From positions 1 to 64,000 of IMG/VR virus record IMGVR_UViG_3300025141_012845: a stretch of 64,000 bases of DNA; one strand, written 5' to 3'. Positions 1-64,000 of this stretch are shown here, in pieces. Each line of letters opens with the position of its first letter. The stretch's first letter is position 1. The notes under the pieces are model-generated. The model did not search any database and was not told where the DNA came from. It saw nothing but the letters and a program-made list of their open reading frames with translations. The stretch comes from a virus. Made by a program: the position numbers and the translations under genes.

Positions 1-3000
1 GTTGCAGTATCTAGAGTGGCTGCTAAATCGGTTCCATCAAACGTAAGATTGGCTTCACCATTTAAAGCATCCGAAGAACTAAATGTAACTATTCTATTAT
101 CTGATCCGTTTGCAACAGCAGACACCGCTCCACCACTTCCAGCTGCTTCCCACCCTGGAACTGCTCCGTCCAAAGTAAGTACGTGATTATCACTACCTAC
201 AGCAATGCGTGCCAAAACTCCGCTGGCATTTCGATAATACATATCACCAGACGCGTCAGATCCTAACGCAAATCCACCATTTGGAATATCTAAATCACCA
301 GCGATTGTTGTGAGAGAGTCCGCTCCGTTACCGATAGTAACATCGACCTCATCTTCTGCGCTGCCGTCCTCTACTATAAGTCCAGGCTTAAATTCACCGT
401 CATGTGTCGCAACACCCACGCTTATTTTACCACCTTCAGCGCCATTAGACGCATCTGATACGTAACCTTGAATTTTTCCAAAAAGAACCTGATCTTGATT
501 ATCATCGTCTCCGTAAAACTCAATTACACCAATTACATCATCGTCTGCCCCGGCAGCGCCCTTATCTTTAACAAATCGAAGACGTGCTCCGTTTGCATCG
601 TTTGTAGTATTTTTAATCACAACGAGAGGGTCTTCAGAGTTTGCCGATGCCATTGTTATTGTATCGGTGTCGATTGTCACCGCAGTTGAGGCATCAATAT
701 CGACTGTAGGAGCGGTTACGTTAATAACTGAATCCGCGTCGATTCCCAATTCTCCGTCTGCTTGTTGTTGAACAAAACACGCTGAATCACCAAACATAAG
801 TTTAGTCGTACCGACGCCAGAATCATCAGAAAGCAGGAGGCCGGTATCGTGGACATGTGTTAAGGTTACCTCTCCGTTGACACCGAAAGAGCAAACTGCA
901 CCGTCACTAGAAAAAGTCAGATTATCACCAACATTGATATCGCCGTCTGCACTATAAATAACCGCTTTGCTGTTCACAACTGTACCAGCAGAACAACCAT
1001 CAAGCAGGTTTAATTCAGCAGGGGTTGAGGATACTGCCGTAGTACTAGCGGCTGACAACACGGGAAGGTAATATGTTCCAGCAGACATCGCTGGCAAATT
1101 AATTGTTGCATCTGCAGTCGGGTTCACAACACCGAGTACTGTTTCGTGAGCATCTGGAACTGTTCCTTCGAAAGTAAAAGAACTTGTAATTGCAATGGTG
1201 GTGCTGTTAACAGTAGTTGTAGCACCCTGAACAGTCAAATCTCCAGTAACTGTCAAGTTATCATTGACTGTGGTCTCGGAAGTGGAGTGTCCGATAGAAA
1301 TCGGCACGCCGGTTGTGGCGGTACCAATAGTAATTCCATTTGAAGTATTGGAGTTATCAATATTCAGAGTACTAGTAGAGTCTAACGAAATATTACTTCC
1401 ATCTACGACAAGGGTTCCATCGATATCAGTATTATCCAAATTGGTTACGCCATCTACATCAATATCGCCAGGAACGGTAACAACAGACTGTCCGCCTGCA
1501 CCAATAGTTACGTCTAGTTCGCCATCAGCGTCCCCATCTTGAATTATAAGCCCAGCAGTTGATGTTCCATCGTTTTCTGCAACAGAAATGGTAAATTTAC
1601 CACCTTCTTGACCATTAGTATGGACCTTGACTTGAGACTTGATCTCCGAGAACAATACCTGATCTTGACTAGCATCGTCCGCATAAAATTCAATAACACC
1701 TGCAACATCGTTTGCTGCACCAGCAGCGCCCTTATCTTTAACAAATCGAAGACGTGCTCCGTTTGCATCACCTGTAGTGTTTTTGATAGTGACAAGTGGG
1801 TCGGTTGAATTTGCAGAACTGAAAACAGCGGTATCGGTGTTGATATTTAACTGTCCACTGGCAGCAATTGTTAAATCAGATCCATCGCCTTCAATCTTCT
1901 CTCCGTCATCGCCAAAAGTAAGACCAATATCTGCAGGGATGTTAATATCACCACCCGATCCAACTCCGACATGAATGTCGGTACCGTCGCCATACAAATA
2001 CTCTTGAGTTGCGCCGAGCATAAGTTTTTTATTATTGGCTAATAGTAATGATTCCTCGCCACCATCCATTCTAAATACTTCGTTCCCACCAGCATCAGTG
2101 AACTTGATATCTCCATCAGCTGCACCATTATAGACTACTGCATCGCCAGAACTATTAGTGAATTTTAAATACTGTGTGCCGCCATCTTTTAAACTAACGT
2201 CTGCACCGTCGGCATCAAGAATAATGTCTGCTGCTGAATCAATAGTTAGGTTTCCGCCATCCGCGACTGAAATTGCTCCTGTGTCGGCGGCATCGTCTCC
2301 TTGATCCGCCTTGAGAGTCAAAGTGGCTGTGCCCGCTTCCGCTGCAGTAACTGTAATTCCGGAACCGCTTAAAAATAAACTACCTGTAAACTGTAAACCT
2401 GAATCGCTACTAAACTTAGCGTACTGAGTACCATTATCTTTGATGAGAATCGAATCGGCTGAAGCGTCGAGAATGATATCTGTGTTTGAATCTAAAGTTA
2501 GATCTCCAGTGGAGTTAATCGTAATCGGGGTCGCTGCGATGGTGAGCCCTGTTGTACCGTCGTGAGTCAAGGTTGCATCAGCACCATCACCCAAGGAAAG
2601 AATTGCTGAGTCCGATGTAAGAAGCAGATCATCGCCTACGCGCAGATCGGTTGTGATTTGGGCGTTGCCGGCAACATCAAGAGTATAGGAAGGTGAAGTG
2701 TCGCCAACACCAACCTTCTGACCCTTCATCGTAAATGTTGTATTGGTTCCTGTAGAATCTTGCATAACAAGATCGACTCTGTTGTTTCCTGCTCCATTTT
2801 GAATTTGGAAGTTTGCTGAGTTCGCGACATTGTTGTCGATTTCAAGAATCAAATCGCCAGAAGAGCCCTCAATTTCTAAAGTACTTGACGGAGAAGATGC
2901 TCCAATCCCGACACGATTATTGCTTGCATCGATAACAAGAGTGTTAGAATCAAAGTTTAGGCCATTAGGAGTGGCTGCAGTTGCGGCATTAATAGTTAAG

Positions 3001-3791
3001 GTGTCGCCAGATGCATCTCCGAAAGTCATTGCATTTGCTGTAACCTTAAAATCTTCTACATGCGCGTCCAAAGTTCCACTAACAATTAAGTTGCCTGTAA
3101 ATCGACCACTACCACTAACATCTAAGTCATAAGCAGGGCTTGTAGTTCCAATACCGACGTAACTGCCAGCGTCTAATAAGATATCTTTACCAGAAATTAG
3201 CTTGAGATCATCTAACGAGGCCGATATGAACATCGCGTTGCTAGACTGTTGAATTACGCCATATTGGGTTCCACCATCTTTGTAGATGACATCGGCACCG
3301 TCGGCGTCAAGAATAATATCGCCAGCAACATCTAAAGTTAAGTCACCAGCCGCAACGTCTATCTCCAATGAACTGCCCATCGCTAAAGTGGCCTTTGTCG
3401 TTCCCCCATCTTTCAGGACAACATCTCCGCCATCAGCATCAAGAACAATATCGCCAGCAACGTCGATGGTTAGATCACCACCATCTGCAACAGAGATTGT
3501 CGCTGCATCTGCTGCGTCATCGCCCTGATCGGCTTTTAAGGTTAAAGTAGCAGCACCCGCTTCGGCACCAACAAGAGTAATTCCTGAGCCAGTTAATTCA
3601 ATACTTCCTGTGAACTGGTGAACGTCATCTGAATCATTACCAAAACTCGTCGAACCCAAATAATCTGTCTGTGAAACAGTGATCGTGTTGAACTCATATG
3701 CCTTTATTGTCCCGGAAACTTCTAAACTTCCAGTGATCATAACGGTCGATCCGCTCTTTGGTTTTATCTTGTTTACGTATAGGGTACTCAT
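1..3791 (-). CDS. Repeat-rich tail-fibre or virion surface protein (3' end outside window)
   Basis: An open frame runs from ATG at 3791 to the window edge with no stop in about 1263 codons, so the C-terminus is missing. The protein is low in aromatics and rich in Gly, Asp, Thr and Ala, built from short beta-strand repeats. A motif resembling LDADGADVxxKDGGTQY occurs four times (about residues 126, 170, 449 and 533). A GIGxxSPxxxLDVSG motif, common in phage fibre proteins, occurs three times (about residues 212-225, 292-306 and 360-372). A TLKADQGDDAAD module occurs twice, and a GARLRFVKDKGAAGA module twice (near residues 675 and 1060). The N-terminus (MSTLYVNKIKPKSGS) is paralogous to the next upstream gene. 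AGGAAGG lies just before the start. A beta-helical or needle-like fibre is inferred. A C-terminal chaperone or receptor-binding domain may lie outside the window. Confidence 0.8.
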   Translation of the reverse strand, partial: MSTLYVNKIKPKSGSTVMITGSLEVSGTIKAYEFNTITVSQTDYLGSTSFGNDSDDVHQFTGSIELTGSGITLVGAEAGAATLTLKADQGDDAADAATISVADGGDLTIDVAGDIVLDADGGDVVLKDGGTTKATLAMGSSLEIDVAAGDLTLDVAGDIILDADGADVIYKDGGTQYGVIQQSSNAMFISASLDDLKLISGKDILLDAGSYVGIGTTSPAYDLDVSGSGRFTGNLIVSGTLDAHVEDFKVTANAMTFGDASGDTLTINAATAATPNGLNFDSNTLVIDASNNRVGIGASSPSSTLEIEGSSGDLILEIDNNVANSANFQIQNGAGNNRVDLVMQDSTGTNTTFTMKGQKVGVGDTSPSYTLDVAGNAQITTDLRVGDDLLLTSDSAILSLGDGADATLTHDGTTGLTIAATPITINSTGDLTLDSNTDIILDASADSILIKDNGTQYAKFSSDSGLQFTGSLFLSGSGITVTAAEAGTATLTLKADQGDDAADTGAISVADGGNLTIDSAADIILDADGADVSLKDGGTQYLKFTNSSGDAVVYNGAADGDIKFTDAGGNEVFRMDGGEESLLLANNKKLMLGATQEYLYGDGTDIHVGVGSGGDINIPADIGLTFGDDGEKIEGDGSDLTIAASGQLNINTDTAVFSSANSTDPLVTIKNTTGDANGARLRFVKDKGAAGAANDVAGVIEFYADDASQDQVLFSEIKSQVKVHTNGQEGGKFTISVAENDGTSTAGLIIQDGDADGELDVTIGAGGQSVVTVPGDIDVDGVTNLDNTDIDGTLVVDGSNISLDSTSTLNIDNSNTSNGITIGTATTGVPISIGHSTSETTVNDNLTVTGDLTVQGATTTVNSTTIAITSSFTFEGTVPDAHETVLGVVNPTADATINLPAMSAGTYYLPVLSAASTTAVSSTPAELNLLDGCSAGTVVNSKAVIYSADGDINVGDNLTFSSDGAVCSFGVNGEVTLTHVHDTGLLLSDDSGVGTTKLMFGDSACFVQQQADGELGIDADSVINVTAPTVDIDASTAVTIDTDTITMASANSEDPLVVIKNTTNDANGARLRFVKDKGAAGADDDVIGVIEFYGDDDNQDQVLFGKIQGYVSDASNGAEGGKISVGVATHDGEFKPGLIVEDGSAEDEVDVTIGNGADSLTTIAGDLDIPNGGFALGSDASGDMYYRNASGVLARIAVGSDNHVLTLDGAVPGWEAAGSGGAVSAVANGSDNRIVTFSSSDALNGEANLTFDGTDLAATLDTA
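553..599 (-). repeat. 47-bp exact direct repeat, copy A, in the fibre gene
   Basis: This 47-bp stretch is identical to 1723-1769, 1170 bases away and in the same frame. It encodes the start of the GARLRFVKDKGAAGA module. Identity at the DNA level, including third codon positions, suggests recent duplication or recombination rather than only protein-level constraint. Confidence 0.85.
1723..1769 (-). repeat. 47-bp exact direct repeat, copy B, in the fibre gene
   Basis: Second copy of the repeat at 553-599. Flanking bases resemble each other but diverge, so the exact core sits inside a longer degenerate duplication of a fibre module. The unit length is a multiple of three, so gain or loss of the 1170-base interval would keep the frame. 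Confidence 0.85.
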
Positions 3792-3857
3792 ATTATCCTT
3801 CCTTAAATAGTTTCATACATAATTATCTTTAAACATCCGAAATGTCTATAATTTTTA

Positions 3858-4289
3858 TTAAAAATCGGTATCATCAATATCTATAATTTTTACGTGAGAA
3901 TCGTCGCCAATCGTTATTTCTTGATCGTCATCAATTGTTATCGGACCATATAAAACAGAATTATAGTTTGCTGGTATCGTTATTGTGGTTATAGTTTGGG
4001 CGTTAGCCACCCCCATTGTATACACAATCCCAGCGGAAACAACAACACTACCAGTGGGGAAAGATGTGTCTCCGGCTGCATCAATGGTGACTGCACCGCC
4101 ATCTGCAACAGAGATGGATGCTGTATCAGATGCATCGTCGCCCTGATCGGCTTTTAGCGTTATAGTGGCGGCTGCCCCTTCTGCGCCTAAAACGACCAGA
4201 CTTTCCCCTTCTTGAAATTCTAAACTACCCGAAATCTGAACCTTAGTTCCGCTTTGTGGAAAAATTTCATTTACATATAGTTTACTCAT
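3858..4289 (-). CDS. Short fibre-related structural protein (143 aa)
   Basis: The N-terminus (MSKLYVNEIFPQSGTKVQISGSLEF) is close to that of the long fibre protein immediately downstream, and both carry the TLKADQGDDASDT...ISVADGG module (here about residues 42-70). The C-terminal 40 residues (NSVLYGPITIDDDQEITIGDDS) match instead the C-terminus of the next upstream gene product. It is therefore a hybrid of two modules found in its two neighbours. GPITI-type endings of this kind are known at the tips of phage tail proteins, which suggests a small tail-tip or fibre-adaptor role. AAGGAAG lies just upstream of the ATG at 4289. The function is inferred from the modules only. Confidence 0.7.
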   Translation of the reverse strand: MSKLYVNEIFPQSGTKVQISGSLEFQEGESLVVLGAEGAAATITLKADQGDDASDTASISVADGGAVTIDAAGDTSFPTGSVVVSAGIVYTMGVANAQTITTITIPANYNSVLYGPITIDDDQEITIGDDSHVKIIDIDDTDF

Positions 4290-4323
4290 AGCTACACTTC
4301 CTTACATAAGTATCATCAAACAC

Positions 4324-4611
4324 TTATAATGACCCCGTCATTGATAAAATGTCTCTAACTATTAGAATAGATCCAGACCCAATATGTAATTCTCCTGCGC
4401 CCTGAATCGTAATTGGTCCGTATAGAAGCCCATTATGACTATCCGGTATCATTGCTTTTGCGGTTATGGTGTTTGGATTTATATGTACCATACCCGCTAT
4501 TGCGCCTGATACTTGCAATGTATCGACATTGGACGCACCATCTGTAAAGCCCGATCTCAGAGATATAAATTGGTCTAATTTACCTTTAGTATAATTTCCA
4601 ATAGTACTCAT
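4324..4611 (-). CDS. Small structural protein with GPITI-type C-terminal module (95 aa)
   Basis: I chose ATG at 4611 over an in-frame GTG at 4623 because GAGGG sits about 6 bases before the ATG; the GTG lies inside that ribosome-binding site. The protein starts MSTIGNYTKGKLDQ and ends with NGLLYGPITIQGAGELHIGSGS, closely matching the end of the 143-aa protein encoded next. The central part does not resemble the fibre repeats. It probably belongs to the same fibre or tail-tip assembly. No enzymatic motif is visible. Confidence 0.65.
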   Translation of the reverse strand: MSTIGNYTKGKLDQFISLRSGFTDGASNVDTLQVSGAIAGMVHINPNTITAKAMIPDSHNGLLYGPITIQGAGELHIGSGSILIVRDILSMTGSL

Positions 4612-4649
4612 CAAAACCCTCACAACAGCACAAATTGTGCTAATTGTAA

Positions 4650-5024
4650 TTAGTTGAACAAGTCACATGTTGAAAAAATATGAAATATTATTTTTTGCCG
4701 ATCTGATAGGCCAATGGTATAACCTTCCCAATATACCATACGAGGCGCTGTGCAACCACATCCGGGTATTTCGTGTGGAGGGTCTGAGTAATATGGCTTG
4801 CGAAACTCAAAACCGACCAAATTACAAAGATCTGCTTCAAAAATCTTATATAAAGGTAGGCCCTCCATATCTCCGGAGTATAATGGGCGAGCGGAAACCT
4901 CGCAAAAACTATCACAGCCGTAACATTGTTCAGTTGCTAACGGGCCTATATTAAAACTTGTTTTATATGCCTCTGAAGTAAATTCAAAACCAGGAAAAGC
5001 AAAAAATAGGAGCAAAAGCAACAT
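4650..5024 (-). CDS. Small secreted cysteine-rich protein (124 aa)
   Basis: The ATG at 5024 overlaps the stop codon of the preceding gene (TAATG). A longer frame reaching 5090 has no comparable start. Residues 1-15 (MLLLLLFFAFPGFEF) form a strong hydrophobic signal sequence. The mature part holds seven cysteines, including CYGC and CGC pairs, which would fit a periplasmic disulphide-bonded domain. There is no clear lipobox. Its position directly after two membrane and coiled-coil proteins suggests it belongs to a lysis or envelope-targeting set. I do not recognise the family; an outer spanin-like role is possible but not shown. Confidence 0.6.
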   Translation of the reverse strand: MLLLLLFFAFPGFEFTSEAYKTSFNIGPLATEQCYGCDSFCEVSARPLYSGDMEGLPLYKIFEADLCNLVGFEFRKPYYSDPPHEIPGCGCTAPRMVYWEGYTIGLSDRQKIIFHIFSTCDLFN

Positions 5025-5452
5025 TATTTTACAACGTAAAAGACCCCAACTGTTGTCACAACTCCTAAAAGCACGCCTCCAGCAAACCACCAGTGAGTAT
5101 GATTATTTGGCGCGTCTAATAAAAGTTCCTGCATTTGCCCAATCTGTTTATCTTTTATTCCCAGCATCTGATTATACTGGTCTTGACACTGGTCTAGTTC
5201 AGCAGACAAATTCTCCAACTGAAGGTTGCATTGCGCCTTTAATTGGTCTTCTAAAATTTCAAGATTTAGTTTATGTTGCGCAATAAGCGCCTCTCGTTGC
5301 GCAATTGCATCTGCAACTGCTGTAGAATTGTACAACACTCCCGAATATGGTGCTGACTGGTTTTTCTGCAATGGTGTGATCTTTGGAAGGTCATCAGCGA
5401 TCAACTGCAAAGGCATCATTATTAATAATATTGTTGATATAAGCCTAGTCAT
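5024..5452 (-). CDS. Signal-sequence, coiled-coil, C-terminal TM protein (142 aa), spanin-like
   Basis: ATG at 5452 is preferred; a TTG 18 bases upstream gives a less typical N-terminus. It overlaps the stop of the preceding gene by 8 bases. Residues 1-19 form a signal sequence (MTRLISTILLIMMPLQLIA). There follows a SAPYSGVLYN motif near residue 33 and a long charged helix (about 48-110) likely to be a coiled coil. A hydrophobic C-terminal segment (WWFAGGVLLGVVTTVGVFYVV) then reaches the end. A periplasmic coiled coil joined to membrane segments is the architecture of phage spanins, which fuse inner and outer membranes at lysis. I see no lipobox cysteine, so this is a tentative spanin-like assignment. 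Confidence 0.6.
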   Translation of the reverse strand: MTRLISTILLIMMPLQLIADDLPKITPLQKNQSAPYSGVLYNSTAVADAIAQREALIAQHKLNLEILEDQLKAQCNLQLENLSAELDQCQDQYNQMLGIKDKQIGQMQELLLDAPNNHTHWWFAGGVLLGVVTTVGVFYVVK

Positions 5453-5852
5453 TGTCAATTTCAAACCCAAAAGTGTCTTTAAGCATCTCTGCTAATTTTT
5501 GCGGATCATCGCCAGAGTCTTCCACAATCTGTTTTACTCGTTTTTTCTTATCAGAGGAAATCACTTCTCTTCTTTCCGCATGCTCCTGCTCTAATTGACG
5601 CATAATTTCTTGATATTTCTTAAGGCTCTCATCCCTCTTTTTTAAAACCTCTGCATGCGATTTATTAATTGCGTCAACTTCCGCTTTGTGAGATTGTTTT
5701 GTAATCTCCAGTATTTTCTTAGCATTTCTCGCTTTTTTACTAAAAACTAAATAAAGAACGAGAGTATAAGCGGCAAGGGCTAGAATCTTCCAATGATTCT
5801 TAGCCCATATGACCGCCTTCTTCAAAAAAAGTTTTGTTGCTAACCAACTCAC
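5445..5852 (-). CDS. N-terminal TM, coiled-coil protein (135 aa), inner-membrane spanin-like
   Basis: The frame is open up to 5933 but has no ATG at its front. GTG at 5852 overlaps the TGA of the previous gene (GTGA) with AGAAGG directly in front, so I take it as the start; TTG at 5873 is an alternative. A transmembrane segment (about residues 22-38, ILALAAYTLVLYLVF) follows a short basic N-terminus, then a long charged helix of about 80 residues rich in Lys, Glu and Gln. This is the Rz or inner-spanin layout. It overlaps the next gene, also a membrane/coiled-coil protein. Assignment rests on topology and neighbourhood, not on a recognised family signature. Confidence 0.55.
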   Translation of the reverse strand: MSWLATKLFLKKAVIWAKNHWKILALAAYTLVLYLVFSKKARNAKKILEITKQSHKAEVDAINKSHAEVLKKRDESLKKYQEIMRQLEQEHAERREVISSDKKKRVKQIVEDSGDDPQKLAEMLKDTFGFEIDND

Positions 5853-6052
5853 CTTCTTTGTCCATGTTTCCAAGAGGTTGCGATATCGGCAATACCCTGT
5901 ATTCCGATGTATGCTAAAGAAATCGCCACCCAATCGTCGGAAGTTAACTTCTCAGACGCCAAAAACGCCGTTGCAACCACCCAAACACTAAGTTTTCGGG
6001 AAACCCACCTTTCCATAAATTTATCTATTCTTGCTTTCATTGCTTCGCTCAT
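5849..6052 (-). CDS. Small membrane protein (67 aa), holin-like
   Basis: ATG at 6052 follows a strong ribosome-binding site (GGAGG, 6 bases upstream). After a basic amphipathic N-terminus (residues 1-20) come two hydrophobic stretches, about 21-33 (LSVWVVATAFLAS) and 42-57 (VAISLAYIGIQGIADI), separated by a short polar loop, then a basic tail. Size and hairpin topology fit a class II holin, which makes inner-membrane lesions at lysis. The two genes after it encode spanin-like proteins, supporting a lysis cassette. No endolysin is adjacent, so the role is inferred. Confidence 0.55.
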   Translation of the reverse strand: MSEAMKARIDKFMERWVSRKLSVWVVATAFLASEKLTSDDWVAISLAYIGIQGIADIATSWKHGQRR

Positions 6053-6064
6053 TTTAATCCTCCA

Positions 6065-6310
6065 TTAATGCCTTGAACTTAAATTATCTAAAAAGAACTC
6101 GTATTCTTCAAACGCCTCGTCAAGCTTTTGAAGAGCATATTCTTCTTCAGTGTTTGAAGAATCGATATCACTGATTATCTCTCGAAATTCAGTTGTTAAT
6201 TCAACTATTCTTTCCACCTTATCAAGATATGTAAAAAACGCACCAAGTTTGTCGCCTTCTACGTTGTTAGTTAGTATTTCTCTATACTCTGATAATAAAA
6301 TCTCGCTCAT
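6065..6310 (-). CDS. Small acidic helical protein (81 aa), unknown function
   Basis: The start at ATG 6310 is set by GGAGGG ending about 5 bases upstream; longer in-frame starts would run into the preceding nuclease gene. The product is acidic and predicted to be almost wholly helical (MSEILLSEYREIL..., ending FLDNLSSRH), with no cysteines, membrane segment or enzyme motif. It stands between the SbcCD-like gene and the putative lysis genes. I do not recognise the family. Confidence 0.55.
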   Translation of the reverse strand: MSEILLSEYREILTNNVEGDKLGAFFTYLDKVERIVELTTEFREIISDIDSSNTEEEYALQKLDEAFEEYEFFLDNLSSRH

Positions 6311-6323
6311 ATTTTTCCCTCCT

Positions 6324-9300
6324 TTATTGGCTAATATAAGCATAACCATCTTTTCTGTCGATTTCGATGGTTGTGTCAACACAATCTTTTAATGAATCTA
6401 AGTGCGAAATAAGAAGCACCGTCTTAAATTGTGTCTTGATCATGTCTGTTAAAATTCTTATGAAACCTTCCATGTTTTCTTCATCTAACGCTGTACCTGG
6501 TTCGTCTAGAATAAACATATCTGGCTTTGGCAAATTTGAAACGCCCAAAAGAGCAAGTCGTATTGCCATCGCAGAAATTGTTTTCTCTGCACCGGAGCCT
6601 AATTCAATGGGTCGTGCATCAAAACGTGGATGCTTGATGTAAATTTCAAGCTTCTTGTCGTTTGCTTCAAAGAAAACTTCAAAATTAACAATATTTGTAA
6701 GAATCTTCGCAATCTCTTCGTTAATGATTGGCAACTTTTTCTTAATAATATCGTAAGGAATACCATTTGGATGCATACACCTCATAAAAAGGTCGTATGC
6801 AGAGATATCTTCACGTAATTGTCTTAATTCTTCCTGTTGACCCTTCAAGTTTTCCAGTCTTTGTTCTAGTGAACCGTTTGATTTGTACAATTCTAGCATA
6901 CTTTCTTCACAATTTTGAAGAGTATCTTTCTTTTTCTTGATATTTTTTTTGATATCTTTCTTACTGTTCACAAGAAGTTCAAGGTTTTCAATCACTTCTC
7001 TGTTTTTTTCGTATTCCAAAACTTTTTCATTAAGCTTGTCGACTTCTAACTGAACTGTGATTATCTGACTGTTGTTCTTCTCTACATGCAGAGACAGATC
7101 AGAGACTTCTGTTGTTTTCTCAGCCTCTTTGCCTACAATCTGATTATACTTTTCAATATAGTCTTCAATCTTATTGGGATCGAGTTTCACTATTTCTCCT
7201 TCGATCTTCTCTGAATTCTGATTGAGTCTATCGATGGCATCCTGCACCAGATTAACATCATTTTGAGCCACGTAAGCGTCTTTGATAAACTTACAATGAG
7301 AAAATTCAGATCCACATGGCACTTCTTCCAATAACTTAACTTTCTTGTTTAGATTAGTTAAATTGTTATTCTTAATGTTTAACTCATTGACGATAGAATC
7401 AAGCTTTTTCTTGTTCTCTGCAATAATGCTTCTCTTTTCTGTCAAGTCAGTAATGTCAAAAGAGGACTTAAAGTCAACAACCTTTTCAAGGAACGCATTG
7501 TTATCTTTAATTTTGTCCTCATTGCTTTGATTTTCCTTAATAAGATCTTGCATCCTGCCTGCTTTAGTTTGCAAATCTTTTCTTAGACTTTCAATATTAA
7601 CAACCCCTGCTGGCATAGAGTTTATTTTTAAGTCTATTTGCTTCACCTCTTCTTCTAGAGAAAGAAGCCCCTGCTTAACTGACTCGCACACCTTTTTCTG
7701 CTCTCTTGTCAGTTTTTGATTAGACTCCATCTCCTCTTCGACTTCGCTAATTTCTTCATCAAAATCTTTCTCTTCAAGACGCCTGACCGCAGCCTTTAAG
7801 TCAGCTGTTTCTTCTTTAGCCATCTTGAACTTCTTATCGAAGATCACAAGATCGATAAACTTAGCAAGAATCTCTTTACGCTTTGTTGAACCCTCTTTGA
7901 TAAACGATAAAGAATCAAGCTGAGAGGCCATTGATGTAAGCAAGAAGTCATCAATTGTGCCAAAAACCTTACGAATGTTCTTGTCTGTATCGTTCCGACT
8001 CAATCCATTAAGGCTTTCTGCATCTTCAGTCACTTTACAATGCCTGTTGAACTCTATGTCTGTCTTCGCCTCAATTGTCGTCTCTCCGTGCAGACTCTTT
8101 TCGTACTTTTCTGACCTTCTTTCAATCGTATATTCTTTTTTGCCGATAGCAATTTTTAGTTTACCATTGCAAAAATCTTTGTTTTGATTGATGACATGTA
8201 GATTTTTCCTATTATTTTTAGAAGTCGTGTTGTAAAGCGTATATAAAAGTCCATCAACAATACTTGACTTTCCTGAATAATTCTTGCCAAAAACTCCGAC
8301 AATACCGTTAAGATTTTCAAAATCAATTTTATTTTCCTCCCCGTAGTTAAAAAGATTATCCCACTCCATTGAAACAATATTCCAATTAACATTTCTTTGA
8401 ACTTCTTCTTCTTGTTCAACAATGCTGTTATATTTTCTATTGTACTCAAATACTTTTTCCAAAACATCTTCACTTGGCCGGTAATCTTTGAGATATTCTT
8501 TAATAAATTTCTCCTGAATTCCGACATCTCGAAGATCTTCTTTCAAAAAGTTCTTAGTTAGTTCTTCGACACTTCCCCTTTCGCCTGCTGCCTTGTTTAA
8601 GAAGGTGGTTGTCTCGGGATTTAACGTCGCTCTTGCAACATCCAGTGCTTTTTTAATAACATTTAACGGTAAATTGTTGTTAGCGCGGATTCGAAGTCTT
8701 GCATTCTCTGGAACTTGTAGGTTACGTGGTAACTTTCCTTTCGGCGTTAAGTCGATTGTCATGAAAGGCTTCGGATTTGGGACGGAAATGGCCCTTACAG
8801 CGTAGTTTTCCTTATCTTGTATATCCCACAGCAAAAAGCCCTTATCGTTCGTCTCACCGTGATTCTGTTGGACTGTGGACCCACAATAGCGAACTCTCCC
8901 ATCATCATCAAGTATTTGATTTGTTTTATGAATATCTCCAAGCAGTGCATAGTCGTGACCATCAAAGATACTGATGTCATTGTCACCAAACTCCATCACC
9001 CAATTCTGGTCTGTTCTGCAACCATGAATGGATCCGTGATGTATCGCAATGTTGACCTTGTCCTTGTCTGACGGCTCTACCCAATTCTCCTCATCGAATA
9101 TAGAAAGAACGTTCAAACTAAACTTATCATTTAGGTGTGTTTCTCCAGACTTCTTAAGAAAGTGTAAATTTGGATGTGCCAACGCCTCAACAATTGGAGT
9201 AATAGCATCTTGACGATTGCTGTTCTTAAGATTTCCGTCATGATTACCGGGGATTATATACAATGGCGCAATATCTGCGAGACTCTTTAAGAACCATTGA

Positions 9301-9479
9301 GCCAAGTCAAAATATTCAGGACTCAACTGCGTCTTTGTATGCGCTAAATCGCCACAATGGACGATGCAATCAACCTTTTCTTCTCGTAAAATGTCATATA
9401 TCTTATTAAACACTTCACGATATTCCTGGTGATACTTTAAATTACGAATGTGTGTATCTGCTAAGTGAGCAAATTTCAA
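6324..9479 (-). CDS. Fused SbcD/Mre11 nuclease and SbcC/Rad50 ATPase (gp47-gp46 type), 1051 aa
   Basis: One polypeptide carries both halves of the SbcCD/Mre11-Rad50 complex, which processes DNA ends for recombination and replication. Residues 1-220 hold metallophosphoesterase motifs: D8-x-H10, G43-D44, G78-N-H-D81, H147-H148 and GDIH184. An ABC ATPase follows: Walker A GKNYSGKS (398-405), signature LGSGAEKT (960-967), Walker B FILDEP (989-994) and a late LLISH switch histidine. Between them lie two long charged coiled-coil arms meeting at C722 and C729, the presumed zinc-hook position. T4 has these as separate genes 46 and 47. The start is TTG, with AGAGGT about 6 bases upstream and an unmistakable N-terminus (KFAHLADTH). 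It is followed closely by a small gene and preceded by the primase gene. Confidence 0.92.
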   Translation of the reverse strand: MKFAHLADTHIRNLKYHQEYREVFNKIYDILREEKVDCIVHCGDLAHTKTQLSPEYFDLAQWFLKSLADIAPLYIIPGNHDGNLKNSNRQDAITPIVEALAHPNLHFLKKSGETHLNDKFSLNVLSIFDEENWVEPSDKDKVNIAIHHGSIHGCRTDQNWVMEFGDNDISIFDGHDYALLGDIHKTNQILDDDGRVRYCGSTVQQNHGETNDKGFLLWDIQDKENYAVRAISVPNPKPFMTIDLTPKGKLPRNLQVPENARLRIRANNNLPLNVIKKALDVARATLNPETTTFLNKAAGERGSVEELTKNFLKEDLRDVGIQEKFIKEYLKDYRPSEDVLEKVFEYNRKYNSIVEQEEEVQRNVNWNIVSMEWDNLFNYGEENKIDFENLNGIVGVFGKNYSGKSSIVDGLLYTLYNTTSKNNRKNLHVINQNKDFCNGKLKIAIGKKEYTIERRSEKYEKSLHGETTIEAKTDIEFNRHCKVTEDAESLNGLSRNDTDKNIRKVFGTIDDFLLTSMASQLDSLSFIKEGSTKRKEILAKFIDLVIFDKKFKMAKEETADLKAAVRRLEEKDFDEEISEVEEEMESNQKLTREQKKVCESVKQGLLSLEEEVKQIDLKINSMPAGVVNIESLRKDLQTKAGRMQDLIKENQSNEDKIKDNNAFLEKVVDFKSSFDITDLTEKRSIIAENKKKLDSIVNELNIKNNNLTNLNKKVKLLEEVPCGSEFSHCKFIKDAYVAQNDVNLVQDAIDRLNQNSEKIEGEIVKLDPNKIEDYIEKYNQIVGKEAEKTTEVSDLSLHVEKNNSQIITVQLEVDKLNEKVLEYEKNREVIENLELLVNSKKDIKKNIKKKKDTLQNCEESMLELYKSNGSLEQRLENLKGQQEELRQLREDISAYDLFMRCMHPNGIPYDIIKKKLPIINEEIAKILTNIVNFEVFFEANDKKLEIYIKHPRFDARPIELGSGAEKTISAMAIRLALLGVSNLPKPDMFILDEPGTALDEENMEGFIRILTDMIKTQFKTVLLISHLDSLKDCVDTTIEIDRKDGYAYISQ

Positions 9480-9491
9480 ATTATACCTCTT

Positions 9492-10427
9492 TTATACTTC
9501 TATGGAGTTTAGAGAGTGCTCAACCATAAAAGTGTCTGGATTCATAAATTGAGCACTCTCTTTACGTTCTTGGAATTCTTGCTTTGTCATCTCGCCAACA
9601 TCTTCATAACCAGACGTGTCGATCTTGTAGACCTCCACTCCGTACAAAAGAAGGTTTGAGATTACTTTCATACTTTTCTTCTCTGCATCTTTATCCAAAG
9701 CAACGAAGATTGCAGTGTCGTTTTTAGCAATCTTCTGAAATAATTTACTGTTCTCTCTCAAAGTTGACCCGAGCAAAGGAATAGAATTCGGACCAGCCTT
9801 TATCGCATCAAAAATGCCCTCAACCAACACCAAGTCAGAATCCCAATCAATGAATAGTTCATTAAAAACAACATCTTTTGTGGTCGAAGGGTTCAGATAT
9901 TTTCTCCAATCATTTGTGTAACTTCTAGCAACAAAATAATTTAACCCTCCCTGCTCATTAAATGAGGGGATCAAGATGCGACCTTCAAAGGGGCCTCTGA
10001 CACAATAACCAATCTTCCACCTAATAACATCGTCTCTTGTAATGCCTCGATTTTCAAGATAATTCATTGCTTTTATCGAGGATAGCGGCTGACTCTTACC
10101 TGTTAATGTAACAAATTCTTCTGGTAATGTCAAGTGCTCTTGTTTTTCATCTTTAGTTTCTTTAAAAAGTTCGTCAAAGTTCAGAACCTCTTCTCTCCCA
10201 CTCATAGAATCCCATTCACGAAGCTGTGAGTAGTTGCCGAATCTTCTCACAACTCTTCTAAGCGACCTACCATGCGTATCACATATCCAACACTTATAAC
10301 AATCTTTGTCGACATTAACAGAAAACTTCTGTTTATGGTGATTGCAGTAAGGGCAATAAAAAAGAATCTCGTTATTTGAGGCGAAGGCTTTACCTAATAT
10401 CTGTTTTAGGAATTTAACTTTTTCCAT
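9492..10427 (-). CDS. DnaG-type DNA primase, 311 aa
   Basis: This is a primase that would make RNA primers for lagging-strand synthesis. The N-terminal zinc ribbon has C25-P-Y-C28 and C46-W-I-C49 (with C43 nearby). The central catalytic domain includes a GRILIPSFNEQG segment (about 149-160). The TOPRIM motifs follow: E203-G204 in LVLVEGIFDAIKAG, and D245-K-D247 in ALDKDAEKK. It is much shorter than bacterial DnaG (about 580 aa) and lacks a clear helicase-binding C-terminal domain, as in T4-like phage primases. It overlaps the resolvase gene by 22 bases and precedes the SbcCD fusion, forming a replication-recombination group. No replicative helicase is in this window. Confidence 0.85.
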   Translation of the reverse strand: MEKVKFLKQILGKAFASNNEILFYCPYCNHHKQKFSVNVDKDCYKCWICDTHGRSLRRVVRRFGNYSQLREWDSMSGREEVLNFDELFKETKDEKQEHLTLPEEFVTLTGKSQPLSSIKAMNYLENRGITRDDVIRWKIGYCVRGPFEGRILIPSFNEQGGLNYFVARSYTNDWRKYLNPSTTKDVVFNELFIDWDSDLVLVEGIFDAIKAGPNSIPLLGSTLRENSKLFQKIAKNDTAIFVALDKDAEKKSMKVISNLLLYGVEVYKIDTSGYEDVGEMTKQEFQERKESAQFMNPDTFMVEHSLNSIEV

Positions 10428-10936
10428 CCTGCTCTCGCGATGATAAGAGAATCTGCCATATCATAGTATTTTGGTTTTGGATTTCCATACTTTGTATATT
10501 CTACCTCAAAAGACTCCTCATTGTCAAGTAAAAAATTTAAAACTATTTGTTTTGCCTTTTTGCCTCTCTCAACTTTTATTCCGCAAGATTTCCTTGCTGT
10601 TGCTGCTCCGATATATTCCGGTTCTATTTCAAAGTCTCTCTTACAGATATATGATACTATACCATTAAATTTAGCAAGTGTCAACAAAGTTTTTGCAGAT
10701 GATAATCCTGGCCTGAACGCCATTAAAGACTGTTCAATAAAGATCGACTTAAACTTGAGTCTCTTAACATCGTACAATCTAGCCAGCATTTGCTTGACCC
10801 TCTCTGCTTTACTATGCAACGTCGGGAAATGATTTTTATTTCTCAAGTCCCACGCTTCACAATAAAGAACCTTTCCATCATTATCGAGAACAGTTGCTCC
10901 AACAATGCTGGTGCTGATGTCTAATCCAAGTATCAT
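10406..10936 (-). CDS. RuvC-like Holliday junction resolvase, 176 aa
   Basis: An RNase H-fold junction resolvase that would cut branched DNA before packaging. All four expected acidic residues are visible: D6 in ILGLDIST, E68 in IFIEQSL, and D159 and D162 in YYDMADSLIIA. Length matches the RuvC family (about 170 aa). ATG at 10936 overlaps the stop of the preceding structural gene (ATGA), suggesting translational coupling even though the functions differ. Other resolvases of this fold (poxvirus A22 type) are possible, but the reaction should be the same. T4 uses an unrelated enzyme (gp49) for this step. Confidence 0.85.
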   Translation of the reverse strand: MILGLDISTSIVGATVLDNDGKVLYCEAWDLRNKNHFPTLHSKAERVKQMLARLYDVKRLKFKSIFIEQSLMAFRPGLSSAKTLLTLAKFNGIVSYICKRDFEIEPEYIGAATARKSCGIKVERGKKAKQIVLNFLLDNEESFEVEYTKYGNPKPKYYDMADSLIIARAGWKKLNS

Positions 10937-12336
10937 ATATCGAGTTTTAATTTAAAAGTGTAATCTCTTTCTTCGGTCTTCTTAACTGGCGTTGCAACTT
11001 TTGCAATTCCAAGAAGGTTCTTATTTTCATCGTAAATGCCGATTTTTGAAATATAAGTCTCTTTCTTGAAACTTGCCGTATGACAATTATACGAGCTACT
11101 GACAATATTTTTAATAGAAATTTTATTATATTGGTGATAAAAAAGACTTCCCGTGTCAGCAAGCATGCTTGATCCTGAAAATATTACGTTGGTAGAATTA
11201 TCTCCTCCTACAATGATGGACCCCGTCGCGTTTCCATCTATATAACTTGGATTATTCGAATGGTTCAACCTTCCTCTTTCAGCATGAGCCATCATTGTCA
11301 AGACAGGGGTATAATTCGTTCCCTCAAAGCCAAGCCAATAACTTGAAGAAACTAGTGCAGATTGATAAGCGACAGAGCCCGAACCATCAAGTGGTATCCC
11401 CGTTCCCCAATATTCCCACCTTGGCAGGACAGCAGAACCTCCTGTGTAGGTAAGTTTATTGGCGCTGTCATCGTGAATACTTATATCCCAACTGCCCGTT
11501 AATAAAATAATTCCTTCATTATAAAGAACTACACCGGCTACACTGCCGCTTCCACCGCTTCCAGTTGGCCCAACCTGAATCAATTCGCCATTTTGATTTA
11601 TATCTGTACATTGACCAATCAAGGTTCCGCTCAAATAAAATTTTAAATCGACGGTGCCTTTCTCGATTCTACTTCCATAGTACATGGAAGGGATGTTTAT
11701 AAAATTTATGGCTTGTGCTGCTTTATTCCACTCTCCTGACGCGGAAAATGCATAGTGGCGACTGATAGGTTTATAGTGATTGAGCGTATTTTTTAAAGCG
11801 TGTATATAAGAACCTGAAACAGTTGTTGCCTTTTGCTTTTGACTAAGCGGATCAAAAATAATAATTTGTTTACTTTCTGACTTGTTGTTTGCATTTGGAA
11901 AATCTGCAGGATAATATCTTCTGGCAATAGATGCTGACAAAGGATAACTGAAACTGGCTGTTAATATATCTCCGGGATCCGCTTCGTTTACAGAGGCTGT
12001 TGACATTGTCTTAAAGGCTATAGAATCTCCCGTCAAGTGTACAAATGGATGAATCATTGCCTTTACACCGACCTCTGTTGAATAGTTGTAGGTGTGCAAA
12101 TGTTCGGGCCTGTCGACATTTAGTTCGTATAAACTGATATCTCCAACAGGAGTGTGTGTGACATTTCCACTGTGATTGAATGCTACTCCGTCGTTTGTTG
12201 GAGGTAATAAACTACCTGTATCAAAGGGGGCATTATTGTAAAAAACACTGCCGCTATAAATTATTAAATTTGTTTTTGGGCGCGTTTTTATTCTATTGTA
12301 AAAAACATCATTTCTTCCGAATCTGTATAAAGGCAT
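10933..12336 (-). CDS. Virion structural protein (467 aa), paralogue of the next upstream gene
   Basis: No enzyme motif is seen. The sequence is rich in Ser, Gly, Thr and Asn with SGSS-type linkers, typical of beta-rich tail or fibre proteins. Its last 45 residues (YISKIGIYDENKNLLGIAK...PVKKT) match the last 42 of the neighbouring 378-aa protein, and the NHSNNPSYIDG segment matches NYSSNPTYVSG there. The two probably arose by duplication and may pack together in the tail. N-terminal YRFGRNDVFYNRIKT is not shared. It ends 4 bases inside the resolvase start. Confidence 0.75.
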   Translation of the reverse strand: MPLYRFGRNDVFYNRIKTRPKTNLIIYSGSVFYNNAPFDTGSLLPPTNDGVAFNHSGNVTHTPVGDISLYELNVDRPEHLHTYNYSTEVGVKAMIHPFVHLTGDSIAFKTMSTASVNEADPGDILTASFSYPLSASIARRYYPADFPNANNKSESKQIIIFDPLSQKQKATTVSGSYIHALKNTLNHYKPISRHYAFSASGEWNKAAQAINFINIPSMYYGSRIEKGTVDLKFYLSGTLIGQCTDINQNGELIQVGPTGSGGSGSVAGVVLYNEGIILLTGSWDISIHDDSANKLTYTGGSAVLPRWEYWGTGIPLDGSGSVAYQSALVSSSYWLGFEGTNYTPVLTMMAHAERGRLNHSNNPSYIDGNATGSIIVGGDNSTNVIFSGSSMLADTGSLFYHQYNKISIKNIVSSSYNCHTASFKKETYISKIGIYDENKNLLGIAKVATPVKKTEERDYTFKLKLDI

Positions 12337-12351
12337 CTTCCAACAACCATC

Positions 12352-13488
12352 TTAAAAGTCCAGTCTAACACGCAAAGTAAGTTCGCTTTCAGGAGTTTTT
12401 TTGATGGGCTCGGACAGTTTTGCCACTGCCATAAGTTCGTTTTCTGCAGAATACAACCCAACCGTTGTTACATATGAAACTGGTTGATCCAAGCTGGACT
12501 CTTTAACTCTGATTTTGCTCCCGGAAACATACGTTGGGTTAGAACTGTAATTAAACTCATTGTGTCTCATTCTACAAAAGTGAACTGTAGAGTTTAACTC
12601 TGTTGTATTATTAAAATCTAAGTTCTTCCATCTGTTTCGAAGACCGTCACAACTTCTTTGAATTGTTGAACCAGTAAGAGTGTCATGTGCAGTTTGGGTT
12701 CCGGTCTCAAATTGATCACGAAGAATATCTACAGAGGCGGAAAGAATTCCTCTTCCATTCCAACCATCAGCATCACCTGAGTTTATCATGAACGCTGAAG
12801 CGGAAAGAACTGCGATTCCTGCTTGATAGAACAATAGCCCAACTGGGAATGTTATATCTCCTGTGGTGATATTGTCTGCTCCGCTTAGAGGAGTTCCCAT
12901 ACTGTTACTCGCACTTAAAATTGCATACTCTCCGGCAGGCGAATCAGTGAAATAATCAGTAAGTCCGTTTGTGTCCGCAAGCTTAATTGTTTTTTCAAAG
13001 GGTTGAGTAGATGTTGCATTCACACCAACCTCAAGACTAAAAGATCCCTTTTTAACTTCATCTTTAGTCAACAATCTTGAGAAGTTAACAAAATAAACTT
13101 CTCTCATATTAATCGATTGTCCAGGAATTTTAAATTCTTTGATTGATCCAGTGATATCGTGACCCATCAATACTTGCGCCATTTGATTATAAAGGTTAAT
13201 CTTTTTAGCATTTTGCGAATTGCCAGAAGCCGAAAGCGCAGATCTTGAACCATATCCGACAGTTAAGTCATAAATATGATTAGCAGAAGAACTTAAATAA
13301 GGATAGTCATACACAGACTCAAACATTCCGTGAGAGTATGTTTTAATATGCGGTTCGCTGCCAAGAGCGGTTGCTGCAGTTCCGTATGTTCCTGAAACAA
13401 TCGATCCCGTAAGCGGGATTGCTTCATGAAGAAGCGTTTTAGTTGTTACCTTATCTGAAGGGTGGAGATCTTTGAATGTGTTAGCCAT
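12352..13488 (-). CDS. Virion structural protein (378 aa), paralogue of the next downstream gene
   Basis: It starts MANTFKDLHPSDKVTTKTLLHE and ends with the YVTTVGLYSAENELMAVAK...KKT module shared with the 467-aa protein encoded just downstream. The body is Ser/Gly-rich and beta-like, without catalytic motifs. The segment EFNYSSNPTYVSG (about residues 311-323) is a second shared landmark. The gene lies in an uninterrupted tail block and is separated from its neighbours by 11-15 bases. A tail or baseplate-peripheral role is inferred from context and repeats. Confidence 0.75.
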   Translation of the reverse strand: MANTFKDLHPSDKVTTKTLLHEAIPLTGSIVSGTYGTAATALGSEPHIKTYSHGMFESVYDYPYLSSSANHIYDLTVGYGSRSALSASGNSQNAKKINLYNQMAQVLMGHDITGSIKEFKIPGQSINMREVYFVNFSRLLTKDEVKKGSFSLEVGVNATSTQPFEKTIKLADTNGLTDYFTDSPAGEYAILSASNSMGTPLSGADNITTGDITFPVGLLFYQAGIAVLSASAFMINSGDADGWNGRGILSASVDILRDQFETGTQTAHDTLTGSTIQRSCDGLRNRWKNLDFNNTTELNSTVHFCRMRHNEFNYSSNPTYVSGSKIRVKESSLDQPVSYVTTVGLYSAENELMAVAKLSEPIKKTPESELTLRVRLDF

Positions 13489-13499
13489 TATTTTTACCT

Positions 13500-14489
13500 T
13501 TATACCATTTTAACGAATCTAACAGGAATGTCAATTCTTGCGCCCGTTGTTTGTCCCGTTACTCTTACAACAGTGTCAATGTACTTTACAGATTGAACAG
13601 TCGAACTAGCATCCGAAGAGCGAGTCCAATTGCCTGACGCTCCAAGTTTATCAAACAGGAAGTCACTTTGTTGAAGATCTATAGAGGACAATATCTTAAA
13701 TTCAAGTTTTGTACCGCGTGGCCCTTTGATAACAGACTCGCTCTTATCAGCAGAACTTGTATCCGTCGTCAGGTCTCCTATTAAAGTTCCTGTTGAGGTA
13801 GAGCCTGCTGAAATATAATAGTGGTGAATGTTGTCGTCGTCAAGAAAACTAAACGGCACTACTTGTGGGTTGTCTGAAGATTTAGTTGCAACTTTGCCAA
13901 GTCTAGCATCGATTTCAATCTTATACTGATTCTCATACAAATCAAAAGACTTAAGTGGGACTGTTGGATCAATCTCGTTTGTGTCCAGTCCCTGATCAAT
14001 TCGTATAATTGAACCTCCGTTTCCGGTGGTTCCTCTGAGAACTCCATTAGAGTTTGCAAATAATCCGGGGTTACTAGACAATGTTTCTTTTTCTGAAGTG
14101 TCTGCGTCAACAAGAACAACAAACTTGTTGTCACCGCCGCCAACCAATGCTTGATTGCTTGTGCTGTTGCGGGCGTTGTCTGAATGCGCTGTCTCGTTCA
14201 GTCGTAAAACTGGGAGATATAGTAAATCGGGATTCTTGATCATTAACAACTTATGCTTCATCATTGATGTGTTATTTGTGAAAGCTTCTAATATTGGGGT
14301 CTGCAAAAGATCTAGATCGTAATATGCGCTTCCATTCGCATGATCCTTATTATAAAGTTCATAATTAATCTCATCGTCTCCCAATGAAAACTTTGCAATA
14401 TTAAAACTTCCCTCAGCCATTCTCTTTCTTCCGAAGTCGGTTAAAACAGCGTCTAAGATGATATCGCCAGAATTGTCTAAGAATCCCAT
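13500..14489 (-). CDS. Virion structural protein (329 aa) with LTDFGRKRMAEG N-terminal module
   Basis: Residues about 9-45 (DIILDAVLTDFGRKRMAEGSF, then FSLGDDEINYELY) form a compact conserved-looking module. It also occurs, diverged, at the start of the 358-aa protein encoded at 21195-22271. The rest is Ser/Asp/Gly-rich and beta-like. TTAGGAG precedes the ATG by about 8 bases. An AT-rich element lies 23 bases further upstream (listed separately). It belongs to the tail structural block; the exact position in the virion cannot be read from sequence. Confidence 0.75.
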   Translation of the reverse strand: MGFLDNSGDIILDAVLTDFGRKRMAEGSFNIAKFSLGDDEINYELYNKDHANGSAYYDLDLLQTPILEAFTNNTSMMKHKLLMIKNPDLLYLPVLRLNETAHSDNARNSTSNQALVGGGDNKFVVLVDADTSEKETLSSNPGLFANSNGVLRGTTGNGGSIIRIDQGLDTNEIDPTVPLKSFDLYENQYKIEIDARLGKVATKSSDNPQVVPFSFLDDDNIHHYYISAGSTSTGTLIGDLTTDTSSADKSESVIKGPRGTKLEFKILSSIDLQQSDFLFDKLGASGNWTRSSDASSTVQSVKYIDTVVRVTGQTTGARIDIPVRFVKMV

Positions 14490-14511
14490 ATTTTTTTTCT
14501 CCTAATTCTTT

Positions 14512-14524
14512 GTTTATAAATAGT
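14512..14524 (-). promoter_or_regulatory. AT-rich element upstream of a structural gene, possible promoter
   Basis: On the coding strand this reads ACTATTTATAAAC, about 23 bases before the ATG at 14489, in a 78-base gap that is unusually long for this window. A similar element precedes the spike-like gene. The exact T4 late octamer TATAAATA appears only on the opposite strand here, so a T4-style late promoter in the useful direction is not established. Confidence 0.2.
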
Positions 14525-14567
14525 TTTGTTTAGTAAAATAGCTCATTTCCTAAAATTTATTACTCTA

Positions 14568-17500
14568 TCAGCACTCTTCCTCATCAGGATCTTGAGTAGT
14601 TGTTATATCAGTTCCCGTCAAATCAGGTGGTATAATTTTGCTGGTCATTGGGTCTTCTACTATCTCCGCCATACTCTCCCAAATGATGTCTTCCTCTGGT
14701 GTTTTGTTATGATTGTGGCTAAATCTAAGAATGAAATCCATCTTTCTGCCAGTTGATTTAGACGTCAGTCTAACCTTAAACTTCCTAAAAGTATCGTCTC
14801 TGAATAAAGACTCTTCTGTTAGCCCGATTGGGACATTGTAAGAGTCGGGTGCTCTTCCGCGAGTAACGTGTCCAGTAGAGGTCCTTTTCTTTCCTTGTGG
14901 GCCATATGCCCAATTATCAAAAACACCAGCAGTGTTTTCGTCCAACACTGATTGTTCATATGTGGGCCTAACCTGTAAGAGTTTTCTCATTGGCTTGGTA
15001 AAAGTTTCTTTTGGATCCTGAAATTCAAATATTTTGGTTGCCAAATACACCGCTCCGGAGTTGTTTACTAACTCAATTTCATATATGCTAGTCGGATTAG
15101 ACATATTGCCTCTGCTATCTTTGGCTCTAAAAATATAATAATATTTCTTATTTGGAACAATGTTCTCAAAGTGCCCAATCGAAGACGCACCATCTAAAGG
15201 AATCTCTTTATAATAGTTTCCGTCTACAGAGTTATCATAAGTCGCCTTTCCGAAATCCATATAACTTGTAGGCTTGTATCCTAGTCTGAAAACCTCATAT
15301 GAAACTGGGATGTCGTCTGTTTTATATATTAGAGGAAAGTTGTTTTGTATTAAAACTCCAATTTTGGCTTTTAGTTGTAGTACAGGGTTTCCAATACTGG
15401 ATGCTTGTGCATATTTTTGTTCAATAAGGGTCTTTTCTTTAGTGGATATGTTCATGCTACTAAGTTCTTCATCAAAATCAAGAATCTTTGCATTAATATA
15501 TTGATGAATATATTGTGGAACTGGGTCTTCTTCAGGGCGTTGCGTAGAACTGAAAATATTTATAGGCTTTTGTTTAGAGGTCAGTGAACCCTCTCTGAGG
15601 TTGAAGAGAAATTGCCTATCATTATTCTTAAACGGAATAGGCTCAACCTCTGGCGGTGTCGGATTGAGATCGACAACCTTTATAAATGGTGTTTCAAAAT
15701 AGGGTAGTTCAACAATTAAAGGATCGGGAACCGACTCAACTTCTACTCTCAAAGAAAAAGGTCCTGGTTTTGGTGGTACGCCAGGTCCATCTCCTGGACT
15801 AAAGCCTCCTCCTCCAAGACTTACGCCTCTCATTTTATAAGCATATCTTGTGCCAACAATCAACTGTAGTGCCGTAACTACATATTTGTACCCTACTCCG
15901 TACTTGACTTGCGAATCAACATAGTTGAAAACTTCTTTGCTGCCACTATTAAGAAATAAAATTCTTTTTTTGACCTTCTGTTCATCATCGCTGACACCTT
16001 CTCTGATTTTCTCTATAACATATCCTATTGTTTCGCTGTGGGCTAGTTTTCCGTCTAATATTTCTGAAAAACTTCTAGTTTTAGAATATAAAGGTTGTAA
16101 CCCGTGCATTATCCAATCTCTTATGTGCTCATTTTGATCAGCACCAGATGGGCCAACAGGAGTTGCTACTCCATCGACTCCGTGTATAAACTTTAAAAAC
16201 GGCATATAATGTTCTTCGCTATAATCTTTAAAGAAGGTTGTATAATTTGCGTCAGGGGCATCAGATCCCTCACTATTTGAGCTTCCTTCGTCTAATAAAA
16301 GATCTTTAGGCCTTCTCAAAGAAGGGTCATTAACATCTAAAATGGTTGGGTTTGCTGGGTCTTCAATTTCTTGTCCTGGGAAGTTCCCAACAAGAATAGT
16401 CTTCGGCAGATAGTAGTTATACAAAAACCCGCCACATACAAACAGGTTTCTTGCGAATCTTGTTAAATTAAGAGTGTCGCGAGCCACATACTTTGCTTCT
16501 TCTAACTCATCAGGCATTAAACCATCTGTCATCACCAGTGGTGTCACCGTCCAATCATCATGAACTTGTTTTATATACTGTGAAGATTCATTTAAAGATC
16601 TAAAATAGGATGGCCTATCTGGCTTTTCCTGCTTGGCCTCCATAATTCTCTTTACTATTGAATATTCTGGTGAATATTCCAAATCCTTAACCTTTGTAAC
16701 ATCTATTTCGATGAGTTGTTTGCTCAGTCCTGCTACGCCCACTTCTGCTACACCTGGTACTGTATATTCTCTAGACCCTCCGAAAAATAATGGTTTTAGA
16801 CTTCCTGCGTAGGCTGGCTCAGTGTAGAAACTAATTTTATTATAGAAGGGGTACATTGTTATGTTTGCAGGGTTGTCCTCCATTACCCGGATACTTTCAT
16901 CTAGTAAGATGGTGTTCTTAAAGTGATCAAGAGGGGTAATTCCGCCTGACCAAAATGGGTGGTCGGCAGCAGTACCTGATACATACTTTGCCCACTTTTG
17001 GTGGTAATTTTCAGTTTTCGCTTCGCCAGCCTTTAAAAACTTTATTCCAGACCCGGCGTAACCCTCACCCATTGGCACGGCTTCATACGAAAACTGATCT
17101 ACAAAAACATCAAGTTTGCCAGCTAGTGTAACAAATTGGTGATAGTTTTTTTCAGTTGGAAGAAACTCGGGGTTGTCAAAAGTTATCTTATCGAAGGTGT
17201 TGACTTCCATTGAAATCGCATGATGATCAGGCAGAGTGTGTTCTGGTATATAATCTGGCTTTATAGCCTCCTCGTATGATTCGAGCTTGTTTTGAAAAAT
17301 TGGAGAAGTGTGAAAGCCTATAACGTCTTCCGGATGAGAATCTGGTCTTATATACCTCGATACATAATCGTAATATTCTCTTTCTAGTTTTTCATCTTTA
17401 GCGATTATCTCAGAGGCTTTTTGGAAGACCCCTTTGATCTGTACAAGATGCTCCGGAAGGGTTTGATTGTTTGGATATCTTATTTCAAGTATCTCTCTTA

Positions 17501-18194
17501 TAGGCTTTCCCTTTGTATAAGGAGAGGACTGTGGCGAATTGTAGAATCTACTAATCCTCCAGACACTGTTTACATCTGCAACCAAATCATTCTGCTTTTT
17601 CTGAACCACCGGAGTGAGTGGACTTTGTCCATAGTAGATGTCTCCAAGATACCAAGAATTCTTGTGATGTATGAGTTGGTAGTTAAAATACTGTCCATAA
17701 AAAGCGCGGTCAATATAATCGTCAATCGGACCCATTGAGCCGTCTGTGGAAAACGCCTTCCCGATGTCGCTCATAAGAGCAATTCTTTCAAATCCGTAGC
17801 CTTTAGCCTTAAAATCATTAATGCTTTTTAAAAACTTTATTTGCCCGCCATGGTCGGTAACTTCGTTCGCCCAGATTCTACCAAGAAATAATCTAACAAA
17901 ATCCGATAAAGGTTCTGGTCCCAGCGTCCCCCACGAATCAGTTAAGGCTCTTTGCCAAACAAGATGTCCTCCAACTTCTGATTTATAAAACTTTGCTATG
18001 TCTAAGATACCGGATATGTATGGTGAATACGTATCTTTATTTCCAAAAACAGAAGCCTCTCTATTAAAAATATGATATTTTCCCTGTAAGATAGGCCCAT
18101 AGTTGGATAGAAAACCGAAATCACCGCCTTTGGTAGTTTGGCCAACCGCAGGGTTAGGATTAAATAATCTTTTTTTATCTATAATATTAGCCAT
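14568..18194 (-). CDS. Large tail/baseplate structural protein (1208 aa) with FnIII-like domain and acidic C-terminal Cys
   Basis: This is a long protein without catalytic motifs. About residues 785-860 include a GGGG and proline-rich linker (PGDGPGVPPKPGP). About residues 960-1045 resemble a fibronectin type III fold (VSYEVFRLGY, then KKYYYIFRAKDSRGN), common in phage tails. The end is very acidic and finishes with a lone cysteine (DPDEEEC), a pattern echoed by the 358-aa protein two genes upstream (DDTEEPC). The N-terminus (ANIIDKKRLFNPN) shows no signal sequence. It sits among co-directional tail genes, so a baseplate-peripheral or fibre-network role is likely. Confidence 0.75.
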   Translation of the reverse strand: MANIIDKKRLFNPNPAVGQTTKGGDFGFLSNYGPILQGKYHIFNREASVFGNKDTYSPYISGILDIAKFYKSEVGGHLVWQRALTDSWGTLGPEPLSDFVRLFLGRIWANEVTDHGGQIKFLKSINDFKAKGYGFERIALMSDIGKAFSTDGSMGPIDDYIDRAFYGQYFNYQLIHHKNSWYLGDIYYGQSPLTPVVQKKQNDLVADVNSVWRISRFYNSPQSSPYTKGKPIREILEIRYPNNQTLPEHLVQIKGVFQKASEIIAKDEKLEREYYDYVSRYIRPDSHPEDVIGFHTSPIFQNKLESYEEAIKPDYIPEHTLPDHHAISMEVNTFDKITFDNPEFLPTEKNYHQFVTLAGKLDVFVDQFSYEAVPMGEGYAGSGIKFLKAGEAKTENYHQKWAKYVSGTAADHPFWSGGITPLDHFKNTILLDESIRVMEDNPANITMYPFYNKISFYTEPAYAGSLKPLFFGGSREYTVPGVAEVGVAGLSKQLIEIDVTKVKDLEYSPEYSIVKRIMEAKQEKPDRPSYFRSLNESSQYIKQVHDDWTVTPLVMTDGLMPDELEEAKYVARDTLNLTRFARNLFVCGGFLYNYYLPKTILVGNFPGQEIEDPANPTILDVNDPSLRRPKDLLLDEGSSNSEGSDAPDANYTTFFKDYSEEHYMPFLKFIHGVDGVATPVGPSGADQNEHIRDWIMHGLQPLYSKTRSFSEILDGKLAHSETIGYVIEKIREGVSDDEQKVKKRILFLNSGSKEVFNYVDSQVKYGVGYKYVVTALQLIVGTRYAYKMRGVSLGGGGFSPGDGPGVPPKPGPFSLRVEVESVPDPLIVELPYFETPFIKVVDLNPTPPEVEPIPFKNNDRQFLFNLREGSLTSKQKPINIFSSTQRPEEDPVPQYIHQYINAKILDFDEELSSMNISTKEKTLIEQKYAQASSIGNPVLQLKAKIGVLIQNNFPLIYKTDDIPVSYEVFRLGYKPTSYMDFGKATYDNSVDGNYYKEIPLDGASSIGHFENIVPNKKYYYIFRAKDSRGNMSNPTSIYEIELVNNSGAVYLATKIFEFQDPKETFTKPMRKLLQVRPTYEQSVLDENTAGVFDNWAYGPQGKKRTSTGHVTRGRAPDSYNVPIGLTEESLFRDDTFRKFKVRLTSKSTGRKMDFILRFSHNHNKTPEEDIIWESMAEIVEDPMTSKIIPPDLTGTDITTTQDPDEEEC

Positions 18195-18204
18195 TTATTA
18201 GTCC

Positions 18205-21195
18205 TTAATAAGAAGTGGTAGTCATTGTTGCTGCGCCCTGCGTTGCTCCTGCCGTTGTCGTTGGCGTTCCAGAAGGAGTCAAAAGAAAGTACTGATTATA
18301 TACAGGATAGTCAAGCTGATTTATGCTAGGCCTGCCCATCTTTTTATTAGTCTCCTTTATAATCCTGCACAGATAAGTATTTGTATCATTTAATATACTA
18401 TCAGTTAAGGGCTCAAAAATAGGCCGTTTTATTTGAGCCCCTTCTGTTCCTTGTTCATAGCCAGTCATAACCTCAACTTTATATAAATTTATAAAATTTT
18501 GATAAAACCAGCCAAAGTTTCCTTGATCCCCTGAATAATTCAAGATATTAGTGCCACTCTCTGTAGAGTTTGCAATTATTAAAGCCTTGGTTTGTGGCGG
18601 TAAAGTGTTTAAAGTTGTATCATCCGGTGGGCAATGGGTTGCGATGCGTATTCCGCTAGATCGATTTCGAAGATCATAGTATGTCCTCTCAGTATAGCGA
18701 TTGATTTTTTCAGTTGCATTGCTTATGGTTGCTATATCTTTTATCTTATCTGCCACAATACTATACTTTTCTTTCTTGTCGTTTAATCTCAAAACGTTTC
18801 CAGCATCGAGTCCTTTAATTGGTGCTTTTTCATCAACTTCTGAAATTAGATTGTCAGTTTTCTTTGATTTCTTTCTTTTTGGATAGAAATTAAAAGAGGA
18901 ATCATTCGACGCGGTTTTCTTTGAAGACCTTATTTTCTCTAAAGAGTTATAATCTGAAATCTTCGCAACAATCTTATTTTGTTCCCTTAATTCACTTGTG
19001 TCCTTTGGGATGTGAGAACAATCTACTTCGTCTTTTTTCCCAAAGGAAACCTTTAAAGGGCTAAAATATTGATTACTGGGAGATGCGGCAATCTCTATCT
19101 CATCAACAATTGCGCTTGTTGGTAACTCCCTGAAATATTTGTTAAATTCGTTACCTCTTCTTTCTTTAAATTTAGTTTTAGACACCGATGCTAATGATAG
19201 CCTTCCAGATTCAAAGAAATCAAAGACCCTTTGTCCGCAATTCTCTTCTGAATTGGCATTGTATATGGTCTCAAACGTCTTATCAATCCTTAGAAGACGA
19301 GCACTACCTTGCGCAAATGTTTCGTTTGCTGGTCTAACCGTATTTTTTAAGCTCTTGTTTGTAGGTCCCGACCTTAATGAATCATAATCTTTTTCGAGGA
19401 TATGAATGTTATCTCCCACAATTGATAAAAATTCGTTAATTAACGATGGAGAACTTTTTCTCGGATGGATCATTCTATAGAGATCTTGCCATGGAAGATT
19501 CCTTCTATTAGAGTGTGTTAGAAATGAAACATGTTTTACATATTCTTTTAACGCAGAGGTTATATTGGCTTTCATTTTGTTTTCAAACTCAATCACGAAA
19601 TCTTCATCAAACTTTTTTGCTACTTGATTATATCTTTTCTGCGAGGCTCTTAAATAATAATCTTTAAAAACACCATGCAAATTTTGAACTTTATGCAGTG
19701 TCTCTTTCAACATGTCAACTGTTGGGTCCAGCATTTCTAGTGAAACAGTGTAAGAAAAAGTACCCTGCAGGTCTCCAGCACTTGAAATGTCAATTCCGCT
19801 AAAATATCGCACACCAATAGGATTAAACACACCGAAGACAGTCTCACTTATACTGCCCTTTTCTACTAAAGTGTCTGGTATGTTTGGCCCTATTTTATCT
19901 TTTCTTTTGAGTGTTCTCTCATAGTATGTTCGCGGGATCAGCCTACCTCCCTCGTTTTCGCTTTGAGTCTCTGCAACAACTTGAGGAGACGATCTTTCGA
20001 AGCCCTCTCTTTTTTTCACAACCTTTAGACTAGAAATGTTAATTTTGTTTGAGATACTCTGTAGGCTTTGGGGATCTTTTAAGATCGCCGGATAAGCACA
20101 ATTGTTCTTTAAATATGTCAAGGTATCCAATCCAAATAAGAATCTAGCCTTCTCATCAGAATCTCTAGAGATAAAGATATCAGTAAAATATGGAATCTTC
20201 TCTCGTTTTGAACTTATAAACCCGCTGGGTGTTTTATAACTTGTTTCACCGACCGTATCCTTTAAAGACCTGGTATCTATAACTTCTCTTACCGGCAAGG
20301 TCTGTTCTACAAATGGAAGCTCTGCTTCTAACAAAAGCCCACTAGACGTTATATAACGCCCATCTTGTGTTCGCTCAACAATATCTGTTGGAAGATTATT
20401 TTGAGTTGTATAGTATTTTTTACTCGTAACAATTTTACCTCCCTGCAGGATATTCTTTTTTAATAAAAAATCTACTTCTGGTACATCGTTTTCTTTATCG
20501 CGTCGAGAACTAAAAGGCACCAGGAACATTGTTAAATTAGTATCAACAGGGAGATCTTTAAATGTAGCCGAGATTGGTATTAAATATTTAGAACCGCCAG
20601 CACTATCCTGAAAACGAGGTAAGTCATCAACTGAATTTACTATAGATGGATCTATTTTAGCGATCAAGACTCTTCTTTTCTCAGGATTATATGCAAGCCT
20701 GTGTACGTGAGGCGGAGCGCCTTCGGCTCCATACAAGTCTTGACAATTTGGATAACACTCACTTTTTGCTGATTTTATATTATATTCTTGTACTTTATGC
20801 ACATGGTTTATCATTGGCTCCGAAGGGTGATATGCTTTTTGAGTCATACCAGTACCTTTATAGTCCAACATATATTCATGTCTGTGTCCTGCATTTTCAG
20901 TTGTCACACCATACATGATGTTCGAATCCTTATCTCCTCTGTTTATCCATAAATCTTTTATAAGCATATGTCTTGGCAAAGACAGTGAGTTATTTATAAA
21001 TTGCGGTTGTGTGCTCAATGCTATAAAAAAGTTCGCAGAACTTATGTCTCTTAAGTTTCTTGCAAAGTTTGCTGCTGGTAATCTTGAGAATGCTTTTGGT
21101 ATACTGACCTCAGCATCAAACTCAATTTGAAGATCCATTTTTCTTTCAGATGAATCTTTTAGATAGAACCTAAAATTTACTAGACGTGGTAACAT
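18205..21195 (-). CDS. Large virion structural protein (996 aa) with three HxH motifs
   Basis: ATG at 21195 overlaps the previous stop (TAATG); a TTG 6 bases upstream is possible but less likely. The N-terminal 80 residues are beta-like, followed by a region with three HxH motifs: HRH (104-106), HVH (131-133) and HVH (163-165). The last two flank a CYPNC pair. HxH motifs bind metal in some fibre tips, such as T4 gp37, but here they are near the N-terminus. A charged helical middle (about 500-850) includes Lys-rich stretches. The C-terminus is Thr/Ala/Gly-rich (GTPTTTAGATQGAATMTTT), a disordered tail. A tail or fibre role is inferred from the neighbours. Confidence 0.75.
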   Translation of the reverse strand: MLPRLVNFRFYLKDSSERKMDLQIEFDAEVSIPKAFSRLPAANFARNLRDISSANFFIALSTQPQFINNSLSLPRHMLIKDLWINRGDKDSNIMYGVTTENAGHRHEYMLDYKGTGMTQKAYHPSEPMINHVHKVQEYNIKSAKSECYPNCQDLYGAEGAPPHVHRLAYNPEKRRVLIAKIDPSIVNSVDDLPRFQDSAGGSKYLIPISATFKDLPVDTNLTMFLVPFSSRRDKENDVPEVDFLLKKNILQGGKIVTSKKYYTTQNNLPTDIVERTQDGRYITSSGLLLEAELPFVEQTLPVREVIDTRSLKDTVGETSYKTPSGFISSKREKIPYFTDIFISRDSDEKARFLFGLDTLTYLKNNCAYPAILKDPQSLQSISNKINISSLKVVKKREGFERSSPQVVAETQSENEGGRLIPRTYYERTLKRKDKIGPNIPDTLVEKGSISETVFGVFNPIGVRYFSGIDISSAGDLQGTFSYTVSLEMLDPTVDMLKETLHKVQNLHGVFKDYYLRASQKRYNQVAKKFDEDFVIEFENKMKANITSALKEYVKHVSFLTHSNRRNLPWQDLYRMIHPRKSSPSLINEFLSIVGDNIHILEKDYDSLRSGPTNKSLKNTVRPANETFAQGSARLLRIDKTFETIYNANSEENCGQRVFDFFESGRLSLASVSKTKFKERRGNEFNKYFRELPTSAIVDEIEIAASPSNQYFSPLKVSFGKKDEVDCSHIPKDTSELREQNKIVAKISDYNSLEKIRSSKKTASNDSSFNFYPKRKKSKKTDNLISEVDEKAPIKGLDAGNVLRLNDKKEKYSIVADKIKDIATISNATEKINRYTERTYYDLRNRSSGIRIATHCPPDDTTLNTLPPQTKALIIANSTESGTNILNYSGDQGNFGWFYQNFINLYKVEVMTGYEQGTEGAQIKRPIFEPLTDSILNDTNTYLCRIIKETNKKMGRPSINQLDYPVYNQYFLLTPSGTPTTTAGATQGAATMTTTSY

Positions 21196-22271
21196 TAGCA
21201 AGGCTCCTCAGTGTCGTCTGATGTTGCATATATATCTTTTGATTTTACATTTGGTAGTTTCGTATCACAAGCAATTATCCTGTCATTTAATCTATTTCTT
21301 TTCTTGTCGAAACTTTCCGCAAGATCCGATGCACAAATTATATCTTCAGTTATTTCCTCATCCACATAAATGTCAACCCAGTACTCAACATGTTCTGGTG
21401 TGATTTCGCTATGGATGTTTGGATCATAAAAAGCCAACGGTTTATACCCTTTACTTATAAGGTAGGTTTCTGGTGCTGCAGCATCTCCTGTGTTTACTGT
21501 GAGATTTACATGCTCTTCAATTAAAAATTCAATATCGAAATTCTCTCTTAAAAAGTCAACATTCTCTTCCAGAACTTCCACAAGCATATAATCGTTCTTA
21601 ACCTGCATTACTGAGCCGTCTTGATATGGGCCTCCTGGTGGAGTGTGCCCTTGTGAGAAAAAATCAGCCATCGCTTCCGCAGCGTTTTCTGCTCCGTCCA
21701 AATCAATCTCATTATAATCAAGGCCATAATTGATGCTATCAACATCTTTTTCCATATAGTTTTTAGTCAACTCGCCTGTGTTGGGATTGATATAGGTTAC
21801 ATAGGATTGGTTCTCTATCGTCGTGGTAAGTTGTGGTATTCTAACTATATGTTTTCTGTTGTTCGCAGAATATTCATAATAGTCATAAGAAGAGAGAAGG
21901 CTATTATTATAATATGTTACCTTCCAAGAAGGGTGATACTGAGAAGATACCGCAGAGTTTCCCATTGGTTCTGGTAAATACTCATCCCTTATTATGATTT
22001 TTTGTTGAGGATTGTAATAATTTACCTGCTTTGTCCTTTGTTCTTCAAGTCCTCTAAAGTTGTGTTGCGACTTTATTCTTGGTATCTCTTCTATTCTGTT
22101 CTCGCTTTCATTTTGTTTTTCAAGGACGCCGCCTGATTCGGAATCATATGTGATATCATCATCAAAAAAAGCATAGTAAACCGGTTTAAACTTCCCCAAA
22201 GACAGCAGTCTCTTGCCGTCCTGTGTCAGTTTGACATCTAATACTTCTTCTTTTCTATTAAAAAATTCCAT
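21195..22271 (-). CDS. Virion structural protein (358 aa), N-terminal module shared with the 329-aa protein
   Basis: Residues 8-44 (EEVLDVKLTQDGKRLLSLGKF, then FAFFDDDITYD-like) align with the N-terminal module of the protein encoded at 13500-14489. Both keep LT-x-x-G-(K/R)-(K/R) and a DD-x-I-x-Y ending. The remainder is acidic and mixed, with Tyr-rich strands. It ends with an acidic stretch and a terminal cysteine (DDTEEPC). It is translationally coupled (TAATG) to the 996-aa protein. The shared module may be a docking domain for a common tail partner. Confidence 0.75.
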   Translation of the reverse strand: MEFFNRKEEVLDVKLTQDGKRLLSLGKFKPVYYAFFDDDITYDSESGGVLEKQNESENRIEEIPRIKSQHNFRGLEEQRTKQVNYYNPQQKIIIRDEYLPEPMGNSAVSSQYHPSWKVTYYNNSLLSSYDYYEYSANNRKHIVRIPQLTTTIENQSYVTYINPNTGELTKNYMEKDVDSINYGLDYNEIDLDGAENAAEAMADFFSQGHTPPGGPYQDGSVMQVKNDYMLVEVLEENVDFLRENFDIEFLIEEHVNLTVNTGDAAAPETYLISKGYKPLAFYDPNIHSEITPEHVEYWVDIYVDEEITEDIICASDLAESFDKKRNRLNDRIIACDTKLPNVKSKDIYATSDDTEEPC

Positions 22272-22327
22272 TTCTACCAGTAATTATCCCAATTTGCTAA
22301 ATTTCAGCCCATAAAGGCTCCCTGTAA

Positions 22328-25300
22328 TCATTCTGATTCAGATGGCGGCATTTCTGTTTGCATCGCAACATAGGTTGTTGGTGCAGATTTGCTTGTTCCG
22401 TTTGAATCTGAATCTCCTGACTGTTTCGTTTGCATCCCCATATAAGTTGTTGGTGCAGACTTGCTTGTCCCCTTTCCTTGTTCTGTTTGCATTCCCATGT
22501 AGGTTGTTGGTGCAGACGCCTCACTGGTTCCATCTCCAGGATCCTGCATTGAAAACTTAAGACTACTTTGAAGGGTCTTACTAGTAAACTCTGCTTCTGC
22601 ATCCAGTTTCGCCAACTCGACAAGCGAAAAGAAGTCATAAGGCCAATTATAACTATAAGTAGGAATTTTGGACTCACCACCAATCTGAAGCTTAAACCCA
22701 AATCTGTCGTCATCAGTTGAGTCTGCTGTCGTAGCGAAATAGTTAAAGTTCGCTCTTTGTTTTACCTTAAATACCATCCATTGTGTTTCGGGTGGAAGTT
22801 CTTCGCCAGAAAAGAACTCGTTTTTAGCCATGACGTGCGAAATCACAACTTCTTCTTTTTCAGCAGTTGTCGATATTTTTGGCGTAAGGTTTTGCCAGAT
22901 ATCGGATAAGTCATCCCTGTCTAATCTATGAGTAAATTCAAATATATACGCAACGAATGGCTTCACATTCTTGTTGTTTAAAAAGTCTAGGTGTGGAGGG
23001 AAAACATATTTCTGCATCGACTCAACCATATTAGTGATTGATTCTCCAGGAATCTTGTTCTTGCTCTGCAGAATTCCAACTTGCTGTTTAGTTGCGACTC
23101 CCAAAACATAGTCAATTTGAGACTTTAAGACTGGGAAGAACCTTCTTTTCCTCTTCTTTTCTATAAATGGGATCGCTACTATCGCTTCAGATATTAATTT
23201 TTCATCAGCAACCTCTCCAACTCGCTTCTGTTCAGGACTAAACCCGCATACGTCAATTAAAGAACCAGTTGTTGGCTGAACGCCTATGGCATTTAGATCT
23301 GCTCCGGTAGATGGAAAGCTTTCTTTTATTCTCATGAAGATCCCTTCTTGCCCAGTTGGAGCGGAGCCATACGCTCCCCAAATTGATTTTGTTGCGACAG
23401 AACTTGTTAAAACATTAAACGGTGCTCCAGTGTTCGATGGATCGTACGCAACTTGTGCATCATATAAAGTTCCAACATTTGAAGAGGACACATTAATTGT
23501 CGGACATTCAAATTTAGGACTTATAACCCAAACATCGTTTGCTGAACTAATTGAATCTTTAATTTTATCTGCTACAAATTTACCATCTGCGGCCTTTTCA
23601 ACGCCATATTCAATCTCTTTCAATCTTGTTTTACCAAAGAGGTTTATTGAGGAAGAAACCCTCATTTGAGACAAGCCTGCTGCTGCACTAAGCTCTTTTG
23701 ACCTTTGAAGAACGTTTGTCATATATGTATAACTGGATGTAAACAGGGTTTCCACTTTAGCCCCGGCTAGTATTTCATCTAAAGTAAAGGTCTTGCTCTC
23801 ATTATCCAAAAGGAAGTCTTTCTTATGTGGGCTGAAGGCTAGTCTAGCAATTGCTGCTCCATAAAAATATGGAGGAGTGTACGGAGCGAATGAAGGGTCG
23901 ATGTTATTAAACTCCATGTTCATAGTTACCTGCCCTGCTGGAACAGCGTGAACAGGCATTGTTTTTACAGGGGGTCCATAAATAGCACCCCTATAGTTTG
24001 CAAAATATCGGTCGCCACCAGCAGAAACACCAAAATCTTTTGCCACGCCTGCAGCAGAATTATAATCTACTTTAAATTGTACATGTGATGGTCCCTCTGA
24101 TAGTACAAAATTATCCGTTTTATAAAGCTCAACATCCATATAATAAGTTGTTCCTGAAACCATTGGTTTAAACTTGCTTTCTGGAGCGGACGTAAAAGAT
24201 TTAAACTTTTGATTTTGAAGAAAGAAGTTAGGCACTTCTGCTAAGAAGTTGTGCATCGCAAGTGAATATTGTGGCTTACTTTTACCATTCCAATCAAAGA
24301 AGATGTGTTGTTGAGATCCTGAGTGTGGATATAGAAGGCTTATTCTATAATCCGGGAATCCACTGTCTGAGGCTCCTGAAACAGGTATATATCTTTGTGG
24401 CTCAACCAGTGCTTCAAAAGGCATTCTATAATCAAAGATACCCCCTCCTCCAGCAGTATCAACTTGGGGGTCTCCTGCAAAACTAAAAAATGAGAAATGT
24501 TCTCCGTCAACTCCATGCTCTGGAGGGGTTGAGGCCGTAACATTAACAGAGCCCGTACACACCGGCCAGTCCACAGCAATCCCCGATTTTACAGTGTTAT
24601 ACATGATTCCTGGTGCAAAGAATGGCTGTAATAAAGATTGTAGTTTCTCTGCTTGTTGTGCATCTGGTGTAAGACTGGTTATTTTAGAACCGCCGATGAA
24701 AGGTCCGAACGACTGAGATAAAAGTCCTCCAAGTTGCACAGTTCTCAAAACGGGATAAAACCCCTGATATGGTAACAGTTTTTTAACACCGTTGCATTTA
24801 AGAGTCAGCCTAGAAAGTCTTGCATTATCAAGATCTTCCGAAACTTCTGCGAAATGTTTCATAAAGTCAGAATGTGAATAAGTTGTAAAGAAGTCCTCAT
24901 TATAGGATCCCGTACCAGCCGCATCTGCACTTGCAGATACCTTCGCTCCCTCAAGTGTTAGAAAGCGATTATTGAACGAGAATCCGTTGTCAACGTAGTA
25001 GTCCATATGTTCAGAAATCCTAAACTCTGGTATGACTGTGTGATCTTGTCCCATTCCTTTTATATCCTGAGCGTAATCGTCATATGAATCATACCAAGGA
25101 TTTTTACCGGCAAATTCACTAGTTCTATAGAAATTATAGTTAAGATTCCAAGATCTATTGTATTCCATTCCCCAAAGTTTAGTTGTGCCAGCATCACTAG
25201 ACCAATTAACAAAATTTGGATAGATAAACTGCTGAGATGCCGTCGGGGCTGTTGCCGTAAGATAACCAGCGCCTCGACTTGGTACAGTATCTGAGGTACC

Positions 25301-28300
25301 TAATGCCGCAGACACATGAAGGATCCCTCTAAATCTTTTATTTCCACCTGGATCGCTAAGTTGAGAGAATGCGTCTTTTACAATCGTAAACTCTGTAGGG
25401 GCCATCAACTCCCCATTGATCCCGTTATAAGTTGATAACTTTGATGTTGAGGTAGAACCAGAAACATAGTACCCATCTAAAGGCCATACACTTAAAGCGG
25501 GCGGCTGTACAATGGAGGCGTCAAGAACGCCGCCTAGTGAAGAAGAATATGCTCCAACATTTAGAACTTGTAATTTATCTGTAGTATTCTTTGCTGTCCC
25601 CGAAGTTCTCTTTCTGTCTGTGACACCGTCTCTCCAGAAAGTTCTTTGATCGCCCAATCGAGAAGAGTCTATTTGCGCCTGCGTCTCTGTATATGAAATT
25701 CTTCCTCTTGCTTTTGCCAAGAATGCGTTTTCCTCTCTAGGGTAAACCGTTTCAGAGTATGTTAACTTGCTGAGTTGTAGTTGGTTTGATGGGCTTTGTA
25801 TTACCGACTTAAAAGAATCATATTGAGTCTTTTTAGCCTTTGCTACTTGATCCAGTCCAAGTTTATAATCTAAAGTATCATCTGGCATAAACTCTAACTC
25901 ATTTCCAAATGACTGATCTATTTCTACAGGCTCCTCGCCTGGGATCTCAACTTCAAACTCAACTGGCTTGTATTTATTCGTTACGGAGGTAACCGTAAAG
26001 CTTCTTATATCTCTTTTCAAACGTGGATCATTTGAGTAATTGGTAAGTTCTGGCTTGTTAGGTAAGGCATCTGTTTCTATAATATCAAGAACGTTGTTTT
26101 TTCTTTGATATCTTACAATAGGGTGACTGTCTTTAATGTTTAATTTCCAACTCGCGCCTTGATATGGGCCGCTTCTATGCTTCATCAAGATGTTAAACCG
26201 ATTTCCCACTGCAAAAGAGCCAGCAGAGATTACATCTGAATTTCTGTAATCGACAGAAGAACTTAATGTATTGCTCGCGGTTAAAACGGTATCAACCACA
26301 AGAGTGTTGAGACCAACAGCATCTGAAAATAAATTACCATATTTTGGAAACTTTCCTTCGGAAAAATCGATTGCAGGTTCAAAACCTCCTGCGCCAGAAA
26401 CCATGCCGTCATAAGACTTATTAGTCGATGTAAACTCAATTAACTTGTGATTGCTTTTAATCGAGGAAGTTACCCAAGCATATTGCAACTCAGTTCGTGG
26501 AATAGCATGATTAACAAAGTAGTTATTAAATACGGAAGCAGTAATATTTCCAGCAGTAGAGTTTTCTATTCTTCTAATAACGTTTCTGTGTGTCTTATGG
26601 TAAGAGGCTGTAGTTTCATAGTCTGACGCCCCAACTGTTCCGTATTCACCATCAACGCCGAAACGGCCTGAACGTCTTGAGAGGACCTGTCTTAAGCCGT
26701 CATTGTTGGTATGAAAATCTGTCTTAACAGAGATATTCATCGGGCCATTGGTATCTGTGGATGCTTGGCTTCCAGAACTGTTCAGAACATTATGGTTTCT
26801 GAATGTGTGAACATTGTAGACTGAAAGCTCTTCTGCTGCTGTATCAAGATATCCTCTCGAACTTACTTCAAAACCTCCTGGTGCGGAGAACCTCTCAACT
26901 ATTACCTTATTCTGAGTTGAACGAACTGGAATTGAGAAGTCAAGAGACCCTGTAAAATAGGGTACTTCTGCGGTTGAGGAAGAAATATTGCTTGCATTCA
27001 AAGAGAGCCATTTATTGTTTAATCTTCTTCCTGAAGTTTGCGCAAGTTCATATACATTCTGATAATTACCTATGTTTGTTCCTGGAGAATCCGAAGAAGC
27101 GGTTGTCATTTGTATATTTTCAATGTTTATTGGAGATTTTGTTCCTTTATTAAAGAATGATCTCGGCAAGTTATAGTTTATTGCACCATCTAAATCTGAA
27201 TCTGCGGGGAAAATTGAGATATTTGCTTTATCGCCGCCAGCATAAGTAGACTCTAGATGTGATGCAGATCCTGAAATTCTAAAAAACTCTGGTCTCGTTA
27301 ATATTGTATCGTTAACGGAGTCTCCAACAGGCTCTTTTCTGTGTGGTCTTCCGCCAACAAATCTTTCTGTGAAAACGCTCTGTAATGGTTTTTCATATCC
27401 GATATCGTAATCTTGGTGAATGTTTGTTATTTCAACGCCAGAACTATTTGTGTAAAAGGCTGCTATACCTTCTAGAAACTTATTACTCTTAACATTAGTT
27501 GCCTTACTTATAACTTCCGGAAATAATCTGACCTTCGGGTTTTTTGTTGTTGGCTTCTCAAAACCTTTCAGTGTTACGGAACCCGAGACGACTAATATTC
27601 TAGTACTTGGCTTGCTATCTGAATCAAGACCTCCGAAAATGGTGGCCGGATTTAGCGCGTCGGTTTGTCCTCCTGTATCTGAAGGTTGATTATGGCCCCC
27701 TTTGATTATAACTCCCGGCGACATTTTTAAGTCTACACTGAAATTGTCACCAGCCCCATTGAACACTCCAAGAGTTGATGCGTTACTGAACTTCGCCGCT
27801 AGGAAATCGGAGCGTTTAGAATCTACGGTGCTGTTTCCGCTGGTGTTGCTTTCATCGCTATCGCCAGGATCATGTCTTGAGTGCCAACCGTGTCCATCTG
27901 CGTCTCCTGTGTCCTTATTGTTGTCTGGACCGGCGTTTCCTTCCCGGTCCTCATTGAATCCAGGAGGTTTAACACCTTCGTCGGTCCACTGTTTTCTCTT
28001 ACTTAAAAAATCATCCCTATCAATCTTAGCTTCTATGTCTGGTGGTAACGCGTCGGCAACAGTTCGAGTTGCCTCTGCATTAGGCACACCATCAAGTCCA
28101 ATTACGGTGGGTCGACCAGGTTGATGTTTCTTTGAGATTCTGCTTCTCTGCTCTATCGTTGGATACTTATTCCAATATTTATTTCTTTCTAAGACATGAC
28201 TCTCAACAACTGTTCTCAACCTATCAGAGTGGTCTGCAGAAGCAGGAAACAACTGTTGAAGCATCTCTCCGAGCGAACTATCGAGCCATCTATAATAGGT

Positions 28301-31300
28301 TACATACTTGTCCAAGTCTGGGGTGTTCTTAACTCTTTGGAAAAACAACTCTCTTAGTTTCTCCATATGCTTATAGTTCATTCGGTATCTGTTAACATTC
28401 TCACCAATTAAATTGTTAAAGCCCTTTATGGTTGCAAAGAAGTTTAACATCTCCTCAGAAATACTTTGATACATACTCTTTTCAATTGCAACATAATAGT
28501 TTGTTGGTCTAGTCTCTCTGGTGAAAGTTACATCATCTTGCGTCAGAACATTGACCATGTCTGCGCTGTTGATCATTTCTGGTCCCTTCTGCTCGAAAGA
28601 ATTCAAATATACAATATCATGCGAAGATGTTGAATTTGTTGGGAATTTATCTCCACGAGCGGTGTGTTGATGCTCGATTACGTTCTCTATCCACCCATAC
28701 CTGCCTGGAACAGGCATTGTTTCCACTTTCCCATCACTATCAAAAGTTGTATTAGCCGAACCAGACGATGCGTCTGCCACAAAAAACTGTCCCGATGCAT
28801 TAGAGCCCGTTATTTGATTAAAGTTCCAATTAAGAGCCAGTGTCTTAATTTGTGGAACTCTCCTAAATTGGCCCTGTGCGATAGACTCATTTAAGTAAGT
28901 TTGCATATCAGCATCTGCATTTTCAAACAAATAGGCGCTTTCATATGGATATAATGTTCCATAATTTGAAACATCTTTTGCATGTGCATCAATGACATCA
29001 TTATTAATATAATCCATCCATGCTCTAACGGATGACACTTTAACATCAGAACTTTGTTGTATGCTACCTGTAAAATTCTCTCTATGTGCTCCTGCAAAAA
29101 TCTTTTTTGGAGAACTTAAAAAGTTGTCTCCTGCTTGATGTGTCATAGTTCCACTTACAAAGAACTTGTGTTGTGCAACGTTAGAAACCATATTCACTCC
29201 GTAGAATTCTACATCATAGTGATTCACAGCAGTCCCCCCATCTGAACTGCCGCTCACAGTATCAGAAAACAGGTGGGTATTCGGCTTGATTCTTACCGCT
29301 AAATTCCATTTTAAGTTATCATAAAGGTTGTGTATCAAACTGCTTGTTAGTTCTGGAATAAACCCTGCTCCTCTTGAGCCTGTTAACATAAAGAATCCGT
29401 TAGCCGAATTTGCTTTATCCCTAACGGTGAAGACTTGGAAGTCAACATAGTCAGTGTTGGCACTCGTTGTCCAAGAATGATCAGTTCCGACTCTTGGTCG
29501 ATGTGCTCCAAAGATCGAGGATGTTACGTCAGAATAGTCGTGGTATCTTGTTCCTCTTATATCATATTGTTTAGGTAAAACGATCTCACATTCAAATGTT
29601 TGCCCCAATCCGTTTTCTGGGAAGGTATTGCTTGGTGTTGATGCCTCTAGAGATCCAGTGATATATCCTATCGATTGCGGTATGGAACTTGTGTGTTGAT
29701 ATATTACTGCTCCGTGATTGTCTGCTCTACTAAAGTCTATACACTTCTTAGCAACCGATCTTTGGACGAATCTATCTTTTAATTCAAAATCTAAATTATT
29801 TGCATAGAGATTAATTTTAATCAATTCGTCATCTACGCCAAAACATCTAATTAAATTTCTGAAGGCATTCTCTGTTCCCTTTGCTTTATAGATCGAAGAC
29901 AAGTTATTATAAATGTTCTTGTAAATAAGGTTTTTAACATCGTGAAGATCTTCACTAAACAATCTATCTTCATCTCTCTGTAAGAAGTTCTCTAAAACAT
30001 CTGCATCTGCAAATATTTCAGATGTAACAAACCCTCTATGTTCTAATAATTTATCAGCGAAAGGAACCGGCTTGAATATATTACCGCTAACGCTGCTTGT
30101 CACATAACTATTTGATTTTATATCAGTTAAAGATTTAATCTGCAATGATAGGGTGTCGAAATAACTTGCCATTATTTGAGTTAATTTTAATAATTGCTCG
30201 CCACCGTCGCTATCCTCTGATGTTATCCACTCAGGAAAACTATAGTAAATCGAACCAGCATTTCTTTTATCATACTCTCGACCGACATATTTCTTTTCAT
30301 TTACCAGCGAATCTACGTCTGGGTGGTAAGAATATATGATTGGATCTTTAAATTCTGTTAAAGATGCGCTCGACTCCACAATGGCCGATCCTGTATTTCT
30401 TGAGTTTGCGGAATAACCTGTCCACTCTCCATTTGAAAGACGGCCAGCATAATCTAAAACAACTGCATCTGTCGCAGTAACTCCCGTTATACCTTCATTA
30501 AACTTGAAATACACGCCCAATTGTGTGTTTGCTTCGTCAATATTGGTGCCAGCACCTACAGGCTGCCTCATATATCTGCCTATCAATTCTGTTGGCCTCT
30601 CTACTTTCCAGAACCTAAACTCGTCAATAGAGCCTGAGAGCTTTCCATAGCCTCTCATCTTTTGCATGTCTTCGCCATTTGCATAAGTTAACGATTGAGC
30701 GGCGTTCGTACCAGAAACAGAAGCAACCAGAGACCCTACGGTAGCGACCATTGCTCCACTAACATAGTCAACAGTAGAACCGGTTACTACGGTGTCATCG
30801 CATTCGCCATCGACAAAAAGCTTAATTTCTAAACTCGCTGAATTTGCTTGCTCGGATAGTGCCTTTGGGTGATGAACTTTACCTAAAGATCCCGTAGTTT
30901 TTACAGTAATCGCAAAATGGTGCCAGTCATCATCAGAAATAAGAGCCTTAGTTGCTGTATCTCCAATGGGAACATAATACGCTCCATTGGTACCAGACAT
31001 ATAGGTTATTCGAAACGGCTGTGTATCGTCATCTTCTGAAAATTCGACTCTCATTCTCGCATAATCTATACTGGAACTTATGCTGCTAGTTGTATAACAA
31101 TCAAATATGACCTCGTTTGTCGCTACATGGCTACCCTCTTTAACGAAATTAATCTTTTTCAACCAGAACTCTACAGTATTTCCTTCTATGCCGCCAATTT
31201 TAAGATTTGATTCTCTATTTTTGGAAAGATCAAATAAATTTGCTCCGCGAGAACCAGACATACGCTTTTCAATGTCTGGAAATGAGTCTTTTATCGAATC

Positions 31301-31756
31301 ATTATCGGGATCTGGGTTCGGCCCTCCTTTAAAAAAGATATATTCTTTTGTACTTGATAAAACGTACTCATAAGCAGTAGAGATGGTTGCGGCTGCAGAT
31401 CCCCATGACCCTGGTGTAATAATTCCATAACCATTTGTTCGAGGATACCAGTTTTCAAATATATGCAAATCAAGATAAGAAGAACTATTCATCCATGCGC
31501 TTTTTTCATATCTTGACCCATCATAAGGATATGTCTTAAACACTCTCTCGATTGAGGCTACATAATATTCTTCTGCAGATCCAAATTTAACAAACTCTTC
31601 AGGGTTGGTGTAGTCAAGCTCTGGTTGAAATCTTGTCTTCTCGTCCAGAGATTCGTTAACAAACCTCTCAGATTCCGCAGTTTTGCCAATCTCATCTAAA
31701 GTCTTTGATGTTAAAACTTTCTTAGGGGGTTCATTAAAAAGATCCTTAATACTCAT
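22328..31756 (-). CDS. Giant LamG-like tail/fibre protein (3142 aa)
   Basis: The frame is unbroken over 9.4 kb. After an N-terminal region (SIKDLFNEPPKKVLTSKTL) that probably anchors to the tail, residues about 190-390 form a LamG/concanavalin-like lectin domain (EFWLKK at 196, DDDWHHFAITV at 275-285, GSIDEFRFW at 375-383), suggesting glycan binding. The rest is Ser/Asn/Gly-rich and beta-like with helical stretches near residues 1090-1250. A charged glycine- and asparagine-rich segment (about 1250-1320) looks like a linker. The last 64 residues carry three copies of SAPTTYMGMQT (listed separately). No cleavage or enzyme motif was seen. It is likely a major adsorption or baseplate-associated fibre. 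Confidence 0.85.
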   Translation of the reverse strand: MSIKDLFNEPPKKVLTSKTLDEIGKTAESERFVNESLDEKTRFQPELDYTNPEEFVKFGSAEEYYVASIERVFKTYPYDGSRYEKSAWMNSSSYLDLHIFENWYPRTNGYGIITPGSWGSAAATISTAYEYVLSSTKEYIFFKGGPNPDPDNDSIKDSFPDIEKRMSGSRGANLFDLSKNRESNLKIGGIEGNTVEFWLKKINFVKEGSHVATNEVIFDCYTTSSISSSIDYARMRVEFSEDDDTQPFRITYMSGTNGAYYVPIGDTATKALISDDDWHHFAITVKTTGSLGKVHHPKALSEQANSASLEIKLFVDGECDDTVVTGSTVDYVSGAMVATVGSLVASVSGTNAAQSLTYANGEDMQKMRGYGKLSGSIDEFRFWKVERPTELIGRYMRQPVGAGTNIDEANTQLGVYFKFNEGITGVTATDAVVLDYAGRLSNGEWTGYSANSRNTGSAIVESSASLTEFKDPIIYSYHPDVDSLVNEKKYVGREYDKRNAGSIYYSFPEWITSEDSDGGEQLLKLTQIMASYFDTLSLQIKSLTDIKSNSYVTSSVSGNIFKPVPFADKLLEHRGFVTSEIFADADVLENFLQRDEDRLFSEDLHDVKNLIYKNIYNNLSSIYKAKGTENAFRNLIRCFGVDDELIKINLYANNLDFELKDRFVQRSVAKKCIDFSRADNHGAVIYQHTSSIPQSIGYITGSLEASTPSNTFPENGLGQTFECEIVLPKQYDIRGTRYHDYSDVTSSIFGAHRPRVGTDHSWTTSANTDYVDFQVFTVRDKANSANGFFMLTGSRGAGFIPELTSSLIHNLYDNLKWNLAVRIKPNTHLFSDTVSGSSDGGTAVNHYDVEFYGVNMVSNVAQHKFFVSGTMTHQAGDNFLSSPKKIFAGAHRENFTGSIQQSSDVKVSSVRAWMDYINNDVIDAHAKDVSNYGTLYPYESAYLFENADADMQTYLNESIAQGQFRRVPQIKTLALNWNFNQITGSNASGQFFVADASSGSANTTFDSDGKVETMPVPGRYGWIENVIEHQHTARGDKFPTNSTSSHDIVYLNSFEQKGPEMINSADMVNVLTQDDVTFTRETRPTNYYVAIEKSMYQSISEEMLNFFATIKGFNNLIGENVNRYRMNYKHMEKLRELFFQRVKNTPDLDKYVTYYRWLDSSLGEMLQQLFPASADHSDRLRTVVESHVLERNKYWNKYPTIEQRSRISKKHQPGRPTVIGLDGVPNAEATRTVADALPPDIEAKIDRDDFLSKRKQWTDEGVKPPGFNEDREGNAGPDNNKDTGDADGHGWHSRHDPGDSDESNTSGNSTVDSKRSDFLAAKFSNASTLGVFNGAGDNFSVDLKMSPGVIIKGGHNQPSDTGGQTDALNPATIFGGLDSDSKPSTRILVVSGSVTLKGFEKPTTKNPKVRLFPEVISKATNVKSNKFLEGIAAFYTNSSGVEITNIHQDYDIGYEKPLQSVFTERFVGGRPHRKEPVGDSVNDTILTRPEFFRISGSASHLESTYAGGDKANISIFPADSDLDGAINYNLPRSFFNKGTKSPINIENIQMTTASSDSPGTNIGNYQNVYELAQTSGRRLNNKWLSLNASNISSSTAEVPYFTGSLDFSIPVRSTQNKVIVERFSAPGGFEVSSRGYLDTAAEELSVYNVHTFRNHNVLNSSGSQASTDTNGPMNISVKTDFHTNNDGLRQVLSRRSGRFGVDGEYGTVGASDYETTASYHKTHRNVIRRIENSTAGNITASVFNNYFVNHAIPRTELQYAWVTSSIKSNHKLIEFTSTNKSYDGMVSGAGGFEPAIDFSEGKFPKYGNLFSDAVGLNTLVVDTVLTASNTLSSSVDYRNSDVISAGSFAVGNRFNILMKHRSGPYQGASWKLNIKDSHPIVRYQRKNNVLDIIETDALPNKPELTNYSNDPRLKRDIRSFTVTSVTNKYKPVEFEVEIPGEEPVEIDQSFGNELEFMPDDTLDYKLGLDQVAKAKKTQYDSFKSVIQSPSNQLQLSKLTYSETVYPREENAFLAKARGRISYTETQAQIDSSRLGDQRTFWRDGVTDRKRTSGTAKNTTDKLQVLNVGAYSSSLGGVLDASIVQPPALSVWPLDGYYVSGSTSTSKLSTYNGINGELMAPTEFTIVKDAFSQLSDPGGNKRFRGILHVSAALGTSDTVPSRGAGYLTATAPTASQQFIYPNFVNWSSDAGTTKLWGMEYNRSWNLNYNFYRTSEFAGKNPWYDSYDDYAQDIKGMGQDHTVIPEFRISEHMDYYVDNGFSFNNRFLTLEGAKVSASADAAGTGSYNEDFFTTYSHSDFMKHFAEVSEDLDNARLSRLTLKCNGVKKLLPYQGFYPVLRTVQLGGLLSQSFGPFIGGSKITSLTPDAQQAEKLQSLLQPFFAPGIMYNTVKSGIAVDWPVCTGSVNVTASTPPEHGVDGEHFSFFSFAGDPQVDTAGGGGIFDYRMPFEALVEPQRYIPVSGASDSGFPDYRISLLYPHSGSQQHIFFDWNGKSKPQYSLAMHNFLAEVPNFFLQNQKFKSFTSAPESKFKPMVSGTTYYMDVELYKTDNFVLSEGPSHVQFKVDYNSAAGVAKDFGVSAGGDRYFANYRGAIYGPPVKTMPVHAVPAGQVTMNMEFNNIDPSFAPYTPPYFYGAAIARLAFSPHKKDFLLDNESKTFTLDEILAGAKVETLFTSSYTYMTNVLQRSKELSAAAGLSQMRVSSSINLFGKTRLKEIEYGVEKAADGKFVADKIKDSISSANDVWVISPKFECPTINVSSSNVGTLYDAQVAYDPSNTGAPFNVLTSSVATKSIWGAYGSAPTGQEGIFMRIKESFPSTGADLNAIGVQPTTGSLIDVCGFSPEQKRVGEVADEKLISEAIVAIPFIEKKRKRRFFPVLKSQIDYVLGVATKQQVGILQSKNKIPGESITNMVESMQKYVFPPHLDFLNNKNVKPFVAYIFEFTHRLDRDDLSDIWQNLTPKISTTAEKEEVVISHVMAKNEFFSGEELPPETQWMVFKVKQRANFNYFATTADSTDDDRFGFKLQIGGESKIPTYSYNWPYDFFSLVELAKLDAEAEFTSKTLQSSLKFSMQDPGDGTSEASAPTTYMGMQTEQGKGTSKSAPTTYMGMQTKQSGDSDSNGTSKSAPTTYVAMQTEMPPSESE
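22331..22522 (-). repeat. Three tandem GTSKSAPTTYMGMQT repeats at a protein C-terminus
   Basis: The C-terminal 64 residues of the 3142-aa protein hold SAPTTYMGMQT at 3081-3091 and 3100-3110, and SAPTTYVAMQT at 3124-3134. Hydrophilic linkers of 8 and 13 residues separate them. The DNA copies are also alike, so the array may vary in number. The role is unknown; it may be a flexible tail binding a partner at several sites. Confidence 0.85.
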
Positions 31757-31761
31757 AGCGT

Positions 31762-33351
31762 TTACTCAACCCTAAATTTAAAAGTCTCTGGTTGCTCTAG
31801 ATATTTGCCGTTTACAAAGTAGACAAATTTGACTCCATAAGCATATCCCGACTCAAGAAGAGTCATATCCAGATCAAAATAACTACCAGATACATCAAAT
31901 GAAAGTCTCGTATAATCAGATGCTGAACCAGTTGCTCCTGGTGAACTGCCCGTGCCGTATTCAATCACGTCCACTGCATCTGTAACTCTAAGAATTTTAT
32001 AGTATGCATCCTCTACGATTAAGTTTTCTACGTCTCTTGAGGCTACTTTATAAATGTTTGGATTCCAGTTTCTATCTCTAGTGTAAACTCTGAATCTTAC
32101 GTTTTCTTGGTCTGCGTAAGAATCTTTTAAGTTTGTGATTTTTGTCGTATAACGAGGTGTGTTGGCAATATTAAGACTATCGAGCGTTGTTGGCGAAATT
32201 GTTCCGGTATGAAATTGTGTTCCAACTCCTGCTGCTGCATCTGCGTCTCCTTTCCACCAAACATCAAACAACCTCGTTAAGGCGTCGTCTTGACCTGATG
32301 CCGCTGCGGTCAATGCAAAAGATGCCGTATATATACCCGTTTCTATGTAACCTCCTGTGACAACTTGATTATTTGCACTGCTAACGTTATGGAGGTCTGA
32401 AACAAGCTGTAGTGCAGAGCCCGTCGGACTGGAATTGTCGAGTGATCCGGAGTAAAGACTCACGTAAATTGCACCTGTGCCGACGTCGGGAATGTTTTGC
32501 AACTGACCCCTGACGACGTTGTACAAGTATATCGTATTAAGGTTGTCTTCTCCAGAAGAAAGAGAACTGCTATAAAAGAAGTTTCCTCTATCATCTTTAT
32601 CTGTCGAGTCCCAACGTGCCTCAATACAGGGCCTTTTAAAAAAGAATTCTGTTCCTCTCGCAAAGAATTTCTTGGTATAATATGATTTTTGAGCACCAGC
32701 AGTGTTGTGTAGTAACTCGCTCGTATTTGCTCCTGTAGAGCTTGAAAAATACGATTCTTGAGAGGATGTAAGATAAATCGCCAAACCGTAATTTGACTTT
32801 GTTCCAGCCATCCACTCCTCAACCAGGCCAGTAATGTCCACACTCAAATCCTCATGTCCTCTATCAAAAGTTGCAACATATACAGGACTATCGTGGAAGT
32901 TTCCACCAATCGTGCCCCATGTCGTGCCCTCTGATGCGTATATCCAGTTAGTGCCTACTCCATCATTAGTTAAGTCGGAATAGCCTTCCATATCTAAACC
33001 ATGTCCCTCCTCCCAAGCTTGAGAAACTGCAGATATGACGAGTGTGTAACTTCTAGGAAGAGTGAAAGCATGCTTCGCATTATATAAATTAAGATAAAAC
33101 TGTACACTTCCAGTTGCCGGGATTGTACCGGCTGTTCTATCGGAAGAGATTGTACTTGTGGGGAACTTATACAACGCTCTCGATAGTTCTGGAGAATATC
33201 CAGTGGAACCTGATGCTTGTCCGTATATAGAGAATACCTCTGTAACGTCAGATTCACCCATATTTGAGCCTGTTCCTCTTGTGACTAGGTTTGACTCAAA
33301 TGCGTTAGTAATCGTCGTGTCAGCGTCCGATATGTACCTTTTAATGCCCAT
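31762..33351 (-). CDS. Virion structural protein with DNRLRE-like beta domain (529 aa)
   Basis: Residues about 40-200 resemble the DNRLRE/CBM96-type beta-sandwich of surface proteins: ALYKFPTS near 60, then LSVDITGLVEEWMAG at 169-183 followed by NYGLAIYL. Such domains occur in cell-wall and adhesion proteins. The C-terminal part (about 400-529) has further strands and ends with FKFRVE. It follows the gp6-like gene directly (the two stop and start codons are adjacent) and precedes the giant LamG protein by 5 bases. It could connect the baseplate to the giant fibre; that is inference. Confidence 0.75.
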   Translation of the reverse strand: MGIKRYISDADTTITNAFESNLVTRGTGSNMGESDVTEVFSIYGQASGSTGYSPELSRALYKFPTSTISSDRTAGTIPATGSVQFYLNLYNAKHAFTLPRSYTLVISAVSQAWEEGHGLDMEGYSDLTNDGVGTNWIYASEGTTWGTIGGNFHDSPVYVATFDRGHEDLSVDITGLVEEWMAGTKSNYGLAIYLTSSQESYFSSSTGANTSELLHNTAGAQKSYYTKKFFARGTEFFFKRPCIEARWDSTDKDDRGNFFYSSSLSSGEDNLNTIYLYNVVRGQLQNIPDVGTGAIYVSLYSGSLDNSSPTGSALQLVSDLHNVSSANNQVVTGGYIETGIYTASFALTAAASGQDDALTRLFDVWWKGDADAAAGVGTQFHTGTISPTTLDSLNIANTPRYTTKITNLKDSYADQENVRFRVYTRDRNWNPNIYKVASRDVENLIVEDAYYKILRVTDAVDVIEYGTGSSPGATGSASDYTRLSFDVSGSYFDLDMTLLESGYAYGVKFVYFVNGKYLEQPETFKFRVE

Positions 33352-35151
33352 TTATCGTACAGATCCTTTAATGTCTTTAAACGGATTTTTGATCTCAATG
33401 ACAAAATCGTTTGGTATCATCAGAGAGCGTCCGTCAGATGTGATAGAATTCTCTACATCTAAAAATACATCAGAGTATCCGGTGCCCGATGCTAAAGAGA
33501 TTATGACATCAAAAGTATCTACAACTCCAGGAACAGCATTAAGTGTTTGATATATTTCAGAAACCGAAAGGGGCTCTCCTATATTATAGTGTCCTCTTTC
33601 GGTGTATAATTCGTTTAAAGCGCTAACGCAGGCATTTAATATAGTATATTGATTAGAGCCCTTCTCTCCAAAAACAACAAATTCTACTTTGAGGTTGAGT
33701 ATTTTTGCATCCAATATATCGATAGTATCGTTAATCATTTTATACTGATTTATCCAAGTCTTAAGATTTTCTTTTACCGTATTTGGAGTTTTTAATAACT
33801 TGCCATTAAAGTTTTCAGAAACAACATACATATTTAAGTTTCTTTTAAAAGAGTCTATGTCCTTCATTATCATGGCACGTTTTATTGCACCATATTGAGC
33901 CGGCATTCCATATGCTATGGATATATAATCCTGCTGTGTAACCGCTCTGTTTTGGCTTGCGAAATGCGCACGTATCATAACTTTAAGTTCATCCATGTTC
34001 GGAACTGTTCCGCCGCCGCCTGAAGCCTCTTCGTTTGTAACCTCAAGACTGTTTATCACAGTGTCTTTCTCTGTAGGGCTTAAACTTTGAGGAGTGTTAA
34101 ATTCAAAAGTTGGCCTCATAACATTGTTAACCGTTCCGACAGCGACACCATCAGATCCTGCAGCATTTTTTCTATAAGTCACGCTCATCGTTGTATTAAC
34201 TGGTGCAACGCCGAATTTATCATTCTGTATAAGTTTTGCTGGATCGAATGAAGTATTTGAAACGTAGTCTTTGCCGTGCAGGTCTAAAGCAATTTCAGTT
34301 GGGTCTGCGACAAATTTGTTATCTGGGTTAATATCTGATCCGTGACCAAACTGTAGCACCGTGTTCTGTAAATCTTTACTAACTGTATACCTTCTTGCGG
34401 CAATTACTGGTTTAAGAAGAGTCGGGGCATATTTTTTATCTGCATTTTCGTTTCTAATCTCTGCATAAATAACATTTTGAGATAAGTTCTCAACTTCGTA
34501 GTATTCGTTGCCCTCTGCGTCAAAAACTGAAATAACATCTGTCAGGTCCCTGTCCTCTATCACGATCCTTCTAAATTTAACATAGTTGCCAACATCTATG
34601 TTTTTTATGGCAAATTCGCCAGAAACCGCTCTTCCGCTTGCACGGATGGCATAATATGTGGGGGTTGTTCCAGCCGCGTTTGTTGAATGCACTATTACGT
34701 CTGTGTCATCGTCTGAAAAGTTGACGTCGTCTGTTAATGTAAATTGAGTTCCATTTTCAGAAGTAAACGTAGATCCTCTTTTGAGAACTGGAAGATAGTT
34801 TTCATCAGGGCCTTGACTATTTGAATTCGCTGGACAAGTGATGAAGAAGTCTAATTTTATTGTTGAAGAAGCGTTATGGGTAAACTTATACCCCATAGAT
34901 CTAGCGTGCTTTAAGACGTTATCAAATTCATTTGCTGTATCTAAAAAAGACTCATTTACCTGATAATCTAGATAAAACGAAAGCATATCGCCTATGTAAG
35001 AGACCGAATCCAACATCATCGCCCCAAATGACGCATCGTTAAAATCCCTAAAGGTATCAGCATAATATCTCTTAGCGTGATCTATGAGATCTCTCTTAAT
35101 ACTGTCAAAATCTCTGCTTGTATATTTTATTGGTGTTTTGTTTTTGGCCAT
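33352..35151 (-). CDS. Baseplate wedge protein, T4 gp6-like (599 aa)
   Basis: A baseplate wedge subunit of contractile-tailed phages (gp6/baseplate J family) that forms the ring around the hub. The N-terminal signature is clear: YTSRDFDSIKRDL (10-22), then DFNDASFGAMMLDS and YIGDMLSFYLDYQ, NESFLDTA (to about residue 73). The C-terminal half shows the typical QNRAVTQQDYISIAYGMP segment (about 405-420). T4 gp6 is about 660 aa, so length is comparable. The gene is adjacent to gp25, as in many T4-like phages. This is one of the strongest indicators of a myovirus. Confidence 0.92.
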   Translation of the reverse strand: MAKNKTPIKYTSRDFDSIKRDLIDHAKRYYADTFRDFNDASFGAMMLDSVSYIGDMLSFYLDYQVNESFLDTANEFDNVLKHARSMGYKFTHNASSTIKLDFFITCPANSNSQGPDENYLPVLKRGSTFTSENGTQFTLTDDVNFSDDDTDVIVHSTNAAGTTPTYYAIRASGRAVSGEFAIKNIDVGNYVKFRRIVIEDRDLTDVISVFDAEGNEYYEVENLSQNVIYAEIRNENADKKYAPTLLKPVIAARRYTVSKDLQNTVLQFGHGSDINPDNKFVADPTEIALDLHGKDYVSNTSFDPAKLIQNDKFGVAPVNTTMSVTYRKNAAGSDGVAVGTVNNVMRPTFEFNTPQSLSPTEKDTVINSLEVTNEEASGGGGTVPNMDELKVMIRAHFASQNRAVTQQDYISIAYGMPAQYGAIKRAMIMKDIDSFKRNLNMYVVSENFNGKLLKTPNTVKENLKTWINQYKMINDTIDILDAKILNLKVEFVVFGEKGSNQYTILNACVSALNELYTERGHYNIGEPLSVSEIYQTLNAVPGVVDTFDVIISLASGTGYSDVFLDVENSITSDGRSLMIPNDFVIEIKNPFKDIKGSVR

Positions 35152-35197
35152 TCTTATTTTTCCGTTATCACTTGTAAAATCAAAGTAATTAGTTTTA

Positions 35198-35587
35198 TTA
35201 AGCAGTTATCTCTAAAATTTCAAGGGAACTAAAAGGCAGTATTTTGTATATTATTCTCATGCCTAAAACATGCGAATCTAAATTTGCATTTTGGTGCATT
35301 TCGTCTCTTCCAAAAACGACATCCATTATCTCAACATGCGGTAAATAAGTGGCCACCTGAAGATCTATAGACTCTTTTATCGCTTCTTCCAAATAAACAT
35401 CGTCTTGTTCAAACAAGAATTTTCTTATTCCGACGCCAAAAAACGGGTCCATCACACGTTCACCAGGTTGAGTTAAAATCAAGTTTTTCAAATTTTGCTT
35501 CGTAGTTTCAGCCACCGTCTTGTTCAACAAATACGCTCCATCTGATACGTCTGTTACAAGAGGCAACTTTGGTGATATGCCGGCCAT
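35198..35587 (-). CDS. Baseplate wedge protein, gp25-like (129 aa)
   Basis: A member of the gp25/GPW lysozyme-like-fold family that initiates sheath attachment at the baseplate. Typical features are LILTQPGERVMDPFFGVGIRKFLFEQ (positions about 36-61; a conserved PGER..P.FG motif) and the following helix EEAIKESIDLQVATYLP. Length fits T4 gp25 (132 aa). It lies directly upstream of gp6 in transcription order. CCGGAAA-type ribosome-binding sites are weak; ATG at 35587 gives the expected N-terminus. Confidence 0.9.
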   Translation of the reverse strand: MAGISPKLPLVTDVSDGAYLLNKTVAETTKQNLKNLILTQPGERVMDPFFGVGIRKFLFEQDDVYLEEAIKESIDLQVATYLPHVEIMDVVFGRDEMHQNANLDSHVLGMRIIYKILPFSSLEILEITA

Positions 35588-35607
35588 TTTTTCAGTCTCC
35601 CATTATT

Positions 35608-35619
35608 ACTATTTATTTA
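35608..35619 (-). promoter_or_regulatory. AT-rich TAAATAAATAG element before gp25, possible late promoter
   Basis: The coding strand contains AATAAATA, a 7/8 match to the T4 late -10 octamer TATAAATA, about 22-30 bases before the gp25 start and inside a 58-base intergenic gap. The gp55-like sigma encoded in this window would recognise such a site if T4 rules apply. One near-match in AT-rich DNA is weak evidence. Confidence 0.25.
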
Positions 35620-35645
35620 GCCTTTTAAAATTTGATGACAAAAGA

Positions 35646-38600
35646 TTAATTAAAATCGCTATCGTCTAGTTCTGTCTTGCCATATGGATATTTATTTATG
35701 TACTCAATCATCGTATCTAAATAAGCTTGTGCGTTTGACATTATCTTTTCTTCGAACTCAGGCACCTCTTCAAAGTTCTCTTTAAATTTCCCCATTGTTG
35801 AAAGAAGCATGATTGCTGCGCCAGTTTTAAGTTCCAATATATTTTCTATAAGATTTTTATACTCTTCAGTCTCTCTCAAGCCCTCTATAAGACTTTCATA
35901 AGTCTCTCTTCCCCAGCCTCTGAATAAAAATGGATTATTGGCCATCTCTACATTAGATACATCTCCTATAAACAGAGGGTAGTGATCTAACGCTTTCATT
36001 ATACCTCCTGGTGGGGATTGCATCTCGAACGATGCAAGAGGGAGTGTTCTAATTTTTGCACTTTCACCAGAAGCAGACGAAGGTTGCCATAATTTTTCAT
36101 TAATCTTTTCCTGCATTGCCTCGCCAGACTGGTTAATGCCTTGAGATTCAGGCTGATTATAATAGGATGGCTCTTTTAATACAAAGTTATAACTTTTTAC
36201 TGCCTCCAAGCCTTTAAGCAAGACTTTCGATGCGTCTGCAGCGGATGCATCTACTCCAATCGGTAGAATTTGTCCGTTATCGAATTCGGGCAACATCGGG
36301 TCCATTACAAATTTTTTGTATAACATCTCATCGTCTGATAAGTATGTGTCGTTGACGATCTGTGCGTCGGAAAGTACGTAACTAATTCTAACCCCAAAGT
36401 CAACATCACTTAGAAAGTCATCCATAAGTACTGGTGATGGGTTATCTGTGCCCTCATCTAACAACTCCACTGACTTTTGTTCCAAAAGATCTTGATCTTC
36501 TTTTCTTATTTCGTAAATTTTATGTATTTTTACAGGCTGTGTTTCTACAATAACTATTTCGCTGTCGTTGTCCCAAACGTAGTCGCCACCTACTTTTGCA
36601 AAATACTTAGTCTTCTTTTTGTCTGCGGTTGTAGAGGCTTCAGGCCATTTTATTCCAGCTTTTTTCATACCCTCCACTGTCAAACCAGGCAATTCTGGAG
36701 TAATATATTGGGATTCGTCGGGACTTTTCTTTGTTATCAAACTCACTTTCTCTCCCGGTACAACCCTAACTATAGAAGGTACTTTTATTGTTGATGTAAC
36801 GACTTTATAACTGGGCTTTACAGATTTAACTCCGCAATCTTCATTGAAGTATAGTTCAAGACTCGGATGATTAATATCCATAAACTTAAAACTCTTGGTC
36901 TCTCCTATATCTATTTTTGCCCAGTGAGATAAAATGGCATTGTTCAACGTCCACTTTCCCCCGTTGCCTACTACAGTGTCCAAAACATATCCTGACACTG
37001 TCATATCTCCTTCCCGTTGAATCCAGGGGCCATATGGGTATGTTTCCCCTGGAAAGTACCAAGGATCCGAACCCGTGCTCAATTGGTGGAACGTAGTTAA
37101 GAGTCCATACATTAGCCCATTGTGGTAATCGCTGTCATTACGCCAATTTGTAGCATTAATCCTCCAAAAACCAACATCAACGGAATTGGCAGATTCATTG
37201 TCACCGGTGGCAGTGCCCCAATGGGGATCGTTTCTGCAGTCTCCAATTGGCAAAACATCTCCAGAGGGTAGATACCTATCCTCTGGTCCCGCGTCTGTGC
37301 CAACCACCCCCATCCATTCATCTCCATCGCCCTTATAAACCTCCTGCACTGATATCCTTAACATCTCCGAATCGTCAGTCATAAGTCCTCGGGACATCAC
37401 CGTCTTCGGGTTAAAGACAGACGGGGTGGAGTACGCTGCGTTGGTAACCACTTTTCCAGTTGCTGGATTTATTGGTTTGTGGTTCCACTCGTAAATTCCT
37501 CCCTCATCCACTTCTGTATCAAGTGCGAAATCATAGGGGGATTTTCCCACTTGTGGGCCATCAAGATAGGCAGACAATTTACCTGCATGCTCTCCCGTTT
37601 CAGAATCATAAACAAAAGGGGCTGCATAGAAAAAAGGTCTTGGATTTGAATCGCTCTTTTTTCCATCAATAGCATTTGTTATAGTAAATTCTTGAGTAGA
37701 ATACCATGCGACTGGTTGTAAGGTATCTATAGATCCTGCTTCGGAACCCTCACCTTGATTGGCTTGCATTGATGGGTAAAAATTATAAAAGTCAAAGGTA
37801 TTTTTGAAAAAAGTCTCCCACTCGGATTCATTAAATGTTCCGCCCTTTTCTTCCACTGCTTGTAAGAGTTTGGAAATTATAATTCTCTTGAACTCTGGAA
37901 ATCCAACTATGACCTTTTCTGTGTCCGGAATGGTCATGTTCTCTTCTTCCTTTAAAGAATGGGGCTTCCCATAAATCGAATCTCCTTCAGGGAAAGATGT
38001 GTAATAAACGGGAAAATCACCATAAAGCCAAGCGGTTGGAACTTTAGCGTATGTCTCAAAAATAAAACGTCCTGGCTGACCCTCATCTCCGAGCAACTGT
38101 TCATATGTATCAAGTATGCTGCTCTCCACTTCATCGCCAATTTCGAACCACTGATTAGACCAGCCGCCAAGTACTTCGTCTCCCGCTTCAGGAGCCTTGA
38201 GGTGCCACCACTGTCCTTTATCTTTTACCTTATCTGCGTCAACGTTGTTTGTCCAAAGTCTCGAAATTCTAGTTTTAATATTAAAGTTTTCTTGAAGAAT
38301 TTCAGTAGCATCGTCAGCATCAAACGCGGTAAAGTCTCCCGGATTATAAAGCCTAGTGTTTCTCGAAGGAGCATCCATGACCAGAAGACCTTTTGTGCTA
38401 TTGTATATCTTTAATAACGAATTAGGGGCAGAGACTGCGCCTTCGGGTGGTGCTGGTAAGCCGAGCGCTTTAGCTATTTTTTTATCAATGCCCTCTAATA
38501 AAGTTTTTCTTATGGTGTCAATGTTAATTCTTTCGCTGATCGCATATTTTTCAAATATCTTTTTATTAAATTTAGAAATTTGATCGTCCTCTTGGAAGAC

Positions 38601-41600
38601 AGTCTTTAAAAACTCGTTCATTAATTGAGATTCACTAAAGATATCCTCCAAACTTACTTGACTAGAAAAAGACGGAGCATAAACAATCATTTCCAAAATT
38701 AAGAAGGCTATAACACAATAAATAAGAGCCTCCTGAACTGAATCTCCTATTGCAGATGGATTTGAATCTGGATCAGCAAAATCTGTTTTCTGGAGATATA
38801 CACTAACCGCTTCTTGACTTATTTTTTTAAGTTGTTCAATAGGGAATATTCCTGAATTTTCTAAATCGAGTGTTTGATACTGTTTAAGATTCTCAAAACT
38901 TCCTTCTAATAATTTTACAATTTCGTTTAAGCCTGAGTGCTTCATTGCCGTCCACAATCTTGCCATTGACGTGATATCTAGAAAGGACTCAATTGATTCT
39001 TTTTGATAGTATGTACCAGGTAAAACATCCGGGCTCTTATCTGTTACAGAAAGGGCTGCTGCACTATTTTGGAAATCCACATAAAGTCGATCACTCAGTT
39101 GGTTTCTTAAAAGAACGTATTCAGCGCACTTATTTTCGTCTACCCACTGTACTATACCACCTGGGAAATCTGCTCCGACCACCATCTCTATATCAGAATA
39201 GACACCCCCTTTGTTTTCATCGCTTTGAAAGTTGGTGCCTTCTGGATCATATATACCTTCAGAAACCCAAGAATTGTTACCTCTCTGATCTAACCATTGA
39301 ATATTGAACATATTAATTTGATGTTCTGGTTTTCTACCCCAATTGTCTGAAGATAATTGAGTAAACTGCATTGTATAATCTTCATAGCGGTAAGCAGGAA
39401 CGGGATCGATAATTTGCAAGGACAGTGTGATTTTAATATCTTCTAAAACAGATTCTTCGATGTTCAATCCTTTTGTTTCCAATATTAATTTCGAACCAAT
39501 TGAGGTTGCTCTAATATACTTTCCTAAATCAAAGTCTGTGTACGCAAAATGACCAATCTCCTTTAACAAAGGCAAAGATACAGGATTTCCATTAATGTCT
39601 GTGTCGGTCGCGTCATTGGGTTCAAGATCCCCTCCAGAGTGGGCAATTGCCTCTGCTATTCTTCTGGAAAAATACTGTTCTGTTGGGAGTCCAGGTCCCT
39701 GCGGTATCGGAAACGGCTGATTCGGGTAAGTCGCGTAAGCCATTACATGTAGTTGGTTTTGATCTAAAGGCTCAAGACCAATGTCGTCAGGACTCTTCAC
39801 GGGTATCCATTTTATTTCATAAGTTTTGTTACTGGCCTCCCCTGTTATTTCTGGAGGCAAGATAATTCGGATGTTAAAATCCGTTCCTCCATAGGTGGCG
39901 ATATCGTATCTTTCATTCAAAACTTCAGTGTCAGGGTGTCCAAAAGGAGCAGCAAGGTCAATCTCCACAAAAGGATTGCTTGGAGGTATAAACGTAACAT
40001 CGTAAATGTCCAATTTTGAAGTAATCGCGCCATCGAGCGTAATTAAAGCCTGCTGGCTTGGATCCTGCGGTATTTCCTCCCCATTCTCTAAAATCCATTT
40101 TTCTTCAAAATATTGATTAATTATTCCCAAATAATTGCTCAAATCCAAAGAAACGGCACTTTCAAGAGGCAACAATATTGCATTAGTTGCCATATTTCCA
40201 GCAAACTTTAAAAACGGTGTTTCTGAAATGGCACTATTCATAAGACTGTTTGTTTCAGATTTTAAAGATTTTAAAGGATCGGTTGCTGCTTCGACAGCAC
40301 CCATCAAATCTTGTTGTTGAAGCAATCTATCTTTTGCCACCTGTAATGTAATTTGGTCTTCTGAATATCCTTGTCTTTGAAGAGCGGCTCGTATTTTTGT
40401 TTCTCTTAGAGATTGTTCCATATCATCGCATAAATCTTCGAGACAAGGAGGGTCTTCTAAGAACTCACACACTGATGTGTCTAAAACGCCATCAATATCT
40501 ATAAAAAGTTGTCGAATACCTTCAATGCCGGGATATTCTTGATATAATTCATTAAATCTAAGTCTATTAAAGATATCAACGTCTTGCATTAACTTCGAAG
40601 TCGCTGTTCCTTGAAAAAGTTGGCAAAGTTCTCCCGGAGTGAAGACTGAAAAAAGACTTGCTAAGTAATCTTCTGGTCTTTCTAGATAAGGGAACAACTG
40701 CTCCGCAGAGGAAGTGTCTAATCCTAAAGTTTTAACGTCGATATCTCCGGCTTGTTGAGGTCCCGAATTGCCACAATTCTCAAGCCAAGCTAATATCTGG
40801 CTTACAACTTGTTCTGTTATAAACTTTTCCGCCTCTTTGACGAGAGTTTCAAAAAGTTTCTTTTCAAGTTGTTTAAGTATTTTACCTAAATAAGGAAGTT
40901 TGTCCGGTAATCGAAAGTTAATATCGCATTTGGGAAACGCTGGTATCTTGTCCCTTTCAAATCTAGCTTCTTCCGATCCATTAAGATAATCCCACGCCCA
41001 TTTAAAAACTTGTATTATGGTATTAACCAATTCAATCGCGCCATAAACAAGGGCCTCACACAAAAAGAGTTTCTCGTTAAAATCAAAATTTCGACGATGA
41101 TTTGAATAAAAAGATGTACCAGATATTTCATCTATCCTTCTTGAGGTCCAGTTTCCAAACAATAATTCCATTTTATTATAGAGTGCTCCACCATCGACAA
41201 CTTGGACCGATTCTCCAAACGCGCTAATTTTAACCTGATAAGATCTAAACGCTCTCATGAAGTTTACAAAAGTCTGCTCCGGTGTTTTTCCTTTATAAAA
41301 GCCAACATCGTCTAATCCAATTTCTTCTGCGGCTTTTGTGATTAACGCCTCAAACCCATCAAATGGGGAAAACGCTTTCTCCAGTAATTCGTCACACAGC
41401 ATTTCCACAAGGTCTTGCAAAGAATAATCCAAATACATGCACGCCAACATCTCTTTCGCGATTGTTTGTATGTCGGTCTTATTCAAAACTAACATAAAGA
41501 GGTCTGTTATAGAGTCAACCTCTCCTATCTCTCTTGGTCTGCGTGGTAAAGCAGAAAACAGTTGGTCACCTATCTCATCTGAGGCTTTCTTATTCGTTTT

Positions 41601-43931
41601 AGCGAGAACCTTTTTAACGTCGATTCTTTTATACCACTCATCATCGCTGTTCAACTCATTTATCGTCATCGGCCTCGTTGAAGATTCTGCTCTTGCTTTA
41701 TGTATATTTATTATTTGTTCATCCGATAAAACTTTCTTAAGTCGCCAGTTTAAGGGCAGTGTCTTAACAACTGCTGCTTCAGTTCCCGGATTCATAACCA
41801 TATAGCGAGAAGAGTAAGCATATTTTTTGACAAACACATCTGCCGTCAACTTATCGTCCTTGTTTACTGGAGAAGAGGCTGATCTACCAGATGCTGATTT
41901 TACTCTTTGTGCTAAAGTAGAGTTGGATTCAGCGCTCTGAAAGGCTCCCGGTTTTGGGAAGCCACATGCGGCAGTGATCCTATCTATAACTCCAGGCTCA
42001 CTGGCAATCTGGTTAATGCTATACAGGAAAAAGAATGTTCTTAGATAATTGACTTTAAACTTATTCATTTGAAACGGGTCAAATCCGGGGATGTCGCCAA
42101 GAATAGCACCAGCCGGCACTACTGTGTTCTCATCTGCCAGTGGTCTAGATCCTAACCCTTCCAGTTTAGCAGGTAAAACAAGAAATTCTGGATTGAAATG
42201 AACTGTCTTCTCTTCCGCTGTAGAGTCCTCACTGTCGTGCATAGTCAAGAAAATCTTATCCTGAATTGATAAAAAAGAAGGATTGAGGAAGTTCAGATAG
42301 TGATTTACCTGTTGATGTATATCAAAAGGAAAAAGGTTGGAAAACATCATCGACTTCATAAGTTCCGCATGATATTCTATCTTATAATCTTTTAATTCGA
42401 CTCGCAAACTTGCTATTTTTGCTCTTTGTTTATTTAATTCAACCTGTGATTGAACATTTTTAAGAATCTCGACTCTTTGTTTGATGTCCTTTTCTCTATA
42501 GGCGATTTCTTCTTGAAGGGCCTTCATTGTAATTGATTCAGTTCGAACGTATCGTAGTTGAGGTATTGGGGCGTGATTAGCACTGAAGTCGAAACTTTCC
42601 TGGAGGGGTTCTTGTGTGAGTTCAAAACCGAAAATTATCTTCTTATTGACATTTTTATACAAATCTCCCAAGCCCAAATCTTCTGGATTCTTAAAGGTTC
42701 CTTTAAAGGACTCCTCATTTAACTTAAAGAACCTATCCATCTTAGTCTTAAAGGCGATAACCTTGTTCGCCTCTTCTTTTAAATCAAGCACAACTCCTTG
42801 AGGAAAATTATAAACCCCTTCTGTACCAAGTAGATCAGGTTGTCCTCCGCCTGCATGAGGGACACCAGCGGCTGCTGGAATATCATCATAATATTCGTAC
42901 TCTGATTTTTTAAGTTCCTTGTCAAAATCTAACAAAAGGGCTTGAAGTTCCCCCATAGAGTTTACAAAAGACTGATAACTGTCAAAGGCTATTTCTCTAT
43001 ATTGAACACCTCTTTGTTCAGGTGGAGGTGGTATGGGCGCTGGTTTGTTCTTTTTCAGAAAATCGGTTATCAGTTCCTCATATACTATCCAGTCAACAAT
43101 TCTGTCTGGAGGGACCAGAAAATAGTCCTGCGTGACCGGATCATAATACAGCCCCTCAGCAGATGGTGAAAATCCCACTGCTACAGATGCCGCAATCGCC
43201 CCCACTTCTTCTAAAGTTGGCAAGGGAATAGATTCTTCAATAGCTTGATCTAACGCATTGTACATGCTGGTTATTGTTGACTGCGTAAATTGTACAACCG
43301 GCTTATTAATTACAGAAAGTATCGGACCACTTTCATTTTTTAATGATTCTCTAATCGAGAATTTGGCTGCAAACATCTCAGCATTTTTCAAGTCAGGATG
43401 CATATATCTGCTTTCTTCAGGAGAAACAGCGTCAAGTGATTCGATAAACTGTTTTAAAAATGTAACTTTGAATGCAAATATTCTTTTATCCACATAGTCA
43501 CCAGCAGACGGTCTTAAATGAAATGTTGGGTCTGTAATAGAGACAACTCTTGCCGCATCTCTTGAAACATTCCTCGACGCTTGAGAGTAGTTTCGAAACG
43601 GGTTCATACCAATATCGAACCCAAAAGGAGTTGCGGAAGTGTTCACCGTGTCGCCTATAACTTCTAGCCCGGTAATATCTGGAGGAACTGAAACTCCGCC
43701 TATTTTATTTGCAATCTCTATCATTTCTTTAGGAACCGATGCCGGGTCTCTTCCGAAATATTTAGACACCCACACAAAAGCGTAAGTTGCCATTTCTTTT
43801 TTATTCTGCCATGTCCAGAACGCTGGATCTGTATCAATCTCATATTCAGATTGATAGTGGAGAGTTATTGAATAGTTTCCGTTCCCATCGATATATGGGG
43901 TATTAATTGGTTTATTTCTCCAATCTGCCAT
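35646..43931 (-). CDS. Giant baseplate/tail structural protein (2761 aa), unknown family
   Basis: An unbroken 8.3-kb frame between gp25 and the spike-like gene. No catalytic motif or signal peptide is visible. N-terminal residues (ADWRNKPINTPYIDGNGNY) are followed by mixed sequence. A charged helical stretch at about 470-530 (EEIAYREKDIKQRVEILKN) looks like a coiled coil. The central region (about 750-1260) is largely helical, with cysteine-containing motifs (CEFLEDPPCLEDLCDD near 1165). Later parts are beta-like and Gly/Pro-rich. Its size and place suggest a scaffold or wedge-extending baseplate protein. I do not recognise the family; homology search is needed to say more. Confidence 0.75.
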   Translation of the reverse strand: MADWRNKPINTPYIDGNGNYSITLHYQSEYEIDTDPAFWTWQNKKEMATYAFVWVSKYFGRDPASVPKEMIEIANKIGGVSVPPDITGLEVIGDTVNTSATPFGFDIGMNPFRNYSQASRNVSRDAARVVSITDPTFHLRPSAGDYVDKRIFAFKVTFLKQFIESLDAVSPEESRYMHPDLKNAEMFAAKFSIRESLKNESGPILSVINKPVVQFTQSTITSMYNALDQAIEESIPLPTLEEVGAIAASVAVGFSPSAEGLYYDPVTQDYFLVPPDRIVDWIVYEELITDFLKKNKPAPIPPPPEQRGVQYREIAFDSYQSFVNSMGELQALLLDFDKELKKSEYEYYDDIPAAAGVPHAGGGQPDLLGTEGVYNFPQGVVLDLKEEANKVIAFKTKMDRFFKLNEESFKGTFKNPEDLGLGDLYKNVNKKIIFGFELTQEPLQESFDFSANHAPIPQLRYVRTESITMKALQEEIAYREKDIKQRVEILKNVQSQVELNKQRAKIASLRVELKDYKIEYHAELMKSMMFSNLFPFDIHQQVNHYLNFLNPSFLSIQDKIFLTMHDSEDSTAEEKTVHFNPEFLVLPAKLEGLGSRPLADENTVVPAGAILGDIPGFDPFQMNKFKVNYLRTFFFLYSINQIASEPGVIDRITAACGFPKPGAFQSAESNSTLAQRVKSASGRSASSPVNKDDKLTADVFVKKYAYSSRYMVMNPGTEAAVVKTLPLNWRLKKVLSDEQIINIHKARAESSTRPMTINELNSDDEWYKRIDVKKVLAKTNKKASDEIGDQLFSALPRRPREIGEVDSITDLFMLVLNKTDIQTIAKEMLACMYLDYSLQDLVEMLCDELLEKAFSPFDGFEALITKAAEEIGLDDVGFYKGKTPEQTFVNFMRAFRSYQVKISAFGESVQVVDGGALYNKMELLFGNWTSRRIDEISGTSFYSNHRRNFDFNEKLFLCEALVYGAIELVNTIIQVFKWAWDYLNGSEEARFERDKIPAFPKCDINFRLPDKLPYLGKILKQLEKKLFETLVKEAEKFITEQVVSQILAWLENCGNSGPQQAGDIDVKTLGLDTSSAEQLFPYLERPEDYLASLFSVFTPGELCQLFQGTATSKLMQDVDIFNRLRFNELYQEYPGIEGIRQLFIDIDGVLDTSVCEFLEDPPCLEDLCDDMEQSLRETKIRAALQRQGYSEDQITLQVAKDRLLQQQDLMGAVEAATDPLKSLKSETNSLMNSAISETPFLKFAGNMATNAILLPLESAVSLDLSNYLGIINQYFEEKWILENGEEIPQDPSQQALITLDGAITSKLDIYDVTFIPPSNPFVEIDLAAPFGHPDTEVLNERYDIATYGGTDFNIRIILPPEITGEASNKTYEIKWIPVKSPDDIGLEPLDQNQLHVMAYATYPNQPFPIPQGPGLPTEQYFSRRIAEAIAHSGGDLEPNDATDTDINGNPVSLPLLKEIGHFAYTDFDLGKYIRATSIGSKLILETKGLNIEESVLEDIKITLSLQIIDPVPAYRYEDYTMQFTQLSSDNWGRKPEHQINMFNIQWLDQRGNNSWVSEGIYDPEGTNFQSDENKGGVYSDIEMVVGADFPGGIVQWVDENKCAEYVLLRNQLSDRLYVDFQNSAAALSVTDKSPDVLPGTYYQKESIESFLDITSMARLWTAMKHSGLNEIVKLLEGSFENLKQYQTLDLENSGIFPIEQLKKISQEAVSVYLQKTDFADPDSNPSAIGDSVQEALIYCVIAFLILEMIVYAPSFSSQVSLEDIFSESQLMNEFLKTVFQEDDQISKFNKKIFEKYAISERINIDTIRKTLLEGIDKKIAKALGLPAPPEGAVSAPNSLLKIYNSTKGLLVMDAPSRNTRLYNPGDFTAFDADDATEILQENFNIKTRISRLWTNNVDADKVKDKGQWWHLKAPEAGDEVLGGWSNQWFEIGDEVESSILDTYEQLLGDEGQPGRFIFETYAKVPTAWLYGDFPVYYTSFPEGDSIYGKPHSLKEEENMTIPDTEKVIVGFPEFKRIIISKLLQAVEEKGGTFNESEWETFFKNTFDFYNFYPSMQANQGEGSEAGSIDTLQPVAWYSTQEFTITNAIDGKKSDSNPRPFFYAAPFVYDSETGEHAGKLSAYLDGPQVGKSPYDFALDTEVDEGGIYEWNHKPINPATGKVVTNAAYSTPSVFNPKTVMSRGLMTDDSEMLRISVQEVYKGDGDEWMGVVGTDAGPEDRYLPSGDVLPIGDCRNDPHWGTATGDNESANSVDVGFWRINATNWRNDSDYHNGLMYGLLTTFHQLSTGSDPWYFPGETYPYGPWIQREGDMTVSGYVLDTVVGNGGKWTLNNAILSHWAKIDIGETKSFKFMDINHPSLELYFNEDCGVKSVKPSYKVVTSTIKVPSIVRVVPGEKVSLITKKSPDESQYITPELPGLTVEGMKKAGIKWPEASTTADKKKTKYFAKVGGDYVWDNDSEIVIVETQPVKIHKIYEIRKEDQDLLEQKSVELLDEGTDNPSPVLMDDFLSDVDFGVRISYVLSDAQIVNDTYLSDDEMLYKKFVMDPMLPEFDNGQILPIGVDASAADASKVLLKGLEAVKSYNFVLKEPSYYNQPESQGINQSGEAMQEKINEKLWQPSSASGESAKIRTLPLASFEMQSPPGGIMKALDHYPLFIGDVSNVEMANNPFLFRGWGRETYESLIEGLRETEEYKNLIENILELKTGAAIMLLSTMGKFKENFEEVPEFEEKIMSNAQAYLDTMIEYINKYPYGKTELDDSDFN

Positions 43932-43939
43932 TTTGCCCC

Positions 43940-44887
43940 TTAGTTCGTGTTATTATTCTTACTTAATATAAAGTCAAAACACTTTGGCGTAAACATGTTT
44001 GATTTATACATAATAAGGTTTGTTTTTGTATTAACAGTGGACATCACAGTGTCAGATGCCATATTAAATAATTCTTGCGGTATTGTCGTTATAATTTTGT
44101 TAGTTTGTGGATTTATGAAGGCAATGGAAGGACTTGTTACTCCGCCCACACCAGCAAACGGATGCGTATGGCTTAAAATTGCATTATTAAGCATACTTTG
44201 ATCCAAATTTGTTTGCATTTGTGCTCTCACAAAAGAAGCAAAGGTCTCAACGATTGCGTTTACGTACTCTACAAGACTTTCGAGTGCGTCAACTAGATTA
44301 TCTCCAAGAACAAGAGGTTGTAAGTTAGCATCGTCGTTTCCGGCTATTAAATCGATTCCTGCCCTGCTTTTTATCTTTGCTCCTTTGGAATTAAACCCAT
44401 CTGTTGAGGTTACAAGCTTGATCCCCTCTCTGCCGACTACCCTCACAACATCGGCTTTAATTCCAATACCCGCTCTAGCAAGCGGTTTGCCGGTTGTTCC
44501 ATCGCAAAGATTAAAGTTCTCATCAATGTCTGTTTTTTGGCTGATATAGATTCTTGCAGCGTCCGCTTTAAAGTTTGGGTCACACCAGTGATTTGGTGTT
44601 GCATTTACCATTTGCTGCTTTCCAACAACCAAATCAATTGCTCCTGCACTAAAGTCTCCTCTTCCTCCAAATCCAGACGAACGATTACCGGGCCTGTCTT
44701 TTGTTAAAATTATCCAGGCATCGTGTCCGTTATTCAAGGTTTTCTCCCAAGAAGCTTTAATATGGTTTGGTTGATATTCCGTCTCCGACTGGATGATAAG
44801 TTTATCATCTTCAGACATTGCTGATCTGTCTTTTTGAGTTTTAGAATCTAAACTACCTAAATTGACGGCTTTAATCTCGTCTGCCAT
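43940..44887 (-). CDS. Baseplate spike-like structural protein (315 aa)
   Basis: The middle region (about 110-210) shows short strand repeats of the ARIYISQKTDID, GIGIKADVVRVVGREGIKLVT kind, reminiscent of the beta-helical part of T4 gp5 and its cyanophage relatives. It is followed by a helical section with SHTHPFAG near residue 241. No lysozyme motif is present. The gene is between the giant baseplate gene and the amidase-fold gene, suggesting a spike or hub component that works with the tail-associated lysin. An AT-rich element precedes it. Assignment is by repeat style and context. Confidence 0.65.
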   Translation of the reverse strand: MADEIKAVNLGSLDSKTQKDRSAMSEDDKLIIQSETEYQPNHIKASWEKTLNNGHDAWIILTKDRPGNRSSGFGGRGDFSAGAIDLVVGKQQMVNATPNHWCDPNFKADAARIYISQKTDIDENFNLCDGTTGKPLARAGIGIKADVVRVVGREGIKLVTSTDGFNSKGAKIKSRAGIDLIAGNDDANLQPLVLGDNLVDALESLVEYVNAIVETFASFVRAQMQTNLDQSMLNNAILSHTHPFAGVGGVTSPSIAFINPQTNKIITTIPQELFNMASDTVMSTVNTKTNLIMYKSNMFTPKCFDFILSKNNNTN

Positions 44888-44912
44888 TTTTTTCTTTAAC
44901 CTCTATAACTTG

Positions 44913-44923
44913 TTATAAATATC
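44913..44923 (-). promoter_or_regulatory. AT-rich element before the spike-like gene, possible promoter
   Basis: The coding strand reads GATATTTATAA about 26 bases before the ATG at 44887, in a 61-base gap. It shares ATTTATAA with the element before the gene at 14489 at nearly the same distance. The perfect TATAAATA octamer is on the other strand, so direction and function are uncertain. Confidence 0.2.
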
Positions 44924-44948
44924 TTAAAATCTCAAATTTGCAACAAAC

Positions 44949-46352
44949 TCAAGCATTTAAGTTTTCTGGTAAAGAAGTTGTTACGGCTCCTGTTCTTATT
45001 GCATCCTTTAATAGATCGTAAGATTCTTGAGGAAGATAGCCCCTTGCTCTACATATACAATAATAATGTGTGGCTAAACCATCTTTATAGGATTTTAAAA
45101 ACTTGCCCCTTGAAATCAAGCCAGTGGGCCTATCCGCCATATCCCTATCATAACCCCAAACAAATCTTTCAGATGTCACGTTTAGCATTAAATCTATCGA
45201 AGGATATTTCTTCTGTAATTCTAAAAGTAGAGAATACGCCGCTTCATGCTGCTGCATTGGGGGATTTCGATATTCTTTATATCTGTTAAACTCGACTTGA
45301 AAAACGTTTTCATCATCTATTTCTCTGCAAACAGGGGCTCCATTGAAAACTTCAGCACTGTCCTCGCCAGAACACCTTCTTACTCTGTTTATTATTTCGA
45401 TACCAACCGATCTTCCATCGACGCCATAATTTGTTTTTGGTTTTCCACCCGAATGAAAAGTAACTCTAGTTTTGGGATCTTCATGTTGCACTATTGTTCC
45501 ATCTGTTCCGATACTGAAATGTACTGATAACTTCTTTCCGTCAAGAACTCTTCTCAACTCTTCTCGACCACCACTTTTTAAATCGGGAGTTTTCTTTGCG
45601 TAAGTTTCGCTTTCTGTTAAAACAACAGTATCTATTTCTTGAATACTTACAGGTTTTCCCCCATTTGAGTTTGTAACGGAGGCACTCCTATCTACAGCGT
45701 GCTTAAATGGCTCTCCAATTTCGACTTCTAGACCACTCGGTGTCGACATCTTTTCTCCAACTTTCGGCGCTTGAGGTAATTCCGTTTGATTTTCTGGTGG
45801 TTTTGTGGCTGCTTGTGAAGACTTTGCTAAATGAGAGTTGTTGTACGTATCTTGCCAAAGATTTCTTGGAGTTGGAACAATTCCAATAAAGTGGACAGTG
45901 TCATCTACCATCGTAACTTTTATAACTGTTTTTGGCTTTAAGCGTCCAGCAACAGCCTCCTCAAGAATATTATCTACTCTTGGATGTCTAGCGATCTCAT
46001 CCCAAGAGGAAATAGGATCGTGACCGCTTTCATCGGTTGGATGAAAGATGTCGTCAGTTATTGGAATATATTTAGGAGGGTCAGGCATTCCTTTATATCT
46101 TGGTACTCGGATATAGGCAGATAGATGTCTCTGATTAGATTCTGAATCTACAAATATTTTTGAAGCCAAAACCACTGCATTAAAGGTTGTTTTTGCCGCC
46201 TTACTATAACTCACAGAATATGACTCGGCGGAATCGTTTATAACTTTTACAGGATCTGTATCGCCATATCTGCTATATACTCCTCCATACTCATCGTCAT
46301 AAATCCTTGGATTCAGAGCCTCTGCTGGTGGATCTACATACAGTTGTGCCAT
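44949..46352 (-). CDS. Baseplate protein with amidase_2-like domain lacking expected zinc ligands (467 aa)
   Basis: Residues about 237-420 look like an N-acetylmuramoyl-L-alanine amidase (amidase_2/PGRP fold): VHFSIGTDGTIVQHEDP (277-293), then FHSGG (299-303) and RSVGIEIIN (314-322). However, the strand that normally carries the first zinc histidine reads DTVVLTESE (241-249), and the later GH-x-D motif reads WGYDRD (399-404). Two zinc ligands therefore appear missing. The N-terminal 200 residues (AQLYVDPPAEALNP...) are unrelated to amidases and probably mediate baseplate assembly. If inactive, the domain could bind peptidoglycan only; otherwise ligands may be supplied elsewhere. It overlaps its upstream neighbour (TAATG). 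Confidence 0.7.
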   Translation of the reverse strand: MAQLYVDPPAEALNPRIYDDEYGGVYSRYGDTDPVKVINDSAESYSVSYSKAAKTTFNAVVLASKIFVDSESNQRHLSAYIRVPRYKGMPDPPKYIPITDDIFHPTDESGHDPISSWDEIARHPRVDNILEEAVAGRLKPKTVIKVTMVDDTVHFIGIVPTPRNLWQDTYNNSHLAKSSQAATKPPENQTELPQAPKVGEKMSTPSGLEVEIGEPFKHAVDRSASVTNSNGGKPVSIQEIDTVVLTESETYAKKTPDLKSGGREELRRVLDGKKLSVHFSIGTDGTIVQHEDPKTRVTFHSGGKPKTNYGVDGRSVGIEIINRVRRCSGEDSAEVFNGAPVCREIDDENVFQVEFNRYKEYRNPPMQQHEAAYSLLLELQKKYPSIDLMLNVTSERFVWGYDRDMADRPTGLISRGKFLKSYKDGLATHYYCICRARGYLPQESYDLLKDAIRTGAVTTSLPENLNA

Positions 46353-46636
46353 TATTCTTCACCTTGAATAAGGTCGAATAATTCTTCTTTATCGCTTGAG
46401 GTCAGTCCCTGCTCTTTAGTCTCCCTCTTTTGCAGCAAAGCCGCAATCTTAACTAATTGTTCGTTCGACCTTTGAAGAGTCTCTACATACTTTGCTGCAA
46501 TTGGGCCTACCTCTTTATGCTGTAAGTCGTTTTTAGATAATAAAATCATAACGTCCTCTAAAAGAGATTTAGTAACTTCTCTATCGTTATTGATGTTATT
46601 GATTGCATCCTCTAAATAGCGATCAAGATCTTTCAT
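46352..46636 (-). CDS. Small helical protein (94 aa), conserved-looking, unknown function
   Basis: All-helical and charged: MKDLDRYLEDAINNINNDREVTKSLL, then AAKYVETLQRSNEQLVKIAALLQKR and an acidic end. No cysteines or membrane segments. AGAGGTAC lies about 8 bases upstream of ATG 46636. The stop overlaps the start of the amidase-fold gene (TAATG). The layout resembles small helical phage proteins of packaging or transcription, but no specific family is recognised. Confidence 0.6.
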   Translation of the reverse strand: MKDLDRYLEDAINNINNDREVTKSLLEDVMILLSKNDLQHKEVGPIAAKYVETLQRSNEQLVKIAALLQKRETKEQGLTSSDKEELFDLIQGEE

Positions 46637-46675
46637 AATTGTACCTCTTTGATTTCGTTAATAATTAGAATAAGT

Positions 46676-47380
46676 CTATATTTTTCCTTCGTTCCAGTCG
46701 GACTTAAAGTTTCTATACCTTGCTCTTAATTTGTTGAGACTACTAACAACTTGCTTCGTATTTAAGCCCGTTAATTCTCTGAGATAGAGATAAACTGCCT
46801 TCTTGTTAAAGATTTCAATGTCTTCCGAACTATTAAAAAGAACGTCCACTGCTTGAAGAACCTTTCTTTCATTTTGCTTAAGAGTCTCCTCATGCCAAGA
46901 CGACATCTCATCTTTTAAAAACTTCCAAAACTCTTTATATTCTCTATTGGAGACATATCCCTCATCCTCCATACACAAGTGTCTTTGATGTGACGCCTTA
47001 GAAACTGCATCAAACTGGATCTCTCTTCTCATTGCTGTGGAACACTTCTTAACCTTATGTATAAACCAGTTTTTAGTTATAACGCTGAAATATGAAAAGG
47101 CTTTCGATCCTTTGTCAGGGTCATATTTGTCCAATATTGTGGTGAGCCACATCTTACACTCTTCCATAAGAACATCTATATTTGGAAGACTAGAGAACTT
47201 GTATGTATAAACAATCTTATTCACCAATTCATTAAATGCTGGCTGTATGAGATCTATATATAGTTTTTGTTTCTCGTCTCTGTCGTCGGATCGTGCGTAC
47301 TTTACAATTGCATCTTCATGATCTTTTGTAAAATAATGTCTACTATTTTTCTTTCTTCTTCTAGTCTTCGGTTTCGTCAT
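46676..47380 (-). CDS. Late-transcription sigma factor, T4 gp55-like (234 aa)
   Basis: A phage-encoded sigma that would direct host RNA polymerase to late promoters. The central sigma region 2-like segment shows INVLMEECKM-type residues (IDVLMEECKMWLTTILDKYDP, about 68-88) followed by SKAFSYFSVITKNWFIHKVKK (about 92-112), characteristic of gp55. An HxxDAIVKYARS helix precedes it. The basic N-terminus (TKPKTRRRKKN) and C-terminal helices are also present. In T4, gp55 works with gp33 and the sliding clamp gp45; neither is recognised here. It overlaps the next upstream gene by 20 bases. Confidence 0.82.
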   Translation of the reverse strand: MTKPKTRRRKKNSRHYFTKDHEDAIVKYARSDDRDEKQKLYIDLIQPAFNELVNKIVYTYKFSSLPNIDVLMEECKMWLTTILDKYDPDKGSKAFSYFSVITKNWFIHKVKKCSTAMRREIQFDAVSKASHQRHLCMEDEGYVSNREYKEFWKFLKDEMSSWHEETLKQNERKVLQAVDVLFNSSEDIEIFNKKAVYLYLRELTGLNTKQVVSSLNKLRARYRNFKSDWNEGKI

Positions 47381-47675
47381 CTATTTCATCCTCTAGTTCT
47401 AATTCTTTTGTTAAGTCAAGAATATTCTCGTATTGATCAAACTCCACCAAAAGCTCTTTTGAATGTCTAATAAGATTCTGTAAAGTCTCGTCGCCATAAA
47501 ATGTTTCGAGAGAGTGAACTCCTTCAAGATGAGATGAAAATTCATCAATATCTTCAAAAAGATCTCCCATAGTTTCCGAGACAAACAACAGGTCCCGAAT
47601 TATCTTTCTCAAATACCACAACAACAGTATATTCAGAGATATTGATACAACAGATATGATTATTATCGTAATCAT
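47361..47675 (-). CDS. Membrane-anchored acidic protein (104 aa)
   Basis: Residues 1-23 (MITIIIISVVSISLNILLLWYLR) form a single transmembrane anchor. The rest is soluble, acidic and helical, with HLEGVHSLETFYGDETLQNLIRHSKE (about 49-74) and a very acidic tail ending DDETED. The FYGDETL segment looks like a conserved core as seen in proteins of T4-like marine phages, but I cannot assign a function. It overlaps the sigma gene by 20 bases and the zinc-ribbon gene by 4, so it is likely co-translated with them. Confidence 0.65.
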   Translation of the reverse strand: MITIIIISVVSISLNILLLWYLRKIIRDLLFVSETMGDLFEDIDEFSSHLEGVHSLETFYGDETLQNLIRHSKELLVEFDQYENILDLTKELELEDEIDDETED

Positions 47676-47929
47676 GTTTTATGTTCTTCCTTCATACGTT
47701 GTTTTTCTTTTTCGACTTCTTTTTTTGTAGATTTAATATATTCTTTAACAATAGATCCAGGCTTTTGTTTATTTTGCTTGGAGTCCGTTTTTGTTGTAAA
47801 TGTAGAGTACACCTTTTTAAGGCATCCCGTATTATTACAAAATTTGCATCTCTCTAAACGCTCGTTTATAGAATGCACTGCTGAAAATTCCTTTTCACAG
47901 TTCTTACAGTGATATTGATATATCGGCAT
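47672..47929 (-). CDS. FmdB-type zinc-ribbon protein (85 aa)
   Basis: The N-terminal YQYHCKNCEKEFSA has C8-x-x-C11, and C28-x-x-C31 follows in a CKFC motif, matching the small FmdB/zinc-ribbon family of putative regulatory proteins. The C-terminal half is a Lys/Glu-rich helix. ATG at 47929 overlaps the preceding stop. In phages such proteins sit near late transcription genes; here it lies two genes upstream of the gp55-like sigma. Whether it binds DNA or a polymerase is unknown. Confidence 0.75.
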   Translation of the reverse strand: MPIYQYHCKNCEKEFSAVHSINERLERCKFCNNTGCLKKVYSTFTTKTDSKQNKQKPGSIVKEYIKSTKKEVEKEKQRMKEEHKT

Positions 47930-48192
47930 CAGTCAGTTTCTAATGCCTGTTCTAAAACATCGGCGTCGTCGTGATCCAGTTTAACTGTTGGTGGATTTAA
48001 AACAACCAAATCGCCCTGATTGTCTACAAATTTAAAACCTTTCAAAACAGGTACAATATCACTCTGCTCTAAAAGAGATTTTTGCAGTGCCATCATGACG
48101 GCTCCTAAAGCCTGATCAGAAAGGTGCATCTCCTTTAACTGTTCTTTTTTTTCCTCACCAATGTTTAAAACATTAAATTCTTCGTTACTCAT
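47929..48192 (-). CDS. Small protein (87 aa), unknown function
   Basis: Starts MSNEEFNVLNIGEEKKEQLK, contains a helical middle (SDQALGAVMMALQKSLLEQ) and a LVVLNPPTVKLD segment near residues 62-73. No metal-binding or membrane motif. GGAGATTAAA upstream of ATG 48192 is a plausible ribosome-binding site. It links the sugar cassette (one base away) to the transcription genes. Family not recognised. Confidence 0.6.
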   Translation of the reverse strand: MSNEEFNVLNIGEEKKEQLKEMHLSDQALGAVMMALQKSLLEQSDIVPVLKGFKFVDNQGDLVVLNPPTVKLDHDDADVLEQALETD

Positions 48193-48193
48193 T

Positions 48194-48565
48194 TTAATCT
48201 CCTTTTATAACTCTATAAGAATCGCTATCGTAATGCTCCGTAGAAAACTCAAACAATTCTGAATCTTCCAATGCGAGCATCTGATGTCGTAGACCCGGAT
48301 AGATATAAAAATTCTGCCCAGGTTCTAAAATAATTTCTTCTGCCAAATCTATGTCATCATAGTTTGAATACTTTACCAAAAGTTTACCAGACTGTAGATA
48401 GAACACTTCGTCCTTTATCTTATGATGATGCCAAGAGCATTTCTTGCCCTTTTCAAAGAACAAGAGTTTGCCGCAATATTCTTCCTTGTTGACAATCCAT
48501 AATTCATGCCCCCACCCTTTTTTAACAAATTTCATTTCCGGTGTCTTATTTGCTGAAGAAGTCAT
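48194..48565 (-). CDS. Cupin, sugar-phosphate isomerase/epimerase-like (123 aa)
   Basis: A single-domain cupin: WHHHKIKDEVFYLQSGKLLV (45-64) supplies H46/H48 and E53, and H94 in PGLRHQM supplies the fourth metal ligand. EPGQNFYIYPG is the usual strand between them. This fold includes type II mannose-6-phosphate isomerases and WxcM-like sugar isomerases. It follows the HAD phosphatase by a 20-base overlap and is the last gene of the heptose-like block, where a sugar-phosphate isomerase would be chemically useful. The substrate cannot be read. Confidence 0.8.
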   Translation of the reverse strand: MTSSANKTPEMKFVKKGWGHELWIVNKEEYCGKLLFFEKGKKCSWHHHKIKDEVFYLQSGKLLVKYSNYDDIDLAEEIILEPGQNFYIYPGLRHQMLALEDSELFEFSTEHYDSDSYRVIKGD

Positions 48566-48875
48566 CGGCGTTAACCCCCTTATCGTCTATAAAATAGTCT
48601 GATTCTACTTTGCCAAGATGTAGTTCATGAAACTTAACGCCCCATTCTTTTAACTGATTATATGTAAGTGTATAGAACAATGCATACGCAGCTTCTCTAT
48701 TGTTGTTGGTTCGGCCCATTCCTCTAGCAGTTAAAAATTTAATATGGTGTCCTTGTTCATATAGTTTATTGACCTCATCAATCCTATCTCGAATCGGTTC
48801 GGAGCCGGTATAATCATCACTTGACGATTCTCCAGATGTACAAATCGTACCATCTATATCAAACACATATATCAC
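48546..48875 (-). CDS. HAD-family phosphatase of sugar-biosynthesis type (109 aa)
   Basis: Motif I is D6-I-D8-G-T near the start. FLTARGMG (about 47-54) is motif II. LGKVESDYFIDDKGV (about 87-101) holds the late lysine and acidic pair. Short HAD proteins of this type occur beside nucleotidyltransferases in capsule and LPS clusters. The start is GTG at 48875, overlapping the previous stop (GTGA), with GGAG 8 bases upstream. It does not look like the zinc-containing GmhB heptose phosphatase, so a specific heptose role is only suggested by its neighbours. Confidence 0.82.
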   Translation of the reverse strand: MIYVFDIDGTICTSGESSSDDYTGSEPIRDRIDEVNKLYEQGHHIKFLTARGMGRTNNNREAAYALFYTLTYNQLKEWGVKFHELHLGKVESDYFIDDKGVNADDFFSK

Positions 48876-49264
48876 TTGTTATTCTCCAATATCTTTGTAG
48901 TTGAATACTCATCTATTCTATCAAAAAAAAGAACTTCTCCAGCATGTTCGGACCCAACAACCTTCTTGCCTCTCCAGTCGGAACCTACAATCATTATATC
49001 AGGAAAGTTATCTTTTATTAAGTTTTCTAATTGTTCTGCTGAATTAAACACTAAAACTTCGTCAACATATTTAATAGACTCTAAAATAAACTTTCTGTCT
49101 TCAGATCTATTAAACGGTCTTGATTCTCCCTTATCTTTTTTTACCTTACTATCGGAGTCGATCCCTATAACTAGTCTATCTCCCAATGATTTTGCATACT
49201 TAAATAATTCAATGTGTCCTCTATGTAAGATGTCAAAACATCCATTTGTCCAAATCGTTTTCAT
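48872..49264 (-). CDS. Heptose-1-phosphate nucleotidyltransferase, HldE C-domain-like (130 aa)
   Basis: A cytidylyltransferase-fold enzyme closely resembling the C-terminal half of HldE, which makes ADP-heptose. TNGCFDILHRGH carries the HxGH motif at 14-17. GDRLVIGIDSD (28-38), KGESRPFNRSEDR (45-57) and STTKI near the end follow the HldE pattern. In most bacteria this domain is fused to the kinase; here they are separate genes overlapping by 4 bases (ATGA), so the polypeptides should be made in step. Transfer of another NMP to another sugar phosphate cannot be excluded. Confidence 0.85.
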   Translation of the reverse strand: MKTIWTNGCFDILHRGHIELFKYAKSLGDRLVIGIDSDSKVKKDKGESRPFNRSEDRKFILESIKYVDEVLVFNSAEQLENLIKDNFPDIMIVGSDWRGKKVVGSEHAGEVLFFDRIDEYSTTKILENNK

Positions 49265-49992
49265 GTTGTACCAACTCCTCTTTTCTGAACAACAACACTA
49301 GCACACTGATTTGCGAACTCAATTGATTTTTCTATATCTCCAGTTTCAGTATATTTCACAGACAATGCTGAAACAAAGGTGTCCCCTGCTCCCGATGTGT
49401 CTTTAACCTCAACTTCTGAAACTGGGTATAGAACCTCATTGTACCGACAGCCCTTTGGACCCAAAGTTACAATTAGTTTTTTTATCATCTCCTCGCTGAG
49501 ACTGTCTTTTGTTCTTCTATATTCCTCTTCGTTTATCTTTATAAACCTTGCCTTTTCGCACCATGCGCCCAATCTTTTCTTGGTATCGAGAAACACTACA
49601 TCATGCTTACTTGTCACATACTCTATATCATCCTCAGATAAGAACCCCTTATTATAATCAGATATTACAACAGAATCGTACTTGCTAAACTTTATTAATT
49701 TAAGTTTTGAGCGCCCATACGATTCGTCTCCCTGATCAAGCCTCATAAACATGTGGTTTGACCTTAAATCGATAAATCTTGTTTTAGTTATATTCTGCCA
49801 ATTACTGTTTGTGTGTATGTTAGCATCAGCACCAAGCGCTTGAATGTTTCTTTGAACATTCATTGCCATTCCTGGATTCTCAACTGTACGAACTGGATTG
49901 AAAACAGGGACTGGTGCTTCTGGACAGAGCCTGGTGCAGCGACCATAATTAAACACGTCTTTACAACTTTCCCCTATTACAAGAATTTTCAT
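49261..49992 (-). CDS. PfkB-family sugar kinase, HldE N-domain-like (243 aa)
   Basis: A ribokinase-fold kinase matching the N-terminal half of HldE, which phosphorylates D-glycero-D-manno-heptose 7-phosphate at C1. Near the start, SPEAPVPVF-like CPEAPVPVF (23-31) and NPGMAMNVQRNIQALGA (38-54) correspond to HldE substrate-binding elements. DTSGAGDTF (198-206) gives the catalytic D204. It is about 70 residues shorter than the usual domain. The next gene is the matching nucleotidyltransferase. No GmhA-type isomerase is visible, so the substrate must come from the host or another enzyme. Confidence 0.82.
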   Translation of the reverse strand: MKILVIGESCKDVFNYGRCTRLCPEAPVPVFNPVRTVENPGMAMNVQRNIQALGADANIHTNSNWQNITKTRFIDLRSNHMFMRLDQGDESYGRSKLKLIKFSKYDSVVISDYNKGFLSEDDIEYVTSKHDVVFLDTKKRLGAWCEKARFIKINEEEYRRTKDSLSEEMIKKLIVTLGPKGCRYNEVLYPVSEVEVKDTSGAGDTFVSALSVKYTETGDIEKSIEFANQCASVVVQKRGVGTT

Positions 49993-49998
49993 TGCTGT

Positions 49999-51156
49999 TT
50001 AGCCTCTAACAATCTGGCAAATGTGCTCAATCTCACTCTCTGTTAGTTCTGGATAGTTTGGAAGGAAGAACCCGTTTCTATGGATTCTATTGCTAACTTC
50101 GTCTTCAAACTTGCCATATTCTTCGTACCAAAATGGATGTTGACCCAAATTACCTGCACTGAAGATTCTGGTTTCGACTCCGTTATCTACCAGCCTTGAT
50201 ACAATATCTTTTCGATGCTCTCCGCTTTCTGCTAGAGCCCCAAATGATATGGAAACAGGCTTGTGATCATACCAGTTCTGGTATTGGACATATCCTTCTA
50301 GATTCTTTGCATACGCAACGTGGTTCTCATATCTACGTGTTGCTGCCCAATTTGCTTTGGCTACCTGTCTGATTCCTATAAATGACTGCAGATCTGTTGC
50401 TCTTAGATTCAAGCCTGTAGTAAAGAATGTAAACGGCTTATGAAAATCATCTACTTCATATTTGTTCATAAGTCGATTATACTCGCTTTCTTCCAAATCC
50501 TTTCCCCAGCCATGGCTTCGCAACATCATGAGCATTTGATAAATTTCAAAGTCGTCCGTATTAACCATTCCCCCTTCAATGGTGGATAATTGGTGTCCAA
50601 AATAAAAAGAAAATGAAGACATATTACCAACTGTACCAACTTTTGCACCATCAGAATACTCGGCTCCCAATGCTGCACATCCATCCTCTAAGAGATAAAA
50701 GCCATACTTTTCTTGAAGCTCAAGCATTCGTTCTCTATAATGTGGCACGCCTAAAACCTGAACAAAGATTACTGCTGCAGGATTCTCCTTTTCACAAACT
50801 CTTTCTAGTTGATCTAAATCCATGCCGAATGTTTCTTTATCTGCTCCGACCATTATTGGTTGAAGTCCAAATTGCATTACTGGAGCAACAGTTGTTACCC
50901 ACCCAACCGATGGCACAACAACCTTATCATTCTTAAGTTTGCCAGCCTTTAACGCTGCGTAAACCATTAGGAGATTGGCGGAAGATCCAGAGTTACAGAA
51001 AACTGAATACTTTGTTCCGATGTAGTCTGCCCATTTTCTCTCAAACTGTTCCGTTAAGTTTCCTTTCGTCAATCTCGGATAACTTTTAAGCCAATTACAA
51101 AGGGCATCTATGTCATCTTCATTAATAGTTTCTTTCGCTAGTGGGTATTTTATCAT
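49999..51156 (-). CDS. DegT-family PLP enzyme with His188 in place of lysine: ColD/RfbH-type 3-dehydratase (385 aa)
   Basis: The fold is that of DegT/DnrJ/EryC1 sugar aminotransferases, but the Schiff-base lysine position reads H188 in SFSFYFGHQLSTIEGG (181-196). That His replacement, even the same residue number, is the hallmark of GDP-4-keto-6-deoxymannose 3-dehydratase (ColD), and is also seen in RfbH/E1. These enzymes remove the C3 hydroxyl instead of transferring an amino group. D158 in LLEDGCAALG would contact the PLP ring nitrogen, and GSSAN (57-61) binds its phosphate. The N-terminus IKYPLAKETI is normal for the family. It follows an oxygenase-like gene and precedes the heptose kinase by 6 bases. 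Confidence 0.85.
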   Translation of the reverse strand: MIKYPLAKETINEDDIDALCNWLKSYPRLTKGNLTEQFERKWADYIGTKYSVFCNSGSSANLLMVYAALKAGKLKNDKVVVPSVGWVTTVAPVMQFGLQPIMVGADKETFGMDLDQLERVCEKENPAAVIFVQVLGVPHYRERMLELQEKYGFYLLEDGCAALGAEYSDGAKVGTVGNMSSFSFYFGHQLSTIEGGMVNTDDFEIYQMLMMLRSHGWGKDLEESEYNRLMNKYEVDDFHKPFTFFTTGLNLRATDLQSFIGIRQVAKANWAATRRYENHVAYAKNLEGYVQYQNWYDHKPVSISFGALAESGEHRKDIVSRLVDNGVETRIFSAGNLGQHPFWYEEYGKFEDEVSNRIHRNGFFLPNYPELTESEIEHICQIVRG

Positions 51157-51179
51157 TTTATTTTTCCATTGGTTTAGTT

Positions 51180-52130
51180 TTATAGATTCTCAACAATCTT
51201 AATCGGTGCTCTTTCATAAAATTTCATGTTTTCTAGTTTTGGATTTGAATATCTAATCATTGATTCCTCTAGTGTTTCCTCTATAAGAAGAAACAATGAC
51301 TTTCCCAATTCGCGATACACTTCCTTGTCCAAATATTCATAACGATAGTTTTCTAAATGTTTCTTTTCTCTCTTTGAGGCATCATGGAAAAGTGATTTTT
51401 CATTATCCACTATGATTCCAAAGTCAATAGAAACTCTCACTCCTCCATCGTTTAAAACAGTTCTGTGTACACAAGCTTGATCGAACACACTAAGATACCC
51501 CATTCTAGCATATCCTATGAGTTTTTTATCCTTAAATTTTTTTAATCCGTCATCATAGTTCTTTAATGGCAAAAAGAAGTCATCGGTCAAACCTTGTGGC
51601 TCAAAAAATTCCACCGTTGTTGTGGGGTCTCCTGTCAGTGGAACTGCGATTATAGCGTCTCCAACATGAGAGGCCCATGCATCAGAATGTAGTTTAGTGG
51701 TAGCAAGAGGGCGATTATGATCTACGCTGTTCTTTGCTCCGGAAACCACCCTTATTGTGCAAGGTTGCAACGCAAGACAACTATCTAAAATTCCTGATTG
51801 TTGGAGTGCTTCAACAACGCTTTTTTGTAAAGCATTGTATTCTACAATATTGTCCCTTTTCGGGTGAAAAGCCCCATTTTTTGTCCTATTAGGCAAATTC
51901 AATATTTCTTCTTTATACCTGTCTAAAAAGTCATCGCAAAGGACAAATTCTTCCTCATAAAAACAACTCAAAGTTTTAAAAACATAATCAATTACACGAT
52001 CAACCATGTTTTTATATAAACTGGTGGGCAACTTCGTATCAAAGTATATTCCATAGTCCCTATCAGTCTGAGACACAGATCTCATTTCACTATACAGGTC
52101 TGATCTTCCTTTTACGACATCATCTGCCAT
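51180..52130 (-). CDS. 2OG-Fe(II) dioxygenase-like protein (316 aa)
   Basis: The spacing of H148-x-D150 (LHSDAW), H222 (CVHRT) and R232-x-S (VRVSIDFG) matches the metal triad and 2-oxoglutarate arginine of the Fe(II)/2OG oxygenase superfamily. A likely role is hydroxylation of a sugar or lipid intermediate in the cassette, but the substrate is unknown. The N-terminal 100 residues are helical. It overlaps the RmlC-like gene by 11 bases (stop inside its first codons). No closer family was recognised. Confidence 0.65.
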   Translation of the reverse strand: MADDVVKGRSDLYSEMRSVSQTDRDYGIYFDTKLPTSLYKNMVDRVIDYVFKTLSCFYEEEFVLCDDFLDRYKEEILNLPNRTKNGAFHPKRDNIVEYNALQKSVVEALQQSGILDSCLALQPCTIRVVSGAKNSVDHNRPLATTKLHSDAWASHVGDAIIAVPLTGDPTTTVEFFEPQGLTDDFFLPLKNYDDGLKKFKDKKLIGYARMGYLSVFDQACVHRTVLNDGGVRVSIDFGIIVDNEKSLFHDASKREKKHLENYRYEYLDKEVYRELGKSLFLLIEETLEESMIRYSNPKLENMKFYERAPIKIVENL

Positions 52131-52659
52131 TTTCGAACACCGTCTCTCTCATTGTCTTACCATTTTCATCTCTTTCTGATAAAGTGGGGTTCATAGTCGG
52201 CCAATGAATGTTTAAATCCGGATCGCTCCACCTTACAGTGATTTGATCATCTGGCCCGCTATACTTTTTAGACCATTTGTAGAAAAATACGCATTTTTCG
52301 GTTAAACAAACGTGGCCGTTCAAACACCCTGGTGGAACTAGAATCATTGTTGGTTTCTTTTCTGTAAGATGAAAAGTCTTGACTGACTTGAATGTTTGTG
52401 AGTCTTTCCTTACATCAACAACTGCTAAAAATATTTCTCCATGCATACAACAAATCAATTTATAAGTATCGTAATCACCATGAAGACCTCTTAACACATT
52501 TTTTCTAGAAACAGTAACTTTATCCTCAACAAACTTCGGAAATATCTCACAATCCTCATAGATCGACCAAATTTCACCTCTTTTATCTAGGAAAGGGTCT
52601 AGTTGTATTTCTATCAAACCATCGATGTCATGACTTTTAAGGTCTTTTACATATTTCAT
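52120..52659 (-). CDS. RmlC-like sugar epimerase (179 aa)
   Basis: ATG at 52659 overlaps the previous stop (ATGA); a TTG 15 bases earlier is less likely. R57-G-L-H60 (NVLRGLHGDY) is the catalytic-histidine motif of dTDP-4-dehydrorhamnose 3,5-epimerase. KLICCMHGEIFLAVVDVR and the later PPGCLNGH and FYKWSKKY segments fit the cupin-like RmlC fold. Length is typical (about 180). It could epimerise a 4-keto sugar made by other enzymes of the cassette. Which positions are inverted cannot be told. Confidence 0.82.
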   Translation of the reverse strand: MKYVKDLKSHDIDGLIEIQLDPFLDKRGEIWSIYEDCEIFPKFVEDKVTVSRKNVLRGLHGDYDTYKLICCMHGEIFLAVVDVRKDSQTFKSVKTFHLTEKKPTMILVPPGCLNGHVCLTEKCVFFYKWSKKYSGPDDQITVRWSDPDLNIHWPTMNPTLSERDENGKTMRETVFENGR

Positions 52660-53612
52660 GGAATAAATTTGCACCGCATTTCGTCGTAATCTAACTCTTC
52701 CTTTGATAAGAAGAGGTATTTGTTGACTACACTTGTCAATCTATCTGGATCTTTAATGTACCCATCTTCATCATATGCCTCTGGATTGTGCTGCATAATG
52801 TTGTTACATTCCTCGTAGCCTAATCCGGCTTCATAAGCCTCCTTGTCATTTACAAACTCCGTCGCATCCCTATCATATAGAAGATTGTTCCACATGTTTG
52901 AGTGCTTTTCAGAGACGAAAGAGGCACACGCTGATGCACCGTCAAGGCTATGCAAATGTCTAACCTGTAGATCTTTCATTATCACCCATTTTTGTTTAAC
53001 GGAAGCAGCCACATAATTAAAGGTCGATTCACTACAAAATGCCGCAAATATATCAGGATGTATTTTGTTATATTTTTTATAGATCTCGTTACTAAAAAGG
53101 TGTACATGTTGATTTATTGATTTTCCAATTGGTACTACATAATCCTCATCTTTTACTTGAATTTCTGGAGTTTGATAAACAAACTTATCAGGATCAAGAA
53201 CGTGTAATGCTTCGTCCGTGTCTGTTTGAACTGCCACAATGCCATATGGACCTGACTTGAAACACTCGTATACAGAGCTTATCACATTAGTCTGATCCTC
53301 AAAACTGCACCCTGAATCAACATATAGATACCCTTCAAACTCTCCAAAATGCTTAACGCTTTCCTGTATTGCTTTGTTAAACGTGATGTTTACGGTATGT
53401 GGATCTGTGTGATAGCAGTATGAAATCTTATCTTTAAAAGTAGAATATACCTCTTTAAAACACTCTGGGCTGTTCAAACAGGAGGAGAATACGACTCTGT
53501 AGCCTTCAAAGTCTTGATTTAACAAACTGTTTATGGATTCTATGTACCAATCCGTATTGTCTCTCTTTATCCCACATGTATTATATACTACTAACATTTT
53601 TCTGTTTTCCAA
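52656..53612 (-). CDS. GT-A-like glycosyltransferase (318 aa)
   Basis: N-terminal MLVVYNTCGIKRDN and a Rossmann-like alternation lead to LYVDSGCSF near residue 96, in the place of a DxD metal motif. The remainder is mixed alpha/beta with conserved-looking His and Trp residues and no membrane anchor. The start is TTG at 53612, preceded by AGGAG at a 6-base spacing; the ATG 15 bases downstream would be too far from it. The assignment as a glycosyltransferase is tentative, from fold pattern and location among sugar genes. Confidence 0.5.
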   Translation of the reverse strand: MENRKMLVVYNTCGIKRDNTDWYIESINSLLNQDFEGYRVVFSSCLNSPECFKEVYSTFKDKISYCYHTDPHTVNITFNKAIQESVKHFGEFEGYLYVDSGCSFEDQTNVISSVYECFKSGPYGIVAVQTDTDEALHVLDPDKFVYQTPEIQVKDEDYVVPIGKSINQHVHLFSNEIYKKYNKIHPDIFAAFCSESTFNYVAASVKQKWVIMKDLQVRHLHSLDGASACASFVSEKHSNMWNNLLYDRDATEFVNDKEAYEAGLGYEECNNIMQHNPEAYDEDGYIKDPDRLTSVVNKYLFLSKEELDYDEMRCKFIP

Positions 53613-53613
53613 T

Positions 53614-54126
53614 TTATTCTCCTATGTTTAGAGATAAGATTATCTCTTTTATTATTTTTGCTTGGATTAACTCACCTTTCAATCTGAAAGATTTTATTAT
53701 ACCATTATAGCTTACTTTGTCGATAATTTTAATAGCCGCATCATTAATTGTCATTAATTCCATTTCTCCGTAAGCCTCTACAGAATCTTCTTTAAATTTT
53801 TGAAGGATGCCCTTGCCTATTAGAGTTGGCAGTCTCACAACTACTCCCTTCTCGCAATGGCTAAGAAGGTATGCCTCAGCGATTTGTTTACAGTAATTGT
53901 ACCAGTTTTCTTTTTCAGAATATGTTGAAACAAAGATTATTTTTTTCTCTGCGTGTTCATCAACAAACTCAGCAAACTTCTCACACTCTATCTGTTGTGT
54001 TCTCTGATCCTTATCGTCAATATTCCAAGTGTGGTATATATAAGTTTCCTCCAAAGGGTCTACACTTTCTAATAAATCTCTAAGTGCGTTTCCTAACTGG
54101 CCTCGCCCGTTTATCAGTTTAAGCAC
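53614..54126 (-). CDS. Short NAD(P)-dependent epimerase/reductase (SDR), 170 aa
   Basis: The glycine motif is G7-R-G-Q-L-G12, and the catalytic set S67 (IFVSTYS), Y76-x-x-x-K80 (YNYCK) is visible. VVVRLPTLIG (about 95-104) is the usual strand before the substrate site. At 170 residues it is shorter than extended SDRs (about 300), so it may have a reduced substrate domain. GTG at 54126 overlaps the previous stop (TAGTG). A sugar 4-keto reductase role would suit the cassette but is not shown. Confidence 0.65.
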   Translation of the reverse strand: MLKLINGRGQLGNALRDLLESVDPLEETYIYHTWNIDDKDQRTQQIECEKFAEFVDEHAEKKIIFVSTYSEKENWYNYCKQIAEAYLLSHCEKGVVVRLPTLIGKGILQKFKEDSVEAYGEMELMTINDAAIKIIDKVSYNGIIKSFRLKGELIQAKIIKEIILSLNIGE

Positions 54127-55346
54127 TAGACGAACTCCGGATGCTTTAATAACCTCTTTATATTTTGTTGTTGACCCAGAAGTTCTTTTTTAAAATCATC
54201 CACATTGTCCTTTGAACTTTCATACTGATTGTATAACTCCCAGCACATTTTATTGCTTTCGTGTGGTTTGCACAACTCTGTACATTTTGAAAACTTCTCA
54301 ACATTATCAATAACATTCATAACCGACCTTCTCTTCTCGACATTATTCCAAATATCTTTAAAAGAACTCTCCTTGAGGTCTCCGTAACTATATTGTTTAT
54401 AACCTCTATGATTGGTACAGACATAGACATGCCCGTCGGCACCAATACACGGTTGTATTTGAGACCCTAAACACTTCTTATAACTCCTGCCATAAAGGGC
54501 TGGATCATTTTCCAAATCCTGTAGTTTATACCCGTTAATCTGATACTTATCTCCAAGAATATTCTTTGCCTCAGCAAGCAGTGGTTCAACTTTATCGTTC
54601 CAGAACTTAATTTTGCGCTGAACGCCTGATTCTCGTTCTCTATTTACAATTTCTGGCTTGTATTGACAATAATCTACATCAAACTTAGAAAAGAACTTTG
54701 CAAAGTCAACTATCTCATGATATGTGTCAGGAGTTATAACAAAACCAACTCCAATGTTTATTTTCTTATCTTTTTGGTTATTTACTTCTACTAGTTTGGT
54801 CAAGTTTAAGGCCATTTTATCCCATGTTTGCCCCTTCTTAGCCCGTCTAACGTTGTTGTACGTTTCCGGCGTTCCTGCGTCCACTGAGAACCTTACCCAC
54901 GTCATATTATCAACTAATGTATCGAACAAGTCCCATTTGTCAAGAAGAGTCCCGTTTGTGAACATTCCCATTTTAATTGAGTTCTCTCCCAAATACTGAA
55001 TTGCCTCTTTTAAATGTGGATTCAATGTTGGTTCTCCGCCGCCTGTCCAATTTACGGCACGAACATCCATATCAACAAAATCCCTGCAAACACTCATAAG
55101 CATGTCCTTATTCATGATTGAACGGTCAAAGGTCTCAAGGTTCTTTGATTCTGGTAAGTGAATATAAGACGATATGCAGAAATAGCACCCGTGATTACAT
55201 GCATTACTTGGATCAATCTCAACCAAGACAGGAGGAGATGTCCCCTTTTCAAAAAATTCAATCACCCTATCTGCATTAGCAACAACTTTTGCTTGAGGGT
55301 TGAAAATGTTGGTTCCTTTTGAAAGTATTTTATCGAGACTCTTCAT
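54126..55346 (-). CDS. Radical SAM protein with SPASM-like domain (406 aa)
   Basis: C50-x3-C54-x2-C57 (CNHGCYFC) is the [4Fe-4S] motif, and GGGEP (102-106) binds SAM. C-terminal cysteines in KCLGSQIQPC, VYVC and KCTELC look like a SPASM auxiliary cluster. Such enzymes make radical changes on sugars, peptides or cofactors; in polysaccharide clusters they can be epimerases or deoxygenases. The start is ATG at 55346, 17 bases inside the exostosin-like gene. The product has no signal peptide and acts in the cytoplasm. The substrate is unknown. Confidence 0.85.
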   Translation of the reverse strand: MKSLDKILSKGTNIFNPQAKVVANADRVIEFFEKGTSPPVLVEIDPSNACNHGCYFCISSYIHLPESKNLETFDRSIMNKDMLMSVCRDFVDMDVRAVNWTGGGEPTLNPHLKEAIQYLGENSIKMGMFTNGTLLDKWDLFDTLVDNMTWVRFSVDAGTPETYNNVRRAKKGQTWDKMALNLTKLVEVNNQKDKKINIGVGFVITPDTYHEIVDFAKFFSKFDVDYCQYKPEIVNRERESGVQRKIKFWNDKVEPLLAEAKNILGDKYQINGYKLQDLENDPALYGRSYKKCLGSQIQPCIGADGHVYVCTNHRGYKQYSYGDLKESSFKDIWNNVEKRRSVMNVIDNVEKFSKCTELCKPHESNKMCWELYNQYESSKDNVDDFKKELLGQQQNIKRLLKHPEFV

Positions 55347-56262
55347 TTTTCTTCCCTAACCACTCTAAAAAGAATTTAGTGGGATCTTCAAAATATACAC
55401 GAATAACATCATCAAAGTATTTTTTTGCAGCGCTCGCCCTATTCTCTAATTCTTCCAAAGGTAAGTTATAGACTTCCTTAAGCTTCTCTGCGACCTTGTC
55501 AGGTGTCATTTCAATATCACAAATCCTAAAAACAAAACTAGTATCGTAATAATCTTCTCCTACAAGATAATAGTCCAAGTCAGAGATTAGAATAGGGACT
55601 CGATTATAATAACAACTTTCCAAAAGTCTTACACTATCAATGCCTGATCCTCTCGGGCACAGCGATAAGCCATTTGCAAGCATTGTATCAATATAGTCTT
55701 CTTGAACTTTAGATCCTATTTCGGAAGGCCCAGCCCATGTTCTATTTACGTGCATTTCTTTTTCTAATTCCGGAGATGTATGGAGTGCATACACCATGAT
55801 TGCTCTGCATCCATGATTCATATATCCTCTAAACCCGAATTTTTTATTATCAGGAAACTCAAACTCCTCACTTCTGTTATTGACAATATCTAACAATAAG
55901 TGAGAAAAAGTTGGTCTAGCGAATAGTTTTTGTATGTTCGAATAAAGTTTTACTGGCCCCATTGTTGTAATAATAGAATTATGCAGCCATCCTGGAATAG
56001 GCATCCCTCCTTCTCCTTCTACATCACATATGTGCTTGTCTTCATTTCCTTCAAAGTACTTAAAAGTCTTAGAAGTATAGCGATTAAAGTGGTCATTAGG
56101 TATTTGACCCATGTAGAAGTAATCCGCTTCCTCTGGAGAGACTAACTCACAGTAGTCTTCGATACCTTTCTTGCTTAAAGGCACTGTATTGAAATATATC
56201 TCTGTGTCATCATGAACATGTTCACGAGCGTTCGGATAAACATATAGTTTTATTTTATTCAT
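55330..56262 (-). CDS. Exostosin-like glycosyltransferase (GT47 type), 310 aa
   Basis: The C-terminal half has the GT47/exostosin signature LCPRGSGIDSVRLLESCYYNRVPILISD (about 202-229), where a conserved Arg and Glu bind the nucleotide sugar. N-terminal residues include IKLYVYPN. It is soluble, without a transmembrane anchor, so it would act in the cytoplasm on lipid-linked or protein acceptors. Exostosins are best known from heparan synthesis; bacterial and phage versions have varied specificities. It overlaps the radical SAM gene. Confidence 0.78.
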   Translation of the reverse strand: MNKIKLYVYPNAREHVHDDTEIYFNTVPLSKKGIEDYCELVSPEEADYFYMGQIPNDHFNRYTSKTFKYFEGNEDKHICDVEGEGGMPIPGWLHNSIITTMGPVKLYSNIQKLFARPTFSHLLLDIVNNRSEEFEFPDNKKFGFRGYMNHGCRAIMVYALHTSPELEKEMHVNRTWAGPSEIGSKVQEDYIDTMLANGLSLCPRGSGIDSVRLLESCYYNRVPILISDLDYYLVGEDYYDTSFVFRICDIEMTPDKVAEKLKEVYNLPLEELENRASAAKKYFDDVIRVYFEDPTKFFLEWLGKKNEESR

Positions 56263-56275
56263 GTGTGTTCCTCTT

Positions 56276-57118
56276 TTAAAAATTTATTTTTGGTTCTTTG
56301 TCCGGAAAAGACATTTTGTTTAGATTAACATCTTTTACTCTTTTCTTTAAGTCCTCGTAAGATATATCGTATTCTAAATCAAGATTGTTGGCGCATGCTG
56401 ATAAAAGAGCGCAGTAAACTTTATAATCGTAATCTTCATTGCTTAATTCACCCTCAAAAGGTGGGAAGGCTGTTATGCCGCAGTTTGTAAGTTCTTTGAT
56501 TTTTTCACACCCTTTTAGCCAAAAATAAAACGCCATATAGTGATCGATATATCTTGCCTTAAAGACAGAAGGGTATATAACACCACCTAATTTATCTTCT
56601 ATAAAATTGCGAGTTATAACTGGGAATCTCGCGCAAGCAACCTTAGTTATATCACTAAATCTAGAATAAAAATTAGTATAATTCTTATCTGGTTGAAAGT
56701 TTAGCGGAATATTAAACAATTTAGTTGCTAAAGATTCCACCCTTTGCCCGTCCTCCGTATATTGCTCTGGAATCATCAAGATAAAATCTCTTTCCTGTAC
56801 AATCATACGCAGAATGACATCATACTTAAATTGTTCCCCGTAAAGCATCCCGTCGGTGGCCGGATGAACAATTCTCCCCTTTGACATTTTATACATCTTG
56901 TTATAGCCAGCAACACTACCTACAGTCTCTTCTTCTTTAATCCACGTCACGCCTTCAATTTCAGGATCAAGTGGCGAATATACTAAAATCTCATAGGTAA
57001 ACTTTTTAGGGCCGCTATCCCATTTAATCTCCTGAATGGACTTTACTACTCTGTGGCAGAACTTTTCGTTTGGCCTTCTGTCATTTAAGGTAGGTAGTAA
57101 GAATGATACATCAACCAT
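56276..57118 (-). CDS. Putative glycosyltransferase-like protein (280 aa)
   Basis: N-terminal VSFLLPTLNDRRPN resembles the opening strand of GT-A enzymes, and AGYNKMYKMSKGRIVHPATDGM (about 70-91) could be the region that normally has the DxD-like turn. Other parts are helical with many aromatic residues. No membrane segment. It overlaps the ThDP enzyme gene by 8 bases. I would call it a likely GT2-related protein with modest confidence. Confidence 0.5.
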   Translation of the reverse strand: MVDVSFLLPTLNDRRPNEKFCHRVVKSIQEIKWDSGPKKFTYEILVYSPLDPEIEGVTWIKEEETVGSVAGYNKMYKMSKGRIVHPATDGMLYGEQFKYDVILRMIVQERDFILMIPEQYTEDGQRVESLATKLFNIPLNFQPDKNYTNFYSRFSDITKVACARFPVITRNFIEDKLGGVIYPSVFKARYIDHYMAFYFWLKGCEKIKELTNCGITAFPPFEGELSNEDYDYKVYCALLSACANNLDLEYDISYEDLKKRVKDVNLNKMSFPDKEPKINF

Positions 57119-58949
57119 CGTCTTTGTTAAAAATGCTAGGCATTGGAGGATTTTTTGAGATCTCTAATGCCTCTACCTCCATATTAGAATAGAATTCCTC
57201 TCTTGGCAAGTAGGGATACATATCTTCAATAGGAGTGCTCCATCCAACAATTTTAGGCTCATAAACGTGATATTCGTGACAGTTAACATCACAAACTATT
57301 GGGCCATCACTATCTAAAAACTCTCTGACCTGTTTTCTAACAACATCATAGTCTTCACCGCTATTAATAGACATTGTCTTAACCCCATACGCATCTACAA
57401 TCTTTAAGAAGTCCGGTGGGTTATAGCCCTTTGGCCCGCACGCTTCACTTCTACCTTCAAAGTTAACCTCTTGAAATGCTTTCGTAATTCCATAAATATG
57501 GTTATTTAAAACAATGGTCTTAAGATTCACATTATAGTTCAATAATGTCTGCAACTCTTGAATATTCATATTAAATCCGCCATCACCGATGACGCAAACA
57601 ACGTTCTGAGTTTCATCCGCTGCAAAACAAGAACCAAGTCCACCAGCAAAAGAGAATCCCATTGGAGAGTTTCCATTATTGGTAATATATCTTTGGCCTG
57701 TTTTCGTCTCAAATGCATGATTTAAAACAACAATATTGCCTCCACAGTCACCAATTAAGATATCGTTATCCTTCATCTCCTCTGAAAGTATTCTAGCGAA
57801 AGCATAAGGATGCACATATCTTTGAGTGTCATACATCTCTTTAATGACTGGATCATATTTTTCTTTCCATCCATTCACTCTATTGACCCATCCGGAAAAG
57901 TCTGGTAGACTTTGATTTCTTTCTCTGGCTCTATCCAAAAGCATGTTTATAAAAACTTTTGCATCAGAATAAATGCACTCATCAAACGGAAGTTGTTGAA
58001 GCTTCTTCTGGAGTGCTGGTTTGTCAACATCGACCATATACTTTTTAGCGCCTCTTGCAAAAGTCTCCGGTGTTCCTCCGGTGATTCTACCAGAAATTCT
58101 ACTACCGATTGCTAAAAGAAGGTCAGAGTTTTGAATTCCAAAATTACGGCCTGCTCCACCATATGTTCCAATTCTGCCACCATAGTATTCAAAGTCAGAA
58201 CAAATAATATCTAATGCATTCCAAGTTGGAAAACACGGAACTTTTAATTCTCTAGCCAGTTCCAGTATCTCTTTCTCTGCTCCCGCAAGTCGAACTCCTT
58301 GTCCGATCATCAAGCATGGACGCTCGCTACCAGCCAAATCATCAAGATATTTGTCAATTTGCTCGTTAATCTTTTCAGTATCAAAAGAGGTTTTTAACCC
58401 ACAATCGTATCCTAACAACCCTTCTGGTTCAATCTCTGCTTTAGCAACATCAATTGGAATATCAAGAAGTACAGGTCCGGGTCTACCGGTTGTCGCAACA
58501 TGAATAGCCTTTTCTAGTTCATAACGAATACTATCTGGATCATCAACAAGTTTAGCATATTTTGTTATTGGCTCCACAATACTGACAATATCAGTTTCCT
58601 GAAATCCAATCTGTCTAATAGACTTATCTGGCCTCATATATTGTGTTTTGATTTGTCCGGTAATAAAGACACAAGGAACTGAGTCATAAAAACAGTTTCC
58701 AATCGGCGTAACAAAGTTCATCCCGCCTGGTCCACTAGTTGCTATCGCAACGCCAAACTTCCCGGAAATCTTAGCATATCCTTCTGCGGCAAAACCTCCG
58801 GCTTGTTCATGCATAACCGCTACATACTTTGTTTTATCTGTGCGAGTAAACGCATCTATCAAATGTCCATTTGCTGCGCCATATACAACAAAAACATCTT
58901 TAATCCCTTGATCTCCGATATAATCTATTACGTAGTCTGCTAAATTCAT
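57111..58949 (-). CDS. Acetolactate-synthase-like ThDP enzyme (612 aa)
   Basis: A three-domain ThDP enzyme: E48 in MHEQAGGFAAEGYA is the cofactor-activating glutamate; SGPGG (72-76) and PVLLDIPIDV end the first domain. The ThDP-magnesium motif begins at G455-D-G-G and continues to LNNHIYG (about 481-488). Length fits acetolactate synthase catalytic subunits. In sugar clusters, homologues such as YerE attach two-carbon branches from pyruvate to keto-deoxysugars. Here it starts 2 bases after a PanB-like gene and shares an operon with a ColD-like dehydratase. No small regulatory subunit is seen. Pyruvate use is likely; the acceptor is unknown. Confidence 0.82.
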   Translation of the reverse strand: MNLADYVIDYIGDQGIKDVFVVYGAANGHLIDAFTRTDKTKYVAVMHEQAGGFAAEGYAKISGKFGVAIATSGPGGMNFVTPIGNCFYDSVPCVFITGQIKTQYMRPDKSIRQIGFQETDIVSIVEPITKYAKLVDDPDSIRYELEKAIHVATTGRPGPVLLDIPIDVAKAEIEPEGLLGYDCGLKTSFDTEKINEQIDKYLDDLAGSERPCLMIGQGVRLAGAEKEILELARELKVPCFPTWNALDIICSDFEYYGGRIGTYGGAGRNFGIQNSDLLLAIGSRISGRITGGTPETFARGAKKYMVDVDKPALQKKLQQLPFDECIYSDAKVFINMLLDRARERNQSLPDFSGWVNRVNGWKEKYDPVIKEMYDTQRYVHPYAFARILSEEMKDNDILIGDCGGNIVVLNHAFETKTGQRYITNNGNSPMGFSFAGGLGSCFAADETQNVVCVIGDGGFNMNIQELQTLLNYNVNLKTIVLNNHIYGITKAFQEVNFEGRSEACGPKGYNPPDFLKIVDAYGVKTMSINSGEDYDVVRKQVREFLDSDGPIVCDVNCHEYHVYEPKIVGWSTPIEDMYPYLPREEFYSNMEVEALEISKNPPMPSIFNKDDG

Positions 58950-58951
58950 TA

Positions 58952-59872
58952 CTAATCCTTACGAGTTACAGTGTTTGGTGTTAGACTATGATTCGTTGGA
59001 AAGCCCTGATCTGTTTCATACTTCCACTTTGAATCGCCTAACAACTTTTCAAGTTCTTCATCTTTGATTTCATAGAAATTTTCCTGTGCTGGAAAAACTC
59101 CAGTTCGGACTTCTTCCGCATATTGTTGCAGGGCCGACTGCATTGCTTTACCTGCTTCACAATATCGCTTTACGAACTTAGATTTAAATTCCCAAAACAG
59201 CCCCATAAGATCGTGGAAGATGACCAATTGTCCATCTACCTTATCTCCTGCTCCAATTCCATAAACAGGGATAGAAAGCTCGTTAGCAATAATACCAGCA
59301 GGTTCTCTTGGCATTGCTTCCAAAAGAAGAAATGAACACCCGGCCTCTTGCAGTTTCAAAGCCTGTTCTAAAATAACTTCTGTTTGCTTTGCTGTCTTGC
59401 CCTGTACTCTGTACCCTCCTAGTTTAGCACGAGTATGTGGTGTCAGGCCTAAGTGGCTCATAACTAAGATCCCGGCATCTGCTATTGATTTAATTCTGTC
59501 AACCATCGCGCCCTCAACCTTAACGCAATCCATTCCTGACCTTACAAATCTACCGGCATTTATAACTGCTTCTTCGTTTGATACTTGATATGACATGTAC
59601 GGCATGTCACCAATAAGAAAAGCGTTGTTTGTTCCTCTAGCGACTGCTTCGCAGTGAGAAATCATATTATCCATTGTGACTGGTATTGTTGTCTTGTGTC
59701 CTAATGTAGTCATGCCTAGCGAATCTCCAACCAAGATACAGTCGACACCTGCGCCATCTGAAATCCTTGATTGAGGATAGTCATAGGCGGTTGTCAACAC
59801 CGTTTTTCTTCCCTCTTCCTTTTGTCTTCTTAATTTTAATACTGTTACCTTATTCTTATCGTTTGCGGCCAT
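58952..59872 (-). CDS. panB: Ketopantoate hydroxymethyltransferase-like enzyme, PanB family (306 aa)
   Basis: Signatures of PanB are clear: LTTAYDYPQSRI (26-37), LVGDSLGMTTLGH (47-59) with D50, IGDMPYMSY (87-95) with D89, VKVEGA with E120, LLLEAMPRE (182-190) with E185, and VDGQLVIFHD (212-221). The normal reaction adds a hydroxymethyl group from methylene-tetrahydrofolate to 2-oxoisovalerate for coenzyme A synthesis. The metal and base residues appear intact. It is about 40 residues longer at the C-terminus than usual. Its place next to a ThDP enzyme in a sugar cassette suggests another 2-oxo acid or keto-sugar acceptor is possible. Confidence 0.88.
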   Translation of the reverse strand: MAANDKNKVTVLKLRRQKEEGRKTVLTTAYDYPQSRISDGAGVDCILVGDSLGMTTLGHKTTIPVTMDNMISHCEAVARGTNNAFLIGDMPYMSYQVSNEEAVINAGRFVRSGMDCVKVEGAMVDRIKSIADAGILVMSHLGLTPHTRAKLGGYRVQGKTAKQTEVILEQALKLQEAGCSFLLLEAMPREPAGIIANELSIPVYGIGAGDKVDGQLVIFHDLMGLFWEFKSKFVKRYCEAGKAMQSALQQYAEEVRTGVFPAQENFYEIKDEELEKLLGDSKWKYETDQGFPTNHSLTPNTVTRKD

Positions 59873-59890
59873 TTTTTTCTCCTTTTAATT

Positions 59891-61411
59891 TCAATCACCT
59901 AATGTTTTTCTTTTTAACTTAATCTTAGTTGTGTTTTCCATATTTTCTCTTGCTTTTGAGCCAAATTTCGTCTCCAAAAGGGATAAATAATCTCTATTGG
60001 TATGATACTTCATCCACGCTTTATCTCGAAATTCAAGAATCTGAGATGCTTTAAGATTTTCATTTGATAAATTAAGAGTTTCATATGAGTGCTGGCTATA
60101 TCCCTCATATCTGTTAGGTAAAGCGACACCGCTCTTCTTTGCATGTAGATGAAGGGGGCTGCCTGGATATGCCATTGCGCAATACATATTTGTCATCTCT
60201 GACAAATTGTCTAAAGCAAAATTTAACGTGTCATTCATAGATTCCATTGTGTCCATTGGTAGTCCAAAAATATAATTCGCACCGATATTGATACCGGCAG
60301 ATCTCATTGTTTGAAGTATATCATAGATCTTTACTTCTTTAAATCCATCTTTATGAATTTCTTTTCTTAAAGTTTGATTTGGGTTTTCAATTCCCAATCC
60401 AAGCCAGTTTACTCCAGCCTTTTTAAGCGCGTCTAAATACTTTGGCTTACAGGTGTCGATTCGAGAATATGCCCATATATTAAAATCATATCCTCTTTCC
60501 GCTATCATATCACATATCTTCATAAAGTGTCGAGGATTAAGAACAAACAATTCATCAGCAATCTTAATATTTTTTATATTGTTCTCGGCAAAATAATCAA
60601 ACTGCTTTATGATAAAGTTGGGATCCCAATATCTGAAGATGTTACTGTCTTCGCTTGAAATATCCTCGCCAGAATCTGTTCTATTGATTATATTAATCAT
60701 GCAGAATGAACAAGTAAAAGGGCACCCTAAACTTGTATAAAGTGCTGCAAAGGGAGCGTTGTCTGTATTGTTACTCCATGAATGCCAACCGGAGGTTCTA
60801 TATTTTGAAAAGTCCGGTAATAAGTTCCATGCCATTCCTGGTAAGTCTTCTTGGAGTCTTGATCTGGGAACTATGCCTTCAGGCTCATTTAAGACTGCGT
60901 TTCCATCTTCGTCTTTAAATCCCAGCCCTTTCACCTTTTTAAGAAGGCTCGAATCATCCAAGTTCTCTACACGCAACAAGTTACTAATCGTGTATACTCC
61001 CTCGTTTTGACAAACCATATCAATAGAAGGCTCTGTTAAGACTTCTTTTGGAACCGCCGCTACATGTGCGCCTACAAAGAGAATCTTAATTGTAGGATCT
61101 CGAAGTTTTACCATCTCCGCAGTCTCAACTGCTCCGCACATATTCTGACTTGATGCGCTTGGCTGTTGGCCATATACAACAAAGCAGACTATGCGGGCAT
61201 TGTATTCTTCAATAACCTTAGCAGATTCTTCTGTTGTTAACTGTTCTGCTTCGCAATCTAAGATTCTTGGTTCGAATCCTCTAGTGACACAATGATTGGC
61301 AAGCATCGCTGCCCAAATTGGAGGCTCAATAGCAGAATGATTTTTGCTTAACCCTTGATAGATCTTTTTTGATCCATTGGGATGTACAAAAAGCACATCT
61401 ATTTGTCTCAT
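59891..61411 (-). CDS. B12-binding-domain radical SAM enzyme (506 aa)
   Basis: The N-terminal 140 residues look like a cobalamin-binding Rossmann domain (IDVLFVHPNG start, LFVGAHVAAVPKEVL at about 111-125) without the DxHxxG motif, as is common in this class. The radical SAM core has C230-x3-C234-x2-C237 (CPFTCSFC). Class B radical SAM enzymes methylate or rearrange unactivated carbons. AGGAGGT-like GGAGG lies about 7 bases before ATG 61411. It may act on a sugar or lipid of the cassette; the substrate is not deducible. Confidence 0.85.
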   Translation of the reverse strand: MRQIDVLFVHPNGSKKIYQGLSKNHSAIEPPIWAAMLANHCVTRGFEPRILDCEAEQLTTEESAKVIEEYNARIVCFVVYGQQPSASSQNMCGAVETAEMVKLRDPTIKILFVGAHVAAVPKEVLTEPSIDMVCQNEGVYTISNLLRVENLDDSSLLKKVKGLGFKDEDGNAVLNEPEGIVPRSRLQEDLPGMAWNLLPDFSKYRTSGWHSWSNNTDNAPFAALYTSLGCPFTCSFCMINIINRTDSGEDISSEDSNIFRYWDPNFIIKQFDYFAENNIKNIKIADELFVLNPRHFMKICDMIAERGYDFNIWAYSRIDTCKPKYLDALKKAGVNWLGLGIENPNQTLRKEIHKDGFKEVKIYDILQTMRSAGINIGANYIFGLPMDTMESMNDTLNFALDNLSEMTNMYCAMAYPGSPLHLHAKKSGVALPNRYEGYSQHSYETLNLSNENLKASQILEFRDKAWMKYHTNRDYLSLLETKFGSKARENMENTTKIKLKRKTLGD

Positions 61412-61429
61412 TATAAACCTCCAATAAAA

Positions 61430-62353
61430 TCAGTAGTTTGCATACCACGGCTCGTCAAGCATTTCATACACACTTACAAGCTGTTGTATTCCCTGATCTA
61501 AATCATATTGACATTCAAAGCCTTTATTGTAAAACTTCTCACTACTGACAACATAATCTCTAACATCTGGATCTTTCGTAAACTCAGCGCATAAGAGTTC
61601 TAGCGGTGTGTGTTCTGAGATCTTCCTTGCTAGGTCGTATTTGTTCATGTTTAAGGCGTCGTTTCCAACGTTATATGTCTCATTCTTACAATCATCCCAA
61701 TTGTCCAATGCAAATCTATACGCTCTGCAGACATCTTGAATATGCACGTAATTTCTCATAAATTCCTTTTCATATAAAACAAGGACGCGGTCTTTGACTG
61801 CCTTTAAAACAAAATTGTTCACAAGCAAATCAGTCCTCATTCTTGAGGAAGGTCCAAACACTGTTGCAAGTCTAAATGTAACATGATTTTCAATATTTTT
61901 AAATACTTTTTCTGCTTCAACTTTAGTTTCTCCATAAAGAGATACTGGATTTAAAGGAGACTCCTCTGTGCAGACTTCTCCCTTTGAAGTGCCATAGCCA
62001 GAGTTTGTGCAAGGATATATAACAAGTTGATCTTGTGATTTGTTCTCTGCGATAACCCTATTTGCTTTATAATTGATATTCCATGCTGCTTCAGGATCTC
62101 TCTTACACAAAGGAAACCCCACAAGCGCAGCCAATGGGATGATAGCATCAGATTTATTGACAAGTCTTAAAAGTTTGGGAGTTTCTCTAACGTCCCCTTT
62201 TACAAAATTAAAATTTGGATGTCCCGCATATCTCAATAAAGATAAATTATCATACATCAAATTATCATAAACTGTTACTTTGTTATCCTTAACAAGATGA
62301 TCGATAAGTTCACTGCCAATATAGCCTGCGCCACCTGTAATTAATATATTCAT
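61430..62353 (-). CDS. NAD-dependent sugar epimerase/dehydratase (extended SDR, 307 aa)
   Basis: G7-G-A-G-Y-I-G-S14 binds NAD, and Y140-x-x-x-K144 (YGETK) is the catalytic pair. TNSGYG (116-121) supplies the serine. FRLATVFGPSSRMR and NYVHIQDVCRAY follow the extended SDR pattern of nucleotide-sugar epimerases and 4,6-dehydratases. It may provide the 4-keto sugar needed by the ColD-like or RmlC-like enzymes, but 4-epimerisation is equally possible. It is followed by the B12 radical SAM gene. Confidence 0.85.
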   Translation of the reverse strand: MNILITGGAGYIGSELIDHLVKDNKVTVYDNLMYDNLSLLRYAGHPNFNFVKGDVRETPKLLRLVNKSDAIIPLAALVGFPLCKRDPEAAWNINYKANRVIAENKSQDQLVIYPCTNSGYGTSKGEVCTEESPLNPVSLYGETKVEAEKVFKNIENHVTFRLATVFGPSSRMRTDLLVNNFVLKAVKDRVLVLYEKEFMRNYVHIQDVCRAYRFALDNWDDCKNETYNVGNDALNMNKYDLARKISEHTPLELLCAEFTKDPDVRDYVVSSEKFYNKGFECQYDLDQGIQQLVSVYEMLDEPWYANY

Positions 62354-62354
62354 T

Positions 62355-62654
62355 CTACCACTCCAATTTTCCAGTTAAAACATCTTTAAGCATCACCCAG
62401 TCGCACGCTTTTGCCCACAATGGCCTTTTCCATGCTGCTGGCTTGTTCTTTTCAAAATACAGATGACCTGTCCATGCAAACGGATAAACCACAAAGGGCA
62501 CTAATGGCAAAAGAAGCCAAGTTTGACTTAATAATGCATACAACAGCACTGTAACTGTTGCCAATTGCCCAACTACATGCAGTCTTCTGCATATCTTGTT
62601 TTGATGTAAAGTCAAATAATGCTCATAATATTGTTTAAACGTAATGTTATTCAT
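62355..62654 (-). CDS. DUF962/Mpo1-like membrane protein (99 aa)
   Basis: ATG at 62654 overlaps the previous stop by 8 bases and yields MNNITFKQYYEHYLTLHQN. Conserved-looking H12, H17, H26 and H64, two to three hydrophobic stretches (about 28-60) and GHLYFEKNKPAAWKRPLW (63-80) match the DUF962/Mpo1 family. The yeast member is an iron-dependent dioxygenase of 2-hydroxy fatty acids. A lipid- or membrane-modifying role in phage infection can be proposed, but nothing else in the window names the substrate. Confidence 0.75.
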   Translation of the reverse strand: MNNITFKQYYEHYLTLHQNKICRRLHVVGQLATVTVLLYALLSQTWLLLPLVPFVVYPFAWTGHLYFEKNKPAAWKRPLWAKACDWVMLKDVLTGKLEW

Positions 62655-63054
62655 CCCAGCTAATCTCCCAATCTTTGAATTCTGCTGCCAAGCAATCAAT
62701 TTTATAATCTTTTCGTCCTCCAGCAACTTCTTGAATCTTATTCTTTGCAGTGTTGCGAATACCGTTCAATCCGTGTGTTAACTCAAGATCATTACCTTCT
62801 GCAATTCCTTTCCTATAATTGGACTCATTGTGCCATATGTGAAGGTTCATTTGAGATAACACAACAATTGCTCTAATCACTTGTGCATCTATTTTAGCAG
62901 AATTTTCTTTTAATATTAAATTAATATCGTGAACAATGTCAGAAATCTCTTGTACATACTCAGATTTGTGCTCTGATATGAAAACTTCTTTCAATTGTGC
63001 TATCGATAATCTGTCTACAAGTTCGGATAAGGTTGGTAAATATTTTCTTTTCAT
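62647..63054 (-). CDS. Conserved-looking protein (135 aa), unknown function
   Basis: Starts MKRKYLPTLSELVDRLSIAQLKEVF and contains LTHGLNGIRNTAKNKIQE (about 92-109) and CLAAEFKDWEISW at the end. It is soluble and mostly helical. It overlaps the glycosyltransferase stop by one base and the DUF962 gene by 8. The strong conservation pattern by eye (short invariant-looking motifs) suggests a real family often next to sugar genes, but I cannot name its activity. Confidence 0.6.
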   Translation of the reverse strand: MKRKYLPTLSELVDRLSIAQLKEVFISEHKSEYVQEISDIVHDINLILKENSAKIDAQVIRAIVVLSQMNLHIWHNESNYRKGIAEGNDLELTHGLNGIRNTAKNKIQEVAGGRKDYKIDCLAAEFKDWEISWDE

Positions 63055-63989
63055 TAGTTGCTCGCAATAAATTGATCAAAATATGGTTTATATTTTTGGA
63101 AGTTACTTCCGAAGAGGTGTGCATACTTGTAGAAGATTCTTGCTTCTTCTTTTCTTTGATCTAAATTGCGCTCCTGTTGAGAACGGCCTCCAGAAAGATA
63201 TAACCCAACTGTGTCTTCTACCTTGTTAAAACTATACCCGGCAGAAACTGCTCTCAACCACATATCCCAATCATCAGCAAAATTACATTCCTCATTATCA
63301 AAAAAACCACAAGCATCATGTATCTCCCTCTTCCACAGGGGCATTGGACCCGGCAAACATTTGATCATGTTTTCTCTTGAAAATGGATGTGTCGAGTGAT
63401 CAAATACTTTACCGTCTGAGGTATTGTTATTATACGTTTCATTTGGATTGTCAGTCAGCAAAACTTCTCCATAAACTAAACCTACATCGCTCTTCTCAAT
63501 ATCATCAAGAAGAATCTCTAAACAATCGTTACGTCTTCTATCATCAATGAATCCAAAAGTTAGATATTTTGCACTTGCCATTTGAATGCCAATGTTTATG
63601 CCCTCTGTTGGAAGCGCTCTATAATCTAGTCGATGATATACAATGTTATCATACTTCTCCATGTATTTTTCAACTATTTCTTTTTCTTTTCCTGGTGAAT
63701 CTGCATCGACAAAGATCAATTCACATTTGTCAAAAATAGTTTGGCTTGTTATGTCTTCTAAGAAGCCTTCTAGGAACTCCTCTCCCTTATAAAAGGTGCT
63801 TAATATCGATATCGAATATTCAGTTTCTTCTTTGGATTTCTCAGAGCTTCTTATAATTCCTTCAACCAACTTTCCAACTTCCTCTCTCTTCTCCGTCATG
63901 TAGTCGATCAACTCTTCACCTTTTAGACTGAACCAGGGCTCCTGTGTTGCTCCAATTAAGTTGTTTGCCACAACTGACATACCCATCAT
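63054..63989 (-). CDS. Family 2 (GT-A) glycosyltransferase, start at window edge (311 aa)
   Basis: After about 55 helical residues, YSISILSTFYKGEEFLEGFL (58-77) opens a GT2 domain; LIFVDADSPG (91-100) and FGFIDDRRR (145-153) give the metal/nucleotide motifs. WKRE and DDWDMWLRAV (about 238-247) follow. GAGG lies 5 bases before the ATG at 63989, supporting this start, though the frame stays open to the window edge (11 bases) and a longer form is possible. A cytoplasmic enzyme that would transfer a sugar of the cassette. Confidence 0.8.
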   Translation of the reverse strand: MMGMSVVANNLIGATQEPWFSLKGEELIDYMTEKREEVGKLVEGIIRSSEKSKEETEYSISILSTFYKGEEFLEGFLEDITSQTIFDKCELIFVDADSPGKEKEIVEKYMEKYDNIVYHRLDYRALPTEGINIGIQMASAKYLTFGFIDDRRRNDCLEILLDDIEKSDVGLVYGEVLLTDNPNETYNNNTSDGKVFDHSTHPFSRENMIKCLPGPMPLWKREIHDACGFFDNEECNFADDWDMWLRAVSAGYSFNKVEDTVGLYLSGGRSQQERNLDQRKEEARIFYKYAHLFGSNFQKYKPYFDQFIASN

Positions 63990-64000
63990 TCTAGCCTCGA

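Follow-up and report, generated by a model that had tools for sequence, protein, structure and literature searches.

The window, by which we mean the whole stretch of 64,000 nucleotides that was analysed, comprises positions 1-64000 of the 75,718-base IMG/VR virus record IMGVR_UViG_3300025141_012845, which belongs to a marine phage and is probably a myovirus fragment with baseplate wedge proteins that match PHROGs. On its minus strand four genes, all intact open reading frames, form a compact cassette next to an island of sugar and glycan genes in the same orientation:

48194..48565, minus strand, cupin of 123 aa with an ATG start
48546..48875, minus strand, HAD phosphatase of 109 aa with a GTG start
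48872..49264, minus strand, nucleotidyltransferase (NT) of 130 aa with an ATG start
49261..49992, minus strand, kinase of 243 aa with an ATG start
49999..62353, minus strand, sugar/glycan island, context outside the four-gene cassette

Kinase and NT overlap by the four bases ATGA, NT and HAD by the four bases GTGA, and HAD and cupin by 20 bases, which reproduces the gene order and all overlaps given by a first-pass annotation that had read the locus as a split HldE heptose-activation module. The heptose-activation reading is sustained, since the nearest relatives of kinase and NT by sequence, and of the kinase also by fold, are HldE-type domains, and since relatives of the cassette contain an HldD-type 6-epimerase; closest relatives outside the HldE type, which the annotation had named as the finding that would speak against it, are not what our comparisons return. 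HldE in the strict sense, with both domains in one chain, is not encoded here, as the kinase and the NT of the window are two open reading frames, and no kinase-NT fusion was found among 91 viral loci.

The kinase matches the PfkB family (7e-21) and, as its best NCBIfam model, rfaE_dom_I (8e-36), where its score of 123.7 bits falls below the curated cut-off of 345 bits (TIGR02198). It falls 72 aa short of the 315 positions of the model, and the earlier statement that it is about 70 residues short is hence correct with respect to the model, but within the core alignment the shortening amounts to only about 50 residues. The gaps relative to cellular HldE kinases lie mainly behind residue 58 (27 residues) and behind residue 161 (15 residues). 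The viral kinase nonetheless keeps, at 80% or more, 41 of the 61 columns that are highly conserved in 30 cellular HldE kinases, and the residues kept include D12, R21, PEAPVP, K70, R72, R84, D86, SDYxKG and the GAGD catalytic loop. Its AF2 model (pLDDT 93) has Burkholderia HldA (4e84/4e8y) as top PDB match both by Foldseek (6.9e-19) and by VIA (Z 26.1 over 238 residues at 2.8 A and 29% identity), the next VIA match being a pseudouridine kinase with a Z of 23.6 and 17% identity. All of this points to a PfkB-type kinase of the HldA/HldE lineage and a putative D-glycero-D-manno-heptose-7-phosphate 1-kinase. Viral kinases of this type measure 241-291 aa with a median of 247, whereas all 77 cellular relatives have at least 293 aa, and within the sample the short kinase is a virus-only clade. 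A degenerate or truncated hldE can be ruled out, since the short reading frame is intact and its short form recurs throughout the viral relatives. A recent capture from a bacterial genome is likewise unsupported, the sole near matches in the genome collection (L016-L018) being phage-like contigs; other full-length matches reach at most 31% identity, and the few matches above that value cover only part of the protein and are ribokinase-like.

The NT matches CTP_transf_like (4e-20) and rfaE_dom_II (3e-35), and its 121 bits on the latter exceed the 91 bits obtained with TagD, both scores lying under the respective cut-offs. The cut-off of rfaE_dom_II (TIGR02199) is 181.5 bits, and viral NTs of a GGDY subtype come closer to it with 146-169 bits. 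The family is ranked best, ahead of TagD, for all 11 viral NTs tested. The motifs of the window NT, HRGH, GSDW and FDRIDEYSTT, are mixed between the HldE and TagD types, and most viral NTs have, as in TagD, GxDW and an arginine before the STT motif, for which reason the nucleotide could be CTP. Two NT subtypes are indeed found beside the same kinase, one with GxDW and mostly the arginine before STT (45 loci) and one that is GGDY-like (14 loci), and they may reflect the use of CTP versus ATP. We take the NT to be a candidate heptose-1-phosphate nucleotidyltransferase, a stand-alone counterpart of HldE domain II that would use ATP or CTP.

The HAD protein matches EcbF-BcbF at 8e-8 (TIGR01689, 32 bits against a subfamily cut-off of 162), and its profile finds 9iqw (E 2.5e-22) and 1xpj (7e-13), the nearest solved HADs, in the PDB. 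Invariant are DxDxT, T49 of a TAR motif, K89 and D98, which is the same minimal motif set as in the EcbF/BcbF capsule biosynthesis phosphatases, although the phage proteins differ from these in their low scores and in that their genes overlap, or are joined into one frame with, that of a heptose-type NT; in L009, L015, L106 and L138 NT and HAD form one chain. PHROGs labels the family 'phosphoheptose isomerase', a label that is contradicted by the presence of HAD motifs and the absence of a SIS domain, and the cyanophage genes so named are, by their motifs, HAD phosphatases. The window protein would accordingly be a minimal EcbF/BcbF-like phosphatase taking the GmhB step. The virus contig L150 contains at 4950-7133 a second heptose set made up of an HddA-like GHMP kinase, a GmhA-like SIS protein and a HAD-NT fusion, and the vicinity of this fusion to HddA-like and GmhA-like genes supports a link between the HAD and heptose. 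Other fusions of about 460 aa, in which HAD_2 is combined with NTP_transferase (L119 6636-8060 and L155 8756-10132), adjoin kinases that lack the usual NT and may represent an alternative activation pair.

The cupin is labelled 'cysteine dioxygenase' in PHROGs. Its family match is Cupin_2 (1.6e-7), and its best NCBIfam match, a WbuC-like model, reaches an E of only 0.013. The 41 viral members have 25 invariant positions, among them H46, H48, K51, E53, H94 and E106, and the HxHxxKxE motif is found in every one, such that the metal ligands H, H, E and H and the catalytic lysine expected of a ketol-isomerase are all present. Profile matches were obtained to D-lyxose isomerase (2y0o), L-ribose isomerase (5avp) and a mannose-6-phosphate isomerase, and N26, Y30, C31, K33, H46, H48, K51, E53, H94, E106 and S108 coincide with the B. 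subtilis D-lyxose isomerase 2y0o in the alignment. With a predicted model of pLDDT 95 the top Foldseek matches are D-lyxose isomerases (best 7nzp, E 3.3e-9), and VIA gives tied Z scores of 14.7-15.9 for CapF, phosphomannose isomerase and D-lyxose isomerase. On Pfam Lyx_isomer the window protein scores 19.2 bits, under the cut-off of 20.8, and 20 of the 41 viral cupins match this family at an E of at most 0.01. D-lyxose isomerase yields aldoses of the lyxo/manno configuration, which is the one made by GmhA. In the Thermofilum D-lyxose isomerase H75, H77, E88 and H143 bind Mn and K86 has been proposed to stabilise the enediol (PMC8378251), and the residues of the viral HxHxxKxE motif correspond to these metal ligands and to K86. 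The viral cupins thus equal the Thermofilum and B. subtilis D-lyxose isomerases and L-ribose isomerase in metal ligands, the motif lysine, a late Glu and N..YC.K, but differ from them in having only about 120 aa, one barrel and short loops. Judged by sequence, the 'cysteine dioxygenase' of cyanophages is a cupin resembling D-lyxose/L-ribose ketol-isomerases, and we infer that it acts as a ketol-isomerase taking the GmhA step.

Neither the cassette nor the short kinase is peculiar to this phage. By tblastn the kinase is found in 39 phage records, mainly of Synechococcus and Prochlorococcus phages, and a relative is encoded by 584 of 600 examined IMG/VR pattern matches. All four genes occur in cultured cyanophages such as P-SSM2, S-SM2 and P-TIM68 as well as in many viral contigs. 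The cyanophage NT, kinase, HAD, cupin and nucleotide-sugar epimerase constitute the clusters T4-GC 304-308, and in the phages concerned (P-SSM2, S-SM2 and S-SSM7, and also P-TIM68, S-CAM1 and S-CAM3) the same four genes are found, often with the small overlaps of the window and in an order similar to it. Many cyanophage clusters, unlike the window, add an HldD-like epimerase and a carbamoyltransferase. The window phage has no close kinship with the cassette-bearing cyanophages, no near relatives of window positions 32000-55000 were found at the DNA level in the phage record collection, and its SbcCD-like protein (6324-9479) and the protein at 46676-47380 have distant relatives only (Microcystis phage Mel-JY01, Flavobacterium phage immuto).

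Linkage was assessed in 91 viral kinase loci, namely the window, 87 IMG/VR loci and three contigs of phage-like character that the genome collection contains. Within 6 kb of the kinase an NT is present in 59 loci, a HAD in 55, a cupin in 49 and all three in 47, the commonest order being kinase-NT-HAD-cupin (31 loci); no partner is nearby in another 31, in some of them on account of a contig end. Phage genes or the same glycan genes are present on these three contigs, which are assigned to a Prochlorococcus single cell, a Thaumarchaeota MAG and a Planctomycetaceae MAG, and those of the two MAGs (L017, JACAFS010000024.1, and L018, NHBP01000003.1), which carry the phage cassette, look like misbinned virus DNA. 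The cassette is, in conclusion, a widespread viral module, neither unique to the window phage nor a broken hldE. A PDH-E1-like TPP enzyme of about 400 aa lies near the short kinase in 20 loci (including L119, L121, L132, L133, L137, L149 and L150), usually directly upstream and often with a Zn alcohol dehydrogenase ahead of it, a pair that is also present in S-SM2 and P-TIM68.

The nature of the sugar is indicated by an additional gene, since many relatives have an HldD-like gene between kinase and NT; the protein of L150 obtains 224.7 bits on heptose_epim (ADP-glyceromanno-heptose 6-epimerase). An HMM built from four viral HldD-like proteins detects such an epimerase in 21 of 94 loci (139-507 bits, the next best being 55). 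NT and HAD accompany it in every one of these loci and the cupin in 20, the exception (L125) being truncated by the end of its contig. Of the nine complete cyanophage genomes seven encode the HldD-like enzyme, Sf-CH8 and S-T4 being without it, and the HMM search found none in the window record, which is a fragment. Because relatives carry this epimerase, the module is best taken to act on heptose, and common descent extends this call to the window. GmhA, which the annotation had proposed to look for elsewhere in the genome, was not found with TIGR00441 in the window record, in the nine complete cyanophage genomes or in 16 of 17 further HldD-positive records, the remaining one giving a match, nor with the SIS_2 model in 12 records; TIGR00441 was used besides SIS_2 because the latter misses the GmhA-like protein of L150. 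GmhB (TIGR00213) was likewise not found in the ten records tested, the window record and the nine cyanophages. With these two enzymes not found, apart from the one GmhA match, and exactly two more enzymes in the cassette, the cupin and the HAD most likely take the GmhA and GmhB steps as isomerase and bisphosphatase, respectively, a point beyond the earlier annotation.

We therefore regard it as fairly probable that the four genes constitute a self-contained nucleotide-heptose pathway in which GmhA and GmhB are replaced by non-orthologues and the product enters a phage-directed glycan. Starting from a ketose phosphate, for which sedoheptulose 7-phosphate of the pentose-phosphate/Calvin pool is the likeliest candidate, the cupin would make D-glycero-D-manno-heptose 7-phosphate by isomerisation. 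C1 would then be phosphorylated by the short HldA-type kinase and the 7-phosphate be removed by the HAD phosphatase, and the HldE-II-type NT would form NDP-D-glycero-beta-D-manno-heptose. In many relatives the HldD-like enzyme would then epimerise C6, and since the window record lacks it the product of the window would stay D,D. Glycosyltransferases of the adjoining island would finally transfer the heptose to a glycan located on the virion or on the surface of the cell. The reactions, the substrate, the nucleotide and the place of the glycan are all predictions from sequence comparison and structural models. The bacterial ADP-heptose pathway (GmhA, HldE or HldA+HldC, GmhB and HldD) has in common with the cassette a kinase of the HldA lineage, an NT of the HldE-II lineage and a HAD phosphatase, and with viral relatives only the HldD-like epimerase. 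The viral set differs in that its kinase is some 50-70 aa shorter, separate from the NT and of a virus-specific clade, that its isomerase is a cupin and not a SIS protein, that its phosphatase is an EcbF-like minimal HAD and not GmhB, and that none of its NCBIfam scores attains the curated cut-off.

By fold the viral cupin resembles the cupins of several nucleotide-sugar pathways equally well, and the WbuC-like model is, its E value notwithstanding, the best NCBIfam match, so it could be argued that only kinase, HAD and NT activate heptose while the cupin acts downstream on the nucleotide sugar in the manner of RmlC, FdtA or WbuC and host GmhA supplies the heptose 7-phosphate. The two MAGs holding such contigs do have gmhA-like genes, the contigs themselves being apparently misbinned, but the Prochlorococcus single-cell genome with a phage contig, whose completeness is not known, gave no gmhA match. 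A downstream cupin is moreover unlikely in view of the conserved residue set, identical to that of the B. subtilis isomerase in the alignment, and of the cupin's near-constant presence in HldD-positive cassettes. The notion that the module activates a non-heptose sugar or polyol, for instance a different ketose or aldose phosphate supplied by the island itself and possibly as a CDP derivative, stems from the TagD score and the GSDW/R motifs of the NT, from the fact that in many relatives the kinase has PDH-E1-like TPP enzymes and Zn alcohol dehydrogenases as neighbours, and from the 31 partnerless loci, which, some of them having a different HAD-nucleotidyltransferase fusion, suggest that the kinase may serve other sugars as well. 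It is however made quite improbable by the facts that the HldD-like epimerases best fit a sugar of at least seven carbons, that rfaE_dom_II outscores TagD for every NT tested, and that the kinase retains HldA-conserved residues.

The first-pass annotation had also considered that the genes might alter the host core that other phages use. In this reading, for which their HldE-like character speaks, they would supply the host's own heptose synthesis for inner-core LPS or change the core so that other phages are shut out. Surface exclusion through glycan change is known in phages, and it has been suggested for pelagimyophages (PMC7029224). A function in the host core is nevertheless highly improbable, since a GT9 heptosyltransferase, which was looked for as the annotation had proposed, was not found in the window record, and since the cassette is carried by cyanophages even though cyanobacterial LPS is reported to be without heptose and KDO (PMC4515613), so that a use for the inner core is not to be expected in these hosts. 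The cassette furthermore adjoins tail-fibre genes in P-SSM2, S-CAM1 and S-CAM3. Returning to the self-contained pathway, its heptose thus probably feeds a phage-made glycan and not inner-core LPS, and the window record has many non-GT9 glycosyltransferases and sugar enzymes up to position 67202. More tentatively, it is quite possible that ocean phages generally possess their own complete heptose activation, built around a virus-only short kinase and with a cupin isomerase and a minimal HAD bisphosphatase that share no family with bacterial GmhA or GmhB, in hosts whose LPS reportedly lacks heptose. Earlier papers have noted heptose genes of cyanophages and the rfaE of pelagimyophages (PMC7378029, PMC7029224); in the open-access papers searched we found neither the virus-only kinase clade, the two annotation corrections and the swapped-enzyme pathway nor any work joining a cupin, sedoheptulose 7-phosphate and heptose. 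If true, two standing cyanophage misannotations ('phosphoheptose isomerase' and 'cysteine dioxygenase') are corrected, a widely conserved viral gene block is assigned a function, and viruses have a heptose route independent of host GmhA, GmhB and HldE, which raises the question whether a heptose glycan is made by marine phages themselves and where it is destined.

In P-SSM2, S-CAM1, S-CAM3 and Sf-FS3 the cassette has a carbamoyltransferase and a weakly GT9-like protein (13-23 bits) as neighbours. The GT9-like proteins, conserved and annotated as 'hypothetical' upstream of the carbamoyltransferase in four cyanophages (L006 12690-13802, L179 781-1920, L180 795-1934 and L184 622-1776), share a GxGRVLCSIPALE start and an ADxxLGxDSxGQH motif and gave no sequence match in the PDB, and the likeness to GT9, the heptosyltransferase family, is no more than suggestive.

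The island of the window encodes a DegT aminotransferase, an RmlC-like protein, glycosyltransferases, radical SAM proteins, an NAD epimerase, an acetolactate-synthase-like TPP enzyme and a PanB-like protein, and its extension past the window to record position 67202 adds three glycosyltransferases. The TPP enzyme, PanB, which scores above the NCBIfam cut-off, and a B12 radical SAM protein adjoin each other (57111-58949, 58952-59872 and 59891-61411). The same trio is found at 73, 63 and 48% identity in L016, the phage-like contig of Prochlorococcus single cell AG-409-P03, where it is accompanied by RmlC, a glycosyltransferase and the short kinase, and it possibly belongs to a branched-chain sugar pathway. 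An Mpo1-like protein (2-hydroxy fatty acid dioxygenase family) is encoded amid the glycan genes at 62355-62726 and is found near the short kinase in other viral contigs as well (10 loci). The tail/baseplate region, finally, contains two very large open reading frames, at 22328-31756 (3142 aa) and 35646-43931 (2761 aa).
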